Shown here one piece after another: positions 1 to 51,778 of a stretch of 51,778 bases of DNA. A program made the translations under genes and the position numbers. Every line of letters begins with the position of its first letter. Positions within the stretch are counted from its first letter, which is position 1. This DNA comes from a virus. The notes under the pieces are model-generated. The model worked only from the letters and a program-made list of their open reading frames with translations. It made no database searches and had not been told where the DNA came from. Location of the stretch: IMG/VR virus record IMGVR_UViG_3300032069_000864, positions 1 through 51,778 of that record, one strand, 5' to 3'.

Positions 1-1344
1 CGAGATCTCGCCCTCAGGGTTCAACTTTATGCCCAGCGATCGGCGGCCGTGGAGACGCGCGGCGATCAGTGTCGTCCCGCTGCCGGCGAACGGATCGAGC
101 ACCAGGTCGGGATCCGTGGAGAACTCGGACTCATCGAACATCCCGTGGCCCGCCCGGGCCGGGAAGCTGAAGCCGCGCACCATGTTCTCGGCCAGCTCGA
201 GCGGATAGCAGGCGAAATGCGCCTGGCCCTCGGGCCACCGTGTCGTTCCTACCGGCACCTCCCACACGTTGCGCACCATCGGGCGCTTCGTGCGGTGGCC
301 ATCCTTCGTCCGGTGCAGTTCCCAGGGATTCCAGATCGGCGCGTGGTCGTCGTCCAGATCCTTGCTGAACCAGTAGATGTGCTCGACGCAGTTGGTCATC
401 GTCCCATCGGCCGTGGTGGGAGCGCCATTCGGCTTGACCCAGTAGATCGGCCGGACGAACGCAAAGCCGATGCTTCGCATCTGACTCGGGATGTCCCAGT
501 CGTAGGTGTGATGATGCCAGGTCGGGCACACGACACCGCCGAGGTTCAAGAGCAGAGGCCGTTGCCGCTTGAGCACGCGGTGCAATTGCTCAGCGATCGG
601 GCGGAACCAGGTCCACCAATTGTCCGGATGAATCTGGACCTGTAGGCCGGTCTCGCCGCGGAGATTGGGCCGGCCATGCGTGAAGCCGAGGACCGCGCGG
701 TCGCGCTGGCCGAGCGGGCCATTCGGATGGTCTGCGGCCTTGCGCAGGTTTTCCGGGTACTCCCGGGGGCCATTGATAGGATCGAAGTCCACCCCCATGG
801 CGCGCCACTCCTCGATCTCCTCGGGCGTCGCGTCCTCGGGCCACCAACAGCCATCCTCATGCTGCACCAGGTCAGGCTCGCTCAGTCCTTCCCTCGCCAG
901 CTTCTTCCGCGCGTGGGGCGCGCCGATCGTGGCCTTCAGCGCGGCCCGTCGCGCGCTGGCCTTCGGGGAGCGGCCGGCACCGATCTGGTCTCCCGCGTAC
1001 TGCTCCCGCTTGATCTCGCAGTTCTGGTCCTGGAACTCATCGGAGCGGTATCGGCCCTTGCCGGCCAACTTCTTTGCGGCCTGCCGGACGAAGGGGATGT
1101 TGCTCGCCTCGGCGATCACGGAACCATCGTCGCCGAGGAACCTGCGATAGCGGCCCAGGTCCTCGGGTTTGCGCTGCCCGCGCGGGTATGGCGGACTCGT
1201 GGCGATCAGGTCAATGGAGCCATCCGGCAACCGCGCCAGGAGTTCGAGACAGTCGCCCTCGACAACGATCGGGCGCGCCGCGTCGGCCGCGTTGATCACC
1301 GAGGCGAGGTAGGCCCGGGCGTCGGTTGTCGGGGGCGCCGTCAC
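1..1344 (-). CDS. DNA methyltransferase, N4-cytosine or N6-adenine type (partial)
   Basis: An uninterrupted minus-strand frame starts at GTG 1344 and runs off the left edge with 448 codons visible and no stop. Near the start it has the catalytic motif TSPPY (about residue 50). Near the left edge it has the SAM-binding motif DPFAGSGTT. This order (catalytic motif first) is the beta-class arrangement of amino-methyltransferases. About 150 residues between the catalytic motif and the rest probably include the target-recognition region. The GTG start shares one base with the TAG stop of the radical SAM gene upstream, so the two are likely co-translated. Probable role: modifying phage DNA against host restriction. 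No cognate restriction endonuclease is visible. Family assignment is firm; methylated base and target are unknown. Confidence 0.9.
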   Translation of the reverse strand, partial: MTAPPTTDARAYLASVINAADAARPIVVEGDCLELLARLPDGSIDLIATSPPYPRGQRKPEDLGRYRRFLGDDGSVIAEASNIPFVRQAAKKLAGKGRYRSDEFQDQNCEIKREQYAGDQIGAGRSPKASARRAALKATIGAPHARKKLAREGLSEPDLVQHEDGCWWPEDATPEEIEEWRAMGVDFDPINGPREYPENLRKAADHPNGPLGQRDRAVLGFTHGRPNLRGETGLQVQIHPDNWWTWFRPIAEQLHRVLKRQRPLLLNLGGVVCPTWHHHTYDWDIPSQMRSIGFAFVRPIYWVKPNGAPTTADGTMTNCVEHIYWFSKDLDDDHAPIWNPWELHRTKDGHRTKRPMVRNVWEVPVGTTRWPEGQAHFACYPLELAENMVRGFSFPARAGHGMFDESEFSTDPDLVLDPFAGSGTTLIAARLHGRRSLGIKLNPEGEIS

Positions 1345-2081
1345 TACCGCATCTCCTCCGGTAGGAATGGCTTGAGACTGTCCTTCACCAGCACGGCGCG
1401 CCCGGTATCGCGCGCGGCCTTCACGATGATCGGCGCCCACAACCTCCAGTCCACCTCGATGGGCGATGCCATGTGGTTCAGCTTTCCGAGCCTGAACTCG
1501 TCAGTGAACGGCACACACTCGCGGATCACCTCGAGCGCCTGGTGTGGGTAGATGATGGGCTCGACGGAAACGAAGGTCGGAATGCCGAGCTGGTGGGCGC
1601 GGCGGAGACTGTACACGCGTTGCGCCAGGGGCGCGGCCCCGGGTTCCCAAGTCCGCCGACTCGTCTCCTGAGAGAAGACCAGCGTCACTCCGAAACGCGC
1701 TCGCATCTGCCCCAGCAGGTCGAAGTCGCGGTGGGCGCGCTCTCCGCCCTTCGTGAGTATCTGGACCGACACGTTCCAAGTGTGCAAGGTCCGCAACGCA
1801 TCCCGCGTCACGTCCAGTTCCAGGTCAATCTCCGGGTACGGATCGCAGGTGAAGCAGAGCAGCACAGAATCGGCGCAACCCGCGAAGAGGCGCGCGTCCT
1901 TCGCCAGGGCGGCCAGGATCCCAGGGCGCGGCTCCACCGCCGCATGGAAGTCCTCGGGCTTCACGTGGAGGCAGGCGGGGACGTAGCAGTAGCGGCAGCC
2001 GTGCGTGCAGCCGGTGTAGAGGTTGCAGGCCAGCGGGCTATACTCTCGAGCTGCAGCCTTGGGCGTGTAGATCGCCTTCAT
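1344..2081 (-). CDS. Radical SAM protein, spore photoproduct lyase (SplB)-like
   Basis: This 245-aa protein carries the [4Fe-4S] motif CTHGCRYC (CxxxCxxC) about residues 25-32, preceded by CNLYTG and followed by YVPA, as in spore photoproduct lyase-like radical SAM enzymes. An E-T-S segment and VSVEPII later in the chain fit the SAM-binding barrel. True spore photoproduct lyases repair thymine dimers by a radical mechanism; many relatives in phages have no proven substrate. It lies in the DNA metabolism operon between a small basic ORF and the methyltransferase, so a DNA repair or DNA modification role is an inference. Its start overlaps the upstream stop by four bases. Confidence 0.8.
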   Translation of the reverse strand: MKAIYTPKAAAREYSPLACNLYTGCTHGCRYCYVPACLHVKPEDFHAAVEPRPGILAALAKDARLFAGCADSVLLCFTCDPYPEIDLELDVTRDALRTLHTWNVSVQILTKGGERAHRDFDLLGQMRARFGVTLVFSQETSRRTWEPGAAPLAQRVYSLRRAHQLGIPTFVSVEPIIYPHQALEVIRECVPFTDEFRLGKLNHMASPIEVDWRLWAPIIVKAARDTGRAVLVKDSLKPFLPEEMR

Positions 2082-2287
2082 CTCCGTTTCCTCCCCTGCT
2101 TCTTCTGGTGCGCCCAGGCCGGCCCGCGTAGGCCGTGCCTGGAATGGGCCTTGCCGGGCTTCCCCCGTCCGGACGATTGCGGGGCAGCGAAGTTCGTGGC
2201 GCGCACCCCGCGAGGAGGAGGCGCCGAGACCAGGGCGGCCAAGGCGGCGAGCAGAGACGTTCTCTCCAGGGCGGGTCTATCAGGCAT
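2078..2287 (-). CDS. Small basic protein of unknown function
   Basis: A 69-aa reading frame fits exactly between two genes: its ATG overlaps the end of the MmcB-like gene and its stop overlaps the ATG of the radical SAM gene, the spacing seen throughout this operon. A GGAG lies about 10 nt upstream of the ATG. The product is rich in Arg, Lys, Pro and Ala, with a very basic C-terminus (HQKKQGRKRR), so it may bind nucleic acid. I recognise no domain. Support is positional only, so it could be a chance frame filling a 200-nt spacer. Confidence 0.45.
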   Translation of the reverse strand: MPDRPALERTSLLAALAALVSAPPPRGVRATNFAAPQSSGRGKPGKAHSRHGLRGPAWAHQKKQGRKRR

Positions 2288-2777
2288 GAGCAGCGCTCTC
2301 CATTCCGGCCCGGGCCGTGGCCCGATGGCCGCAGCGCGGGCAGAAGCTGGGGTCGCCCGCGCGACTCGCCATGCGGAAGGCCACGTCGCAGCGATTGGTC
2401 ATGCTAATCCGCTGGCGCGTCGCCCGAACCGCGATCTCGACGCCTCCCTGCTCCGGGACATACATGAGGCCAATGCCCTCGTCCCGCCGCTTGCGCCACT
2501 CCCGGAACTCGGATACCGTGATCAGTCCAGCCGGTACCGCGAGGTACAGCCAGTCACAGAAGCGCAGGTAGGAGCCGACCTTCGCGTCCCCGTTCCAGTC
2601 GGCCCGACTCACCTTCACTTCGGCCGCCAGAATCTCGCCCCAGTAGTTCATGCCGAGCACGTCTATGCGCAGGTTCTCCCGGACCCCGAACTCGACCGCG
2701 ACGCCACAGAGGCGCTTGGCCGCGAAGTGCCGGGCCACGGCCCAGGCCAGGGCCTTGCCGTCGGTCAGGTCGATCAT
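2280..2777 (-). CDS. MmcB-like PD-(D/E)XK family DNA repair protein
   Basis: The 165-aa product has RIDVLGMN, EVKVSRADW and a following K..SYLRFCDWLYLAVP segment, which is the signature of the MmcB/DUF1052 family, a PD-(D/E)XK nuclease-fold group linked to DNA repair. The Asp of RIDVL, and Glu and Lys of EVKVS, would be the metal-binding and catalytic residues. A C-terminal CPRCGH suggests a small zinc knuckle. It overlaps neighbours on both sides by 4-8 nt in the replication and repair operon. I infer a nuclease or end-processing role; activity is unproven. Confidence 0.7.
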   Translation of the reverse strand: MIDLTDGKALAWAVARHFAAKRLCGVAVEFGVRENLRIDVLGMNYWGEILAAEVKVSRADWNGDAKVGSYLRFCDWLYLAVPAGLITVSEFREWRKRRDEGIGLMYVPEQGGVEIAVRATRQRISMTNRCDVAFRMASRAGDPSFCPRCGHRATARAGMESAAHA

Positions 2778-3178
2778 CGGGGGCCCTCGAAGTCGGAGAA
2801 GTGCAGGTCCTCAAGGTCGCGCACTGCCTGGCGTAACACCTCTCCCGCGCGCCGTATGACGCTCCGGTACCGTCGCCCCGACCGCCAGAAGAGCCATCTG
2901 ATGATACGCGAAGATGGCGGCACCCGAAGCCCACTCCAATCCGTGATGGCCGAGAGTCGGGCTGCAACTAGGCGGACGTCCTCCTCTGTCTCCATCGTGT
3001 AGTCGAACCATGAAGGGGTCATGCTCAGCATGGATGGTTCATGGGTCAGCACGTAGTATGGGAGGGTCTCTCGCCGGTCGTCCGGGTCCGGATTGAAGTG
3101 TGCAAGCATGCCGGGCGCGGGAGACCATGCGTCTATCTCCCGAATCGATCCATCCTTCATCGGCAGATCGATCTTCAC
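2774..3178 (-). CDS. Hypothetical protein, 134 aa
   Basis: I place the start at GTG 3178 because its GTGA overlaps the TGA of the upstream HerA-like gene, the coupling used across this operon; a longer frame upstream would bury it inside that gene. The product starts VKIDLPMKDGS and includes a Trp- and Arg-rich stretch (IIRWLFWRSGRRYRS) about residue 95. I recognise no family. Its context between a HerA-like ATPase and an MmcB-like nuclease suggests a role in DNA metabolism, but nothing in the sequence shows it. Confidence 0.6.
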   Translation of the reverse strand: MKIDLPMKDGSIREIDAWSPAPGMLAHFNPDPDDRRETLPYYVLTHEPSMLSMTPSWFDYTMETEEDVRLVAARLSAITDWSGLRVPPSSRIIRWLFWRSGRRYRSVIRRAGEVLRQAVRDLEDLHFSDFEGPR

Positions 3179-4908
3179 CGCGCCCCTCCCAGCAGGCAGT
3201 CTGCGGCCCGCACACGCTGGCCGTCCTCTTCGATCAGGCGGGCGCGGCGCAGTTCGCCATGGTAGCTGCCGAACGTGCCGCTGCTCGGCTCGAGGCCCGC
3301 GGCCTCCCCCCACTCCTGGCGAGTCAACCAGCGACCCCGCGCCTCGACCAGGGCGTCGAGCATTCGTCGCACGCCCGCCCTCAGGATGGAGCGCCAGTGC
3401 GTGAGCAGGCCGTCCGCGGTAAGCGGCGCCGCATGGCCGCCGACCAGCGCGAGGCCGGTTTCGGTGGCGTAGAGTTCGCCCTCCCGCTCCTCCAGCAAAC
3501 CCTCTCGCCGCAACTCCCCGAGGTAGGTATCGGATGTGCCGCTCTTCCGAAGCTTCGCATAGGAACGGAGTTGCCCGGGCGTCATGCCTGCCGGGTAGAA
3601 CTGCGCGAGCGCCTCCAGCATCCGGCGCGCGCCAGCGCGGGGGCTATAACCCGACGTCGCCACCTCGCGGCTCCTGGCGGGCTTGGCGGGCGGAATCGGC
3701 TTCTGGGCAGGAGGAGGTGACGTCGGCCGTCTGCTCTCTCGTTCGGGCCCATCCGCAATGTGCTCGGCATATTGTTCCGAGACCTGGGTCGCGAGCGCGG
3801 CCGCGTCGTCAAGACCAGCGACCAACCCACGCACCGCGGCGCGCAGCACCGACACTTGCCGCGCCCACTCCTCCCGTTCCCGGCCGAATTCAGCCTCTCG
3901 CCCCTGCCAGTCGTCGCTGGTGATTCCGGTGCTCACAACCTGCGCCTCAGGTTTCGCGCGCTTCAACTCCGCGACCTCATGGCGCAGCCGCACGACCTCC
4001 GCCTCTTCCTCCTCCTTCTCGGCCGACAGGTGGTCGAGCTTGGCGAGCATGGCCTGGATATGCTCCGAGGGGCGGGGCGCCGGCGCCGCCAAGTTGCCCC
4101 GGCTCGCCGAAGGGTGGATTGTCTGCACTGGTCCGACCCGGCAGAGCGCCAGGGTCGTCGGCACGAAGGCCGCGCCCACGGTGTAGAAATGTCCGGCCTG
4201 CAGCTGCATCAGGCCGCGGTCAATGGAGGCCCGATCGAATCCCTGGGCCGCGCCGCGGGATACCGCCAGCACGTCGAGGGCCCGCTCCCGGTCCTGGTCG
4301 AGGAAGGTGCGGCCGACCATCACGTTGCCGCACTCGGCGGCCGCGTCTTTGTCGAGCTTGGCGAGTCGCTGCGTGGCCAGCACCGCGCAGAACCCGCGCT
4401 TGCGACCCCGGGCCAGCAGATCAACGACCGCGGCCGCCGACTCGGCCTGCTGCTTCTGTGGGCAGAAGGCGTGGGCCTCATCGAGCACCACGAGCGCGGG
4501 ATGCCAGAGCGCGCGCGGCGCGTCCATCAGGCCCTCGAGGAAGACTCGGACGAATCGCTTCCGCTCGTCACGCTGCAACTCGGACAGGTCGCAGATCACC
4601 GAGCACTGGAGTTCGAGAACGGAGCGGGCGAGCTGCTTGGCCTCCTGCCAGCGCGCGAGGCGATCCCCGCCCTTGCCGATCAGGACGTAGTCGAACCGCT
4701 CGCGCAGGGACGGGAATTCGCCCTCCGGGTCGAGCACGATGTGCTGTATCCGGCCATGGGTCTGTTCGAGCAACCGGCGCAGGGTCCAACTCTTCCCGCC
4801 GCCAGACATGGCTTGCACCAGGAGACGCGTTTCGATCAGGGCCGGCAGGTCAACGCGCAGGTGGCCATCCTCGCGCAACTCGCCCAGGATGATCGGTCGC
4901 TCAGGCAT
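3175..4908 (-). CDS. HerA/FtsK-superfamily ATPase with C-terminal winged helices
   Basis: The 577-aa protein begins with a HerA-type (DUF87/DUF853) ATPase: Walker A SGGGKSWTLR about residue 36, Walker B ALVVLDEAHAF about residue 140, and LATQRLAK about residue 178 as the sensor Gln. A charged coiled coil follows (about 290-325). The C-terminus has two similar segments, GARRMLEALA...YLGELRREGLLEE and GVRRMLDALV...YHGELRRARLIEE, each looking like a winged helix. HerA ATPases pump or unwind DNA as hexamers, usually with a nuclease partner; the nearby MmcB-like and SbcCD-like genes are candidates. It sits immediately after the helicase loader, so a replicative role is also possible. Confidence 0.8.
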   Translation of the reverse strand: MPERPIILGELREDGHLRVDLPALIETRLLVQAMSGGGKSWTLRRLLEQTHGRIQHIVLDPEGEFPSLRERFDYVLIGKGGDRLARWQEAKQLARSVLELQCSVICDLSELQRDERKRFVRVFLEGLMDAPRALWHPALVVLDEAHAFCPQKQQAESAAAVVDLLARGRKRGFCAVLATQRLAKLDKDAAAECGNVMVGRTFLDQDRERALDVLAVSRGAAQGFDRASIDRGLMQLQAGHFYTVGAAFVPTTLALCRVGPVQTIHPSASRGNLAAPAPRPSEHIQAMLAKLDHLSAEKEEEEAEVVRLRHEVAELKRAKPEAQVVSTGITSDDWQGREAEFGREREEWARQVSVLRAAVRGLVAGLDDAAALATQVSEQYAEHIADGPERESRRPTSPPPAQKPIPPAKPARSREVATSGYSPRAGARRMLEALAQFYPAGMTPGQLRSYAKLRKSGTSDTYLGELRREGLLEEREGELYATETGLALVGGHAAPLTADGLLTHWRSILRAGVRRMLDALVEARGRWLTRQEWGEAAGLEPSSGTFGSYHGELRRARLIEEDGQRVRAADCLLGGAR

Positions 4909-5746
4909 CGGTCCCTCCGTGAATCCGATAGTCCCGGCCCTGCAGAACCAGCACTTGGCAGCAACCGAAGATCCGACTGACGATCGGCGGACCGAGCTTC
5001 GCGGTCAACTCGGCTCGCCCGACATCGGTGGTCATTACCAGCGGCCGGCCCGCGGCCTCCCGTCGGTTCAGGATCCGGATCACCTCTTCGCGCACCCAAT
5101 CCCCGCGCTCGCCGGTCGGGATAGCCGCGCGCGCCAGGTCGTCCAGCACCAGCAGGTCAACCTGCGCCATCAGGTCGCGCAGCTCGCCGGGGTCTTGACC
5201 CAGGCCGGCGAAAGAGGCCCGCAATGCCGCGAGGAAATCGCTCAGTTCCACGAACAGGCCGGTCACCGCGGTGTCGCGCATCGCCTCGTTCAGGACGGCC
5301 AGCGCGAGGTGCGTCTTGCCCAGCCCGTTGTTTCCGGACAGGAGCAGGCCGCGCTTCGGGCGATCGGCCCCCCGCATCGCGCCGGCGAACTGGTAGGATT
5401 CCCAGGCCGCGGCCTTCGTGCCGTCGAAGGTCTGGTAGGTTTCGAAGGTCCGGGTGCGAAGCTCTGGCGTCAAGCGCGCCCGCTCGGCCCGCTCGCGCAG
5501 ACGCGCCCGGCGAAATGTGTCTCGCCGTTCCTGCTCCTCCTGCCGCCGCACCGCGGCCATGCAGTTCGGGCAGAGCCGGCTCTGATGCCACTGCCATTGC
5601 CGGGCCGTCAGGTTGCCCATCCAGATCGCCACGATCGGGGCGCCGCAGCCCTCGCAGGGCCGGTCCGGCGGCCGGGGCGGCGCGTCGGCTGGGGCCGTGG
5701 TCAGGTCCCGGATGGTCAGGGGGTTGCGCGGGGTCCGCTCCGTCAC
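4901..5746 (-). CDS. DnaC-like helicase loader (AAA+ ATPase)
   Basis: The 281-aa protein has an N-terminal zinc site (CEGCGAP and CPNC, about residues 32-63), then an AAA+ core with Walker A SGNNGLGKTHLA (about residue 137), Walker B LLVLDDLA (about 192) and sensor TTDV (about 229). This is the layout of DnaC and IstB-like loaders that deliver the host replicative helicase to phage origins. The GTG start overlaps the TGA of the replication initiator gene as GTGA, the classic initiator-loader pair (compare lambda O and P by position). No phage DnaB is visible, so it probably loads the host helicase. Confidence 0.88.
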   Translation of the reverse strand: MTERTPRNPLTIRDLTTAPADAPPRPPDRPCEGCGAPIVAIWMGNLTARQWQWHQSRLCPNCMAAVRRQEEQERRDTFRRARLRERAERARLTPELRTRTFETYQTFDGTKAAAWESYQFAGAMRGADRPKRGLLLSGNNGLGKTHLALAVLNEAMRDTAVTGLFVELSDFLAALRASFAGLGQDPGELRDLMAQVDLLVLDDLARAAIPTGERGDWVREEVIRILNRREAAGRPLVMTTDVGRAELTAKLGPPIVSRIFGCCQVLVLQGRDYRIHGGTDA

Positions 5747-6687
5747 GGCTTCCCCCAGCTGTCGGCAAGGGCCCTGCCCCGTTCCTCGTCGGTCGGCGGC
5801 CGCCCCTGACCCGGCTTCGCGCCGTGCGCGTGGCCCGCGTCCAGGCCCTGTGCGATGCCCTGGAAGTTGCTCAGGAGGTCGGGGAGTTTGTGCCCACGCC
5901 GGACCAGATAGGCGTCCTCAGAGCGCACACCGTGGCGCAGGACGGCCACTAGGCGGGCGAATGGGCGGCCCTCCCCCAGGGCGCGCTTGAGGCCCGCGAA
6001 CTCGGCCCCGCCGAGCGTGGGGCAATCCTGGTGGGCCAGACGGTAGGCGTCGTGGTAGACCTGGGCCAGACGCTGGATTTCCGGCTTGCCCGGGTCGTTG
6101 GGATCCGTGGGATTCGTGCACCAGGAGCAAGCACAAGGAGCGCGCGGATTTCGCGAATCCTTACCCTCCTCCTCTACCTCACCCTCCTCCTCTACCTCCT
6201 CCTCTACCTCAGGACGAAACTCACCCCCCGCAAACGAGGTGAATTTCGCGAGAAACTTACGAAATAGCCGCCTCGTGAGGCGGCTTAGTTTCGTAAAAAT
6301 GCCCTCTGGCGGGAACGGGCAATCGGCGTTCGAAGGGTTGTGAACGCGCTGGTAATCCTGGTGCTTTGGGAGGGAATAGTATCGTTGGCCCTCGTGCTCC
6401 CAGACCAGGAGACTCGGGTCGGAGCCTTTCGTGAACCGGTCTAGGATGTCACCTACTTCCGCGATGGTGATCACCTTGGCATTGAGTTCCTCCTCCATAA
6501 ACCGGGTGGCAATCTGCGCGGCCGAGAATGAGGCCTGGCCGAAATCGTCCACTCCCGCGAGTACGGACAGCCACGTCAGCTTGACCGGAAAACCAACCTG
6601 CTTCCCCTTGAGACTCTTGAGCGGGTGCGTCTTTCCCTTGAGGAAGGCTTCTACTTTCTTCCAGTCTATGACCCGCCGTCTTGCCAT
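5743..6687 (-). CDS. Replication initiator (winged-helix, O-like by position)
   Basis: I start the gene at ATG 6687, behind a GAGG-type site and 11 nt after the SNF2 stop, which gives 314 aa. The N-terminal 110 residues (KLTWLSVLAGVDDFGQ, then HEGQRYYSLPKHQDYQR) match the winged-helix start of phage replication proteins, which read a DNA site and recruit the loader. A Glu-rich tract (EVEEEVEEEGEVEEEG) is encoded by an 18-bp tandem repeat. The C-terminal part likely meets the DnaC-like protein encoded directly downstream. The gene also contains a 40-bp interrupted palindrome, so it may carry the origin. Family is inferred from pattern rather than a named domain. Confidence 0.72.
   Translation of the reverse strand: MARRRVIDWKKVEAFLKGKTHPLKSLKGKQVGFPVKLTWLSVLAGVDDFGQASFSAAQIATRFMEEELNAKVITIAEVGDILDRFTKGSDPSLLVWEHEGQRYYSLPKHQDYQRVHNPSNADCPFPPEGIFTKLSRLTRRLFRKFLAKFTSFAGGEFRPEVEEEVEEEGEVEEEGKDSRNPRAPCACSWCTNPTDPNDPGKPEIQRLAQVYHDAYRLAHQDCPTLGGAEFAGLKRALGEGRPFARLVAVLRHGVRSEDAYLVRRGHKLPDLLSNFQGIAQGLDAGHAHGAKPGQGRPPTDEERGRALADSWGKP
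6163..6210. repeat. 18-bp tandem repeats (iteron-like) inside the initiator gene
   Basis: Positions 6163-6180 and 6181-6198 are identical 18-mers (ACCCTCCTCCTCTACCTC), followed by a partial third copy to 6210 that keeps the 13-bp core CCTCCTCTACCTC. On the coding strand they give a Glu/Val-rich linker. Size, tandem arrangement and position inside a replication initiator gene resemble the iterons of lambda-type origins; the function is inferred. Confidence 0.75.
6257..6296. repeat. 40-bp interrupted palindrome inside the initiator gene
   Basis: TTACGAAA (6257-6264) pairs with TTTCGTAA (6289-6296) and GCCGCCTC (6267-6274) with GAGGCGGC (6277-6284). The outer arms are AT-rich against a very GC-rich background. 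It lies 47 bp from the 18-bp tandem repeats and within coding sequence, so a structural role in addition to coding is likely, for instance at the origin. Confidence 0.7.
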
Positions 6688-6698
6688 ATCCCTCGCCT

Positions 6699-8633
6699 CT
6701 ACCAGAGCTGTGCGCGATACTTTCCGACCAGTTGCCGTCCAAGCACTGCCTGCTTCGGGGTCAGCGTCTCCAGCGCGGCCAGCCGATGCCCGAGTGCCGC
6801 GTCGAACTTGTTGAACCCGGATCCGTCGCGCTCCCGGGCCCCATCGCACATGCCAGCCAGGGCCCGCAACCGCGCGTGGATATCGGCCACCTCGGCCTCG
6901 CTGAGTGAGGTGGCCTCCTCCTCGACCTGCGCCCGCGACACCTCGCCCGTGGCCGCCCGGGCCGTTGCCAGCACCCCCCATGCCGGGTCCACTGTGCGCC
7001 CCTCGATCGGCACGTCCAATGCCTGCTCGATCACCTCTTGCTTCTCGACCAGGCGGCGCGCCATGTCCGCATCCAGCGAGCCCTCCAACACCAAGTGCTG
7101 GACCAGCACGCTCTCGCTCTGCCCGATCCGGTGGCAGCGGTCCTCGGCCTGCGACATGTTGCCTGGTACCCAGTCCAACTCAGCGAAGATCACGTGGGAG
7201 CTGGCCGTCAGGGTGATGCCGACCCCGGCCGCGCCGATGCTTCCCAGGAACACCTTCGTATCCGGGTCGGCCTGGAAGCGATCTACGGCGGCCTGACGCA
7301 AGGCCATGTCGTGCACCTCGCCGGTCAGGACCGCGTAGCCGATCCCGGCCGCCTTCAAGCCGTCCCGGATCGTATGGATGACGTCGTGATGGTGGCCGAA
7401 AAGCACGACCTTCCCCGAGGCCTCCACGGCCTCCACCAGGTGCTCGACCACGTAAGGCACCTTCGCCATGGCCGTGTCGTGGCGCAGCCGACTCATCTCA
7501 GAGAAGGCCACCTGCATGCCGTCCTGCAGCGCGTGCACCGCGGCCCGATACTCCTGCTCCGAATCGGAGGCCTTGGCGAATTCGGCCGCCTGCTGGAGTT
7601 CCTCGAGCCTCGACAACCGGGAGGCCCAGGCCCGAGCCTCCGCCTCCACCGCGCCCTCCGCGCCGTTCGCCGGCAACTCGATGATCTGCCGGCGCTTGGC
7701 CGGCAACTCTGTGAGCACGTCCTTCTTGAGCCGCCGCACCATCAGCGTGGAACGCAATTTCCCTTGCAGCTCGTCCAGATGGGAGGCTCCACTCATGTCC
7801 CAACCCGACCGTGTCTGGTGACCAGCGCAGTACCGGGTCACGTATTCCAGCCAGTTGGTCCAGCCGACCGAATGGAGGATGGGCCATAGCTCGATCGGCC
7901 GATTGCAGATCGGCATTCCGGTGAGGTAAAGCTTCCGGCGCGCCGGGATGGCCTCGAGCCGTTCCCGATCGCCGCGCTTCGGCCGACCAAAGACCTGCTC
8001 GGTGCGCTGGGCCTTGGGGTTCTTGAGGTAGTGGCACTCATCTACGATCATCAGGTCCCACTGCCTCAGACGCAGGGCCTGGCGGTGCTTGCCCAGGCGA
8101 TCATAGTTGCAGATCACCACGTCCGTCTGGGGGAAACCCTCCAGGGCGATCCCGATGCTGAGAGGCCGCGTCAACCACCGCCTCGCCTCCCGCCTCCAGT
8201 TCAAGCGCAGACTGGCCGGGCAGATCACGAGCACGTTGCGGATGCTGGGATCCGCGTTGACGACCCCCAATGCTTGGATCGTCTTGCCGAGGCCCATCTT
8301 GTCCGCGATCAAGGTACAGGGGCGACTCATGGAGTACCCGATGCCTACGCGCTGGAATGGCAGATAGTGCAGCCCGGCTGGCGCCGGGATCTCCAGGTGC
8401 GCGTCGGTGGCCCTCGAGGCCTCGAGGCTCTCGGAGTCCGCCCGGACCTGCGGCTCGATCATGGCCCGGGCCGACTCGTCGCAGTACTCGGCCAGCTTCC
8501 GGGCGACCCGCCAGTCCGCGGTCTCCCACCGCTTCGCCGCGGCATTCCACCGGAACCCCATGCCTTTCGGCCGCTCCTTCTCCGTGAAGGAGCAGACCGC
8601 TATGAACTTGTCCTTCTCATATCTGACGACCAT
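6699..8633 (-). CDS. SNF2-family helicase/ATPase
   Basis: The 644-aa protein starts with a small domain (CSFTEKERPKGMGFRW...KRWET) like the DUF5710 module often found in phage and plasmid DNA proteins. A SNF2/SF2 core follows: motif I ADKMGLGKTIQALG (about residue 110), Walker B VDECHYLKNP (about 200, DECH in place of DEAH), LYLTGMP (motif III), and in the second RecA lobe FLGSIGAAGVGITLTA and QAEDRCHRIGQ (motifs V and VI). These are complete, so ATP-driven DNA translocation is expected. It is in the replication operon just upstream of the initiator; a fork-remodelling or replication role is an inference. Confidence 0.93.
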   Translation of the reverse strand: MVVRYEKDKFIAVCSFTEKERPKGMGFRWNAAAKRWETADWRVARKLAEYCDESARAMIEPQVRADSESLEASRATDAHLEIPAPAGLHYLPFQRVGIGYSMSRPCTLIADKMGLGKTIQALGVVNADPSIRNVLVICPASLRLNWRREARRWLTRPLSIGIALEGFPQTDVVICNYDRLGKHRQALRLRQWDLMIVDECHYLKNPKAQRTEQVFGRPKRGDRERLEAIPARRKLYLTGMPICNRPIELWPILHSVGWTNWLEYVTRYCAGHQTRSGWDMSGASHLDELQGKLRSTLMVRRLKKDVLTELPAKRRQIIELPANGAEGAVEAEARAWASRLSRLEELQQAAEFAKASDSEQEYRAAVHALQDGMQVAFSEMSRLRHDTAMAKVPYVVEHLVEAVEASGKVVLFGHHHDVIHTIRDGLKAAGIGYAVLTGEVHDMALRQAAVDRFQADPDTKVFLGSIGAAGVGITLTASSHVIFAELDWVPGNMSQAEDRCHRIGQSESVLVQHLVLEGSLDADMARRLVEKQEVIEQALDVPIEGRTVDPAWGVLATARAATGEVSRAQVEEEATSLSEAEVADIHARLRALAGMCDGARERDGSGFNKFDAALGHRLAALETLTPKQAVLGRQLVGKYRAQLW

Positions 8634-8711
8634 CGCCCTCGCCCTGGTGCGACTAACCTATAGCCCCTGGTCCCAAACCCCACGCCCACCGTGCTCCCGC
8701 ATCCCCCGCGT

Positions 8712-8739
8712 ACTATTCAGCGCCAGAGTGGCGGGCCAA
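8712..8739 (-). promoter_or_regulatory. Possible promoter upstream of the SNF2 gene
   Basis: On the minus strand TTGGCC (8739-8734), 16 bp and AATAGT (8717-8712) each match four of six consensus bases. This would start transcription about 70 nt before the SNF2 gene, inside the largest gap (8634-8809) of the early operon. Apart from it I see nothing coding in that 176-nt gap. Confidence 0.35.
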
Positions 8740-8809
8740 CCGGCGGGCTATACTCCCCACTGTACCAACGCCGCCGACCTCCGGCCGACCCGCCGCCTCC
8801 GCTCCGCCC

Positions 8810-9742
8810 TTAGGCGGCTTCCTTCTGCTCTTCGACCTCGGACTCGGCCTGCGTCCCTTCGGCGGCCTCGCCCGCTCCCTGCATCTCAGGCTGGTCCGCG
8901 GCCTGTTCCGGCGCCTGCTCGGCACCCTCGGCCGGGGCCTGCTTCCCTTCCTCGCCCTGCTGACAGCTCACGCGATCACCTCCTTCCGGTGGGGGATTGA
9001 ATATGTCCAACTGATCGGGCCGTGCAGAACGGCCGCTCGGGGCCGCCAGCGCGTGATAGACAATGGCCACTACCTGCTTCTTGGCGCTCGGCCGCAGGTA
9101 GCGGAACTCCGGGGTCAGATCATCGCCGGTGATTTCGAAGGTCGCGGTCAGCACGTCCCCTTCGTCCTCGCCCTTGCCGACGAGTCGTGGCTCCTTCATC
9201 AGCCCGCAGAGTCGCACGATCTCCGAACTGGTCGGTATGGGTGCGCCGGTGAACATCGCCTCCCGCGTCTCCTGGAGCATGCGCACCACGGCCTCGGCCC
9301 CACCGCTCGGACACTGCAGCAGCTCGCAACGGGTCCCGTCCTGCGAGGCATGCGGGCAACGGCCCATCTCATCCGGATTCATGTCCATCCGGAACCGTAC
9401 CAGCTCCTCGGCCCGCCGCTTCACCTGGGCGGCCAAGCCGCGCAGCACTTCCCAGGGGAACGCGCTGGTCTGGGCGATGGCCTCTTCGTCCGCCGCACCG
9501 CCGATCGAACCGTACCACTCGCCGGACGGCAGCCGCCCGAATGTGACCTGCAACTGGTCGCCCGGGCCGACCTCGGTCGCGTTCGTCTCCGGCCGCTGTC
9601 CCCGGTGGCCGTGCGCGCACTCCCCGTCCCACATCCTCGGGTCGGAGCAGTACCCGCCCCGCCGGCAGACCAGGTTGCCCTGATCGACCATCGCGTCGCA
9701 GGGCTTCTCCTCCTTCGCCTTCGTCCGCCTCGCCTTCGGCAT
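8810..9742 (-). CDS. Hypothetical protein with Cys-rich N-terminus and acidic tail
   Basis: The start ATG 9742 has a good GGAG six nt upstream. The 310-aa product has scattered cysteines in the first half (CRRGGYCSDP, CAHGHRG, CPHASQDGTRCELLQCP) that could bind metal, perhaps an iron-sulfur cluster or zinc. The last 60 residues are rich in Glu, Gln and Ala, as in proteins with disordered acidic tails such as single-strand-binding proteins. I recognise no family. It is between two small genes downstream of SbcC and the SNF2 gene, so a DNA metabolism role is plausible only. Confidence 0.65.
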   Translation of the reverse strand: MPKARRTKAKEEKPCDAMVDQGNLVCRRGGYCSDPRMWDGECAHGHRGQRPETNATEVGPGDQLQVTFGRLPSGEWYGSIGGAADEEAIAQTSAFPWEVLRGLAAQVKRRAEELVRFRMDMNPDEMGRCPHASQDGTRCELLQCPSGGAEAVVRMLQETREAMFTGAPIPTSSEIVRLCGLMKEPRLVGKGEDEGDVLTATFEITGDDLTPEFRYLRPSAKKQVVAIVYHALAAPSGRSARPDQLDIFNPPPEGGDRVSCQQGEEGKQAPAEGAEQAPEQAADQPEMQGAGEAAEGTQAESEVEEQKEAA

Positions 9743-10012
9743 TCACATCTCCTTTCCAGTCTGTTCGGCCTCCGTCAGGAGGGCCTCGAATGTCTCCTCA
9801 TCCAACTGAGTCGGCGGCAGAATGGGCTCCCGCACGACCACGACTTCCGGCAACTGCTTCAGATCTACGACCGTGCCATTGGGCAGGTCCCTGAGCTGCT
9901 CACAGAGGCCGGGATTGACCGGCACCCAGCGCGGGGTCGGCACTCGCCCGAACCACGCGTAGACGTGAACCTGGCCAGCCGAGTCCTTCCAGATCTGTCC
10001 GATATCAGGCAT
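9743..10012 (-). CDS. Hypothetical protein, 89 aa
   Basis: A short protein beginning MPDIGQIWKDSAGQVHVYAW and ending with an acidic helix (LDEETFEALLTEAEQ). Its start overlaps the preceding gene by 8 nt and its stop directly abuts the next ATG (TGAATG), so it belongs to the operon by structure. I recognise no domain. The pattern of aromatic and Gly residues at the N-terminus suggests a small beta fold. Confidence 0.6.
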   Translation of the reverse strand: MPDIGQIWKDSAGQVHVYAWFGRVPTPRWVPVNPGLCEQLRDLPNGTVVDLKQLPEVVVVREPILPPTQLDEETFEALLTEAEQTGKEM

Positions 10013-10244
10013 TGGCGAGGCCCTTTCGAATCTTGCCGACGCGACGGCAGAGGTCTTTCATCGCGTCGCCACGGCCCTTGGGTGTGTCGGGGTAGCCGTA
10101 ACTTTCGGCCAGGGTCAGGCCGTGGCCATCGGTGAGGTCCCACAAGCCGCCATCCTGGAGTGCCTTCGTCCCCGGGAAGATCGGCAACCACCGAAGATCC
10201 CACCGATTCCTCGCCGCCAGCGCCCTGAGTTCCTTCGCGGTCAT
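10005..10244 (-). CDS. Hypothetical protein, 79 aa
   Basis: I chose ATG 10244 because it overlaps the TGA of the SbcC-like gene as ATGA; a longer frame extends into that gene without support. The product begins MTAKELRALAARNRWDLRW and ends with a basic helix (MKDLCRRVGKIRKGLANA). No recognised family. Tight coupling to SbcC suggests it is made at the same time as the SbcCD complex; nothing shows that they interact. Confidence 0.6.
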   Translation of the reverse strand: MTAKELRALAARNRWDLRWLPIFPGTKALQDGGLWDLTDGHGLTLAESYGYPDTPKGRGDAMKDLCRRVGKIRKGLANA

Positions 10245-12817
10245 CGCGCGATCATCTCCACGTGGCTGCCGTCCGCGTCCTTGGTGACCTGCAGGCAACA
10301 GGCCACGCTATCCTTGAGTCGCGTCTCGTGGGTTATGAGCAGGATGGTGTCAAAGAAGGCGGTGAGACGCCCGAGGGCCGCTATCAGCTCATCCTGTCCG
10401 GGATCATCCAGGTAGGGCGGCTCATCTATTACCAGGAATCGCCAATCCGCGCCCGAACGCTGGGTGAGCAGTCGAGAGAGCCCGACCCGCAAGGCCAGGT
10501 TCACTCGCACCTTCTGCCCGCCAGAGAAGCATTCGAATGGGTGATCGCCGTAGCTATCCTGGCAGACGATCTCGAGCGTCTCCGTCACGCCAGAGTCGCC
10601 CTGATGTTGCGTCCGGAGTTCGACTGAGACCTCGCCATCCGTCAGCGTCCGTAGGATCTCGTTGGCCGCCTCCTCGAATGCCGGCAGGGCCTCGTCAATC
10701 AGGTGGGCGGGGATTCCGCTCTTGGAGAACGCGCCGTCTCGCGGATTGCCGAGCATGTTGAGGAGCATGACCCGCCGCGTCAAGGCAACGCGCTCGGCCT
10801 CCAGCTCCTTGGCCAGCTCACCCGCGGCCTTCGCGGCCTCGTATTGCGCCACAAGCTGGCCGTGTTGCTTGTGCAGGTCTTCGAGTCGCGCGTGCGCGCC
10901 CTTGCTCTCCTCGGCGAGCCCGGTTTGCTTCTTGGTGAGCGCGGTGAGTTCGGCGGCGAAGTCGCGGGCCGGGCCGACCTCTGCCTCGAGGGCCGCGGCG
11001 CGCTCGGTGACTGTGCAGACCTCGCGGCCCTTGGAGACAACCGCCTCCGTGGCCGACTCGATCTGCTTTTCGGCCTCCTCCGCCGTCGCCAACTTCCGCT
11101 GCCAGAATCCCAGCGTGGCCGCATCGGTCTTCGCTTGATGGTGCTGGGCCTCGTCGTAGTGCAGGCCGTCGCGCTGGCTCCGCACTCCCGTGGCCTTCTC
11201 AAGCAGATCAGTGCCCGGCTTCGTCTCGGAGAACCCCTTGAACTGGGCCTCATCCTTCGCCCAGGGCACGGGCTCTGGGGTCGGGATCCGTGCGGAGATC
11301 GGTTCGAGACGCGGTCCGAATTCGGCCGCGATATCGCGGGTCTCGAGGGTTGCCAACTCCGCCTCTTTGTGAGCCCAGGGGACCGGCGAGGCAGGAACCA
11401 GCGCGGCCTCGAGTTCTGGAATCCGGGCCTTGGCCGCGAGGGCCTGCGTGAGGAGGGAGCATTCGGCCGGGAAGTGGGACGCGATCAGATGCCCCTCCGG
11501 CGAGTCGTGTCCGCAGTGATGGCACTCCTTCTGGCACTCCACGGTATCCAGCAAGGCCGCCTGCTTGCGCGCCTGCGCCAGCACCTGCTGTACGAAGCCG
11601 ACCCGCGACTCCTCGGCCTCTTTGAGCCGAAGGATCTCAGAGCTCAACCGGTCCTCGGCCGCGTCCTGTTGCTGAAGGGCCTGCGTCTGCTCGGAGAGGA
11701 TCGCCTGGTATTCCTGGCGCACGGCCGAGACCCGCACTTTCTCCGCGTCCTGCGCCTGCCGCACCCTGCCTGCCAGATCGGCGACCGCGGCCTGGTGCTG
11801 GGCGATCGCCGCGTCGTATTGCGCCTTGAGGGTCGCGAGTTCCGCGGTCAGGCGCTCACGCTCGGTGCGCGCCCCTTCCATCTGCTCGGCCGACTTCCCG
11901 GCCGCCTCGGCCGCCGTGATCTGCTCTGCGATCTGCTCCCACTCGCCCGCCGTCAGTTGCAGTTGGGCGAGCCGCTCCCGTGCCGTCGCCAGTTCCGGCC
12001 TCAGCGCCTCCAGCCGCGTGCCGAGTTCCTCCAGCTCGCGCCGGCGCCCCGCGTCCTCAGCCTGCATGCGCACCAGTCCCTCGCGCTCTGTGTTCAGCGC
12101 GTCGAGGTCCTGAGCGAGCGAGCGAACGCGCATCTCGAGGCCGTCGGCCGCGATCTTGCAGGCCTCCATTTCCAGGCGGAGTCCGTCGCCCGTCGCTGCC
12201 TCATCGGTTAGGGTCGCGACCGCGCGAGCATGAGATTCCACCCAGCCCGATAGGTCCCGACTCATGGCCCTGGTGGCCTCCGCGCGCCGCTCCCACTGGC
12301 CGAGGTTCAGAATCTCACCGAACACGCCTTTGCGTTCGGCCGGCTTCGCATCGGAGAACCGGCCCAGGTCGTCCTGCACCGCGAAGGCAGTACTTCGCAG
12401 CAGGCCCGCCGTCATGCCCGTGACCCGTTCGATCTGGGCCTGCGCCGCCGCTCCAGACCACTGAATCGGCTGGCCGTCGGCGGCCACTCGGGGATTCCCG
12501 TCCGCGTCCAGAGACATGAGCACCAGAGTGCTCTTGCCCGCGCCCTTCCGACTGCGCTGCCGGCTGATCAGATACCGATCCTCGCGCACGGCGCAGGTCA
12601 ATTCTACCGAGCCGATCTGCTCGTTCCAGGAAACGATGTTCTCGAGGCCAGCGCGGGTTTCGCCGGCGAGCGCGTAGAGGATCGAGTCCACCACCAAGGT
12701 CGTCTTCCCGCTCGCGTTCAGGCCGGTCACGCACGCGAACCGTACGCCATCCAGGGACACGGAATGGATGCCGCGGAAGAGGCCGAAATTGGAGAGCTTA
12801 AGGTGGGTAGGTCTCAT
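10241..12817 (-). CDS. sbcC: SbcC/Rad50-like ATPase
   Basis: An 858-aa protein with Walker A TGLNASGKTTLV about residue 32, two long heptad-rich arms, a zinc-hook motif with CQKECHHCGH about residues 425-435 at the turn, the ABC signature ECFSGGQKVRVNLALR about residue 760, and Walker B FLVIDEPP about 796. That is the full Rad50/SbcC layout, slightly shorter than cellular SbcC (about 1000 aa). With the adjacent SbcD-like nuclease it should form a DNA-end and hairpin-processing complex. Start ATG 12817 overlaps the SbcD stop as ATGA. Several phages carry such pairs (T4 gp46/gp47, T5) for recombination or host DNA breakdown. Confidence 0.93.
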   Translation of the reverse strand: MRPTHLKLSNFGLFRGIHSVSLDGVRFACVTGLNASGKTTLVVDSILYALAGETRAGLENIVSWNEQIGSVELTCAVREDRYLISRQRSRKGAGKSTLVLMSLDADGNPRVAADGQPIQWSGAAAQAQIERVTGMTAGLLRSTAFAVQDDLGRFSDAKPAERKGVFGEILNLGQWERRAEATRAMSRDLSGWVESHARAVATLTDEAATGDGLRLEMEACKIAADGLEMRVRSLAQDLDALNTEREGLVRMQAEDAGRRRELEELGTRLEALRPELATARERLAQLQLTAGEWEQIAEQITAAEAAGKSAEQMEGARTERERLTAELATLKAQYDAAIAQHQAAVADLAGRVRQAQDAEKVRVSAVRQEYQAILSEQTQALQQQDAAEDRLSSEILRLKEAEESRVGFVQQVLAQARKQAALLDTVECQKECHHCGHDSPEGHLIASHFPAECSLLTQALAAKARIPELEAALVPASPVPWAHKEAELATLETRDIAAEFGPRLEPISARIPTPEPVPWAKDEAQFKGFSETKPGTDLLEKATGVRSQRDGLHYDEAQHHQAKTDAATLGFWQRKLATAEEAEKQIESATEAVVSKGREVCTVTERAAALEAEVGPARDFAAELTALTKKQTGLAEESKGAHARLEDLHKQHGQLVAQYEAAKAAGELAKELEAERVALTRRVMLLNMLGNPRDGAFSKSGIPAHLIDEALPAFEEAANEILRTLTDGEVSVELRTQHQGDSGVTETLEIVCQDSYGDHPFECFSGGQKVRVNLALRVGLSRLLTQRSGADWRFLVIDEPPYLDDPGQDELIAALGRLTAFFDTILLITHETRLKDSVACCLQVTKDADGSHVEMIAR

Positions 12818-14091
12818 GCCCCACCTCCCGCCATCCACTCCTCCACCCGTGTCGCCTCAACTCGCAGGTCGTCCGCCAGTTCCGAGAGGTCCGCGCGAGT
12901 GGCCAGCCATGCATCAAGGGCCTCTGTCGGGCTCGCGGAGGCGGTGATCTGCGACTCCCGGCGCTTCACCACTTCCGCCCGCTCGATCTCGACGCGGACC
13001 TCCTGTGCGCCAGCAACCTCACAGGCGGCCCGCCATTTGCGGGCCATGTCCTTCATGGCTGCCGGAATCTGCAGCCGCACGATAGCCCCGGCCAGTTCGC
13101 TCGGCATGACGTGGGGGCAACGCAACTCGCCCTGCTCATCGAAGTCCTGGGGTCCGAGGGTCTGCAGGCGGCGATAGGGCGTCTCGATCGGCTCTGCCCT
13201 GCAATTCCCGTCGTCTGGGATATGCCAGAGGAGGTAGGATTTGGCCTCGCCCTGCTCTCCGAAGGACGTCGCCTCGGGGCTGCCCGAGTAGGCGATCAGG
13301 GGCTGCTGGTGCAGCTCCTGCGGCCGGTGGTAGTGCCCCAGAAGGACGCCATCGAATCCCAGGGCGGCCAGTTCATGGACGTTCATCGTCCACTCGGACG
13401 ATAGCATGGCGAGCGAGTTCTGCGACCCGGCCTCCGCGGTATCAACCGCGAAGTGGCCCAGCAATAGGCCTGGCACTCCCGGCCTTCGCTGCGCCGCCAA
13501 CCCGCGGGCGATCTCCATCATCTTCTCGCGGATGAGCAGGTTGAGATCGTCAGGGGAGAGCTGGCGGGTGTCCGCGTCGCGGAACAACAGGGCCTTATTG
13601 GGCCAAGGGAGACACGCGAGCTGCAGGCAAGTCGTATCGCCGCGCTTTCGCTCGTTCTCAGTCGCGGCCGGCGATACCTCCAGCCCATGCATCATGGTCT
13701 CCCACACGTCCAGCAGGCAGGGCCGGTCAACGATGGTCAGGCCCTCTATGCCGCGCAGGGGTTCGAGCGCGTGCTTGTGCAGAAGGGCTCCAGGCGAAGG
13801 ATGGTTGCCCAGGATCTCCACCCAGGGTAGGTCCTGGCCCGTGGCCGCCTGTATGAGGAGGCGGGCGTAATAGAGCTCGTCCGGCGTGGGTCGCGGCAAC
13901 TGGGCGACGTGATCGCAGAGCAGATCGCCGCACGACAGTACGATCTGCGCGCCGCGTGCGATACCGTCGTTGACCGCGAAGAGGCTGCATCTGTACCGGT
14001 CCACCAGCGTGGCGCTGAGCCCGGTCTCGCGATCAATCCGATCACCGGAGGCCGCGAGATGCTGGTCCGCGAAGTGGAGAGCGGTGATCAC
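12814..14091 (-). CDS. sbcD: SbcD/Mre11-like nuclease (metallophosphoesterase)
   Basis: The 425-aa protein has the calcineurin-like phosphoesterase motifs in order: HFADQHLA near the start (usual H-S-D-x-H, here Ala in place of Ser), SCGDLL about residue 53, LGNHPS about 94 (usual GNHD, the Asp replaced by Pro), LLGHFAVD about 208 and LLGHYHRP about 253. The metal-binding His and Asp positions look intact. It should cut DNA ends and hairpins together with SbcC. The start overlaps the upstream gene by four bases. Confidence 0.9.
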   Translation of the reverse strand: MITALHFADQHLAASGDRIDRETGLSATLVDRYRCSLFAVNDGIARGAQIVLSCGDLLCDHVAQLPRPTPDELYYARLLIQAATGQDLPWVEILGNHPSPGALLHKHALEPLRGIEGLTIVDRPCLLDVWETMMHGLEVSPAATENERKRGDTTCLQLACLPWPNKALLFRDADTRQLSPDDLNLLIREKMMEIARGLAAQRRPGVPGLLLGHFAVDTAEAGSQNSLAMLSSEWTMNVHELAALGFDGVLLGHYHRPQELHQQPLIAYSGSPEATSFGEQGEAKSYLLWHIPDDGNCRAEPIETPYRRLQTLGPQDFDEQGELRCPHVMPSELAGAIVRLQIPAAMKDMARKWRAACEVAGAQEVRVEIERAEVVKRRESQITASASPTEALDAWLATRADLSELADDLRVEATRVEEWMAGGGA

Positions 14092-14561
14092 GTGGCACCC
14101 CCCGATATGGCCTTGGCGGCGACCTCGTTCAGCGCCCGCGCGAAGCCGACCGCCCGGCGCTCATTCTCGGCCGCGCGCTCGCCTCTCTCGTTGGACTGAT
14201 AGGGCACGATGTCCAGCAGGTCGCGCCGCCGAATCCATATCGTTCCCAGCCGCTGGTTCTCGACCCAGATGCCTCTGTGCTTCCGTCCGAGGTGGGCCTT
14301 GACCAGCGACACGCGTTCGCCAGGTTGCGGATTATGGGAGCAGAGCGCGATGTGCAGATCGCGCATGAGTTCGGTACCGCGCGGCGCCACCGCCAGTTCC
14401 GCCAGTCGCTCTTCGGCCTGCGCCTCGTGTTCTCTTTGGCGCTTCTTGTTCGCCTGGTCCTCAGCCCAGAGCTTGAGGGAGTACAGGTCCCAGGAATCAA
14501 GGTGCGCGGCGACTCGCTTCACCTTCGCGAGTACGGCGGGGTTGTGGTTGTCACGCTTCAT
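14088..14561 (-). CDS. Hypothetical protein, 157 aa
   Basis: I start at ATG 14561 (MKRDNHNPAVLAKVKRV), which follows a GGAGGGGG run by about six nt and touches the TGA of the previous gene. The N-terminal half is helical and charged (WAEDQANKKRQREHEAQAEE). The C-terminal half has an RERVSLVKAHLG/RRKHRGIWVENQ-like stretch with alternating polar and hydrophobic residues that looks like a small beta barrel of the KOW or SH3 kind. No family assigned. It precedes SbcD in the same operon. Confidence 0.6.
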   Translation of the reverse strand: MKRDNHNPAVLAKVKRVAAHLDSWDLYSLKLWAEDQANKKRQREHEAQAEERLAELAVAPRGTELMRDLHIALCSHNPQPGERVSLVKAHLGRKHRGIWVENQRLGTIWIRRRDLLDIVPYQSNERGERAAENERRAVGFARALNEVAAKAISGGAT

Positions 14562-15154
14562 CACGCACCCCCTCCCGCGCCCCATGCCACCCGGAACTCT
14601 CCCACCGTGAAGCGGAACACGTCACAGCGCTTGGCGCCGGGCCAGGGACAGATCACCTCCGTCTCGTCCGGCAGGTCGAGCAACTGGTAGGGATGACGAG
14701 CAATGAACCACTGCAGGACGGAGTTCGTCGGCGGCGCCTCGGCCCCCGGCCATGCCCCGTCAGCCATCTCGGGGAAGAGTTGCACCAGGCAGGGCATCAT
14801 GTCCCAACCGAGGGTGTCGGCATCCTCCCCCGGCTGAGGAAGGAGCTTGAGGCAGAAGAGGTGCTCACAGTCATGGCGCACCTTGTGGAGGCCCTTCGGC
14901 AGTGGCCGCGCTTCCCGCGGCGGCCGCTCGTACGCGAACTCCAGTGCCTCGCCTTCGGCGTGGACCGGCACTAGGTCAATTGCATCCCCGAACCCGGTCA
15001 CAATCCGGAGATGGCATTGAGGGCACTCGTACTCATCCCCGAGCCAGTACGTGCCGGGCAGACCTTCCGCGGCCGGGTCGCGCACGAGGCGGTTGTTCTT
15101 GGCGACCCGCATCTCGAGCCGGCAGGAAACGCAGATCGGAACGGGCGCGCTCAT
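14561..15154 (-). CDS. Hypothetical zinc-ribbon protein, 197 aa
   Basis: ATG 15154 overlaps the TGA of the upstream gene as ATGA and gives MSAPVPICVSCRLEM. The N-terminal 60 residues have CVSC and CPQC pairs, a probable zinc ribbon. The rest includes HDCEHLFCLKLLPQPGE and further Cys (CPWPGAKRCD), so it may bind a second metal. No family recognised. Its place between a recombination-associated gene and the SbcDC pair suggests a DNA role, by context only. Confidence 0.6.
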   Translation of the reverse strand: MSAPVPICVSCRLEMRVAKNNRLVRDPAAEGLPGTYWLGDEYECPQCHLRIVTGFGDAIDLVPVHAEGEALEFAYERPPREARPLPKGLHKVRHDCEHLFCLKLLPQPGEDADTLGWDMMPCLVQLFPEMADGAWPGAEAPPTNSVLQWFIARHPYQLLDLPDETEVICPWPGAKRCDVFRFTVGEFRVAWGAGGGA

Positions 15155-16374
15155 TCGGCACCGCCCGCGGCCGCCAGGACCCGCTCGGCCTCGTCGCACC
15201 AGGAGACCTTCGCCGATACCGAGGCATCACGCGCTAGCGTCCCGACCTTGGCCTCTAACCCGGCCGCCTGCACCCGTCGCCAGACCTCGGCGAGTCGCGC
15301 GTTGGCCTGCGCTTCGGTGAATGGGGCTGCCGGCGAGGTCGGCGCGTCGTCCCAGGGGCCGGGAGGCTCGGGCTCTTCGCCGTTGCCGTTATCGTCTTCA
15401 ACGTGCGTCTCCGCGACCGGGTCCACCGGAGGCAGTTTCTCGAAGCGCCCTTCTCGCTCGGCCTCCTCGAAGTCTGGCGCGGATATCGCGCCGGACGGGG
15501 GCGGCAACGCCGGGGACGCCTCTCGTTCCGGCCCGAACAGTTCCGAGCTGGATGAGAGTGCCTTCTGCGCCAGAGCCGCGCGGGTCGCCGGATCGCCCAT
15601 GTCTGGAACCAGGTCCACCCTCTGCACCACGAATGGCTTGGCGAACTCCTCGCGGGTGTAGACCTGCCGCACGCCGGTGGCCCGGATCGCCCGCAACACG
15701 GCCTTGGTCTCGGCGAGTGCGTGCCGGTCCGAGATCACCTGGTCGAGACGATCCTCGACATAGGCGTCGAAGTCGAAGGCATCCTTCCAGCCACTCGGCT
15801 TCTTCTTCCACTCGCCACTGTCGAACTTGGCCTTTGTCTCCGCGTGCTTGGTCTGCGCCTTCCGGGCCTCACGCTCGATCTTGCGGCGCTGGCTCTCCAG
15901 CTCCCACTCGTAGGAGGCCTCGAGGAACCGCCATCCCGTGCCGTCGCGAACCGCCACCTGCGCCCGGTAGGCCACGTCGTAGCGGACCGAATCGAAGAGC
16001 TTCCTGGCCTCGTCCCCCGGCATACCCTGCATCATGGACTTGGCCAGCCGGTGGCTCGCGGCTTCGGTCACCTGGACCCGCCAAACGATGCCCATGGCCG
16101 AGGCGATCTTCATCAGGCCGGGTTTCGCCGGCGCCACCTTGTCGGGAATCAGGGACCCATCCTGGAGCCTCGTCCAGCTCGTGCCGGGGGCCGGATAGCA
16201 GTCCCCGTGGTCCTTGTCCGGGTCGAGCTTCACGACGACCGCCGACACCCTCAACCAGGGCACGTCCGGCCCCACGACGGTGATCGGCGCCAGGCAGTTG
16301 TACCGATCGGGTGTGTAGACCGCCATGTCGGCCCGGCCTTCGCCCGGCTCGACACGTTGCAACTCGTTAGACAT
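15151..16374 (-). CDS. Phage recombination-associated protein, function not shown
   Basis: The 407-aa protein has GLMKIASAMGIVWRV about residue 85, a central YEWELESQRRKIERE charged region, and HALAETKAVLRAIRATGVRQVYTREEFAKPFVVQR about residues 235-270. This series resembles a family common in phage recombination and replication operons, next to annealing proteins or nucleases, without a proven activity that I can name. The C-terminal third is acidic and low complexity. The ATG is preceded by GAGGAGG four nt upstream. It is the first long gene of the early block. It could be a single-strand annealing or binding factor working with SbcCD. Confidence 0.55.
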   Translation of the reverse strand: MSNELQRVEPGEGRADMAVYTPDRYNCLAPITVVGPDVPWLRVSAVVVKLDPDKDHGDCYPAPGTSWTRLQDGSLIPDKVAPAKPGLMKIASAMGIVWRVQVTEAASHRLAKSMMQGMPGDEARKLFDSVRYDVAYRAQVAVRDGTGWRFLEASYEWELESQRRKIEREARKAQTKHAETKAKFDSGEWKKKPSGWKDAFDFDAYVEDRLDQVISDRHALAETKAVLRAIRATGVRQVYTREEFAKPFVVQRVDLVPDMGDPATRAALAQKALSSSSELFGPEREASPALPPPSGAISAPDFEEAEREGRFEKLPPVDPVAETHVEDDNGNGEEPEPPGPWDDAPTSPAAPFTEAQANARLAEVWRRVQAAGLEAKVGTLARDASVSAKVSWCDEAERVLAAAGGAE

Positions 16375-16445
16375 GGTGCCTCCTCAGGCTTGACAGATTC
16401 ACCGGCCGGGGTCTACACTGAGGCCCTAAGTTCAGGCCGGTTGTT

Positions 16446-16480
16446 CGCGGCGAGGGTCCCCGTCACGGTCCCTCGCCGCG
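16446..16480. repeat. Strong GC hairpin between genes
   Basis: An 11-bp perfect stem (CGCGGCGAGGG at 16446-16456 with CCCTCGCCGCG at 16470-16480) lies in the 111-nt gap between the 59-aa gene and the recombination-associated gene. No T-run follows on either strand, so it is not a standard intrinsic terminator. It may stabilise or pause the early transcript. Confidence 0.6.
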
Positions 16481-16485
16481 GCGCG

Positions 16486-16665
16486 TCAGGCCGCTGCCGG
16501 GCGCATCCGCCCCCGCAGCAGCCGCATGACCCGTCGAAACGCCTCCATGACCTCGTCCCGCGCCTTCGCCTCCCGCGCCGGATCCGAGATCATCCGATCT
16601 CTCCAACTCACCACCGCGGCCACCATCTCATCGGCCGCCGATTCCAGACTCCCGTTCCTCACCAT
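16486..16665 (-). CDS. Small helical protein, 59 aa
   Basis: ATG 16665 follows GGAGAGG closely. The product is predicted helical and strongly basic at the C-terminus (EAFRRVMRLLRGRMRPAAA). I recognise no family. A longer frame upstream is possible but starts in sequence with no coding look. It lies in the early operon between the control region and the recombination-associated gene. Confidence 0.45.
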   Translation of the reverse strand: MVRNGSLESAADEMVAAVVSWRDRMISDPAREAKARDEVMEAFRRVMRLLRGRMRPAAA

Positions 16666-16708
16666 CCTCTCCGTCCGTTCCTGCTGTCGCCCCGGCCCAC
16701 CGGACCCG

Positions 16709-16837
16709 TTATCTCCAACTCGCCGCCTCCTCCCGTCCCGCGGGCGATGGCAACGACCACAACCGCGACGGGGGAAGAGACTCGTAGAACAGCCAGTACA
16801 GTAGCCCAACAAAGATCAACCATCCGACCCTCCGCAC
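16709..16837 (-). CDS. Possible small membrane protein, about 42 aa
   Basis: A minus-strand frame ending at 16709 contains one convincing membrane segment (VGWLIFVGLLYWLFYESL) followed by a short Ser/Pro/Arg tail, with GC-rich third positions like the real genes here. A GTG at 16837 could start it; no clear ribosome site decides this. The overlapping frame with an ATG about 16820 also encodes a hydrophobic stretch, so the choice is uncertain. Confidence 0.3.
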   Translation of the reverse strand: MRRVGWLIFVGLLYWLFYESLPPSRLWSLPSPAGREEAASWR

Positions 16838-17400
16838 CCAGCCGCGAACCCGTCGCCGACGCGGCCGATCCAGCCAGTTCAGATCCGCGGGCCGGCCGGA
16901 GGGGGGACACTCGTCCGGCCGGGACCCGCGGAAAGGTGCCCGGAAGGAACGGCAGAGCCATCGCAGGAGCGAGGCTGCCCGACAACGGTTAGCAGGGCGG
17001 CCAACAACATGGCCGGACAACCCGCTCCCATCCCGCAGCCAGAGGCCTCCCGGGTCAGTGCACATCCCCGGCAGGGAACTGCTCAGCTCGAGGCCCAATC
17101 CTGCCGGGGTTCGGGGTGCAGCACCTACATATAGACCTGCATCGGATCCCAGCAGAGGCGCCAACACCCGCAGCTCGGAGCCACCGCGTGCACCACCTCG
17201 AGGGCCGACGGCCCTCGGCTGCTGTTCGCCCGGCCGATGGCCGGTCCACAGAGATCCGCTGATTTCCACCGGGGCCACCGCGCCGCGGCCCCGGCACTGC
17301 CGATAGGAAACGTCATGCACGTCACTTGGGGTGCGATTCGCTCCTGGCCCATCCAGGAGAGTTCTCCTTTCTGTAAATTGACAAGGAAAAAGGCGCATTT
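16838..17400. other. About 560 nt without a convincing gene
   Basis: No frame here has both a good start site and a coding look. The stretch holds GC palindromic words such as GGCCGACGGCC (17206-17222 region) and GGCCGATGGCC nearby, and near its right end an AT-rich patch (about 17360-17400, including TTGACA on plus) that is unusual in this genome. Possible roles are a leader of the early transcript, a regulatory site or an unlisted RNA. I see no repeat array. Confidence 0.4.
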
Positions 17401-17568
17401 TCAGGCCGCCTCTTCCCGGTCATCACACACCAGTTGGGTCAGCGCGCTGCCGCACCGCGGGCAGTGGAGGCGCACGTTTTCCTGCTCCTCCACGCTGAGG
17501 CCGATGGCCTCGAGGTCATCGGCGGGCTCGCCGAATTGCCGACCACAACTCAAGCATCGGTAAGTCAT
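17401..17568 (-). CDS. Small zinc-ribbon protein, 55 aa
   Basis: ATG 17568 overlaps the TGA of the upstream gene as ATGA and has a GAGGCGG site. The product starts MTYRCLSCGRQFGE and has CPRCGS about residue 36, so the two CxxC pairs should form a zinc ribbon. It is the second gene of the early operon, directly after the 90-aa gene. Small zinc ribbons at this position may be transcription or regulatory factors; no more can be said. Confidence 0.65.
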   Translation of the reverse strand: MTYRCLSCGRQFGEPADDLEAIGLSVEEQENVRLHCPRCGSALTQLVCDDREEAA

Positions 17569-17837
17569 GCCGCCTCTTCCTGGTCGCGCTTCGCCGCGGC
17601 CTTCGCGGCTGCCACCTCGTGGATCTGCTCGATGATCCAGGCGTAGGTCTCCTGGGTCAGCGCGAACTCGGGCAGGTTGGCCTCGAGAATGCCGACCGTC
17701 TGTGTCCACGTGGATTTCGGCTTTCCCGTGACCTCCGCCATCCGTTCGGCCAGTTCGCTCTGTAGGACGTCGCACCGCACCCGCTCCACCTCAATGTCCT
17801 TGCCGCAGAGTAGGATCTGTCGCTCTCTCACCGCCAT
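17565..17837 (-). CDS. First early gene, Cro-position regulator candidate
   Basis: ATG 17837 has an excellent AGGAGG six nt upstream; the longer frame reaches into the promoter. The 90-aa product (MAVRERQILLCGKDIEVERV...) includes VLQSELAERMAEVTGKPKST, which could be a helix-turn-helix, and ends in an Ala/Lys/Glu-rich helix. It is the first gene transcribed from the strong early promoter and is divergent from the repressor, the place occupied by cro in lambdoid phages. The DNA-binding role is an inference from position. Confidence 0.6.
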   Translation of the reverse strand: MAVRERQILLCGKDIEVERVRCDVLQSELAERMAEVTGKPKSTWTQTVGILEANLPEFALTQETYAWIIEQIHEVAAAKAAAKRDQEEAA

Positions 17838-17878
17838 CGTTTGCCTCCTAGGTGTTGTCCCCGGGCCTACCGCATCAT

Positions 17879-17915
17879 CGTTCACGTCGTTCACAATCAC
17901 GTATACCACGTTCAG
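17879..17915. promoter_or_regulatory. Operator-like direct repeats (CGTTCA)
   Basis: CGTTCAC occurs at 17879-17885 and 17888-17894 and CGTTCAG at 17909-17915. The second and third extend to CGTTCACAATC and CGTTCAGAATC, 21 bp (two helical turns) apart. They bracket the -10 box of the early minus promoter, where a repressor would block polymerase. Binding is an inference. Confidence 0.55.
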
Positions 17916-17928
17916 AATCGAATGTCAA
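17900..17928 (-). promoter_or_regulatory. Strong early promoter (minus)
   Basis: Reading the minus strand: TTGACA (17928-17923), exactly 17 bp, TATACG (17905-17900), with an extended -10 TGG directly before it. Transcription would start about 17893 and lead into the early operon. It matches the -35 consensus fully and lies between the repressor and the Cro-position gene. Confidence 0.85.
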
Positions 17929-17967
17929 GGACTATTTTTTGGAGAAAGAGAGCTAGCGCAGGAAATC

Positions 17968-17976
17968 TGGTATACT
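17968..17976 (+). promoter_or_regulatory. Repressor promoter (extended -10, plus)
   Basis: TGG TATACT is an extended -10 element with no good -35. A start site six or seven nt downstream would fall on or next to the repressor ATG (17983), and no Shine-Dalgarno sequence precedes that ATG. This suggests a leaderless repressor message, as known for lambda cI from PRM. Confidence 0.6.
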
Positions 17977-17982
17977 GGCGAT

Positions 17983-18666
17983 ATGGCGAGGACGAGTATG
18001 CGCTGGCAGGCGTTCATACGGGAACGGATAGGGGAGGGCAGCCAGGCCTCACTCGCCCACGCTCTCGGCCTGTCCCCCGGCGCGGTTTCGAGTTGGGCGA
18101 AATACGGGCAGGTGCCGCTGGAGAAGACGATCAGGAAGGGAGTCAAGAAGCTCGGCGGGGATCTTCTCCCGTGGCTTGAGGCCGCCGAATATGCCCAAGT
18201 GCTCCCATCGCCCGCATCCCGGCCCGAGGCCGTCTCCGAGGCCACCGGTGCCTATACTCCCCGTCCCTCGACCGCCTCGCTTCCGGTCGCTGGCGAGCTG
18301 CAGGCCGGCACCGTACTGGAGGTCGAGGAGGAGCGCGGCGAGATATTCCCCTGCCTGGAAGAGCATGCCCGCCTTGCCGACTATGTCGTCCGCGTCAGTG
18401 GCTGGAGTATGTATCCGACTCTCCAGCCCGGGGACTTCGTGGCCGTCAAACGCTCCCGGATTGCTGATTCGGGCGATATCGTGGTCGCCAAACGGGGCTC
18501 AGAGACCTACCTGAAGCGCTATGGCGGGCGCCGGGCCAAGCGGGTGACCCTGACCTCGGACAACCCGGAATACGAGTCCATCGAGGGCGAGGATATCGAG
18601 ATTGTGGGGATCTACGCCTGGCAACACAGGACCAGAGAGACGGCCAGAAAGGCGAAGGCGAGGTAG
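17983..18666 (+). CDS. CI/LexA-like repressor (HTH plus S24 peptidase)
   Basis: The 227-aa protein has an N-terminal helix-turn-helix (QASLAHALGLSPGAVSSWAK, about residues 21-40) and a C-terminal S24 self-cleavage domain: SGWSMYPTLQPGD with nucleophile Ser142, TYLKRY with general base Lys178, and a probable cleavage site Ala103-Gly104 (PVAGEL). It should repress the divergent early promoter and be inactivated by RecA during DNA damage. Start ATG 17983 is chosen because it follows an extended -10 by six nt and opens the HTH; longer frames upstream cross the promoter. It is a strong sign of a temperate life style. Confidence 0.9.
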   Translation: MARTSMRWQAFIRERIGEGSQASLAHALGLSPGAVSSWAKYGQVPLEKTIRKGVKKLGGDLLPWLEAAEYAQVLPSPASRPEAVSEATGAYTPRPSTASLPVAGELQAGTVLEVEEERGEIFPCLEEHARLADYVVRVSGWSMYPTLQPGDFVAVKRSRIADSGDIVVAKRGSETYLKRYGGRRAKRVTLTSDNPEYESIEGEDIEIVGIYAWQHRTRETARKAKAR

Positions 18667-18686
18667 GGAACCGACAAAGGGGGATC

Positions 18687-19241
18687 ATGCCAATACTTAG
18701 AGAGAAACTGGCTGCACTCCGCCCCTTCGAGGCGAAGACCGATCAGGATTTCCTTTCCGCCCTGGGGCCGACCTCCGACACCTTCCTCTACCGCAACGGC
18801 AGTCGCCTCTTGGCCTGGGAGGAGGGGGACTATCGGATCAGTCTCCTCTTCACCGTGGACCAGCGCTTTCGGGCCGTGGCCTGGGAGGTAGATGGGGAAT
18901 CCTCTGGCCCTCCCGCGCGTCGGAATCGAGAGATAGGGCAGACAGTACGCCGGATCGTCCTGCTTATCGCTGTGGCCGCCCTATTTTTCCTCTTCCTGTG
19001 CTGGATTCGCCCGCCCTGGGTCGCGTACCGATCTCCGGCCACGCCCTCCTCTGCCGGGATTTCTTCACAGACCGACCCAGCGCATGAGGAGAACGTCAAG
19101 CGGATCCTGGCCGCCTCTCTGATCCAAGGCCAGAAGCGAAATACGCTAGGGCAGATGAAATATGGGCGCGATTATCCCGACCTGACCCCGGACGAGAAGG
19201 CCAAAGTGGACGACGAGTTACAAAAGGACCCGTTCAGGTAG
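18687..19241 (+). CDS. Membrane protein co-transcribed with the repressor
   Basis: Starts 20 nt after the repressor, behind AGGGGG, so it should be expressed in the lysogen. The 184-aa protein has a soluble N-terminal part (about 85 residues), one membrane segment (VLLIAVAALFFLFLCWI, about 91-107) and a C-terminal part of about 75 residues with TLGQMKYGRDYPDLTPDEK. I recognise no family. Prophage-expressed membrane proteins often protect the lysogen against other phages, so superinfection exclusion is a fair guess from context only. It faces the protease gene tail to tail across 95 nt. Confidence 0.7.
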   Translation: MPILREKLAALRPFEAKTDQDFLSALGPTSDTFLYRNGSRLLAWEEGDYRISLLFTVDQRFRAVAWEVDGESSGPPARRNREIGQTVRRIVLLIAVAALFFLFLCWIRPPWVAYRSPATPSSAGISSQTDPAHEENVKRILAASLIQGQKRNTLGQMKYGRDYPDLTPDEKAKVDDELQKDPFR

Positions 19242-19336
19242 GGGCGTCCGCCCGCCCCCCCGCCTGCGCCAAGCCAGGGCGGCCTGTTGCCTTCGTGGCG
19301 GGACCGGGCGCGATCCATCCCATCGGCCCCGTCCCC

Positions 19337-20383
19337 TCACGGCTGCGTGACCCGCAACGCCCCACAACTGCACCGGTAGACGGTGTAGGCGCCGTTGTAC
19401 GTCTGGCCCAGCAGGTCCCACGTGTGGACGTGCGGAGGTGCCCCTCCCGCTGCTACCTGCATCGCGGCTAGTACGTTCACACGTCCATACCCGAACTTCT
19501 CATCCCTCCCCGGCGTGCCCAGGTCATCGGCCGTGGATTCCAGGATGGTCTCCAGTTGCGCGGGGGTCAGGTTCGGGTCCTGCGAAAGCAACAGGGCCGC
19601 CGCTCCTCCTACGAAGGCCGCCGCCTCCGAACTCCCGGATGCCGAGCGCGAATACCAGCTGTCGTACCAGGAGCAAACCGTGAGCTTCACCCCGGGCGCG
19701 GCGATCTTCACGGATGGGCCGTACCCGAATGCCGGCACCCCATTCTCGTCCAGCGCGCTTACCGTGAAAATGTACGGGGAGGACGCTGCCGTGTACCGTC
19801 CCCATGCATTGCCGATCGAGGCGACGACGAAGCAACCCTTGCCGGTCGCATAGGCTGCCGCGGACTCCACCTCCGCCACGCCCGTCACTTCGTATGGCAC
19901 AATGGCAACCCGCGCCCCCTGGTCCGCGGCCCACCGCAATCCGGCCGCGATGTTCCCCCACGTCGCGTATCCCAGCGGCGGCCCCCCAGGAGTCACCGTC
20001 TTGACCATGCTCACCTGGACCGGCAGGATCGAGCACCCCGCCCCCACCCCCGCCATCGCAAATCCATTATCCGCGATGGCCGCCGCGATGCTCGCCATGT
20101 GCGTCCCATGCTCGTCGCAGACCTGATTCGTGATCCCAGTCCCCGTGACGATATTCCGCCCGGCCAGCAACTTCGCCGTCAGGTCACGGTTGCTGCTCAC
20201 CACTCCGCCGTCTATCACCGCAACCTTGATCCCCGGCTTACCCATTGTGTAATTCCATGCCAACAGCACGCCGGTCTTCGCCAGCTCCCACTGCTGTGGC
20301 ACCGCCGGATCATTCGGCGCGTACCCCCACGCCGCGCCCGCGCACACCACTACCGCCAACACCGCCAACCATAGCCGCCTCAT
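19337..20383 (-). CDS. Secreted subtilisin-like serine protease (S8)
   Basis: ATG 20383 overlaps the upstream stop as ATGA and opens a signal peptide (MRRLWLAVLAVVVCAGAAWG, then YAPND). The 348-aa product has the complete S8 triad: Asp58 in VAVIDGG, His92 in DEHGTHMA, Ser252 in SGSSEAAAFVGG (Glu in place of the usual Met after Ser), plus oxyanion Asn192 in ASIGNAWG. A short C-terminal piece (HVHTW...YRCSCGALR) may bind metal. It is the last gene of the late block, after the tail fibres. Possible roles: degrading host surface or envelope proteins, processing tail fibres, or modifying the lysogen. Secreted subtilases are rare in phage genomes. Confidence 0.9.
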   Translation of the reverse strand: MRRLWLAVLAVVVCAGAAWGYAPNDPAVPQQWELAKTGVLLAWNYTMGKPGIKVAVIDGGVVSSNRDLTAKLLAGRNIVTGTGITNQVCDEHGTHMASIAAAIADNGFAMAGVGAGCSILPVQVSMVKTVTPGGPPLGYATWGNIAAGLRWAADQGARVAIVPYEVTGVAEVESAAAYATGKGCFVVASIGNAWGRYTAASSPYIFTVSALDENGVPAFGYGPSVKIAAPGVKLTVCSWYDSWYSRSASGSSEAAAFVGGAAALLLSQDPNLTPAQLETILESTADDLGTPGRDEKFGYGRVNVLAAMQVAAGGAPPHVHTWDLLGQTYNGAYTVYRCSCGALRVTQP

Positions 20384-20832
20384 CGCTTCACCTTCCCCAG
20401 CGTGTCGCTGACGCCCGTCTCGATATCGGGGAACTTCAACTCCCCCCGCACGTTCCGCGCACTGTCGGCGTACCCCCAGTGGCCTGCACAGGCCGGGTCC
20501 TCCGGCTTCCTGCCATGGCCCCGCACGCACATCTCTCCGGTTCCGCGCCAGGAACAGGTTCCGCAGGTCGTGCCATCCGGCACCGGCCGCCCCTCCAGGA
20601 AGTGATTCAGCACGCACAGCTTCGCATGGAGTTGCGCCTCATCCCAGGGCCGGTCGAACCAGACTCTACCTCGCGCGCAGGCGTCTCGGAAGCGGACAAC
20701 GGCCGCGACAAAATCGGGGTCCGCGGCCGGTCTCTTCTCCCGGCGACAGCGCCACTTGCGCACCTCGACGGCGATCCCGCACGCCGCCATCACGGTCCCC
20801 ACCGCTGCCAGCACCAGCAGCAGCCAGTTCAC
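20380..20832 (-). CDS. Membrane-anchored Cys-rich protein, 150 aa
   Basis: One N-terminal membrane segment (WLLLVLAAVGTVMAACGIAV) is followed by a basic stop-transfer (RKWRCRREKR) and a soluble domain with CGTCSWRGTGEMCVRGHG and DPACAGHWG, whose cysteines could bind metal or form disulfides. I recognise no family, though the Cys pattern resembles small protein modules in phages that bind iron or zinc. The stop overlaps the protease start, so the two are likely made together and may work at the envelope. Confidence 0.6.
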   Translation of the reverse strand: MNWLLLVLAAVGTVMAACGIAVEVRKWRCRREKRPAADPDFVAAVVRFRDACARGRVWFDRPWDEAQLHAKLCVLNHFLEGRPVPDGTTCGTCSWRGTGEMCVRGHGRKPEDPACAGHWGYADSARNVRGELKFPDIETGVSDTLGKVKR

Positions 20833-21281
20833 GGCTTCTCATTCTCCGGCAACTCCGCCGGAATCTGCCCCGCGTCCTCCGGCGTCAGCCACGGCCTCAC
20901 CATCCACTGCACCGCCGCGGTGCATCGCGCCGCCATCTGGTCGCGTATCTCCTGGGTCAAACTCTCCCACATCTCCTGGCCCCACATGTTGCACATGAGC
21001 ATGTCAAGGAGCATCTCCTGGAGAGCCTTCCCCACCTCCCCCGCATCCATCTCCGGCGGCTGCAACGCCCGCCGGATCCCCCACTCCTCGTCCGCGGTCA
21101 GCCGGTCCACCATCGCCTGCAACGCGAGGGTCAGCGTCGCTCCCGTGGCCTCCAACGGCCCAACTCCGTCTGACCAGACCACCCCCACCACGTACCCCGG
21201 TGGATCACCGGGCCGAATGGCAGGCTCTATAGGGGGATCGTCGGGGCCCCTGTACCTGAATCGCAGCACCAGTTTCCTCAC
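20829..21281 (-). CDS. Hypothetical protein, 150 aa
   Basis: The start is ATG 21281; the stop overlaps the next gene by four bases. The N-terminus (MRKLVLRFRYRGP) and the middle (EMLLDMLMCNMWGQEMW) contain hydrophobic stretches but no clear membrane helix. I recognise no domain. It belongs to a run of three short unknown genes between the tail fibre and the protease, where phages often keep lysis or host-interaction genes. Confidence 0.55.
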   Translation of the reverse strand: MRKLVLRFRYRGPDDPPIEPAIRPGDPPGYVVGVVWSDGVGPLEATGATLTLALQAMVDRLTADEEWGIRRALQPPEMDAGEVGKALQEMLLDMLMCNMWGQEMWESLTQEIRDQMAARCTAAVQWMVRPWLTPEDAGQIPAELPENEKP

Positions 21282-21310
21282 GGCTTCACCTCTTCACGGC
21301 GCGGCCGCGC

Positions 21311-21766
21311 CTATACCTCGTCCACTCCTGCTTCTCCGGTTCCGATGCGGTCGATGATTTGATCGAGGATGGGGAGCCGATAACCCGGCCCGTTATCCTC
21401 CACCGCCTTCCGTAGGATCCCGAGCGCCGTCTCTCCCGCGATGTAATCGTTGCCGGCCTCCATCGCCTCCTCGATCTTTCGCATGACCCCCGCGACGAGC
21501 CGGATGCGACCGGCGGTCATCCCCGCGGTATTGATCATCGCCAGCAGATTGCAGAGTACCTGCCCCAGGATGGGCTGGTCCTCCGCGGGGAACTCCTTGC
21601 CTTCGATCACCGCCCCGGTGGGCCGTCCCTGCGCGTCAAGCACCGGTTTGACCTCACGACGGGGCTTCAGGGGCTCCCGCCGCGCCCGGTCGAGCAAGTA
21701 GTCCTTGAGGCCGGTGATCGTGATACTGGCGTTTGCCGCTGGTGCTGGTCCTGGCTTCTTCATCAT
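21311..21766 (-). CDS. Hypothetical protein, 151 aa
   Basis: ATG 21766 is preceded by AGGAG at eight nt. The product has a Lys/Pro-rich head, a basic segment (LLDRARREPLKPRREVKP), and a helical second half (MINTAGMTAGRIRLVAGVMRKIEEAMEAG). It resembles the small proteins in tail-fibre clusters that assist assembly only in position and length. No family recognised. Confidence 0.55.
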   Translation of the reverse strand: MMKKPGPAPAANASITITGLKDYLLDRARREPLKPRREVKPVLDAQGRPTGAVIEGKEFPAEDQPILGQVLCNLLAMINTAGMTAGRIRLVAGVMRKIEEAMEAGNDYIAGETALGILRKAVEDNGPGYRLPILDQIIDRIGTGEAGVDEV

Positions 21767-21810
21767 CTGGTTTCTCCTATCATTCGCCCGGTCTGGCGCG
21801 CTTCCACCTT

Positions 21811-23994
21811 CTAGCTATAGGTGACGAGGCCGAGAGCCTTGATCGCGTCGCAGAACGCCAGCATCCAAGTGCCCGCGCTCGGTTTGCTGGAGCCGGAAAC
21901 CGTCTGCCTGGCGACAGGCGTGGCGGCATAGAAACCGATCTTCTGCGTGGTGCCGGTCGCGATCTGCATCCCGGTGGTAGTGTCCGTGGCGATGTTCTGC
22001 GCGCTCAGCGTCAAGGTCCCGGCTATGGACACGGCCCCATGGAGGTAGATGCCGATGTCCCCGTAAAGGTCGAGATGCCCATCGGCGTCGCTGGTGAGGT
22101 AAATAGTCGAATCGCGAAATTGCAATATGCCGCACCCGCCGCCGGTGGAGTTCGCGATCAGAATCGTCCCATACCCGAGCATCGTAGAAGAAAGCGTGAG
22201 GGTGCTTCCTCCCGACATGATGGCCCCGGCGAACGTCGGGGTATCGGAGGTGGTCAAGCCGCTGACGTCTGCCTGCCCGATGCTCGCCCAGGAAACCGTG
22301 GTTCCGCCTGCGGCTACCACCTCCTTGAACCAATAGGTGCCCTGGCTGCCAGGCACCGCTACTCGCGACGGCACGCCGCTCGCCCCGCCACAGATCATGT
22401 CGCCCACGGTGGTCATGGGGTTGCTCAGCACGGTCGCCCAGGTGTACCCGTTCTTTCCGCTATTGACCGTAAGCGCGTAGCCCGCCGTTGCTCCGATGGC
22501 GATCTCTGCCAGGGTCGTCGTGTCGGAGGCGTAGACGATGGCATATTGAGTCCAGGAGCTCTTGTTTGTCCCGCCGTCCGCCACCGCCACGTCGGTCGCC
22601 CCGCCCGCCATGTAGACCGCCTTGCCCTCGACGCTCATCACCCCGGCCGAGACTCGGGCCAGAGTGGTATCGGTGGCCGCCCCAAGCTCGATGGTGGAGA
22701 ATTGCGGGCTCCCCGTCGTGGAGTAATCCTGAGAGATGGTCGGGTTCCCGCTGATCTTGAGCGTCCGGTTCGCGTTCACCACATCGATGGTCAGCGCGCG
22801 CGCCGCGCTGATGGTGGTCGAAGAGGTGCAGGTAAAGGTCACGTCATAGGCCGCGCTAGTATCTCGCAGGGCGAACCCCGTGAGCGCCGCGAGCGTTCCT
22901 CCCGTGATCGCCACGGAATTCGCCGCCTGGGTAGCGATGGTGCCGAGCCCGGAGATGTCTCCGGTCGCGGGTTGCGCCTTCGTCCAGGCTCCCGTGCTGG
23001 AATTGTACGCAGTGAGGAAGTTATGGGAGGCTCCCGCCTCGTTGGCAGGCACTACCTGATCGCCGCTATTGGTCCCGGAGACCGTAGCCGTGCTGCTCAC
23101 CGTGAGGTTCGCCCCGAGCTTGAATGTCCGGTTCGCGTTCACCACATCGATGGTCAGCGCGCGCGCCGCGCCGAGGGCAGTGGAAGAGGTGCAGGTGAAG
23201 GTCACGTCATAGGCCGCGCTGGTATCTCGCAGAGCAAAGCCCGTCAGTCCGGCAAGGGTGCCACCCGTGATCGCTACAGAGCTCGCCGCCTGGGTGCAGA
23301 TCGAACCCAGCCCATGGACGGAGGTACCGGTGGCGTTCACGTGCGTAGTCAGATTGCTCTGCACGCCGGAGGCCGCACCGGAGGCGTCCGCTCCTACATC
23401 GGAATAGGTCAGTCCATGGGCGGCGAACCCGTAAGTGCTCTCGGTGAGCGCCTTGAGAAAGTACCCTGGGGTCAGCCCGGAGACCGTGTGGAGGGAGCCG
23501 ATCAGCGCGTGCTGGGAAGGAGAGAAGCTGCTTGGGATATTGGCGAGCGCGCCATACCCGATCTGTGGGCCCTCGCCCGCCGAGCCGGTATGATGGTGTC
23601 CGGTGCTCCCGTCGAACTTCGGGGAGTGATCCCCCCATCCATAAGCTGCATCCCAGGCCGATATGTCGCTGCTGTCGATCCCGGCAGCTACCGATCCAGA
23701 GAAGACCGGATCGGTCTCGGCAGAGACCAGCGCGCCCCACCCGGCGGAGTAGATGTAGATGGCGGCCGCGTCGGCAAGCCAAAGCGCCATTCCGGCAGTC
23801 GCCGCCGTCAATTCCCAGGCCGTGCCCGACCATTCGGCAACAGCATTCGCGTGGCCTGCCCAATCGCCACTGGGACTCGTCCCGATCAGATATCGATCTC
23901 CCGTCGCCGGCGATCCCGGTGGCGCGTCGAGTCGGTCCGCCACCGGCGGCTGCCAACTGAATGTGCCGAGGTCCGGGAGACGGTAATCAGTCAC
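21811..23994 (-). CDS. Tail fibre or receptor-binding protein with DUF2793 domain
   Basis: The 727-aa protein starts with a DUF2793-like module (APPGSPATGDRYLIG, GDWAGHANAVAEW, about residues 22-70), then Ser/Thr/Gly/Ala-rich repeats typical of trimeric beta-helical fibres. Two near-identical 57-residue blocks (each containing GFALRDTSAAYDVTFTCTSS) lie 121 residues apart. The C-terminus (DADGHLDLYGDIGIYLHG, KIGFYAATPVARQ) fits a fibre tip of the kind that shows structural variation between relatives. It follows a short DUF2793 gene and sits after the lysis genes, as fibre genes often do. Host receptor unknown. Confidence 0.8.
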   Translation of the reverse strand: MTDYRLPDLGTFSWQPPVADRLDAPPGSPATGDRYLIGTSPSGDWAGHANAVAEWSGTAWELTAATAGMALWLADAAAIYIYSAGWGALVSAETDPVFSGSVAAGIDSSDISAWDAAYGWGDHSPKFDGSTGHHHTGSAGEGPQIGYGALANIPSSFSPSQHALIGSLHTVSGLTPGYFLKALTESTYGFAAHGLTYSDVGADASGAASGVQSNLTTHVNATGTSVHGLGSICTQAASSVAITGGTLAGLTGFALRDTSAAYDVTFTCTSSTALGAARALTIDVVNANRTFKLGANLTVSSTATVSGTNSGDQVVPANEAGASHNFLTAYNSSTGAWTKAQPATGDISGLGTIATQAANSVAITGGTLAALTGFALRDTSAAYDVTFTCTSSTTISAARALTIDVVNANRTLKISGNPTISQDYSTTGSPQFSTIELGAATDTTLARVSAGVMSVEGKAVYMAGGATDVAVADGGTNKSSWTQYAIVYASDTTTLAEIAIGATAGYALTVNSGKNGYTWATVLSNPMTTVGDMICGGASGVPSRVAVPGSQGTYWFKEVVAAGGTTVSWASIGQADVSGLTTSDTPTFAGAIMSGGSTLTLSSTMLGYGTILIANSTGGGCGILQFRDSTIYLTSDADGHLDLYGDIGIYLHGAVSIAGTLTLSAQNIATDTTTGMQIATGTTQKIGFYAATPVARQTVSGSSKPSAGTWMLAFCDAIKALGLVTYS
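22763..22932. repeat. 170-bp direct repeat, copy 1
   Basis: Near-identical to 23126-23295, exactly 363 bp (121 codons) away, inside the tail fibre gene. The first 45 bp match almost perfectly. It encodes one of two beta modules and could recombine to change fibre length. Confidence 0.85.
23126..23295. repeat. 170-bp direct repeat, copy 2
   Basis: Second copy of the block at 22763-22932 in the tail fibre gene. Most differences are at third codon positions, so selection keeps the protein module. Confidence 0.85.
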
Positions 23995-23995
23995 G

Positions 23996-24445
23996 CTACA
24001 GGGTCACCATCACGCACTTGCGGGCCGCGACATAGCGCAGGTCCCACGCCACCGCGGCTTCCACGTCCTCGGCCGATGCGGAATGGGTCCCGTCGTCCAG
24101 GCTCTCGGCCTTGTCCACGATCCCGTCGTCGTCGGCATCGTAGGTGGCCTTCAGCATGTCGCCGCCGGCCTCGAACGCGCCCCAGGCCGCGCCATCGAAC
24201 AGGTAGAACTTGTTCTCGTCCACGATGTAGACGAACCAGCCCTCCTCCGGCGTGTCGAAGGCCCAGGCCGTGCCGGTGTACCAGGCGATGGCGTTCGCGT
24301 GGCCCGCCCAATCCCCGGTAGGCGAACCCCCGACGATATACCGATCGCCCTCGCTCGGCGTGCCCGGTGGCGCATTCAGGTCCTTATCCAGCACCTGCCG
24401 CTGGAACGGTGCGAATTCCTCGATCAGCAATCTGTAATCGGCCAC
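23996..24445 (-). CDS. Short DUF2793-domain tail protein
   Basis: The 149-aa protein shares with the next gene a start of the form DYRL and the block NAPPGTPSEGDRYIVGGS...GDWAGHANAIAWYTG, so both carry a DUF2793 module. After it come YDADDDGIVDKAESL and a region rich in Asp that may bind calcium, and a C-terminal part matching AVAWDLRYVAAR. It is probably the attachment or collar part of the fibre, or a truncated paralogue of it. Confidence 0.75.
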   Translation of the reverse strand: MADYRLLIEEFAPFQRQVLDKDLNAPPGTPSEGDRYIVGGSPTGDWAGHANAIAWYTGTAWAFDTPEEGWFVYIVDENKFYLFDGAAWGAFEAGGDMLKATYDADDDGIVDKAESLDDGTHSASAEDVEAAVAWDLRYVAARKCVMVTL

Positions 24446-24458
24446 GTCCGTCTCCTTC

Positions 24459-24797
24459 TTATGCAGAGATCAGGTAGGCCCGCAGTGCGGGCCGGAATCT
24501 CAGTCGAGGGCCGGCTATCCACTGGCCCTCCGAATCGTCGTATTGCAGCAGACTGCCATCCTCAGGTTGCGCCTCCACATCGGCCAGATCGTTGAGCACC
24601 CGCGGGCTCGGGGGCGATTCGTTGTAGCCGGGCGCCAAGAGGACGACGTCGATCTCTCCGCTCTCCACCGCGATCTGCGTCTCCGGAGCGGCCGAGAAGG
24701 CCACCGCGACGGCTGGCGCGCGCACAGTCAGGAACTGCTCCTGGAGCACCTCGCTGACTGTTCCCTCTGCACCCTGGATTCTGACCTCCAGATCCAC
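24459..24797 (-). CDS. Minor tail protein, function unknown, 112 aa
   Basis: The product (MDLEVRIQGAEGTVSEVLQE...) is a mixed alpha/beta protein with SPRVLNDLADVEAQPEDGS near its middle, a phrase like those in phage tail proteins that link fibre modules. The gene touches the BppU-like gene (3 nt gap) and precedes the DUF2793 genes, so it is probably part of the fibre or baseplate assembly. Confidence 0.6.
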   Translation of the reverse strand: MDLEVRIQGAEGTVSEVLQEQFLTVRAPAVAVAFSAAPETQIAVESGEIDVVLLAPGYNESPPSPRVLNDLADVEAQPEDGSLLQYDDSEGQWIAGPRLRFRPALRAYLISA

Positions 24798-24799
24798 GC

Positions 24800-25168
24800 C
24801 TATCCTCCAGGCGCCGGCGCCACCGCCATGCTTCGTGCCACCACGATTTCGAATGGCGGACTCAATTGCACCCCGAGAGGCGGGTCTTCCGGATCCTCGG
24901 CCAGAAAGGTGAGCACTAATTGCCCCTCGAACTCCCCGCTCTCCGCGAGATCAGCCTTGGCCCAGTCGTAGTGGCACGTCCCGGCCAGGGGTTCGTCCAC
25001 GGTACATGGCCCCTCGAGCGTCGCCTGCCCGCCCTTCGGCCCGAACCGGAACATGACCGCCACCGTGGTGAGGTCCATCGGTGCGCGGTCTTCGGTAATG
25101 GACCTTGCCACGGTGATCGTGAATCGAATCGGGGGCAGTGTGTCCCCGGCCTGCCAGGTCGCTGGCAT
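24800..25168 (-). CDS. Baseplate upper protein-like (BppU N-terminal type), 122 aa
   Basis: The sequence WQAGDTLPPIRFTIT followed by DLTTVAVMFRF and CHYDWAKADLAESGEFEGQLVLTF has the pattern of the BppU N-terminal domain, an immunoglobulin-like module that anchors host-binding proteins in siphophage baseplates. Length fits a single module without the usual helical stem. It touches the amidase stop (one base overlap) and precedes the fibre genes. Confidence 0.6.
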   Translation of the reverse strand: MPATWQAGDTLPPIRFTITVARSITEDRAPMDLTTVAVMFRFGPKGGQATLEGPCTVDEPLAGTCHYDWAKADLAESGEFEGQLVLTFLAEDPEDPPLGVQLSPPFEIVVARSMAVAPAPGG

Positions 25169-25731
25169 CAGTTCCCTCCTGCCCAGGCCCGCAGGCCTGC
25201 ATCAATCGCCGCCACCGCCCGCGCCTGCCATTCCTCGGTCAGCATGGCCGCGCGCGCGTGAATGTCGGATAGGAATCCGACCTCGATCAGCGCGGCCGCC
25301 TGCCGGCCATGGAACAGCACGAGATAGGTGTAGGGCCGCCCATTCCGATCCCATGGCGCGCGCACGACCTGGCTCTTCTCGGCGAAGCCGGCCTTGCCGG
25401 TCGCACTCAGGGCCAGCGCGTTCGCCAGGCCGGCGGACCCCCGCCGCTTCCCATCCCAGTACGTGATACAGCAGTGGAGATCGGGATCCGTCTTGGAGGA
25501 ATTGCAGTGCAGGGAGATCACCACGTCGGGTTCGCGTCTGAGTAACCGCGCGCAGAACCGCCACAGTGCATTCCGCTCCGGCAGCCGGCTGGTCGGCACG
25601 TATTCTATGCCGTTCCCCGACAGATTCGGGATCCGGTGGGCCAGTGCCACCACGATTTCCCGCTCGGCCACGCCCTCTACTACGGCGCCGGGATCACTCT
25701 CCGAATGCCCCGCCTCAATCACGACCCGCAT
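25168..25731 (-). CDS. N-acetylmuramoyl-L-alanine amidase (Amidase_3), endolysin
   Basis: ATG 25731 has GAGGAAG directly upstream. The 187-aa enzyme shows the zinc-amidase motifs: VIEAGHSESDPGAV (first His), a Glu in VAEREIVVALAH (second ligand), ISLHCNSS (third ligand His), and ALIEVGFLS with the catalytic Glu. It should cut the amide bond between muramic acid and the peptide stem. No separate cell-wall-binding domain is present. It overlaps the membrane protein gene upstream, which is the likely holin. Confidence 0.92.
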   Translation of the reverse strand: MRVVIEAGHSESDPGAVVEGVAEREIVVALAHRIPNLSGNGIEYVPTSRLPERNALWRFCARLLRREPDVVISLHCNSSKTDPDLHCCITYWDGKRRGSAGLANALALSATGKAGFAEKSQVVRAPWDRNGRPYTYLVLFHGRQAAALIEVGFLSDIHARAAMLTEEWQARAVAAIDAGLRAWAGGN

Positions 25732-26014
25732 CGGTCTTCCTCTCACTCAATAGGCATGGCCGCTGCTCCAGCCGATCGCAGATCCGCGTCATGCCCAGCC
25801 GCAGTTCCACGACTCCGGCGCTCATATCCTTGACCGCCGTGGCCACCGCTCCGGCCTGCTCTTTGACCGTGGATGTGAAGTCCTGCCTCATGGCCGTACG
25901 TTCCGCGCGGCCCTCCCGCAGTTCTACAATGAAGGCCCGCACCATCAAGGGAACCACCACGACGACGCACAGACCAATGAGCCCCGAGATTCCATACTCC
26001 AGGAATCCCTCCAT
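25715..26014 (-). CDS. Probable holin (one membrane segment)
   Basis: The 99-aa product has an N-terminal membrane helix (YGISGLIGLCVVVVVPLMV) after five or six residues, then a charged coiled-coil-like tail (ELREGRAERTAMRQDF...VEQ). It overlaps the start of the amidase by 17 nt, the classical holin-endolysin arrangement. It is larger than minimal holins of this class but similar to BhlA/one-helix types. Lysis function inferred from context and topology. Confidence 0.65.
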   Translation of the reverse strand: MEGFLEYGISGLIGLCVVVVVPLMVRAFIVELREGRAERTAMRQDFTSTVKEQAGAVATAVKDMSAGVVELRLGMTRICDRLEQRPCLLSERKTDAGRD

Positions 26015-26054
26015 CGCGAAGTCACCCTCTCTGTCGGTCGTCTGTTTAAGTCGG

Positions 26055-26408
26055 CTAGACCGGCTCCGCGTCCAAGTAGACCGTCAGGTCGCACTGATGG
26101 CCTTCGGTCGCCTCTGCCTTCGCCGACACCTGCAGCCACCGATCGTACCGGGTCACCCGATACACCGCCGCGCTGCCGGCCGCGAGTGTGGGGATGTCGC
26201 TCCCCTCCTCGAACTCCTCGGCGATCCAGGGGCCCTCGGCCGTTGGGCCGAACTCGATGACCACGTCCGCCAGCGCCGCCCCGTCCGCCGCGTTGTCGAA
26301 GGTAATCACCCGCGCCGGCCGCCCGCCCAGATCCCGGGGCGGCAGGATGACCTGTAACTCCTCGGAGTCTAGGTCCTCGACTATCACTTGCTCTCGCCAC
26401 GCATCCAT
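26055..26408 (-). CDS. Hypothetical tail-associated protein, 117 aa
   Basis: ATG 26408 follows GGAGG by seven nt. The acidic N-terminus (EQVIVEDLDSEELQVILPP) leads into a beta-rich domain (VITFDNAADG, VIEFGPTAEGPWIAEEFEEG, VYRVTRYDRWLQVSAKAEA) resembling structural modules of tail or decoration proteins. It lies between the tail-tip and lysis genes. No family named. Confidence 0.55.
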   Translation of the reverse strand: MDAWREQVIVEDLDSEELQVILPPRDLGGRPARVITFDNAADGAALADVVIEFGPTAEGPWIAEEFEEGSDIPTLAAGSAAVYRVTRYDRWLQVSAKAEATEGHQCDLTVYLDAEPV

Positions 26409-26425
26409 CTCGAGACCTCCGTCTC

Positions 26426-26662
26426 TCACTCTGGCGGATTCACCGCCCCCAGCATTGCCACTGGCCGACCTCCCTCCATCGCAACCGCCACCGTCTGTCC
26501 CTCCGCGGCCTGCACGCCCTGCGCTGCCTGCACTCGGCAGCTCGCCCCTCCGATCGTCACCCGATATTCGCCTCCACCCAGATAGGCCGCGACCTGGCCA
26601 AAAACCATTGGCGCCTGCGGGCATGCGATCCGCCGCAACGCCCCTACCAGACGCGCGCTCAC
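26426..26662 (-). CDS. Small tail-tip protein, 78 aa
   Basis: GTG 26662 overlaps the TGA of the upstream tail-tip gene as GTGA. The product VSARLVGALRRIA...GQVAAYLGGGEYRVTIGGASCRV is a small beta domain (OB-like) similar in style to the N-terminal part of the upstream tail-tip protein (GWGVVTQVLRPGEIRLAG). It may be a paralogous module of the baseplate. Assignment is by resemblance only. Confidence 0.5.
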   Translation of the reverse strand: MSARLVGALRRIACPQAPMVFGQVAAYLGGGEYRVTIGGASCRVQAAQGVQAAEGQTVAVAMEGGRPVAMLGAVNPPE

Positions 26663-28860
26663 CGCGCCCTCCACCGCACTGCAATGATCCCGTCGCCGAC
26701 CCATGCCAGAGCCGCGAATCCCGTCGCCGGCGCTTCCATCGGTGCGGTGAAGCTCCAGGGGTTCCGAGTGACGCTGACTCCGGTCCCGATTTCCACCCCG
26801 CCCTTCGTCATCCGATAGGCGTGCGCCACGGGCCCGCCGTCAATCCCCTGGACCATCTGCTCCTTCGCCCCGACCACCCAAGTCAAGCGCGGGTGCGGAT
26901 CAGCGCCGACCGTCCCGAAAGCATCTCCCAGGGACAGTGTCATCATGTCGTCGGCGAAGTTGATCGTGCCCGTTCGCCACTGGGTGTCATAGTTCTCGAC
27001 TGGCATCCGCGCCACGGCCACGCGCAGCACGCCCGCCGCAACCTGAGCGCTGCCCAGCCGGTGATCGTAACCCGGGTCGCTCAATAGATCTTGTCGCGCT
27101 CCCCAGATCCCCTCCGCCGATCGCACCCGGCCGGATAGGCCGGCATCACTGCTCCCATACAGCGCCACCATCCGGCCGCCGGAGATCGAGCAGAGCGCGA
27201 CCTTCTGCACGTGGAACACGTCATAGTGGCCCTCGGCCTCCACGATTGGGGTCCAACCCTCAACCGTCTCCCAGGTGACCCCGTCGGCCCAGGTTCCCGG
27301 CGAGTTGCTGCGACCTACCGCGACGGCCCGGAAGAGCTCATCGGCCCGGGCCTCCGGAGGCGCGTCTCCTGCTGCCCCCGCGTCTACCAGGCCATTCGGC
27401 CATACCTGCATCCCCCAGTCATTCCCCTGCACATCCCCGACCTTGACGTACTCCTCGGCCGCCGGGCGTAGCGCGTAGACCCGCCGTGCGGTCGTACCAT
27501 CCGGGCCCTGACCCGGCGCGCCGAAGCCGCAGATCCAGACCCGGCGCCGGTGTAGACTGTTGCTCGTGGGCATGGTCGTCCCCGAACCGGGAGGCCCGGA
27601 GATCTCCACCGTCTGCTCCGCGTTCCCGGCCACCTCGAGCGCCAGGTAGGAGGGTCCGCTGTCGGTCGCGATATAGATGCGGCGCCCGGTCGTGTTCGCG
27701 GGGCCTGATCGCACGGTGACATGTAGGCTCTTCGTCTGCCCTGCCGCCACGTCGAAACTGGCCGTGGTTCCATAGATGTCCTGGCTGGCCGTGGTCTCGC
27801 CATCGCCTCCGGTATCGTCATCCTTGTAGTAGGTGACCCGCACGCCATAGATGTGAGGGCCTCCGAAACCGCCTCCGGAAGCCGTCTCAATGCCGCCGAG
27901 CGGATAGAAGATATCGGGTTCGCTACCCAGACCGATCAGCGGACTGTCGGTCGCCGTGGTGCCGGCGCCGCTCCCGGCGAAGCATTCCTCCTCGTCGCTC
28001 ACGTTGCCGACGCTGTAGAAGTGCCAGCCGGTCGTGAGATCGTCACCCCAGATCCGTCGCACTACCGGTATACCCGGGGTCATCTGGAAAGTGGCGACGG
28101 CCCAGTAATGCCCATCGGGACCGACCATCATCCCGCATGAGCCTCCGGGTTCCCACGGGCCAAACCCGCCGATCTCTGGCCGAGGCAATGCCACCGGGCT
28201 GCCCAGGCTCAGGCTCCCGGCCGAGACGGTACCGAGCAACGCATAGAGCGAGTAATCCGGCAGGCCACTCGTGTACGGATCCCAGTCCTCATTCCAAAGC
28301 CACCAGAGCGTAGACCCGTCCCGCAACAGGCACGCACTCGTTGGCGCCGGGCCGCCTTTGGCCTGGCCTCCTGGCCCGGTCACCGGTTCGAACGTGTGGC
28401 TGCCCGCCTCGCTCCACCCTTCCGCCGTCAGGAGTTGAGCGAACTGTCCCCGCAGGATGGCCAGCCGCCGATGCAGTGTCTCGGGTTCGGAACTGAGCCA
28501 GCTCCATAGGTCGGAGCCGATCATCCCGATCGCCCCGTGGACGTTCGTCCAATGGTCCTCCTCCTGGCCCGGCCAGGAGATATACGCGGCCTCTCCGATC
28601 CAGTTGATGGTCGGTCCGGGCCGCGGCCCGGCCAGTGCCGGCACGCCCTGCATCGGAATGACGAGCGACCCGTCTTCGGCCCGCAACCAGGCCACACGCT
28701 CGCCGACCTCGGGTGTGCGAGGACCGGCCACCAGCACTCGCTCCGGCCGTCCTGCCAGCCTGATCTCGCCCGGGCGCAACACCTGCGTTACGACTCCCCA
28801 GCCGCTCTGTGCGGCTCGCCGAAATAGTCGCCCGAGCACTTCGGAGATCTGTGCGCTCAC
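26659..28860 (-). CDS. Tail-tip/baseplate protein with OB-like N-terminus, 733 aa
   Basis: GTG 28860 overlaps the upstream stop as GTGA and follows GGAGG. The N-terminal 70 residues look like an OB-fold module (VVTQVLRPGEIRLAGRPERV). The centre holds a beta-rich Fn3-like block (YGVRVTYYKDDDTGG, TGRRIYIATDSGPSYLALEV) that resembles one in the 237-aa tail gene at 30706. The remainder has repeated Trp/Gly-rich beta blades (for example YDVFHVQKVALCSISGGRMV), suggesting a propeller or receptor-facing domain. It follows the 533-aa hub-like protein, consistent with the distal tail. Confidence 0.65.
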   Translation of the reverse strand: MSAQISEVLGRLFRRAAQSGWGVVTQVLRPGEIRLAGRPERVLVAGPRTPEVGERVAWLRAEDGSLVIPMQGVPALAGPRPGPTINWIGEAAYISWPGQEEDHWTNVHGAIGMIGSDLWSWLSSEPETLHRRLAILRGQFAQLLTAEGWSEAGSHTFEPVTGPGGQAKGGPAPTSACLLRDGSTLWWLWNEDWDPYTSGLPDYSLYALLGTVSAGSLSLGSPVALPRPEIGGFGPWEPGGSCGMMVGPDGHYWAVATFQMTPGIPVVRRIWGDDLTTGWHFYSVGNVSDEEECFAGSGAGTTATDSPLIGLGSEPDIFYPLGGIETASGGGFGGPHIYGVRVTYYKDDDTGGDGETTASQDIYGTTASFDVAAGQTKSLHVTVRSGPANTTGRRIYIATDSGPSYLALEVAGNAEQTVEISGPPGSGTTMPTSNSLHRRRVWICGFGAPGQGPDGTTARRVYALRPAAEEYVKVGDVQGNDWGMQVWPNGLVDAGAAGDAPPEARADELFRAVAVGRSNSPGTWADGVTWETVEGWTPIVEAEGHYDVFHVQKVALCSISGGRMVALYGSSDAGLSGRVRSAEGIWGARQDLLSDPGYDHRLGSAQVAAGVLRVAVARMPVENYDTQWRTGTINFADDMMTLSLGDAFGTVGADPHPRLTWVVGAKEQMVQGIDGGPVAHAYRMTKGGVEIGTGVSVTRNPWSFTAPMEAPATGFAALAWVGDGIIAVRWRAR

Positions 28861-30458
28861 GTGTCCCTCCAGCACTCGAGCTGCACGGTATGCGTCCAGG
28901 AGACCGCCTCTTCGTCAAAGCTCACCGGGACCGCGATGATCAGGGCTTCGAGATCAGGACATCCGCCTGGCAGGTTCTCCAGCATGATGCGCTGGCCCTT
29001 CCGATAGGGAAATGGACGAGGCCAGAGGATGCTCACCGCATACAGCCGTTTCCCGCTCTCGGCCGCCAGGTCGTCCGCGATCTGCTGGCAGATATCGCTG
29101 CCGACCAGGTTGTCGTCGCGCTCGACGCGCGGCCTGGCGCCGCCCCCATCCGCCTGTCCATAGTAAGTGTCCCCTTCGTCCACCGGGAGCTGCCGGATTC
29201 CCGACTGCAACGTCCCCGGTCCCTGCGTGAACGTGGTGTTGTTCACGCTCTCGCCATCTTCGGACACGGTGATCGTGGTGACCACGGTGCGCAACTCGGT
29301 GGGGGTCACCTGCTCGTACCGCGTGATCGTTCGTTGCTTCTGTGTCCAGGAGCCGCCCTCATATTCCGATCGGCGCTCCTCCTGCAGCACGAGACGGTAT
29401 TGCAGGTCGTAGCCGAACTCCGTGACCCGCCGCACGTGTTTCGGCTCCTCCGTGTGCAGATCTCGATCCTCATGGATCATGCTGGCAATCTGCACTTCGC
29501 CCAGCACCCGCTCATCGCCCTGACCGCCGGACCCACCTCCAGAGGTCTCCGCATCCCGCATCCCGCCCGCGCCGCTGTTCGCGGAGCACGAGTAATAGAC
29601 GGTGCGATACGTGATGTCCTCGGTCTCCCGACTCACGACCACCCGGTGGCCCGAGTTGTCTACGATCCCCGTCTCAGTCACTCGGTGGTTCGGGCTGTCT
29701 TGGGTGACCGCGACCGTGGTGCCGCTCGGCACCTGCCGCGAATAGTTGGCATACTGGAACTGGCCTGCGGTCCGATAGGTCGCGCCGTAGACCCGGATGT
29801 CGCCGACCAGTGGCTGCCGGGTGCGGCGAATGCTCCGTACGACGCCCTTGGAGCAGTCCAGCGTCCCCGCCACTGGCCCGTTTCCACGCCGCCGCACGAT
29901 CAACGTCATGCCCTGGACCCACGCATCCACTCGGTAGCGCTGGCTGATGCGCAGCGGCCCCAGGATCCGCTCGATGGCCGAGGCTGGGGATTCCTCCGGC
30001 GATAGGGAGAAGTGCCGCAACCCATAGTTGGGAGCATCCCATTCCACCGCCAGGCCCACCAGCCCGGCGATCTGCTCCACTAGGCTCCGCGCACTCGGGT
30101 AGGTATACTCGGACGGGTCGTCCTTCGGCCACGTGCCGAAGCCATAGTCCTGCTCGGTCCGCTCGTCTATCAGAAGGGCCGCCTGGTCCCGGGCCTCGAC
30201 CACGCTCCCCCATCCGGTGGGAGTCGGCTCGAGCGCCATATCATCTACCCGGAAGGTGCCATAGTCACTGAACCCGAGATCCCGCAACCCGAACTGCACC
30301 TGGAAGGTGTCGCCTTCCGTCAGTTCACGCCACGCCGTTGCGACAGGCTGTAGACGTGTGGTGGTCTCGGTCTCCCGGAGGTGCAGCGTCGCCGCATCGG
30401 CCAGCGATGCCAGCCGACTGTCAATGCTCGCTGCGACGATTCTGCGCTCGAGACTCAC
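28857..30458 (-). CDS. Tail hub/baseplate protein, 533 aa
   Basis: The N-terminus (SLERRIVAASIDSRLASLADA) and the alternation of long beta segments with a cluster SARSLVEQIAGLVGLAVEWD about residue 120 resemble the gp27-like hub proteins (late control D family) that cap the tail tube and hold the spike. A Gly-rich loop (GGGSGGQGDE) interrupts the middle. The C-terminal 80 residues (LYAVSILWPRPFPYRKGQRI, then ENLPGG) resemble the closing hub domain. It is upstream of the tail-tip protein, the usual order. Family assignment is inferred from pattern. Confidence 0.6.
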   Translation of the reverse strand: MSLERRIVAASIDSRLASLADAATLHLRETETTTRLQPVATAWRELTEGDTFQVQFGLRDLGFSDYGTFRVDDMALEPTPTGWGSVVEARDQAALLIDERTEQDYGFGTWPKDDPSEYTYPSARSLVEQIAGLVGLAVEWDAPNYGLRHFSLSPEESPASAIERILGPLRISQRYRVDAWVQGMTLIVRRRGNGPVAGTLDCSKGVVRSIRRTRQPLVGDIRVYGATYRTAGQFQYANYSRQVPSGTTVAVTQDSPNHRVTETGIVDNSGHRVVVSRETEDITYRTVYYSCSANSGAGGMRDAETSGGGSGGQGDERVLGEVQIASMIHEDRDLHTEEPKHVRRVTEFGYDLQYRLVLQEERRSEYEGGSWTQKQRTITRYEQVTPTELRTVVTTITVSEDGESVNNTTFTQGPGTLQSGIRQLPVDEGDTYYGQADGGGARPRVERDDNLVGSDICQQIADDLAAESGKRLYAVSILWPRPFPYRKGQRIMLENLPGGCPDLEALIIAVPVSFDEEAVSWTHTVQLECWRDT

Positions 30459-30462
30459 TCGC

Positions 30463-30705
30463 TCAGCTCCAGATGACCTGTGCCTGCGGCGCCAGGAGTT
30501 GCTCCTCGGCCGCCGCGCGCAATTCCTGATTCAGGACCCGCGCCTGCAACCCGACCGGACTCGCCAGGAGAGGCACGACCACTACTTGCAGTCCGATCGC
30601 ATCCGAAAGGCTCAGGTCTACAACCTCGGCCTGCAGGCCAAGGCGGTCCGTGAGCAAAGCTGTCACGGAAACCTGCAGGCCGAGTTGATCTATCAACATG
30701 GACAT
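30463..30705 (-). CDS. Small repeat protein with four GLQ units, 80 aa
   Basis: GLQ recurs at residues 9-11, 23-25, 38-40 and 52-54, each in a unit of about 14 residues of the form D/S-x-(L/I/V)-GLQ-(V/A)-x-V. The tail (RAAAEEQLLAPQAQVIW) lacks repeats. It lies between the Fn3-like tail gene and the hub gene with gaps of 0 and 4 nt. I recognise no family; short regular repeats suggest a beta-solenoid or a connector strand. Confidence 0.6.
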   Translation of the reverse strand: MSMLIDQLGLQVSVTALLTDRLGLQAEVVDLSLSDAIGLQVVVVPLLASPVGLQARVLNQELRAAAEEQLLAPQAQVIWS

Positions 30706-31419
30706 CTACGTCTCCTCGAACTGCACATAGGCCAGCCGGTCATTGCCCACTTCGCTCGTGTCGGCCAGCACGTTGTAGCGCATCCAACAAGCGGCGTACG
30801 CGCCTACAGCCAGCTCCCCGATCGTGACGTTCGCCGTCCCCCAGGTCCCCGCGGAGCCCGACGTATTCAGAGTCGGCGGCTCAACGCCCAGGGATGCATC
30901 TGGGGTCGTGTCGGAAAGGGTGGTGGCCGTGTTGTTGGCGATGGTGCCTGCCAACTTGTACGTGGACCCGCCTACCGCGGTGCGATAGATCTTGCGTTGG
31001 GTCGTCCCGGCCGGACCGGTTGGGATCCCCGTCAGATCAACCTGCTGATTCCCACCCGTCGTGGTGATCGTGGCACTCACCGTCCCTGCCACCGTCTCAC
31101 CGTTCGCCGTCACGAAGGTGACCTTGTAGTGGTAGTCTCCGACCTCGAGGCCGAAGCCCGAGACCGCCGCGCCGCTCGGGGCGCCGGGATCTGCCAGCGG
31201 CGCGTCCGCCGCGATCTGCAGCATGTCTATCCCGTCATTGCCCGCGCTCGCGACCCGCCGGCAGCGGCAACCGCTCAGGCTCTCGGCCGCGGTGCTCATG
31301 TTCTTCCACCAGATCCGGCGCGCGGTAGTCGCGGCCCCGTCCTGCACCGTCCCCTCGTCGTAGAGCGAGGCCGCCGGGGTGGCGCCGTCGCTCTCATACT
31401 TCGTGACTTGCTTTGCCAT
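30706..31419 (-). CDS. Minor tail protein with Fn3-like domain, 237 aa
   Basis: ATG 31419 has GAGGTGG upstream. The N-terminal part (MAKQVTKYESDGATPAASLY) leads into a beta domain with GDYHYKVTFVTANGETVAGT and TTQRKIYRTAVGGSTYKLAG, a module common in phage structural proteins and similar to a block in the 733-aa tail-tip protein. The C-terminal part has Ala/Tyr/Trp-rich strands. Role: part of the tail tip or side fibre. Confidence 0.65.
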   Translation of the reverse strand: MAKQVTKYESDGATPAASLYDEGTVQDGAATTARRIWWKNMSTAAESLSGCRCRRVASAGNDGIDMLQIAADAPLADPGAPSGAAVSGFGLEVGDYHYKVTFVTANGETVAGTVSATITTTGGNQQVDLTGIPTGPAGTTQRKIYRTAVGGSTYKLAGTIANNTATTLSDTTPDASLGVEPPTLNTSGSAGTWGTANVTIGELAVGAYAACWMRYNVLADTSEVGNDRLAYVQFEET

Positions 31420-31816
31420 GATCCACCTCGTCATAGGCCGCCAGGAAGGCCCGCGCCAGACTCTCCACCGCCTCTTCCTTCGCGTCATCCATGGTGCGCA
31501 CCGCGAGTTGCCGTGGCTGGTCCGCCAGCAACTCCAGAACGTGCTCGGTCACCGCCTGAAATCGCTTCATCGCGATGTGCACAACTTCATGGCAGGCCAC
31601 GTGCCGTGGGTCCATGATATGGGAGCAGTTGATCGCGATGGTCACTATTCGTTGCGCGATGATCGTCTTAGCCCAGGCGTCGTCCGGAAGGGTGTCATCG
31701 GCCACCACCACGATCTCCCAGCCCGGGTCGAGCAGAATGCGGTTGCCCCACCGCTCTACCCAGTCCCGGAACTCCGGCGCCACCCCCATCTCTGCGGCCC
31801 ACACCACTTTGATCAC
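31394..31816 (-). CDS. Putative zinc metallopeptidase (HExxH), 140 aa
   Basis: GTG 31816 follows AGGGAGAG closely; the gene overlaps the next by 26 nt. The product has HEVVH at residues 76-80 and an acidic helix with candidate third ligand Glu115 or Glu118 (KEEAVESLARAF), the arrangement of gluzincin-type peptidases. The rest is short, like minimal peptidases encoded among phage tail genes. It may trim a tail protein or act on host proteins. Catalytic activity is unproven. Confidence 0.6.
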   Translation of the reverse strand: MIKVVWAAEMGVAPEFRDWVERWGNRILLDPGWEIVVVADDTLPDDAWAKTIIAQRIVTIAINCSHIMDPRHVACHEVVHIAMKRFQAVTEHVLELLADQPRQLAVRTMDDAKEEAVESLARAFLAAYDEVDHGKASHEV

Positions 31817-31827
31817 GCTCGCTCTCC

Positions 31828-32199
31828 CTACAACGCCTGCAGCACGGCGAAAACCATCTCGACTTCGTATGCGTCCTGCCCCCGGATCGGAGTCTCTTTC
31901 ATCTCCCGGAAAAACACCAGATAGGAGGCCTCGAGGTCCGTCCATTTGAGCGGCGTGGCCACCAGCTCATACTTCTCCCGCAACGCGCTCAAGGTCGAGG
32001 AACTCACCCATTCCGTTCGGCACGTGATATCCTGGTCCGCAGTGGCCACCCCGAAATCCTGGATCACCCGCCCTCCATCGAGGGTCTGGACGGAACTCGA
32101 GCGCCGCGCCGGCAATCCTTTTCGATATTCGCTCGGGTCCACGTCCAGGTAGACCGGATCGCTATCGTCCGCCAAATCCAGGCAATACTCACTTGGCAT
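31828..32199 (-). CDS. Tail protein, 123 aa
   Basis: The protein (CLDLADDSDPVYLDVDPSEYR... VFFREMKETPIRGQDAYEVEMVFA) has acidic beta strands and a conserved-looking end as in tail assembly or distal tail proteins of siphophages. It starts inside the 54-aa gene upstream and follows the chaperone cluster where the tape measure usually lies. Role unproven. Confidence 0.5.
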   Translation of the reverse strand: MPSEYCLDLADDSDPVYLDVDPSEYRKGLPARRSSSVQTLDGGRVIQDFGVATADQDITCRTEWVSSSTLSALREKYELVATPLKWTDLEASYLVFFREMKETPIRGQDAYEVEMVFAVLQAL

Positions 32200-32353
32200 C
32201 GGATTCCCGCTTCCGTTCCCGCCGCGCGTGCTGGGCCTGCTTGAGCCGCCGCACTTCCTCCAGCACCGCCTCCGCCACTTCCATCGGCTCGATCTGGATC
32301 AGTCGGTAAATCTCCGCTGCCACCCGCCTGTAATGGTCGTTCAGTTCGCTCAC
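32189..32353 (-). CDS. Small charged protein, 54 aa
   Basis: GTG 32353 overlaps the TGA of the tail chaperone frame as GTGA, and its own stop lies inside the next gene. The product (VSELNDHYRRVAAEIYRLIQ, then a helix EAVLEEVRRLKQAQHARRER) is highly charged and likely a single long helix. Phages often have a very short gene just after the chaperone extension. No family named. Confidence 0.55.
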   Translation of the reverse strand: MSELNDHYRRVAAEIYRLIQIEPMEVAEAVLEEVRRLKQAQHARRERKRESDAK

Positions 32354-33095
32354 CGCCTCAGCCCCAGGCTCCGGGCCAGTTCCCGCGCGGTCCGGTTCGG
32401 AACCTCGAACCCCGCCTCTTCCCTCAGGCTGTCCACCGCCTTCCGGAAGCCCCGGAATCCTTCCCGGCCTCCCTGGGCCGCGGCGCAGGCGATGAACATG
32501 TGCTCCATCCGCTCCGCCGCCTCGAGCGCCCTCTGCCGCTGGATCGCCCGGGCCATGACCGCCACCTGTGCCGGGGTCCAGGTCTCCTCGAGTTGTTCTA
32601 CCGACTCGACCCCACAGGCCGTCATCAACAGCGCGTAGACGTCGGCCCGGCCGACTTTCCGACTCAGGCCAGAGCCGTCGTCTTCACCAGCTTGCCGATC
32701 TCCGCGATCTGTTGCCGCAAAAAAGGGACCTGGTTCACCTCGAGCATCGCCCGCACGATCTGCACGGCCAGCGGGAGAGTCAGATGCTCCATCAGGTAAT
32801 CTGGCTCGACATCGAAGAGCTTGCCCAGAAACTGCTCGAGCATGCCGGCGAGCGTCGGCAGAAGCGTCGGCAGGTTCTCCTCGAAGTGCGCCAGATCGAG
32901 CGTTGGGTGTTCCTTCACGATCTGCTCGAGGATGATCCCGAGGTCGGCCCCGAGCCGCTTGATCTGGGCGAAGGTGAGCGCGCGGACCACGATGCTCCGA
33001 TCGCCGATCGTGAAGTTCCGTTCGGTCGGGAACTCATAGGTCTCGATCTTGCACGTTGCCGTTGCCTTCCCGAGTCTGCGCCTGAGCCACTCCAT
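32350..33095 (-). CDS. Tail assembly chaperone, long form (-1 frameshift product, GT-like)
   Basis: The short chaperone frame contains the heptamer T TTT TTG (32724-32718) 19 codons before its stop. Slipping one base back leads into a frame that is open from 32718 to 32350; the resulting product has 126 + 122 = 248 aa. Siphophages make tail chaperones G and GT by exactly this kind of -1 slip. The downstream part alone (from TTG 32628) has no good start site. Frequency of slipping cannot be judged from sequence. Confidence 0.75.
32664..33095 (-). CDS. Tail assembly chaperone, short form (G-like)
   Basis: The 143-aa protein starts MEWLRRRLGKATATCKIETYEF and contains RSIVVRALTFAQIKRLGADL and DLAHFEENLPTLLPTLAG, helical as expected for tail chaperones that coat the tape measure before assembly. 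It lies 98 nt after the tail tube gene and carries the slippery site. The usual next gene, the tape measure, is missing here and is found at 44.7-48.5 kb. Confidence 0.72.
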   Translation of the reverse strand: MEWLRRRLGKATATCKIETYEFPTERNFTIGDRSIVVRALTFAQIKRLGADLGIILEQIVKEHPTLDLAHFEENLPTLLPTLAGMLEQFLGKLFDVEPDYLMEHLTLPLAVQIVRAMLEVNQVPFLRQQIAEIGKLVKTTALA

Positions 33096-33112
33096 GCCGC
33101 CTCTCCCGTTCT

Positions 33113-33146
33113 AAGATGGGGCGGGCCCCGTCGCCCGCCCCATCTT
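33113..33146. repeat. Perfect GC hairpin after the tail tube gene
   Basis: AAGATGGGGCGGGC (33113-33126) pairs with GCCCGCCCCATCTT (33133-33146): 14 bp with a six-base loop. It fills the gap between the tail tube stop and the chaperone start. No T-run follows, so a role in message stability or processing is more likely than termination. Confidence 0.85.
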
Positions 33147-33192
33147 CCCGCGACCCTGTCAAGGGTGGGCCGATGGCCCTCGTTCTGCCCCG

Positions 33193-34011
33193 CTATACGA
33201 CGTCGTACTCCTCGATGCAGCCGAACCGATCGCCCAGCGCGCGGCTGGTGTCCTCCAGCACGGTGATCTTCATCGGGATCGCCCGCGCCGCATCCTTGCT
33301 GATCTTGATGGCGCCGCCGAACCCGACGTTGCAGCGGTAGAACGCCACTGCCTGCTTCTTGCCCGTTGGCCCTGGCATCACGATCATCACCGACTTCTCC
33401 AGGATGCTGGATCGCCCGCCGAAGGTCATGCGTCGGCGACCGACCCCGGCCTCGACGATCTGGCCCGCTCCCAACACGACCTGCATGTTCTCCATGCTCG
33501 ACTCGAGCAGCGGGATGGTCAACTCGCAGGTCGTCTCGCCCGGGTAGGTCTTCACCGGCGCCGTGCCGTGCTGGCCGAAGATCTTCTTGATCTCCTCCTG
33601 GAAGTTCCAGTCCAGGGTATCCGCGAAGTCGCCCAGGTACTGGCCATCCACGTACACCGCATCGGCCACCCCGACCATCACGGCATCCGGGTCGTCCACG
33701 CCCGCGGCGTAGTAGACGAAGGCCTGCGCCACCGTTCCGGTCGGCTCGGTGTCGTCGTTCTCGCCCACGCCGATATCCTGGAAGCCGCCCTCCCAGTCAT
33801 CGTCCGCGATGTCCAGCGCCACCGTGAGTTCCGTGGCGCTCACGTAGGCCACGTTCGCCGCGTCCACGGCCACAAAGATCTCGTCTCCGTGCTTCCGGAA
33901 GAAGACCTTCGACTTACTGGGGGCGTCCGCGAAGTTCGTCCCGGTCAGCGTCAGCGTGTCACCGGTCTTCCCGATGTAAGGCTTGACTTGCGTCAGTGTC
34001 GGTGCCGCCAT
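33193..34011 (-). CDS. Tail tube protein with N-terminal IPT/TIG-like domain
   Basis: The 272-aa protein starts with APTLTQVKPYIGKTGDTLTLTGTNF, an IPT/TIG (Ig-like) domain (about residues 3-100), followed by a tail-tube-like domain (GETTCELTIPLLESSMENMQ, RRRMTFGGRSSILEKSVMIV) such as major tail proteins use. The Ig domain probably decorates the tail surface. Position right after the tail terminator and gp10-like genes and before the chaperones agrees. Confidence 0.8.
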   Translation of the reverse strand: MAAPTLTQVKPYIGKTGDTLTLTGTNFADAPSKSKVFFRKHGDEIFVAVDAANVAYVSATELTVALDIADDDWEGGFQDIGVGENDDTEPTGTVAQAFVYYAAGVDDPDAVMVGVADAVYVDGQYLGDFADTLDWNFQEEIKKIFGQHGTAPVKTYPGETTCELTIPLLESSMENMQVVLGAGQIVEAGVGRRRMTFGGRSSILEKSVMIVMPGPTGKKQAVAFYRCNVGFGGAIKISKDAARAIPMKITVLEDTSRALGDRFGCIEEYDVV

Positions 34012-34024
34012 GTCCGTTCCTCTC

Positions 34025-34423
34025 CTAGTTGCTCAGCTCTTTCAGGTCAAAGACTAGGTTAAGAGAGGCCAGATGTGCCCCTGGCGCCTCCTCCCCGATA
34101 TACGCCGGCGAACTCATCGCCTGAATTGAGTTCGCCCACATCCCAGCTCCCAGATCCGTCTCTGGGGCGTTGTGCGTCAGCTTCATCACCGCGTAGGCCT
34201 TGGCCAGCGCTCCGTTCGGGGTCGCCGCCCGGGCCACGACCTGCAGGGTCGGATGCTCCCGCCTCCCATATCGCTCGGGCCGGTAGCCGCCCGTCGCGTG
34301 AATGCTCAGGCAGATCACCGGGGTGCTCGGCCGCTGGAGCTTGAAGATCGTCTGGCCTACAGTCCCCTGGCCCCGGCTCTGTAGCCATATCGCGAACTGA
34401 TCCACCAATACTGGCATCATCAT
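34025..34423 (-). CDS. Tail terminator protein
   Basis: The 132-aa protein (MPVLVDQFAIWLQSRGQGTVGQ... HPTLQVVARAATPNGALAKAYAV) has the size, beta-strand pattern and position (between gp10-like and tail tube genes) of the tail terminator, which stops tube growth and joins tail to head. It overlaps the gp10-like gene by four bases. Confidence 0.7.
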   Translation of the reverse strand: MMMPVLVDQFAIWLQSRGQGTVGQTIFKLQRPSTPVICLSIHATGGYRPERYGRREHPTLQVVARAATPNGALAKAYAVMKLTHNAPETDLGAGMWANSIQAMSSPAYIGEEAPGAHLASLNLVFDLKELSN

Positions 34424-35001
34424 AGGGCCCGCGCGACCGCGCCTTGCAGGTTGGTCAGGATCTTGCCGGACATCTGCTTCACCGGCTTCTCCAGATACTT
34501 CGCCTCGCCACCCTTGGGATGATGAAAGTCGAGCCGCTCGTGCTGTTCCAGCGCATATGGCTGGTTGAAGCCGACCAGCGCCTCGACCTGGTTGCCCAGC
34601 GCTTCGACCGTTGGGCTAGGCGCGGCCACTTGGTGGATCACCTGGATGCCCTTCTCCGCGGCCTTCGGCAACCCGGCATTGCCGATCGTCTTGCCGGTGC
34701 CCACGTTGACGGCCTGGGTATGTTGGCCGCTCACCCGCTTCCCGTTCACATAGACCTGCGCATAGCCCGACGCCCGGAGCGTCCCTTCGTCCAGCGGCGC
34801 CAGTTGCATCGCCTCGCCGAGCACCGCCTCCGCGGCCAGCGTCATCTCCTCTTTCACGGCCTCCTGGACCCGGGCAAATACCGGGCCTCGCGAATCAAGC
34901 GCGGAGAGTACCTGGGAGAACCCCGTGAAGGTGACACCGAGCGTGCCCGATGCTCGCCCGCGGCCGCCGGAGAATCCGATCGAGGAGACATCAGCAGGCA
35001 T
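34420..35001 (-). CDS. HK97 gp10-like head-tail/tail component
   Basis: The 193-aa protein contains ALDSRGPVFARVQEAVKEEMTLAAEAVL, a gp10-type helix, DEGTLRASGYAQVYVNG, and the family ending NQPYALEQHERLDFHHPKGGE...AKYLEKP. HK97 gp10-like proteins lie at the head-tail interface. The order connector, gp10, terminator, tube is the standard one. Confidence 0.85.
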   Translation of the reverse strand: MPADVSSIGFSGGRGRASGTLGVTFTGFSQVLSALDSRGPVFARVQEAVKEEMTLAAEAVLGEAMQLAPLDEGTLRASGYAQVYVNGKRVSGQHTQAVNVGTGKTIGNAGLPKAAEKGIQVIHQVAAPSPTVEALGNQVEALVGFNQPYALEQHERLDFHHPKGGEAKYLEKPVKQMSGKILTNLQGAVARAL

Positions 35002-35011
35002 CGGCTTTGCT

Positions 35012-35245
35012 CTATCCCTTGGGAGGTGGAATCAGGGCTGGTGCCGCGAGGTCGTGCTGCGTCTGTAGTAGCCGCAACTGCGCGATCACGGCCCCGACGA
35101 CACCGGACCAGAGCAGGTCCCAGTTGATCGGCTGGTGCGACTGGGCCTGCCCCAGGGCATAGATGGCGAAGGCCACCAGCACCGGCACCAGCCAGACCAG
35201 ATGCGTGGTGAGCCACCGTTTCCAGTAGGCCGCTGTGTACTCCAT
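35012..35245 (-). CDS. Small membrane protein, 77 aa
   Basis: One clear membrane helix (HLVWLVPVLVAFAIYALG) and a second weaker one (LLWSGVVGAVIAQLRLL) are followed by a Pro-rich tail. It sits within the head-tail cluster with 2-nt spacing to the exported-protein gene upstream and may be a holin-like or envelope protein. Not a structural part by its look. Confidence 0.6.
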   Translation of the reverse strand: MEYTAAYWKRWLTTHLVWLVPVLVAFAIYALGQAQSHQPINWDLLWSGVVGAVIAQLRLLQTQHDLAAPALIPPPKG

Positions 35246-35246
35246 C

Positions 35247-35837
35247 TCAGAACTCCTTCTGGAATACCAGCATTGTCTTCGCCGGCCCCGTAGGTCCGCG
35301 CGCCGGCGCGAAGGTCAGGGAGAGTCCGCTGCCGGTCGCCTTGCGCCCAAGCAGCGCCAGCGCGTTGACCGACGCATACCAGCTCAACCCATAGTCCGTC
35401 CACGGGAGATAGACGACTCCGGCCTTCAGTGGCAAACCGTCTCGCATCACGTTCAGGGATAGCGCAGGTCGGTAGTACCTTTGCCGTTGCGGGGCCTGCC
35501 CCTGGCCATCAGTGGTCGTCTCTTCCCAGATCAGTACTTCCAACCGACTGGCATGCGCGAGGAACCGGCCCACATCGGCCGGTCGCGTGATGTTCAGGAG
35601 GTCCTGGATATCCGGCGGGTTGTCGGTCTCGTACATATGCAAGTTGACGATGAAGGAGGTGGCCCAGAACGAGCCCGCGTCCTTGTCGAAGGACGTCACC
35701 AGGACAGGGCCTCCACCCTCCAGGGTCACCTCCGCGCAGACCGGAGCAATCAGCAACGCCGAGAACATCACCAACAGGGCCGCCAGGAAGACGGCCTGCT
35801 TTGCCCAGAGGCGGTTGCCCCAACGACTTCGTCCCAT
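35247..35837 (-). CDS. Exported protein of unknown function, 196 aa
   Basis: ATG 35837 has GAGGAG upstream; an earlier ATG at 35852 lacks a site. The N-terminus is a signal peptide (KQAVFLAALLVMFSALLIAP, then VCA before EVTLEGGG). The mature part is a beta-rich domain (NLHMYETDNPPDIQDLLNIT, YYRPALSLNVMRDG). I recognise no family. Inside a head-tail operon an exported protein is unusual; it may be a moron-type gene acting on the envelope. Confidence 0.65.
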   Translation of the reverse strand: MGRSRWGNRLWAKQAVFLAALLVMFSALLIAPVCAEVTLEGGGPVLVTSFDKDAGSFWATSFIVNLHMYETDNPPDIQDLLNITRPADVGRFLAHASRLEVLIWEETTTDGQGQAPQRQRYYRPALSLNVMRDGLPLKAGVVYLPWTDYGLSWYASVNALALLGRKATGSGLSLTFAPARGPTGPAKTMLVFQKEF

Positions 35838-35848
35838 GCTTTCTCTCC

Positions 35849-36154
35849 TCATAGGTAGATTCGCTTCACCGATGCCTCGCCTCCCAGATCTCGGGAGGCC
35901 GATACCGTGATCGCTATCAGGTACGTCGTCCCGTCACATGAGAGTTGATCTCCGACCGCCATCTCCTGTGCCGGCGCCACCGTCACGGTGACTTCGGAGG
36001 TCACCTGCTCTCCTTGGAGATTTCGCACCAGCCGGCGCTTCTCGATCCAGCGGCCCGCCAGCTGCTCCGCCTCCCCGAATGTCGGTTGCCCGTATCCGTC
36101 CGTGCCCGTCCGCGGCTTGCGCCAAATGGTCTGGGCCAGATAATCCTCGATCAC
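35849..36154 (-). CDS. Head-tail adaptor (head closure) protein, 101 aa
   Basis: GTG 36154 overlaps the upstream stop as GTGA. The product (VIEDYLAQTIWRKPRTGTDGYG, AEQLAGRWIEKRRLVRNLQG, VTVTVAPAQEMAVGDQL) resembles the head-closure/stopper proteins of siphophages by length, the IEKRR-type basic strand and the beta-barrel pattern. The longer frame upstream would overlap the 74-aa gene and lacks support. Confidence 0.65.
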   Translation of the reverse strand: MIEDYLAQTIWRKPRTGTDGYGQPTFGEAEQLAGRWIEKRRLVRNLQGEQVTSEVTVTVAPAQEMAVGDQLSCDGTTYLIAITVSASRDLGGEASVKRIYL

Positions 36155-36375
36155 ATCAGGTCCTCGGGCCGTATCCGCAACGGCTGCCAGCGGCCGCGAC
36201 CCGTGCGGAGCTGGAATAGCTCGAATCGGGTCACGACATAGGCCACCAGTCGGCACGCCTGGCCCCAGGAGCAGAGACGGATCCGGTGCAACAACCCAAG
36301 GGCCCGCACGAGCATGTGCAGCAGTCGCCGCCTGCGCACGCGCACCTCGATCTGAATGGAGATCTCCGCGTTCAT
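36151..36375 (-). CDS. Small basic protein, 74 aa
   Basis: ATG 36375 overlaps the adaptor stop as ATGA and follows GGGAGCC. The product has a basic cluster (RVRRRRLLHMLVRALGLLH) and is rich in Arg and Leu. It could be a DNA- or membrane-interacting protein. No family named; existence is supported by overlaps on both sides. Confidence 0.5.
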   Translation of the reverse strand: MNAEISIQIEVRVRRRRLLHMLVRALGLLHRIRLCSWGQACRLVAYVVTRFELFQLRTGRGRWQPLRIRPEDLM

Positions 36376-36923
36376 GTTCGGCTCCCTGGCGTGAGTTCGC
36401 CCTGGGGCCACGGCGAGGTGGCCAGCACCCCGCCGCGCAGGATGAATGGGGCTATCAGGCCTCGTGCCTCCGCGCTCACCACTGGCGAATTGCTCCGGGC
36501 CGTGCCATACGTCTCGCTCAGCCCGTCCACGGAATAGGCGATGACACCTGCGGCCTGCAGCGCCGATCGCCGCGAGGCCGTCGGCCCGTACGCCAGCAGG
36601 GCCAGTGCCTCTTCACACTGGGCCTGCTTGACCGGCTCCGGGACGATATAGGTCAGATTCGCATTCACGTCTCGGTATCGAGGAAAGCTCAAGGCCTGGG
36701 TATCCACCACGGGCGAGAGGGGGCCGCCGATCACATCGCGCTCGATCCGGATCCGACATGCCTCGATGTGTCGGCAGGCCGTGAGCAACGCCTTCTCCTT
36801 GTCCCCATCCTTGGCCGTCTCCCACGCTTCCGCGCGCAGTCGGCCCGCGAAATACTCGTTCGCCTCCGCCAGGGTGACGTAGGAGTTGCTGCTCTCTCCC
36901 GAGATCGTGGCGACGATGCTCAT
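36372..36923 (-). CDS. Head-tail connector (DnaT-like/gp6-type adaptor), 183 aa
   Basis: The protein has SNSYVTLAEANEYFAGRLRAEAW, a start typical of the head-completion adaptors annotated as DnaT-like, and continues with ALLTACRHIEACRIRIERD and QALSFPRYRDVN. It should bind beneath the portal. It overlaps the downstream gene by four bases and follows the 110-aa gene by three nt. Confidence 0.8.
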   Translation of the reverse strand: MSIVATISGESSNSYVTLAEANEYFAGRLRAEAWETAKDGDKEKALLTACRHIEACRIRIERDVIGGPLSPVVDTQALSFPRYRDVNANLTYIVPEPVKQAQCEEALALLAYGPTASRRSALQAAGVIAYSVDGLSETYGTARSNSPVVSAEARGLIAPFILRGGVLATSPWPQGELTPGSRT

Positions 36924-36926
36924 GCC

Positions 36927-37259
36927 CTACGACTCGACTTCCTCGACCTTGTCGCCGTGATAGAAGAGTAGATGGATGGCATGCTGGGCCGAGAAGCCGC
37001 GCGGCTCCGCCTCCACCGTGATCGTGATGGCCCCGTACCGCTGGCGAATCGTCTCCCCATTGCGGCTCCGGAGATAGAACTGCTCTCCGACCTGCACCAG
37101 TCGTTCCAGCGCTTCGGTGCGTGCCGGCTCCGGCAGCGCCATCCGTTCGGCCAGACTCATCCCGGTCTTCGGAATTGCCGGTTCGGCGGACTGCTCTACC
37201 CGATCAGCCGCCGCATCCGGAGTCGCCGTCTTCGTCTGTCTCTTCGGCTGCATCCGCAT
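36927..37259 (-). CDS. Hypothetical head protein, 110 aa
   Basis: The product has a Lys/Thr-rich head (MQPKRQTKTATPDAAADR) and a helical or mixed second part (LAERMALPEPARTEALERLV, EQFYLRSRNGETIRQRYG). It lies between the decoration-like gene and the connector, where small head genes are common. A longer product starting upstream is possible. No family recognised. Confidence 0.5.
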   Translation of the reverse strand: MRMQPKRQTKTATPDAAADRVEQSAEPAIPKTGMSLAERMALPEPARTEALERLVQVGEQFYLRSRNGETIRQRYGAITITVEAEPRGFSAQHAIHLLFYHGDKVEEVES

Positions 37260-37280
37260 CTCTCGCTCCTAAGAGGTCCA

Positions 37281-37301
37281 GGGGCCGGATTGCCCGGCCC
37301 C
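37281..37301. repeat. GC hairpin after the decoration-like gene
   Basis: GGGGCCGG (37281-37288) pairs with CCGGCCCC (37294-37301) over a five-base loop, in the gap between the 416-aa and 110-aa genes. There is no T-run after it. Confidence 0.75.
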
Positions 37302-37329
37302 CGCCGTTCTCACTGTCCTGTGCCGATCC

Positions 37330-38580
37330 CTACGCGGCCGGCGTGCCGACCACCAGCACGTCCACCAGCAGGCCCGCGGTTGGCGTCTCGGCATAGATGT
37401 CGAAGCCCGTCGTCGCCTTGTTGTAGGCGCTGATCACATCGGATGTCCCGGGCGCGTTCGTCACCGGAGTGAGCATGACCGTGTACGTGGCGTTCGCCAT
37501 GTCCTTGGCCAGCCCGAGGCCCACATTGCCATAGTCGCTCTGGGTGTTGGTGAATCCGAGTTCGGTATTCTCGGTGCCGTTGCCGACCACGAGGCTCGAG
37601 CTGCCACCGGTCCCCGTGGCGCTGATCCGGACCTTGGTGCCCTCCGCCACGGCCACGATCTGCGCGTGGAGCGCGTCGATGATCGTGGCCACCTGGGCCG
37701 CCATGGCTCGCGCCAGGATTGGCACATCGCCCGTGCCGGCCGCCTCGGTGCCGCCGTTGGCCACCCCGAGCTTGAGTTCGGCGCTGCAGTCGTGATCGGC
37801 CGCCGGCGTGACCACCACGGCGCTCGTCGTACCTTTATTGCCCGACGTGATCACGTAGTGATCGGTCGAGTAGGCCACGGTCACCGCCGCGAAGTCACCG
37901 CCCTGGACCCGAATGACGGTCTGCATCTGGGCCGCGACCTTGGCCCCGGTGTTGCAGCCGCCGCCGGCCGTCCAGTCAAAGGTGAAGCTGACGGCAGCGC
38001 CGCCGTCCACCGCCACCTTCAACTTGGTTTCCGGCTCCGCGCTCATATCCGTCTTGGCCCCGGCCACTCCGGTGCTCGTCCCAGCCGCGCCAGTCACCGT
38101 CCAGGTCTGGTTGCCCACGGCATTGGGGTTGATGATGAACGTGTTGCCCACCGTGAGCGCGAAGGGCCCGTCCTCGCTGCTCAGCAGGGTGGCCGCCAGG
38201 CTGGGCGCCGAGAAGAGCAGGCTGGTCGGGTTGCCTCCTGCCAGCGCCACCTGACCCCGGAACAGCCGCTCGCCGGCCGCCGGGCCGCCCAACGGGTCCT
38301 CGATCAGGGCAACGCCCGAATCGAGCTTGTCCGCGGTCACGGCGCCATCTGCGAGCTGATCGGTGTCAACCCCGCCGTCCTTCACCTGGATGCCATCGTC
38401 GCCGATGGCTACAGTCGTGTCGTCCACGACCGTCGAGACGGTGCCGTCTGTGATGTCAACGCCATCGCCGGCCACGAGTCCGCCGGACTCAGCGTTCCGA
38501 ATGAGTGTGCCCAGGTCCAGGTCACCAGCGACCGGGCACATCTCCTTGAGTTTCGTGATCTCCACGTCCGTGATGGCCAT
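37330..38580 (-). CDS. Decoration-like or head-fibre protein, 416 aa
   Basis: It is directly downstream of the major capsid gene. The N-terminus (MAITDVEITKLKEMCPVAGD) is helical and followed by a Gly/Asp-rich region, then a long chain of Val/Thr/Gly/Ala-rich strands (for example VGNQTWTVTGAAGTSTG). The end (VISAYNKATTGFDIYAETPT) resembles C-termini of fibre or decoration proteins. The sequence is simple and repetitive in composition, as for a capsid-surface fibre. Role inferred from place and style. Confidence 0.6.
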   Translation of the reverse strand: MAITDVEITKLKEMCPVAGDLDLGTLIRNAESGGLVAGDGVDITDGTVSTVVDDTTVAIGDDGIQVKDGGVDTDQLADGAVTADKLDSGVALIEDPLGGPAAGERLFRGQVALAGGNPTSLLFSAPSLAATLLSSEDGPFALTVGNTFIINPNAVGNQTWTVTGAAGTSTGVAGAKTDMSAEPETKLKVAVDGGAAVSFTFDWTAGGGCNTGAKVAAQMQTVIRVQGGDFAAVTVAYSTDHYVITSGNKGTTSAVVVTPAADHDCSAELKLGVANGGTEAAGTGDVPILARAMAAQVATIIDALHAQIVAVAEGTKVRISATGTGGSSSLVVGNGTENTELGFTNTQSDYGNVGLGLAKDMANATYTVMLTPVTNAPGTSDVISAYNKATTGFDIYAETPTAGLLVDVLVVGTPAA

Positions 38581-38607
38581 GATCTCTTTCTTCTCCTGAT
38601 CAGGATT

Positions 38608-38628
38608 GCCCGGGCCAGCGGCCCGGGC
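38608..38628. repeat. GC hairpin after the major capsid gene
   Basis: GCCCGGGCC (38608-38616) pairs with GGCCCGGGC (38620-38628) over a three-base loop, 10 nt past the capsid stop. No T-run follows, so some transcripts would read on to the decoration-like gene. Confidence 0.8.
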
Positions 38629-38637
38629 TCACCGGTC

Positions 38638-39624
38638 CTACGCCAGATCCTGAAGGGATGCCATCACGTACGGGTTCAGGACCCGCAACTGCGCGTAGTG
38701 GATGATCCACATGCGCAACGCATCGCCGCTGTTGCCCATGACCAGGATGCCGAAGCCAGGGGTGCCTGGCGCGGTGATGATGGGCCGCAACTCCTTCGCC
38801 AGCGGCGAGTTGCTGGTAACCGGGAGCTGCTGGTAGTCGAACTTCGAGGTGTCCACCGCATCCATCCGGCCCGTGGTATAGCCCGGCACCTGGATCACCG
38901 GCGTGCCCTCGAAATCGAGGGCGAGGTAGCCACCGGACAGCCGCTGTGGCGTCTGCCGGCGCTCGCCCTTATACAGGGCGCCGAAGTTCCGCCACTGGGT
39001 CGGTCCGCACCAGATCTCCAGGGCCGACGGATCGGCCCCGCGGAGCTTGATGGTGTCAACCATGTCCGCCACCAGCGCCTCGGTCAGGTTCCGCGGCGTG
39101 CCGCCATTGGAGAGCACGTAGGCCTTCCACCAGGTGTAGGTCCCACGGTCCAGCCCGGCATAGGTGCCGGTGTCCGCGATCCCCGCCAGGATCCCGGTGA
39201 TGGCCTTGCCGGAGAAGGTCGTCCCGTCCCCCAGGGTCTGGGTGTTGATGCTCACCTTGAGATCCTGGATCGCCTTCTCCACTTCGTCGGTCAGGGCATT
39301 CATCAACATCCCGCCCTGCTCGCTGATCGCCAGGGTGAGCCCGGAGATGCCCACGCGCGCCCGCACCGACTTGTAGGCCAGGGTCGCCTTCTTGTACTGC
39401 TGCTTGCCCGTGGTCCCGTCGTCGGTGTCGGTCTCATCGTAGGCCGCGACCTCCGAGTTGCCCGCGTAGTTCACCCGCCAGGAGAGGTCTGGAGTGCCTT
39501 CCCGCACCCGACCCCGCTCCACCATGCGGCTGTAGAAGAAGACGTCCCTCGTCAACGCCTGCACGAACAGCGGGCTGTAGTTCTGTGCCAGGTTGTCGAC
39601 GATATCCGCCAGCTGCAGCGCCAT
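38638..39624 (-). CDS. Major capsid protein (HK97-fold type), 328 aa
   Basis: The protein shows the pattern of HK97-fold coats that need a separate scaffold: a helical start (MALQLADIVDNLAQNYSPLF), E-loop-like ATLAYKSVRARVGISGLTLAI, spine helix TDEVEKAIQDLKVSINTQTL, and a P-domain region with ALEIWCGPTQWRNFGALYKG. The gene follows scaffold and has its own strong promoter upstream of scaffold. Length of 328 aa is typical of uncleaved coats. Confidence 0.85.
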   Translation of the reverse strand: MALQLADIVDNLAQNYSPLFVQALTRDVFFYSRMVERGRVREGTPDLSWRVNYAGNSEVAAYDETDTDDGTTGKQQYKKATLAYKSVRARVGISGLTLAISEQGGMLMNALTDEVEKAIQDLKVSINTQTLGDGTTFSGKAITGILAGIADTGTYAGLDRGTYTWWKAYVLSNGGTPRNLTEALVADMVDTIKLRGADPSALEIWCGPTQWRNFGALYKGERRQTPQRLSGGYLALDFEGTPVIQVPGYTTGRMDAVDTSKFDYQQLPVTSNSPLAKELRPIITAPGTPGFGILVMGNSGDALRMWIIHYAQLRVLNPYVMASLQDLA

Positions 39625-39651
39625 TCTGATTTCCTTTTCCGCGAGCGGCTC

Positions 39652-40359
39652 CTACCCGTTCAGGGACTGCATCCGCCGCTTCGCCTCCTCAAACGTCTTG
39701 GGGGGTTCCTTCTCCGGTGTCTTCGGATCTGGATTGCTCGGTCCCCCGATCGGCGGTTTCGGCGACTGCGACTGCACCAGATAGGGACGATCCTTGACCA
39801 GTTGCTCCAGGGCGGCCTCGAGGCCGACCACCGCGCCATTCTCCACCTTCACGTTGGCCCACTCCGGAGATGCCTTCGCCAGCAGATAGGCCGCCTCGGT
39901 GTCCCCGATGTTCACCTTGCTGGCCGCCGTGGCGAATGTGGTCTTGAGGCTCAGGTCGGCGAGTTGCTCGATGGCCCGAACCTTCTCGGCTCGCTCCAGG
40001 TCGAGCAACTCCTTGAACTTCCCCTGGTCCTCGAGTTTCTTGCGCTTCCGCTCGGCCTCCGCGTCCTCGTGCTCCTTGACCTTCGCCTCGAGCGTCCGCT
40101 TCTCGGCCGCGTAGGTATTGAGCCGCTGCTGCACGCCGCCCTTGAACTGATCGTCGTTCAGCACCAGCGGTTCTCCGCGCGCGACCGCCGCGGCCTGCTC
40201 GGCCGTCAGGGCAATCCCCTGTGGAGCTGGCGGGTCCTTGGGCGGGTCGGCCGGCGGCTTCGGCGGATCCTTGGGCGAATCACTACCACCCCCACCTCCG
40301 CCACCTCCACCATCTCCGTCCGCCGCAAAGAAGCACAGATGTGGAAACCATCGTCCCAT
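39652..40359 (-). CDS. Scaffolding protein, 235 aa
   Basis: The protein has a Gly-run (GDGGGGGGGGGSDS) then Pro-rich segments (PPKPPADPPKDPPAP), a charged coiled coil (AEKRTLEAKVKEHEDAEAER) and a C-terminal basic helix (TFEEAKRRMQSLNG), the form of capsid scaffolds, which bind coat protein through the basic end. It lies immediately before the coat gene. Confidence 0.85.
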   Translation of the reverse strand: MGRWFPHLCFFAADGDGGGGGGGGGSDSPKDPPKPPADPPKDPPAPQGIALTAEQAAAVARGEPLVLNDDQFKGGVQQRLNTYAAEKRTLEAKVKEHEDAEAERKRKKLEDQGKFKELLDLERAEKVRAIEQLADLSLKTTFATAASKVNIGDTEAAYLLAKASPEWANVKVENGAVVGLEAALEQLVKDRPYLVQSQSPKPPIGGPSNPDPKTPEKEPPKTFEEAKRRMQSLNG

Positions 40360-40492
40360 GTGATGCCTCGCTCCTCGTGTCCGCTTGCGCGGATCCCGTA
40401 TTCGCCCGGCGGCGATCTGCTCGGCTTTCTGCGGTCCGAGCGACCTTATCTCTCCGCTCTCTCGCGGCGGGTGCGCTCAGTTCAACTCGACG

Positions 40493-40654
40493 TCATTTGC
40501 TCTTCGGCCGTGCCGGCTTCTCCGGCTTGGGGCGGTATCCGCTGGCATGTGCAGCACGGCCCTGCCGCGCCGCCTTTGCCTTCCCGCCCGGGCCGCGGTA
40601 GACCTTACCGTGGCTCCCCCATTGATAGCCGCCCTTCTTCGGATGCACCGGCAT
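40493..40654 (-). CDS. Small conserved phage protein, basic, 53 aa
   Basis: ATG 40654 has AGAGG upstream. The product (MPVHPKKGGYQWGSHGKVYR, then a Lys/Ala/Arg-rich helix) has the KKGGYQWGxxGKxYxG pattern I know from short head-region phage proteins of unknown role. The following 133 nt (40360-40492) before the scaffold gene hold no frame I can support. Confidence 0.6.
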   Translation of the reverse strand: MPVHPKKGGYQWGSHGKVYRGPGGKAKAARQGRAAHASGYRPKPEKPARPKSK

Positions 40655-40834
40655 GCTCGGCCTCTGCCTGCCCAAACGAAAACGGCGAGCGTTTCCGATG
40701 CCCACTCTCCCGGTCTCGCTCCATCCGTAGACGGTGCCGAGAGAATTCAGCATCAGAAACGCCCGCCGCGTAGTTGCTACGAAGGCAGGCACTCTTCAAT
40801 TGTCGGTCCGCGGTGGCCCCCGCGTTCCGGCGCC

Positions 40835-40863
40835 ACTATACTCGCCGGCCTATCCCCTGTCAA
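40835..40863 (-). promoter_or_regulatory. Strong late promoter before the head genes (minus)
   Basis: Minus strand: TTGACA (40863-40858), exactly 17 bp, TATAGT (40840-40835). Transcription would start about 40828 and reach the small basic gene, scaffold and major capsid genes. The -35 box overlaps the last codons of the 74-aa gene. This is the best promoter match of the late region. Confidence 0.85.
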
Positions 40864-41084
40864 GCGGTCGCGCGAAAAAGTGCCAGGGTCCTTCTTCGCC
40901 GTGCCCTGATCCGTCTCGCCCGATTTCCCCGGCGCCGGCAGGCGAAATACCGCCGTTGCTCCACCATGTCGAGCGCCACCTGCCGATGATACGGATCTCC
41001 GATCGCCCTGGCCTGGTAGACTGTGTGCACTGTCGCCGTCTGGATCGCCGCCTTCGCGAACCGCTTGTACTCACGTTCTGTCAT
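40860..41084 (-). CDS. Small basic protein, 74 aa
   Basis: The start ATG 41084 follows AGGATC. The product (MTEREYKRFAKAAIQTATVH... DPYHRQVALDMVEQRRYFAC) is helical with a very basic end (RRRGNRARRIRARRRRTLAL). It may bind DNA or be a packaged protein. It precedes the late promoter, and its last codons include the -35 box. Confidence 0.5.
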   Translation of the reverse strand: MTEREYKRFAKAAIQTATVHTVYQARAIGDPYHRQVALDMVEQRRYFACRRRGNRARRIRARRRRTLALFRATA

Positions 41085-41112
41085 GATCCTGTGCCCCGTT
41101 CCGCTCGAGCTG

Positions 41113-41121
41113 TGGTATACT
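41113..41121 (+). promoter_or_regulatory. Possible plus-strand promoter (extended -10)
   Basis: TGG TATACT repeats the extended -10 of the repressor promoter (the 11-mer TGGTATACTGG is shared). A transcript from it would be antisense to the MuF gene. No plus-strand gene follows, so it may be chance. Confidence 0.25.
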
Positions 41122-41173
41122 GGATTTGCCGCTCGAGGTAGAAAATCCGCCCACGATCCAGAGGCTCCAAGGG

Positions 41174-41227
41174 CCAAGGGGATGCGGGGACCGGCGGTCC
41201 CGCCGAGCGGCGTGTCCTATCCCTTGG
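41174..41227. repeat. Structured spacer after the MuF gene
   Basis: CCAAGGG (41174-41180) pairs with CCCTTGG (41221-41227), enclosing GGGACC GGC GGTCCC (41187-41201), so the message could fold into a branched structure that includes the MuF stop codon. The 132-nt gap between MuF and the 74-aa gene has no other feature I can support. Confidence 0.5.
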
Positions 41228-42632
41228 CTCGTGACTCATCCCGCTCGAATTCCTTCTGCCTCGCGTATCGCAAGCTCGCTATCGAGTTCTGGGTCTCGCC
41301 TTCCTCCCGCGAAACGATCACCGCCGCGCGTAGGTATCGGTCCTCCTCCTGGAGGTAGAAGATCGCCACGTTCGGATCCGCGCGATTGGGGAACACCGCG
41401 GTCGGGTTGCTCAAGAGCTCTGGCAGAAGGTGCTCCACCTCTTTCACATCCGGGTGCATGGTGAGGTAGTGCTCTCGCCGCTCTCCGGTCAACACCACGC
41501 CGGTCTTTCCAGCCTCGAACCTCTGCGCGACCTGAGGCGGAAGATTCCCGATCGATACCACCTCCCGCGGGCTGAGAGCGGTGATGCGTCCGACCAGTGT
41601 CCGCTGTTCCCGGGCCGCTCGTCTTTCCAGCCGTGCCCGACCTTCGGCCGCCTGCTGCACCAGCCGCTCCCGCTCGGCCTTGGCCACCCCGGGGAATGCT
41701 GATCGGAACCGCCGTTGCAGTTCCGCCGGGCTCTGGTCGAGGATGCTTGGGTCCTTCACGAAGCCCGCTTTTCGTTGCGCCGCGCTCTTGTAGCGCATCA
41801 CGAACGGTCGGAGCACATGCCGGCAGTTGGGATGGAATGGCGGGCCCCCGTTGATCGCGCTGAGCGGCGGATATCCGTCCAGCGGCTCACCGGTGAGAGA
41901 GACCACCACGTTCTCATAGTACCGGCAGAAGTCGGCCGCACCGTGCGCCGATACCTGCGCGAGTTGGACCCCATGGTCCAGGAGTCGGTCAACCGTGCCC
42001 TGCACATTCGCTTGCCGCGTCGTCGTCCGCGCCACCATCTCCGTATATCTGTCGAGGTCCCAGTCCCGCCCGAGCCGATCGGTGAAGAGCAACCGGCCTT
42101 TGGAGACCAGTTGCTCCTTGATCTCCGTGCTGGTCTCGATGCGCGTCCACCCCTCCGCAATCCCCTTGGCCGTCGCCTCGATCCCAACACGGCGGAAGAG
42201 GTCGTCAACCCGCCGCCCGATCTCTGCATTGGCGAACAGCAACGTCCGCTGCATCTCCTGGACCGCCAGGGCCACCGCCTCCCGGTTCACCAATGCGAAT
42301 ACCTGCGGCTTTGTTGGCCGGGTGTTGATGCCCACCCGACGCAGCCGCCGCATCTCCTGGTCCGCGAAGGTGATCCCGGCCTGATAGTTGAGGGGAAGGT
42401 TCGTGCTGATCCAGGCCGCGGCCTCGTCATCGAGCCCCGCCAAGATCTCATGGTACTGGATCAGGAGAGCTCGCGCGCGAATCCGTTGCGCCGCCGTGGA
42501 ACTGGCCCGGGCCAAAATCTGCAGCACATCCGCCGCCGCCTGCCGGTAGATCGCCACCAGCGAATCTATCGCATCGGGCGTGAACGCCGCCGCGAAGGCC
42601 TGTGCTCGCTCTACCGGTATCGCGACTGGCAT
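41217..42632 (-). CDS. MuF-like minor capsid protein with C-terminal nuclease-toxin-like domain
   Basis: Residues 1-280 are MuF-like: helical N-terminus, TEMVARTTTRQANVQGTVDR, and the family ending GPPFHPNCRHVLRP (264-276). Residues about 350-460 form a second domain, GVVLTGERREHYLTMHPDV...NPTAVFPNRADPNVAIFYLQ...RYLRAAVIVSREEGETQNSI, which looks like the barnase/EndoU/colicin E5-RelE (PBECR) nuclease group fused to MuF proteins in temperate phages; a catalytic His (H388 or H393) and a C-terminal Arg/Ser are visible. MuF proteins are packaged and injected, so the toxin may enter the next host. No immunity gene is obvious. Confidence 0.8.
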   Translation of the reverse strand: MPVAIPVERAQAFAAAFTPDAIDSLVAIYRQAAADVLQILARASSTAAQRIRARALLIQYHEILAGLDDEAAAWISTNLPLNYQAGITFADQEMRRLRRVGINTRPTKPQVFALVNREAVALAVQEMQRTLLFANAEIGRRVDDLFRRVGIEATAKGIAEGWTRIETSTEIKEQLVSKGRLLFTDRLGRDWDLDRYTEMVARTTTRQANVQGTVDRLLDHGVQLAQVSAHGAADFCRYYENVVVSLTGEPLDGYPPLSAINGGPPFHPNCRHVLRPFVMRYKSAAQRKAGFVKDPSILDQSPAELQRRFRSAFPGVAKAERERLVQQAAEGRARLERRAAREQRTLVGRITALSPREVVSIGNLPPQVAQRFEAGKTGVVLTGERREHYLTMHPDVKEVEHLLPELLSNPTAVFPNRADPNVAIFYLQEEDRYLRAAVIVSREEGETQNSIASLRYARQKEFERDESRAKG

Positions 42633-42645
42633 CCGTCCTCAATCC

Positions 42646-44064
42646 CTACGGCTGCCCGCCGTCCGATGCCCCACCGTTGGTCGGCACGGTCCGGGTTCCG
42701 AGTAGCGCGGCTTCCTGCTCCTGCTCCTCCGCGATGCGCTCCATCTCCGCGTCCACGGCTTCGGGGCCATCCAGGCGCCGGATCGAACTCTCGATGGAGG
42801 TATTCCCGGCCGCCCGCCGCAGCGACTCCTGGCGGGTGAGCTGATCCAGGTCCTCGGGCAGACCGTCCGCCCATTGGATAGATACCGGCGCCGGCTCGTA
42901 GCCGGCTCCACCATGAATCTGCTCCAATTGCTGCGCCGCGTAGAGCACGGCCTTGAGTCCGCGGTCGAAGTAGAGCCGCTTCCGGTTGATCTTCGCGACG
43001 GTCCGGATCAGGCGGAGCCGGAGCGCCGTTCCGCTCGCCGCGATTCCGAACTTGTCCAGACCAAAGATGCTCGGCCCGGTCTCGCTCAGGATGAAGAGCA
43101 GCTCCATGAGGCGGTCAATGTAACTGAAGGCCGCCGTGAGTTGCGCATCCCAGGTGAGGTACTTGACATCATCCTCCCCCGGCTCCTTGATGATGACGTC
43201 CAACTTGTCGAGCTGCAGTTTCCCGTCCTCATCGAGCATGGAAGGCGGCGCCACCAGCCGCGGCGCCACGTGCTTGTCGAGCACGGTGTCCACCATGCTC
43301 ATGCGGTTGTTCAGCGCCTCGATCAGGCTCTCCAGGCCCTGATAGTCGCTGATCCCCCAGAAGCGGCTGCCATAGCGGAAGTTCGGGACGTGGTACAGCG
43401 GAATCTCAGTGAGGCCGGTCTCCACCTCCGCCGGAAGGTCAACGTACTCCGGCAGGTAAGTGATCTCGATCTCCTCTGCCTCTTGGGTATTCGGACTCAG
43501 GCGGAACAGGCGGTTTCGGATAATCCCTGGCTCGTGCTCCTCCACCCGTACCAGTTGGCGCTTCGGATCGAAGGGGTCTGCCTTGAGCCAGGCCAGCGAC
43601 GCCCGCACCACTTGCCGGACGTTGTCCTCGGAGAACTCCGGGAAGTAGATCGTGACTGGCACTTCCTCGATCAGCGCCTCGGGCTTCTCGCTCTGCGGCG
43701 TGCGCAGACCCCATCGCGCCTTGAGCAGCATGTCCCCGCGGAAGCTCCCCGCCAGGGCCGCTTCGTACGCCAACACGACTAGGTCGTTCTCCTTCACCAG
43801 TCGGCCGACGGCCTCGAGCGCCCCGGTGTTCGTCTCGTCCGCGACGGTGAAGTCCGGGGGTTCGCCCACCAGCATATCCGCGCACAGCGTGCTCAGCATG
43901 CCGGCGAAGTTCGCGGTGATGTAGCGAAGCAACTGGTACTTGCCTCCCGTCTTCACCTTGAACACGTCCGCGTGCTGCGCCAAGAACAGGGCCTCGTATC
44001 TCGAATACCGGCCCAAGCGCGCCTCCGCCCCCGCTGGGGGATACACCTTCCAGTTGATCGCCAT
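42646..44064 (-). CDS. Portal protein (SPP1 gp6-like), 472 aa
   Basis: The protein has the SPP1-type portal features: DNMLxKY-like start (KVKTGGKYQLLRYITANFAG), RGDMLLKARWG, WGISDYQGLESLIEALNNRMSM about residue 250, and the ending SLRRAAGNTSIESSIRRLDGP. It forms the ring at the capsid vertex through which DNA is packaged. The gene overlaps nothing upstream; the plus-strand membrane gene begins 57 nt away, back to back. Confidence 0.9.
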   Translation of the reverse strand: MAINWKVYPPAGAEARLGRYSRYEALFLAQHADVFKVKTGGKYQLLRYITANFAGMLSTLCADMLVGEPPDFTVADETNTGALEAVGRLVKENDLVVLAYEAALAGSFRGDMLLKARWGLRTPQSEKPEALIEEVPVTIYFPEFSEDNVRQVVRASLAWLKADPFDPKRQLVRVEEHEPGIIRNRLFRLSPNTQEAEEIEITYLPEYVDLPAEVETGLTEIPLYHVPNFRYGSRFWGISDYQGLESLIEALNNRMSMVDTVLDKHVAPRLVAPPSMLDEDGKLQLDKLDVIIKEPGEDDVKYLTWDAQLTAAFSYIDRLMELLFILSETGPSIFGLDKFGIAASGTALRLRLIRTVAKINRKRLYFDRGLKAVLYAAQQLEQIHGGAGYEPAPVSIQWADGLPEDLDQLTRQESLRRAAGNTSIESSIRRLDGPEAVDAEMERIAEEQEQEAALLGTRTVPTNGGASDGGQP

Positions 44065-44092
44065 GACCTCGCTCCTCAGTTCTCGCCGCCTG

Positions 44093-44101
44093 TGCTATAC
44101 T
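44093..44101 (+). promoter_or_regulatory. Promoter of the plus-strand membrane-protein gene
   Basis: TGC TATACT is an extended -10 with the start about 44108, leaving a short leader with AAAGGA before the ATG at 44122. There is no clear -35. It gives the lone plus gene a separate promoter, as in moron genes. Confidence 0.55.
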
Positions 44102-44121
44102 TGCCGGGAAAGGAACCGCCC

Positions 44122-44673
44122 ATGTCCCGCTTCCACCGTGTCGCCATCGCGCTGGCCCTGATCCTGCTTACCATCATCGCCTTCGTCCAGATCTCCTCAT
44201 GGTTGGATTCGCAGAGGTTGAAGGGTCAGGCCCGCATTGCCGCGGAACTCGCCGCGAAGGCCGAGAAGAAGGCCCGGACGGAGGCTATCATCCAGTCCTG
44301 GCTTGAGTTCGCCCTGGACCTTCATGCCGCCATGAATGACGGCTCTGGCCCCACCCGAGCCCAGATAACCCGGATTCAGACGTTGATGGACGAAACCGCG
44401 GATGTCTTCCCGGAATTCGTCGACGTCGACCGCAACACCGGACATTGCCGGGCTCTGGCCAAGTACCCATTCCCTGGAACCTACCCCCTTGATGATATCA
44501 CCTACCCTCGCGTAGAACTCGCCCGCGTCATCTGCGAGGCCAGCCCGCTGGTGACCGAGCATCTTTCGGAACCCCAGGCCCGAGGACGCGCTTCCATTGT
44601 CTGGGATGCCCTCAGAACACTGGCCGTGAACGACCCATCCCGCTCCCATCTTCCACCGGCCACGGCCCCTTAA
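44122..44673 (+). CDS. Membrane-anchored protein on the opposite strand (moron-like)
   Basis: ATG 44122 follows AAAGGA. The 183-aa product has one N-terminal membrane helix (VAIALALILLTIIAFVQISS), a charged linker (AELAAKAEKKARTEAI) and a C-terminal periplasmic or external domain with IQTLMDETADVFPEFVDVDR and ASPLVTEHLSEPQ. I recognise no family. It is the only plus-strand gene of the late region, sits between tape measure and portal, has its own promoter and shares four bases (TTAA) of its stop with the tape measure stop. A lysogen or early function at the envelope is likely. Confidence 0.7.
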   Translation: MSRFHRVAIALALILLTIIAFVQISSWLDSQRLKGQARIAAELAAKAEKKARTEAIIQSWLEFALDLHAAMNDGSGPTRAQITRIQTLMDETADVFPEFVDVDRNTGHCRALAKYPFPGTYPLDDITYPRVELARVICEASPLVTEHLSEPQARGRASIVWDALRTLAVNDPSRSHLPPATAP

Positions 44674-47600
44674 CCGCCCCGCGGGAATCGCTGGTCATGC
44701 TCCAGGCTCTCCGTGATGATCTCGGTCACGACGCGCGCCAGGTCTTCCTTGCGTCCCTGCGGCACGGCAATATCACCGATCCGTTCCCCGTTGTAGTACA
44801 GGTTCACCGTGGTCGGACCTCCACCGGATGTGCCCGCCGTGGCGGTTGCCGGCACCATGCCAGCATTGCCGCCCTGCATCGCCCTCTGGAGTTGCTGCTT
44901 CCAGGCTTCTGCCATCTGGTTCACGAGGTTGACAATCCCCGTGCCCGCGGTCGCCAGCGCGTCCCTCCAGGTCTTCGCCTCGGTCTCGATGTGCCCAATG
45001 GTCAGGTCGTGCTCTCGCTGTCTCGCCGCGAATTCCTCGGCCTGCCGTGCGTGGACTTCCTGCTGCGCATCGAGGGAGATACGCATGACGTCCTGCAGGA
45101 TCGCCTCAATCTCATCGCGGCTGATCTGCCCTCCCTGGTACGCCGCGAGCCCCGCCTCGCGTATCTGCTTCGCCCAGTCGAGTCGCGCCTCGGCTGGCAT
45201 CGCCCCCTGCCCCGCCTCTGCCATCGCCCGGGCCTGGTCCTTCAACTTCTCCTGTTGCGCCCAGTTGGGACCCGCGCCCGCCCCCTCTGCCTGGGCCACC
45301 AGGACATCGTATAGCGGTTTCCACGATCCCGCCCCAGCTCCGCCAGGCCCCATAGTTCGCAGTATTTCCAGCCGCTCTTTGGCCTGGTTCGCCTCGATGC
45401 TCCCGGCTTCTTCGCCCGCCACCTTCCTCCGGTCCGCCTCGCCCTGCAGCACCAGATCAATCACCGCGAGCCGATGCTGATACATCTCCGTCCAGTGGTC
45501 GGCCTCTTCCCTCGTCCAGCGCACTCGCTCTTCATGCGCCTGCTTCTCCCGCTCGCGGATTCCCTCCGTTAAGCGCGTCCGCTCCTCGAAGATCGTCTTG
45601 GTAAGTTCGCGCTCGCGCTGCAGCAACTCGGTGGACGGCTTGGCCCCGAAGTTCTGATTCTCCCGGCGCAACCACTGCACCATCTGCACCAGTTGCTTGA
45701 GCCAGGCGCCCAGGGACATCTGCCCCGATTCCTTAAGGGCATCCGCTGCATCGCGCCACGCCGAGGTCTCCCGTTCCAGACCGTTGATCCGCTCGTCCCG
45801 CTCGCGTTTCCCTCTCTCCATGGCCTGCTGGGAGGCCTGCTTCCGTTCCTCTTCGTGGTCCTTCTGTGCCTTCCAAAGGTTGGTTTGTAGATTCAACTCC
45901 GCCGTTCCCCGGGCATCCGCGGCCTTGGTCTCGTTCTCCCCCGCCTCTGTGACCTTCTGCATTTCGCCCAGGTAAGTCCTCACCGCCGCGCGGATTGCCT
46001 TTTCGTACGCGCCGCCCATCCTCTCTCCGCTCGCCTCCCAGGCATCCTGGAATTCCTTGGATCGTTTGCGCAGGTCGCCCAACTTCGGGTCATTGACGAA
46101 CTCACCGATGGCCCGTGTAAACGCGTCGGCCGCCTCGCGAGGCACTCCGAGATTCTTCAGTTCCTGGGCCGCCTGCTTCTCCAATTCGGTCCTGGCGGCG
46201 CGGGCCGCGGCCGCGGCCACCTGATCATCGGCCCGTTTCTTCGCTTCGTCGGCCGACCTGCGGGCCTCCGTGGCCCGCATCTTCTCAGCGACCGTCCTCG
46301 CCTGTTCCTCCCGGTCTTTTAGGTCCTTCTGTCCCTCGCGGATCGCCGCATTCGTCTTCTCAATCGCCTTCCCCAATTCAACCTCACATACCGCCGCTTC
46401 CGCCGCGGCATGTCGCCATTTGTTTTCCTGCGCCGCGCGGTCGGCCTCACTGGTCGCGAGGTTGGGGGCACCCTTGCGGGCCGCTATCCTCTCCGCCTGT
46501 TCGATATATGTCTTCCGCTGCGCGGCCGTCTTAGCCAACTCGGCCTGCAGCTCCCCCCGTCTTCCGATTTCTTCGGCCACCTTCGCGCGTTGCTCCAGTA
46601 TGTAACTCGCCCAGGCCGTTCTTTGCTCCGCGGTCATCTGGGCCGCCATTGTTTGGAGAGGAAATGCCAATCTTCGCTTTCCGGTGTTTGGGTCCACCTT
46701 GGCCCATCCGGACATCACGTCGGCAATATCCGATTCGACCGCCCCTTTCTGCTCGAGTTGCTCTTTCGTCGGCGGTTTCCCGGCGGCCTGGCCCTTCGCG
46801 ATCTCGTCATTAACCTCCTTGAGCTTGGGCAACAGCTCCGCCAAGGCCTCAGTCTGCTTGCGCGTCGCCTCGGCCTGCTTCTCCGCCTCCTCCTTCGCCT
46901 TTTCGACGTGATTCGTCCAGAGCCGCCATACCTCCACCACTCCAAGAATCGCGATCATCATCCAACCGATGGGGCCCAGAGACGCGAAGAACCCTCGCAC
47001 GGCTCCGGCCGCGATGCGAAAGCTCATCGTAAGTCTGGCCGTCGCACCGGTCATGACTGTCACTCCGGCCGCGGTCTGCGTCAAGAGCGAGAAATCCCCC
47101 GGCTTCACTATCTGCCCCAATGCAAACATGCTGGATGCTCCGGGGGCCATCCCGCGCAGCCCGATCATCGGACTCACAGAACCGCGTGCCGTCGCTATAG
47201 CGTTCGCGATGACCGCTGCTCGCGACCCGGCTAGGGCCACCACCAGTTTTCCGAGCAGCGCGATTCCGCCCCTGATATGTGAACCATACGCGAGCCAGGC
47301 CGCGCCGCCCAACGTCACGGCCGCAGTCAGGCCTACCGCGGCCACCATCGTCGTCCGCAATGGCGCTGGGACCGCGGCGATGGCCACCGCGAGCGCGGTC
47401 AATATCCGGCCCGCGAAGGTAAGAACCGGAATCAAATCTGCTCCAAATGCTTCCAGGGCCTGACTGATAGCGGTGCGCATCTGCCTCGACTGCATGGCGA
47501 AAGTGTTCGCGCTCGATGCGAAGGCGCGATCCACAGCGCCCACGGAGTCACTCACCTGCTCCAGCTTTTGGGCGAAGAGCGCGCCATCCTGAGCGGCCAG

Positions 47601-48467
47601 GGCCGCCACGGCCTTGAACGCCCGGGCGCCGCCCGCCATCTGGATCATCGCCTGCTCATCGTCTCCGGCCGCATCGGTGAGGAACTGGATCGCGCCGGCC
47701 AGACCCCGCGCCTCGACCAGCGCCTGCCCCGAAGCATAGCCGGCCTGGGAGAGGGCCGCCTTGAGTTGCGCGCTCGGGTTGCTCAACTTGACCATGACCA
47801 TGTTGAGGCCCATCAGGCTGTTTTCCGCGTCGTACCCGACCGTGGTCATCGTCGCCAGAGCGGCCGCGAGCTGGTTATACCCGATCCCCAACTGGGACGC
47901 GACCGGAACGACGCCTCTCAGTGCGGCCATCAGGTCCTGGAACGACATGCGCCCGACCTGGCTGGCCCGGAGCAGGGTATCCATCGAAGCCGCGGCCTGT
48001 TCCACGCTGAGTCCATAGGCCCGCATCACCGAAACCTGGGTATCCGCGACCGTCGCCATGTCGGCCCCGCCCGCGACGGCCGCTCGGGTCGCGGATTCCA
48101 GGACCTTCATGCCCTCCGCTCCGCTCACCCCGGCTCGCGCGATATTGGCGAGGCTGCCGGCCAGTGCTTCGTCTGCCACTCCGGTGGCCCGGGCCAGACT
48201 GTGAAGTTGCTCGGCCGTCGCCTCTAGTTCGGCCTCGGTCAACTGCAGGACCTTGAGCATGTCGGTGAGCGCGGTCTGCATCTGGGCCGCTTCGCGGGAG
48301 GCCAGGCCCATCCCCGCAGCCGCTGCGCCGCCGATCGCCGTAAGGAGCATGATGACCTGCCCGACGTGTTGGGCGTGCTGCTGCAGCAGGCTTTGGGCTT
48401 TCCCCAGACCTGTCTGGAAGTCCGTCAGGTCCAGCCGCATCCTGGCGACGATCTCTCCGACCATCAT
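44670..48467 (-). CDS. Tail tape measure protein
   Basis: I start at ATG 48467 (MMVGEIVARMRLDLTDFQTG) behind GAGG; the longer frame crosses a terminator. The 1265-aa protein has the TP901-type tape measure core (TALTDMLKVLQLTEAELEAT, then RATGVADEALAGSLANIARA) about residues 70-300, two hydrophobic segments (LTFAGRILTALAVAIAAV; LGPIGWMMIAILGVVEVW), then a long coiled coil (KQTEALAELLPKLKEVNDEI). At about 0.15 nm per residue the tail would be near 190 nm. The location between terminase and portal, 12 kb from the tail chaperones, is exceptional. Confidence 0.93.
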   Translation of the reverse strand: MMVGEIVARMRLDLTDFQTGLGKAQSLLQQHAQHVGQVIMLLTAIGGAAAAGMGLASREAAQMQTALTDMLKVLQLTEAELEATAEQLHSLARATGVADEALAGSLANIARAGVSGAEGMKVLESATRAAVAGGADMATVADTQVSVMRAYGLSVEQAAASMDTLLRASQVGRMSFQDLMAALRGVVPVASQLGIGYNQLAAALATMTTVGYDAENSLMGLNMVMVKLSNPSAQLKAALSQAGYASGQALVEARGLAGAIQFLTDAAGDDEQAMIQMAGGARAFKAVAALAAQDGALFAQKLEQVSDSVGAVDRAFASSANTFAMQSRQMRTAISQALEAFGADLIPVLTFAGRILTALAVAIAAVPAPLRTTMVAAVGLTAAVTLGGAAWLAYGSHIRGGIALLGKLVVALAGSRAAVIANAIATARGSVSPMIGLRGMAPGASSMFALGQIVKPGDFSLLTQTAAGVTVMTGATARLTMSFRIAAGAVRGFFASLGPIGWMMIAILGVVEVWRLWTNHVEKAKEEAEKQAEATRKQTEALAELLPKLKEVNDEIAKGQAAGKPPTKEQLEQKGAVESDIADVMSGWAKVDPNTGKRRLAFPLQTMAAQMTAEQRTAWASYILEQRAKVAEEIGRRGELQAELAKTAAQRKTYIEQAERIAARKGAPNLATSEADRAAQENKWRHAAAEAAVCEVELGKAIEKTNAAIREGQKDLKDREEQARTVAEKMRATEARRSADEAKKRADDQVAAAAARAARTELEKQAAQELKNLGVPREAADAFTRAIGEFVNDPKLGDLRKRSKEFQDAWEASGERMGGAYEKAIRAAVRTYLGEMQKVTEAGENETKAADARGTAELNLQTNLWKAQKDHEEERKQASQQAMERGKRERDERINGLERETSAWRDAADALKESGQMSLGAWLKQLVQMVQWLRRENQNFGAKPSTELLQRERELTKTIFEERTRLTEGIREREKQAHEERVRWTREEADHWTEMYQHRLAVIDLVLQGEADRRKVAGEEAGSIEANQAKERLEILRTMGPGGAGAGSWKPLYDVLVAQAEGAGAGPNWAQQEKLKDQARAMAEAGQGAMPAEARLDWAKQIREAGLAAYQGGQISRDEIEAILQDVMRISLDAQQEVHARQAEEFAARQREHDLTIGHIETEAKTWRDALATAGTGIVNLVNQMAEAWKQQLQRAMQGGNAGMVPATATAGTSGGGPTTVNLYYNGERIGDIAVPQGRKEDLARVVTEIITESLEHDQRFPRGG

Positions 48468-48499
48468 CGGCCCGTACCTCGCACCATCCCGCCCCCAAC

Positions 48500-48560
48500 A
48501 AAAAAGGCGACGAGCTTTGACCAGGAACGCGCGTGCGTCCACTCGTCAAAGCCCGCCGCC
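48500..48560 (-). terminator. Intrinsic terminator before the tape measure gene
   Basis: On the minus strand GGCGGCGGGCTTTGAC (48560-48545) pairs with GTCAAAGCTCGTCGCC (48521-48506): 16 pairs with two G-U, followed at once by six T (48505-48500). The loop has further partial pairing. It ends 33 nt before the tape measure ATG, so the tape measure needs read-through or antitermination, or transcription from the T-run region. Confidence 0.8.
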
Positions 48561-48687
48561 TGGCTATGCAGGTTAGCGGGGCGCATCTCCTTCTCTCGTG
48601 CTGATCGCGTACCAGTAGGACTGAGCGAACTCCGCCGAGAGCGAGTCCGAAGGGAACGTGAGGGGGCCACCCCAACGCTCCCGCGCG
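48500..48687 (-). ncRNA. Possible leader RNA between promoter and terminator
   Basis: A TTGACA-17-TAGACT promoter (48721-48693) and the terminator at 48500-48560 define a transcript of about 190 nt. No coding frame with a good start is in it. It may be an attenuator-type leader of the tape measure gene or a small RNA. Inferred from signals alone. Confidence 0.4.
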
Positions 48688-48692
48688 GCCGC

Positions 48693-48721
48693 AGTCTATT
48701 CCCCGGCCGCCGCCGTGTCAA
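48693..48721 (-). promoter_or_regulatory. Promoter upstream of the tape measure leader (minus)
   Basis: Minus strand: TTGACA (48721-48716), exactly 17 bp, TAGACT (48698-48693; four of six consensus bases). It lies at the end of the 78-aa gene. A terminator follows about 130 nt downstream. Confidence 0.65.
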
Positions 48722-48932
48722 CCACGCGAAGGCCCGCCCCGAGTTGGTATTGAGGTCGGCGGGACAGTACCTCCATCGTTGTTGGCTCGCCACCGCGATA
48801 AGCGATCCGCACTGTGATCTCGCCGTGGCCGCCGAGTTCCTGCCCCTCGCGCGCCAGCGCCGCCGCCAGATCCCGCAACCGGCGCTCTGCGCGCGCCCGC
48901 CGCTGTCCCTCCTCGCCCGTGCTCGTTGCCAC
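48696..48932 (-). CDS. Small hypothetical protein, 78 aa
   Basis: GTG 48932 follows GGGGG by four nt. The product (VATSTGEEGQRRARAERRLR, then GEITVRIAYRGGEPTTMEVL) has a charged helix and a short beta part. It follows the zinc-ribbon gene by eight nt in the packaging module. No family named. Confidence 0.5.
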   Translation of the reverse strand: MATSTGEEGQRRARAERRLRDLAAALAREGQELGGHGEITVRIAYRGGEPTTMEVLSRRPQYQLGAGLRVVDTAAAGE

Positions 48933-48940
48933 TGTGCCCC

Positions 48941-49111
48941 CTATCCCACCAACCCCGGGTCCGATTTCCGGTACATGTGCCCCTTGCACCCACACTCATC
49001 GCATTTCGCCTCCCTCACCGCGGTGCCCATGCGGATCACGCTCTCCGTCTCGTTGCCGCAATTGCTGCAGACCGTCTTGACCGTGTAGTGACCTTCCTGC
49101 GTTTCTGGCAT
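48941..49111 (-). CDS. Small zinc-ribbon protein, 56 aa
   Basis: ATG 49111 follows AAAGGAG by five nt and is one base past the terminase stop. The product has CSNCGNETES (about residue 15) and CDECGCKG (about residue 37), two CxxC pairs of a zinc ribbon. Small zinc ribbons near terminase may bind DNA or packaging proteins; role unknown. Confidence 0.7.
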   Translation of the reverse strand: MPETQEGHYTVKTVCSNCGNETESVIRMGTAVREAKCDECGCKGHMYRKSDPGLVG

Positions 49112-49112
49112 T

Positions 49113-49985
49113 TCAGCTCCTTTGTTCCTCCGTGTCGCCGCCCAACTGGCGACTGCCCCTCTTCCGTACCTGCCAGGCGATCCCGGCCGCGATCACCCGG
49201 TCGTCGTGCGCGTCCGGCGCGGCCTCGCCGTCTCCCCGATCGGTGACGATGAAGCTCATGCACTCGTCCAGCAGCCCGGCCGACCGGATCCCGATGTGCT
49301 GGCCGGCTATCGCGGCCGCGAGATCGTCAATCAGAATCGGTCTGGTCTGCACATCGGTTGGCCAGCCCAGGATCGCCACGGCCTTCTTCCCCGCGTCGTA
49401 CCGGACATGCCGGTAGAGCCGCGGATAGCGGCAGACATTCCGAAGCGTGTTGAGCGTCGAGTGCCCATGGTTGTTCCGCTCGACCGCGAGTTGCGCCATG
49501 CGATACCAACGCCCCACGCCCGACAGCAGCAACGCGAAGCGATCGGGAGCCACCCATCCGTGCAGTTCTGCGACCTGTTCGCCGCTACGCCGATCAAGGA
49601 CGCAGGCCGCGCTCGCATCTCGTCCCTCGATACCCTCGCCCACATCTGCCCCGATGACGTAGGAGCGGTTCACCGCCGGCCGGGACCAGACCATGAGCCG
49701 CGCCGGCGCCACCGCCAGATCACGGCCGCGCGATCTGGGCAGTGTCGGCACGATCTCGGGCGCAAGACCCTGGGCCTTCGCTGCCAGCGCCTTGAGCGCG
49801 TCCACATCGAAACGCTGCCCGCCGCTCGCGAGGAAACAGTCCACGTCGGACTCCGGATACTGCTCCGGGAAGCGGCGCCGCAGTTCCTGTTGCTTCTGCC
49901 GACGCCATGCGATCTGGCCAAGCGAGAGGCCATGGATTCGGATCAGCTCGAGTTCCTCGGCGTTGAGCGGCAGGACCGCGGTCAC
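49113..49985 (-). CDS. Large terminase, nuclease domain (separate gene)
   Basis: GTG 49985 overlaps the TGA of the ATPase gene as GTGA and has GGAGG exactly seven nt upstream, so it is translated as a separate protein of 290 aa. It begins with the linker usual after the ATPase part (LGQIAWRRQKQQELRRRF, EQYPESDVDCFLASG), then has the RuvC-like nuclease motifs VIGADVGEG, AVERNNHG and DAHDDRVIAAG. It should cut concatemers during packaging together with the ATPase protein. Confidence 0.85.
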   Translation of the reverse strand: MTAVLPLNAEELELIRIHGLSLGQIAWRRQKQQELRRRFPEQYPESDVDCFLASGGQRFDVDALKALAAKAQGLAPEIVPTLPRSRGRDLAVAPARLMVWSRPAVNRSYVIGADVGEGIEGRDASAACVLDRRSGEQVAELHGWVAPDRFALLLSGVGRWYRMAQLAVERNNHGHSTLNTLRNVCRYPRLYRHVRYDAGKKAVAILGWPTDVQTRPILIDDLAAAIAGQHIGIRSAGLLDECMSFIVTDRGDGEAAPDAHDDRVIAAGIAWQVRKRGSRQLGGDTEEQRS

Positions 49986-50821
49986 ACCCGTACCTCCATT
50001 CCAACCCTCCGGAGTTGCTCGCTCCAGACCTCAACCTGCTCGGCGGTGGGATCGCTTCGATACTCTGTATGCTCGTGCCAGGTGTAGAAGTGGGGAATGA
50101 ACCTGCCCTCTCCATCCCGGGCCGCCTTCCACAGCGTATGGAAATGGTTGCCCACTCCGTTGGCCGTGCTTTCCATCACGATCCGGCCGCCAGCCGGAAC
50201 CGCCTGCAGCAGTCCGACCAGCGCCTCTTCTGGATGGGTCCAGCGGGCCACCTCCGAGCAGTGCAGGTTGTGGATCGTCAGTCCGTGTCCGAACCGACCA
50301 GATCCGGCCGCGCCGACCCAGAACCGGCTCCCGATCGCCGGCCACGCGATCTCCCGCTTGTTGTCCCGGTTTGGACGACCGGCCCGGGCCTTCTCTCGCT
50401 CTGGCAGCCGTGCCCAGAAGAGTTGGGCGATCTCGAAGATCTTCTGCGCAGATTCCAGGTCGTGGGCCACCAACGCAGATGTGGTGTTCGGACGGAGCAG
50501 GCAGTCCGCGAACCAGAGCCCCTCCACGAAGGTGGTGATCCCCTCCTGCCGGGCCTTGAGGATCAGATCGGCGGACGTGCGATATTGGTTATAGTCTCGC
50601 TGGATGTCGTTCAGGATGAAGGGGATGATCCGCCGTTGCTTGTCGCGAATCCAGAGGTTATGCTCGATCCAGTCGGTTGGGTCTGCGCGCAGTCGAAGCA
50701 GGCTTTCGAGGCGCTCGGCCAACCTTGCCCTGGCCGCCGGTGCTCCGTCCAGCGCCGCGGAGTAAGGCGAGGAGCTGGTCTGCCTCCTCGTCGGTGAGAT
50801 CACGCTCCCGGCCAGACTCAT
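49982..50821 (-). CDS. Large terminase, ATPase domain (separate gene)
   Basis: ATG 50821 is preceded by AGGAGGTGAT, a near-perfect ribosome site, although the start lies 164 nt inside the small terminase gene. The 279-aa protein has the terminase ATPase: Walker A-like ILKARQEGITT about residue 88, Walker B with LTIHNLHCSEVARW, and coupling motif VMESTANG about 225. It ends after WSEQLRRVGMEVRV where normal large terminases run on into the nuclease. An alternative TTG start at 50722 is possible. Confidence 0.85.
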   Translation of the reverse strand: MSLAGSVISPTRRQTSSSPYSAALDGAPAARARLAERLESLLRLRADPTDWIEHNLWIRDKQRRIIPFILNDIQRDYNQYRTSADLILKARQEGITTFVEGLWFADCLLRPNTTSALVAHDLESAQKIFEIAQLFWARLPEREKARAGRPNRDNKREIAWPAIGSRFWVGAAGSGRFGHGLTIHNLHCSEVARWTHPEEALVGLLQAVPAGGRIVMESTANGVGNHFHTLWKAARDGEGRFIPHFYTWHEHTEYRSDPTAEQVEVWSEQLRRVGMEVRV

Positions 50822-51227
50822 CGAAGATCACCTCCTCCGGCACGCGCTCGAGTAGCCCCAATGACTGGAGTATTTCGATGCGACGAGAGATGGCCTGCCC
50901 GAGCACGCTCAGGAACTTCGCGCGGGTTGCAGACCCCGGTTCAGCCGCCAGTAGATCGCCCCAGGCCTGCCGGCAGAGCGCGTCGCATTCCTCGATCACG
51001 TCAATCCCAGCCTGGAGGGCCGCGTCTTGTGCGGCTTGGCTGCGCCGGAAGTGATCGGTTCGGGCAGCACGCATCTCCGCCAAGTCGGCCTCGACCGTGC
51101 TCATGCAGACTCCGACTGCCTTGACGATCTCGGAGATGTCCAGCTTCTGGACCACGCGGAGCCGCCAGACTCTCCATCTCCGCTCTCGGATCGCTTGCTG
51201 CTTTTCAGCCGAGGTGACTCTGGCCAT
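50658..51227 (-). CDS. Small terminase-like HTH protein, 189 aa
   Basis: ATG 51227 (MARVTSAEKQQAIRERRWRV) opens a protein with a helix-turn-helix near the start (LDISEIVKAVGVCMSTVEAD), a helical middle and an acidic C-terminus (ESGRERDLTDEEADQLLALL), as in small terminases that recognise packaging DNA. A longer frame upstream has no site and passes the ParB gene. It overlaps the ATPase gene by 164 nt, longer than normal. Confidence 0.7.
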   Translation of the reverse strand: MARVTSAEKQQAIRERRWRVWRLRVVQKLDISEIVKAVGVCMSTVEADLAEMRAARTDHFRRSQAAQDAALQAGIDVIEECDALCRQAWGDLLAAEPGSATRAKFLSVLGQAISRRIEILQSLGLLERVPEEVIFDESGRERDLTDEEADQLLALLRGAGRSTGGQGKVGRAPRKPASTARRPNRLDRA

Positions 51228-51247
51228 AGAATTCCCGAGATCTCCAG

Positions 51248-51778
51248 TTATCTCCGACCGCGCGCCGCCTTCCGACCGGCCTTCTTGCCCGTGAAAGCCT
51301 CCCAGCGGCTCACAATCACGTCCGTGTAGAGCGGGTCGATCTCCATCAGGAACGCCCGCCGGCCGATCTGCTCCGCCCGCTCGAGCAACTCCCGCAGTTC
51401 CTTCTCCCCGAAGGCGCTGGCGAAAAGCATGTCCTCCTGCTCGAGGACCCGCAACTGCTTCGCCAGCTCCTCCTCGTCCCACGAGGAGAACTCATGCGTT
51501 CGGTTGTCAGCGATGCCATAGGCAATCGCGGTCAGCTTGTCGTCGCTCACCCAGATCACCGGGACCTCTGTCAGTCCCAGCTCCCGGGCCGCCTTGTACC
51601 GAGTGTTCCCGGCCTCGATCAGTTTCGTCTTCCGGTTCGCCACGAGCGGCTGTCGGAAGCCGAACCGGTCGATGCTGGCCTTGACTGCCGCTACGGCCTG
51701 GTCATTCACCCTGGGGTTCTTCGGGTTCAGCTTCACGGCCCCGATCGGAACCCACTCGACGGCAATGCGCGATTCCAT
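51248..51778 (-). CDS. ParB-like protein with the tail of a DNA methyltransferase
   Basis: The 176-aa protein has a ParB/Srx nuclease-like domain (VPIGAVKLNPKNPR, EAGNTRYKAARELGLTEVPV, YGIADNRTHEFSSWDEE; residues 1-110). Its last 40 residues, AEQIGRRAFLMEIDPLYTDV then RWEAFTGKKAG, match the C-terminal end of phage ParB-methyltransferase fusions, which normally comes right after the DPPY and DPFxGSGTT catalytic core; that core is absent. The ATG is the last triplet of the window, so a longer N-terminus is possible. It precedes the small terminase by 20 nt. Confidence 0.85.
   Translation of the reverse strand: MESRIAVEWVPIGAVKLNPKNPRVNDQAVAAVKASIDRFGFRQPLVANRKTKLIEAGNTRYKAARELGLTEVPVIWVSDDKLTAIAYGIADNRTHEFSSWDEEELAKQLRVLEQEDMLFASAFGEKELRELLERAEQIGRRAFLMEIDPLYTDVIVSRWEAFTGKKAGRKAARGRR

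Follow-up and report, generated by a model that had tools for sequence, protein, structure and literature searches.

A phage late gene block ends with a predicted exported, thermitase-like S8 peptidase that lacks a propeptide

The protease gene and its neighbors

We analyzed a 51,778-base stretch of DNA (the window), which is a virus record from IMG/VR. It encodes terminase, portal, scaffold, capsid, and tape-measure proteins as well as DUF2793 fiber proteins, and the virus is siphophage-like. Because it has an S24-type repressor gene (17953-18666, plus strand), the phage may be temperate. We did not identify an integrase in the window in the searches that we made. Directly 3' of the repressor gene is a 184-amino-acid protein with one transmembrane (TM) helix and no PHROG match (18687-19241, plus strand).

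The late block on the minus strand includes two DUF2793 fiber genes (the smaller is at 23996-24445), and downstream of these are two genes of no assigned function, P0002, and then the protease gene (Table 1). The protease was originally predicted to lie in the late block after the fibers, and it does. Each of the last three genes overlaps its neighbor among them by 4 nt, and a good ribosome site (AAGGTG) precedes the ATG of the protease gene. There is no promoter-like or terminator-like site on the minus strand between the protease gene and the late block. The coupling to a membrane-anchored, Cys-rich protein also holds up, as P0002 is the overlapping gene directly upstream. P0002 has no Pfam or PHROG family and no relative in viral_contigs, and its structure model (pLDDT 49) is not usable. 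Separately, the larger fiber gene contains a direct repeat of 208 nt (22743-22950 and 23106-23313, 83% identical).

Table 1. The protease gene, its functional features, and the genes upstream of it (positions in the window)
Feature	Positions	Strand	Basis or remark
Exported-type S8 peptidase gene, 348 aa	19337..20383	-	Last gene of the late block
C-terminal tail HVHTW...YRCSCGALRVTQP, HxH and CxCG, putative metal site	19340..19432	-	Common to L200
Peptidase_S8 domain, residues 51-300	19484..20233	-	Pfam match; modeled fold
Catalytic Ser252 and Glu253 (GSSEA)	19625..19630	-	Alignment column
Oxyanion Asn192 codon	19808..19810	-	Alignment column
Pro163-Tyr164-Glu165, S1/S3 substrate strand	19889..19897	-	Ser-Leu-Gly in other S8 proteins
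Catalytic His92 codon (EHGTH)	20108..20110	-	Alignment column
Catalytic Asp58 codon (VIDGGV)	20210..20212	-	Alignment column
Signal-peptide-like region, residues 1-20, predicted cleavage AWG|YAPNDP	20324..20383	-	Hydropathy; alignment with solved thermitase starts at residue 21
P0002, 150 aa, one N-terminal TM helix, Cys-rich basic remainder	20380..20832	-	4-nt overlap with the protease gene
150-aa protein, no assigned function	20829..21281	-	4-nt overlap with P0002
151-aa protein, no assigned function	21311..21766	-	After the fiber gene
DUF2793 fiber-like protein, 727 aa	21811..23994	-	Same block, upstream of the protease

We considered whether the protease might belong to a lysis cassette, and we dropped this idea because the window's apparent lysis pair is at 25168-26014. 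It consists of a 99-amino-acid protein with one N-terminal TM helix (25715-26014, minus strand) that overlaps an Amidase_3 gene (25168-25746, minus strand), and these are likely a holin and an endolysin. So lysis has no obvious need for the protease gene.

A thermitase-like peptidase without a propeptide

Judging by its sequence and its modeled fold, the gene product is a thermitase-like S8 peptidase. The open reading frame runs from an ATG at 20383 to a TGA at 19337-19339 and matches PF00082 with E = 4.2e-32 (112 bits, as compared to the curated cut-off of 21.8 bits). The only PHROG match is phrog_3677 ("protease", category other, E = 3e-37), and none of the PHROG families of head maturation proteases matched. 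The best solved relatives by sequence are thermitase (1thm, E = 4.5e-27) and the AK.1 protease (E = 4e-24). We modeled the structure with 35 aligned sequences as input (mean pLDDT 89.5). Residues 21-313 of the model, which we used for structural matching, have a subtilisin fold: Z = 43.1 to 1dbi, with an rmsd of 1.3 over 267 residues, and Z = 42.6 to 1thm. Identity to these thermitase or AK.1-type S8A proteins is 34-35% over about 270 residues. In the S8 alignment, Asp58, His92, Asn192, and Ser252 fall in invariant or nearly invariant catalytic columns, and the triad is in the order Asp, His, Ser. So the S8 triad and the oxyanion Asn that had been reported are both in place.

The protease begins with MRRLWLAVLAVVVCAGAAWG, followed by YAPNDP. 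This region has a single hydrophobic stretch (mean hydropathy of 1.98 over 19 residues) and an Ala/Gly site at -3/-1. By hydropathy and the -3/-1 rule, we predict that residues 1-20 are a signal peptide, as the original prediction had proposed. The mature N-terminus of thermitase, which is of the same YxPNDP type, aligns from residue 21 of the protease, which leaves no space in which a propeptide could fit. Similarly, a Pfam profile search found no propeptide of the I9 or fervidolysin type in the window protease, and PF00082 was the sole match. In these comparisons, the mature domain directly follows the predicted signal peptide, and the propeptide is absent. Because subtilisins normally require a propeptide for folding, maturation without one would be of biochemical interest. 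Intracellular subtilisins have no signal peptide and carry a short N-terminal extension with a LIPY-type motif; the window protease has a hydrophobic leader and no LIPY-type motif.

The substrate cleft and the C-terminal tail

To put the residues around the cleft in context, we counted residues at S8 columns in the 80 best viral S8 proteins from at least 280 relatives. At column 163, all 80 have Ser, and most of them have Ser-Leu-Gly along this strand, while the window protease has Pro-Tyr-Glu. The position after the catalytic Ser is Met in 71 of the 80 and Glu in none, which bears out the earlier remark that Glu replaces Met beside the catalytic Ser. Also, the residue after Asp58 is Gly, where nearly all of the others have Thr or Ser. 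Pro-Tyr-Glu and Glu253 point to a cleft whose specificity may be narrow or altered, rather than to general digestion. Neither Pro-Tyr-Glu at the S1 strand nor the missing propeptide was part of the original prediction.

The tail (HVHTW...RCSCGALRVTQP) contains HxH and CxCG, and because of this pattern we consider it to be a putative metal site. In the model, the tail forms strands at residues 322-328, 333-338, and 343-346, with pLDDT of 66-73. The metal-like C-terminus that had been noted is thus in place, and HxH, CxCG, and the final RVTQP are all conserved in a protein from another phage contig, L200. A scan for the tail pattern found only L200 and three very short frames that do not include a protease. 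We rejected tail matches in Rhodococcus phages as weak (E near 1).

A second phage with the same form

L200 (IMGVR_UViG_3300032069_000415) is a viral contig of 13.8 kb that encodes an S8 protein of 348 amino acids with 46-48% identity to the window protease. The two proteins share a signal-peptide-like start, which in L200 is followed by a PNDP start; the absence of a propeptide (a Pfam profile search found no prodomain match in the L200 protein); and the tail. L200 also keeps the triad, so this closest relative does not show the loss of triad residues that would have counted against the original prediction. Unlike the window protease, it retains the Ser of the S1 strand and has Ala after the catalytic Ser, and its gene is inside the head module, with terminase (E = 1.2e-78), portal (E = 4.1e-54), head-morphogenesis, and capsid genes. 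The S8 gene overlaps the head-morphogenesis gene by 4 nt. The L200 phage also encodes a separate maturation protease that is fused to the capsid protein.

In our tree, the window protease and L200 group together with support of 100/98, within a large group of S8 proteins that bacteria secrete (99/95). Given that L200 has the same propeptide-less, tailed form, the sequences place these two in a small, phage-specific clade. We found this form in just these two contigs, and the phages are unrelated. The closest cellular kin are the secreted S8 proteins from L121-L138 (Bryobacter and Burkholderiales type), which are in the same 99/95 clade and are up to 42% identical to the window protease. The bacterial kin that we checked (L121, L123, and L126) have a fervidolysin-type prodomain and Big_7 (Ig-like) C-terminal domains, and the phage form has neither. 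(PF22148 prodomains were above the cut-off in these three and also in L049 and L050.) The tree was drawn with a midpoint root, so the direction of change is conditional: if the bacterial form is ancestral, then the phage clade would have lost the prodomain and Big_7 and gained the tail. The dN/dS ratio between the window protease and L200 is about 0.55, and as this is one divergent pair, constraint may be weak. The S8 family and its fold are well known; what is new here is a phage form that has no propeptide, has a tail, and is encoded in a late block.

Two other phages that we identified from their portal proteins (G002 and G005) share head, tail, and replication genes with the window, and G005 shares the fiber genes as well. 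Neither has an S8 match. Downstream of their tail or fiber genes, they have an M15-type endolysin gene and an integrase. Because these relatives lack S8 and have other genes in this region, the site of the protease is a variable one. G005 also encodes a fusion of a glycosyltransferase and a methyltransferase downstream of its fiber genes (L021:3263-4486).

Subtilases in other phages

Subtilases are common in phages, as judged by alignment, and the exported ones are a minority. An alignment scan found S8 relatives in at least 280 viral contigs; when the window protein was used in exact-peptide scans, no relative was reached in viral_contigs or genome_contigs. Among the 80 best viral S8 proteins, 19 have a signal-peptide-like start, and the other 61 lack one, most of them being leaderless proteins of about 310 amino acids. 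So the original statement that exported subtilases are very unusual in phages was too strong, and what stands of it is that they are the minority type. The leaderless proteins of large phages and the proteases of phages SP-15 and MTATph1 share the S8 domain with the window protease, but they lack a signal peptide and belong to a different clade. Many of the leaderless large-phage proteins begin with an LLPY-like motif, which we take, as a lead only, to resemble the motif of intracellular subtilisins. We excluded three fecal "Bacteriophage sp." records (MT835886, MT837317, and MT836370) as phage examples because we judged their sequences to be host-gene-like. In the open-access literature, as far as titles and abstracts reveal, we did not find a characterized exported phage subtilase.

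Some of the other exported-type proteins are also encoded among structural genes. L049 has an exported-type subtilase with a fervidolysin prodomain (L049:9668-11188) between portal (E = 2.8e-57) and head-morphogenesis/capsid genes. L043-L048 encode close relatives, and in L043 the gene order is the same, with S8 directly after portal. Where it could be computed, dN/dS between pairs from L043-L049 was about 0.07-0.15, which indicates clear purifying selection. Downstream of its capsid gene, L203 encodes a protein in which the S8 domain immediately follows a leader, with no propeptide (L203:9416-10083, cut by the end of the contig). This protein is more distant and does not group with the window protease in the tree, and its catalytic His is replaced by Arg (RGTW). 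In L205, an S8 gene with no clear leader is beside tail genes. The sequences of L200, L043-L049, and L203 support in spirit the idea that phages that are not related to each other repeatedly have exported subtilases in a structural or late module.

Possible roles of the protease

Overall, the original observation is confirmed, far beyond what would be expected by chance, and its interpretation is partly supported. To our knowledge, the standard view of how phages assemble and lyse their hosts does not include exported proteases. Our preferred explanation, which we offer tentatively, is that this is a Sec-exported late peptidase that, toward the end of infection, cleaves proteins of the host's envelope or surface. 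The protease would be made together with the late genes, exported by the host's Sec system, and folded without a covalent propeptide, and a metal on the tail might hold or stabilize it. Cleaving host proteins in the envelope or at the surface as infection ends could make it easier for virions to be released, or it could keep new virions off of debris and receptors.

We favor this explanation because the S8 fold and triad are kept, because the mature domain directly follows the predicted signal peptide, and because the gene is the last one of a tightly packed late block. Furthermore, L200 has the same form beside head genes, exported S8 proteins are under purifying selection in other structural modules, and G002 and G005 have an endolysin gene downstream of their fiber genes. 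There is also a precedent by analogy. In Listeria, a metzincin (Mtz) that is secreted and derives from a phage makes the bacteria more sensitive to lysis by phage (PMC8235301). As an exported protease from a phage, Mtz would follow the same logic, but it is not a relative: it is a metalloprotease of another fold and is paired with a TIMP-like lipoprotein (PMC8235301). On the other hand, the change from Ser to Pro at the S1 strand, the dN/dS of about 0.55 with L200, the separate location of the window's own lysis pair, and the lack of S8 in G002 and G005 all argue against our explanation.

A rather unlikely alternative is that the protease is a lysogenic-conversion (moron) gene, so that a lysogen would express and secrete it and thereby alter the host's surface or surroundings, for example to block superinfection. 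The variable, cargo-type site next to the repressor gene would fit, as would the glycosyltransferase-methyltransferase of G005 and the integrases of the relatives, which lie in the same region, and the exported kin of the protease are enzymes that bacteria secrete. However, on the minus strand we saw neither a promoter-like site for this gene alone nor a terminator that would set it apart from the late block. Also, the gene is translationally overlapped with those upstream of it, and our searches identified no integrase in the window.

It also seems unlikely that the protease is virion associated or morphogenetic, either processing or attaching to fibers or heads or clearing a protein surface layer at entry. 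It is true that L200 and L043-L049 have their S8 genes within a head module and that the S8 gene of L205 is next to tail genes. Matches to the S8 fold also occur among cyanophage structural proteins, and the last fiber gene is near the protease in the window. But a signal peptide would take the protein out of the cytoplasm, which is where virions assemble, and the L200 phage already has a head maturation protease.

We think it is quite unlikely that the protease is a catalytically impaired or decaying passenger from a bacterium. This idea would account for Pro-Tyr-Glu in place of Ser-Leu-Gly and for the absence of the propeptide, and L203, another phage S8 protein with no propeptide, has lost its catalytic His. 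Because of the S1-strand Pro and the dN/dS with L200, we keep this idea alive. Yet the frame is open; the triad, the oxyanion Asn, and the conserved tail are all undamaged; the third-position G+C of the gene is the phage's own (0.811 vs. 0.799 across the window's called genes); and an unrelated phage has kept this form in L200. Finally, a weapon against competitors or a scavenging enzyme for nutrients that is freed at lysis and acts outside of the phage cycle proper would fit with the general extracellular subtilase kin, but it has no direct support and the changes in the cleft argue against broad digestion, so we consider it very improbable.

If we return to the late cleavage of host envelope proteins, a broader form of this explanation is possible, if doubtful. 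Sec-exported subtilases might have been placed repeatedly in the structural operons of unrelated phages as a general late step of envelope trimming. The window protease and L200 would then be a phage-specific, propeptide-free branch in which a metal-binding tail anchors or activates the enzyme and the cleft has been recoded to aim at one host protein. Together, a late, propeptide-independent subtilase in two unrelated phages and the purifying selection on exported subtilases that other phages encode among their head genes would suggest a step at which phages remodel the protein surface of their hosts.

Other apparently exported proteins and a radical SAM protein

Another late gene in the window also encodes an apparently exported protein: a protein of 201 amino acids with a signal-peptide-like start and no PHROG match is encoded in the head-tail connector block (35247-35852, minus strand). 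In L203, a further protein with a signal-peptide-like start is encoded before the S8 gene, as are two TM proteins. We compared the window's 201-amino-acid protein to this exported neighbor and found no similarity. At its left end, the window encodes a radical SAM protein (1344-2081, minus strand; PF04055, E = 5e-8).

Follow-up and report, generated by a model that had tools for sequence, protein, structure and literature searches.

Why should an intact tape measure protein (TMP) gene lie between the terminase and portal genes of a phage whose late genes are otherwise in the expected order? The succession of tail assembly chaperones and TMP is among the most reliable annotation rules for long-tailed phages, and coupled synthesis or stoichiometry is the explanation often given for the adjacency. 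The window analysed here is one metagenomic contig of an uncultivated phage (IMG/VR virus record IMGVR_UViG_3300032069_000864, 51,778 bases), and no terminal direct repeats were found over its 51,778 bases. Its late genes are on the minus strand and, in the direction of transcription, encode a ParB-like protein, the small terminase, a split large terminase, ORFs of 56 aa and 78 aa, the TMP, the portal (42646-44064, -; phrog_533, 1.4e-46), a minor head protein, scaffold, MCP, connectors, tail tube (33193-34011, -), a chaperone with a second frame, a 54-codon ORF and small tail genes. Against the canonical siphophage order (portal, head, tail tube, chaperones, TMP, tail tip), all but the TMP are in place.

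The displaced ORF (44670-48467, -) was matched by 14 PHROG tape-measure families, the best being phrog_991 (6.8e-40), and by Pfam PF10145 (4.6e-23). Its start was placed at the ATG at 48467, in agreement with homologues (MTVGE or MMVGE), which gives a protein of 1265 aa without stops; an alternative upstream GTG at 48542 would extend this to 1290 aa, but lies inside a leader hairpin. Alignment and tree show full-length orthology to the TMPs of relatives, and the protein shares sequence family, size and the conserved N-terminal domain with the wider TMP family (PF10145; phrog_991, phrog_1533, phrog_28). It differs from usual TMPs in the place of its gene, which stands between terminase and portal as the first behind a late promoter and away from the tail chaperones, 11.6 kb downstream of it. 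The customary position after frameshifted chaperones, a positional trait that is not essential to the protein, is absent from the window. Family scans of other late ORFs gave no TMP-family match, and a TMP search of the record itself returned a single copy. The original prediction, which described a complete 1265-aa TMP between the packaging genes and the portal and no second TMP, is borne out by these results, and the displacement is confirmed as real.

It is highly improbable that this ORF encodes a TMP-like protein with another role while the true TMP sits unrecognised elsewhere in the phage. TMPs diverge fast, so a second, highly divergent one might escape detection, and two tail ORFs (26659-28875 and 28857-30458) had no PHROG match. 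Both, however, match downstream tail genes of TMP-bearing relatives, the orthology of the window ORF to canonical TMPs runs along its full length, and the chaperone-adjacent slot holds nothing longer than 54 codons.

That vacated slot is tightly closed. The tail assembly chaperone (32664-33095; phrog_1442) and the second frame that overlaps it and ends at 32350 (together 32350-33095, -), are followed by the 54-codon ORF (32189-32353, -) and then by a tail gene (31828-32199, -) that tblastn places directly after the TMP in most relatives and that forms the right edge of the slot. The small ORF overlaps both neighbours, with the stop of the chaperone second frame (32352-32350) overlapping its GTG start and its own stop overlapping the region where the next tail gene starts (ATG 32199), and no ORF is broken. 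This agrees with the earlier description of chaperones at 32.3-33.1 kb with small tail genes next. A second TMP beside the chaperones was looked for, and only the 54-codon ORF was found there; it had no relative in phage records, PHROGs or Pfam. In two related contigs (G003 and G013), the TMP occupies exactly this slot.

We compared gene order across relatives gathered by TMP and portal scans with single sequences and alignments, whole records then being searched for TMPs. The TMP was in its canonical place in 17 of the 17 related contigs where it was located, either after the tail tube and chaperones or well downstream of the portal. It lay about 9-17 kb downstream of the portal in G001-G004, G006-G008, G010-G012, G014 and G021 (tail tube and chaperones are out of view in G006 and G021; elsewhere among the portal-bearing contigs the TMP follows them), and directly behind the chaperones in G013, L002, L003, L005 and L021, where the portal is outside the stretch. 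The terminase-portal gap was free of a TMP in all of the approximately 30 relatives in which both terminase and portal can be seen, and no second contig with the order terminase-TMP-portal was found among the relatives examined. Paenibacillus phage Unity, the nearest isolate by portal, is also canonical; megablast of the window against phage records returned no match. The displacement is a property of the window phage, not of its group. Of the two explanations originally offered, a rearrangement or an unusual lineage, the first is favoured by the orthologous TMP in the usual slot of relatives, G003 and G013 included, and the second is not supported as far as it implied a whole group with altered order, the arrangement being present in the window contig only.

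Phylogenies indicate whose TMP this is. A structural-gene tree (MCP, Ad1, a tail-completion protein and tail tube) grouped the window with G003 and G013 (100/100), and in the full-length TMP tree a branch set these three apart from the others (98/97). Because the two trees pick the same two relatives, the TMP was most likely relocated within its own lineage, and it is probably that lineage's own gene, moved within it, rather than a foreign one. The best full-length match was the TMP of G013, which has a central insert in common with that of the window.

An arrangement carried by one metagenomic contig, with every located TMP among relatives in canonical position, could also reflect misassembly, in which pieces of the contig were misordered or a related-phage chimera was formed and the true genome is canonical. 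We consider this unlikely. It needs three wrong joints, none of them with a repeat of a length that could confuse an assembler, and the fact that every junction falls between intact ORFs argues against it, as do the closure of the chaperone-side slot by overlapping ORFs, the agreement between trees of the TMP and its neighbours, and a uniform composition (GC 0.65 within and around the block).

The moved block is bounded on its left, at the new site, by the 78-aa ORF (48696-48932, -), which tblastn found conserved in the terminase-portal gap of approximately 20 relatives; the portal gene is the right neighbour of the block. Within the 3' end of the small ORF lies a promoter, TTGACA-17-TAGACT (48693-48721, -), which corresponds to the late promoter found ahead of the portal in relatives, and the leader behind it contains, immediately upstream of the TMP start, a terminator-like hairpin with a T run (48500-48561, -). 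The leader fold (48692-48465) had a z of -4.28, and its match to R1, a covariance model of the leader, was weak (3.8 bits). The leader exceeds that of relatives by about 110 nt and the conserved box is unrecognisable, so the insertion boundary is only approximate. No late-type promoter was found in the 640 nt preceding the window portal. A candidate portal-leader remnant just before the portal (GAGAACTGAGGA, 44084-44073) was no better than expected by chance and was set aside.

Of 29 relatives, 27 have a promoter of the window's pattern immediately ahead of the portal, followed by a leader and then a terminator hairpin carrying a T run. Given this placement, the window promoter is best read as the late-operon promoter-terminator module, with the TMP now behind it. 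The prediction that the TMP has its own promoter and leader holds in that such a promoter is present; the separate control of the tail-length protein drawn from it is probably wrong, and a TMP-specific promoter was rejected since the same module precedes the portal in relatives.

Between TMP and portal lies an orphan gene of 183 aa on the opposite strand (44122-44673, +), with coding-like composition and a predicted N-terminal membrane helix. It is convergent with the TMP gene, the two stops overlapping at TTAA. A protein model from the single sequence (pLDDT 69) has a long predicted N-terminal helix, and an extended -10-like motif (TGCTATACT) was noted by eye, one not picked up by the promoter scan. 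No relative was found in viral contigs, phage records, PHROGs or Pfam. A moron would have a promoter and terminator of its own and be missing from relatives; this gene is missing from relatives and may be moron-like.

The leader module recurs within the late genes. A box like GACAACCGAATA lies between promoter and terminator hairpin in relatives, and RNAalifold predicted 12 pairs in the leader hairpin, eight of which had changes on both sides (covariation). Model R1 detected a second copy between the minor head protein and scaffold genes in most relatives; in the window this second leader (40678-40804, -; 25.2 bits) is preceded by a promoter (40835-40863, -). The element occurs twice per phage, before portal and scaffold, in L004, L010, L013, L020, L024, L029-L036, L052 and others. 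Rfam at the gathering threshold gave no leader match in the window and four relatives. Separately, a type II hammerhead ribozyme (RF02276, 53.3 bits) was found in L029 at 1946-2011 (+), away from the leader.

In phage lambda, the late promoter pR' is followed by the early terminator tR' and is under Q. The element described here is similar in having a strong promoter with an intrinsic terminator within about 100 nt, ahead of late genes, and relatives likewise carry such a promoter and close terminator before their late genes. It differs from pR'-tR' in preceding the portal and then the scaffold again, and in a leader box without an Rfam match. The architecture resembles that of a late promoter whose early terminator requires antitermination, and the promoter-leader-terminator element may be a target of late-operon antitermination.

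The gap that received the TMP also takes other genes. L034 carries there (7060-9134) an AbiEi_2-type protein and a nucleotidyltransferase (weak NTP_transf_8 match); L043 (6216-8158) and L056 (7192-9134) carry a pair that is the same by sequence, possibly a phage-borne AbiE-type system, and L036 (1192-2742) carries a TPR-HEPN protein (HEPN_LA2681). With such cargo in relatives, the terminase-portal gap is an insertion hot spot. The cargo of relatives precedes the promoter module, leaving the promoter beside the portal, whereas the window TMP lies after the module.

A gap that accepts cargo raises a further explanation, namely arrival of a related phage's TMP in the hot spot, with subsequent loss of the native TMP. 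The first 330 aa of the TMP are slightly closer to those of X002, X003 and G014 (66-67% identity) than to that of G013 (62%), as import might produce, and a tree of the N-terminal region alone gave no resolved grouping. The full-length tree weakens the case for a foreign TMP by pairing the window with G003 and G013, as the structural genes do, and the central insert common to the window and G013 points the same way. We regard import as quite unlikely. Relocation of a functional TMP gene within its own phage lineage, by way of the hot-spot gap, is the explanation in which we have good confidence on the basis of these comparisons.

Such a relocation would have begun from an ancestral order of terminase, small ORFs, late promoter with leader-terminator, portal, head, tail tube, chaperones, TMP and tail genes. 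Illegitimate recombination, most likely, would have placed a copy of the TMP gene at the hot spot, with or beside the moron-like opposite-strand gene; the original TMP behind the chaperones would have been lost afterwards, with the 54-codon ORF left in the old slot. No recombination scar, mobile element or useful repeats linking the old and new sites were found in the window. The positions, the intact ORF, its orthology and the canonical order in relatives are observed; we infer both this route of duplication followed by loss and its effect on expression. With its gene at the head of the transcript from the first late promoter, the TMP would be made ahead of the chaperones, which, encoded 11-15 kb later, would act on it in trans. 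The fuller proposal, in which the TMP is first in a late regulon under a previously undescribed, twice-used promoter-leader-terminator RNA element and is made before, and in trans to, its chaperones, is put forward tentatively.

Single structural genes outside the canonical order have been described in other phages. The portal of phiCbK-like phages lies 18-20 kb from terL (PMC3556154), and in Arthrobacter cluster AQ tail genes are upstream of terL, described only as large predicted tail genes (PMC5513430). In phiCbK the TMP still follows its chaperones, in contrast to that of the window. Relative to lambda/HK97/SPP1-like late modules such as that of Unity, the window has the same order of terminase, portal, head, connectors, tail tube, frameshifted chaperones and tail genes, and differs in that the TMP is gone from the chaperone-side slot and placed before the portal. 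We found no case of a TMP parted from its chaperones in the open-access literature, most subscription papers lying outside this search. If the relocation is true, the near-universal adjacency of chaperones and TMP is dispensable, and an order of genes that is generally taken as fixed is open to change. An intact TMP away from its chaperones in an otherwise canonical genome implies that coupling is not obligatory, at least in the window phage, which makes it a natural test case for chaperone-TMP coupling and a warning for pipelines that call TMPs by position. The same comparison revealed the hot spot for defence-like cargo and the conserved late-operon RNA element.

Other features of the contig were recorded alongside. 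The large terminase is encoded by two overlapping ORFs (49113-50821, -), with the ATPase part at 49982-50821 and the nuclease part at 49113-49985; in the window these simply overlap at GTGTGA. Several relatives are split at the same point between ATPase and nuclease (L010 1320-3461, L027, L028 7273-9468 and L035 6457-9537), with an HNH-endonuclease-like ORF inside the split in L010, L027 and L028 and a repeat-rich membrane protein in L035. A sequencing error was rejected as the origin of the split because several relatives share it, with a similar tail. The 56-aa ORF downstream of the terminase (48941-49111, -) is zinc-ribbon-like, with four cysteines and a sub-threshold match to Pfam Zn_ribbon_8, and related ORFs are present in L024-L028. 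A putative tail fibre gene (21811-23994) contains a 190-nt direct repeat (22743-22932 and 23106-23295, 85%), and downstream of the tail genes, at 19337-20434 (-), lies a gene for a subtilase-family protease (PF00082, 4.9e-32).
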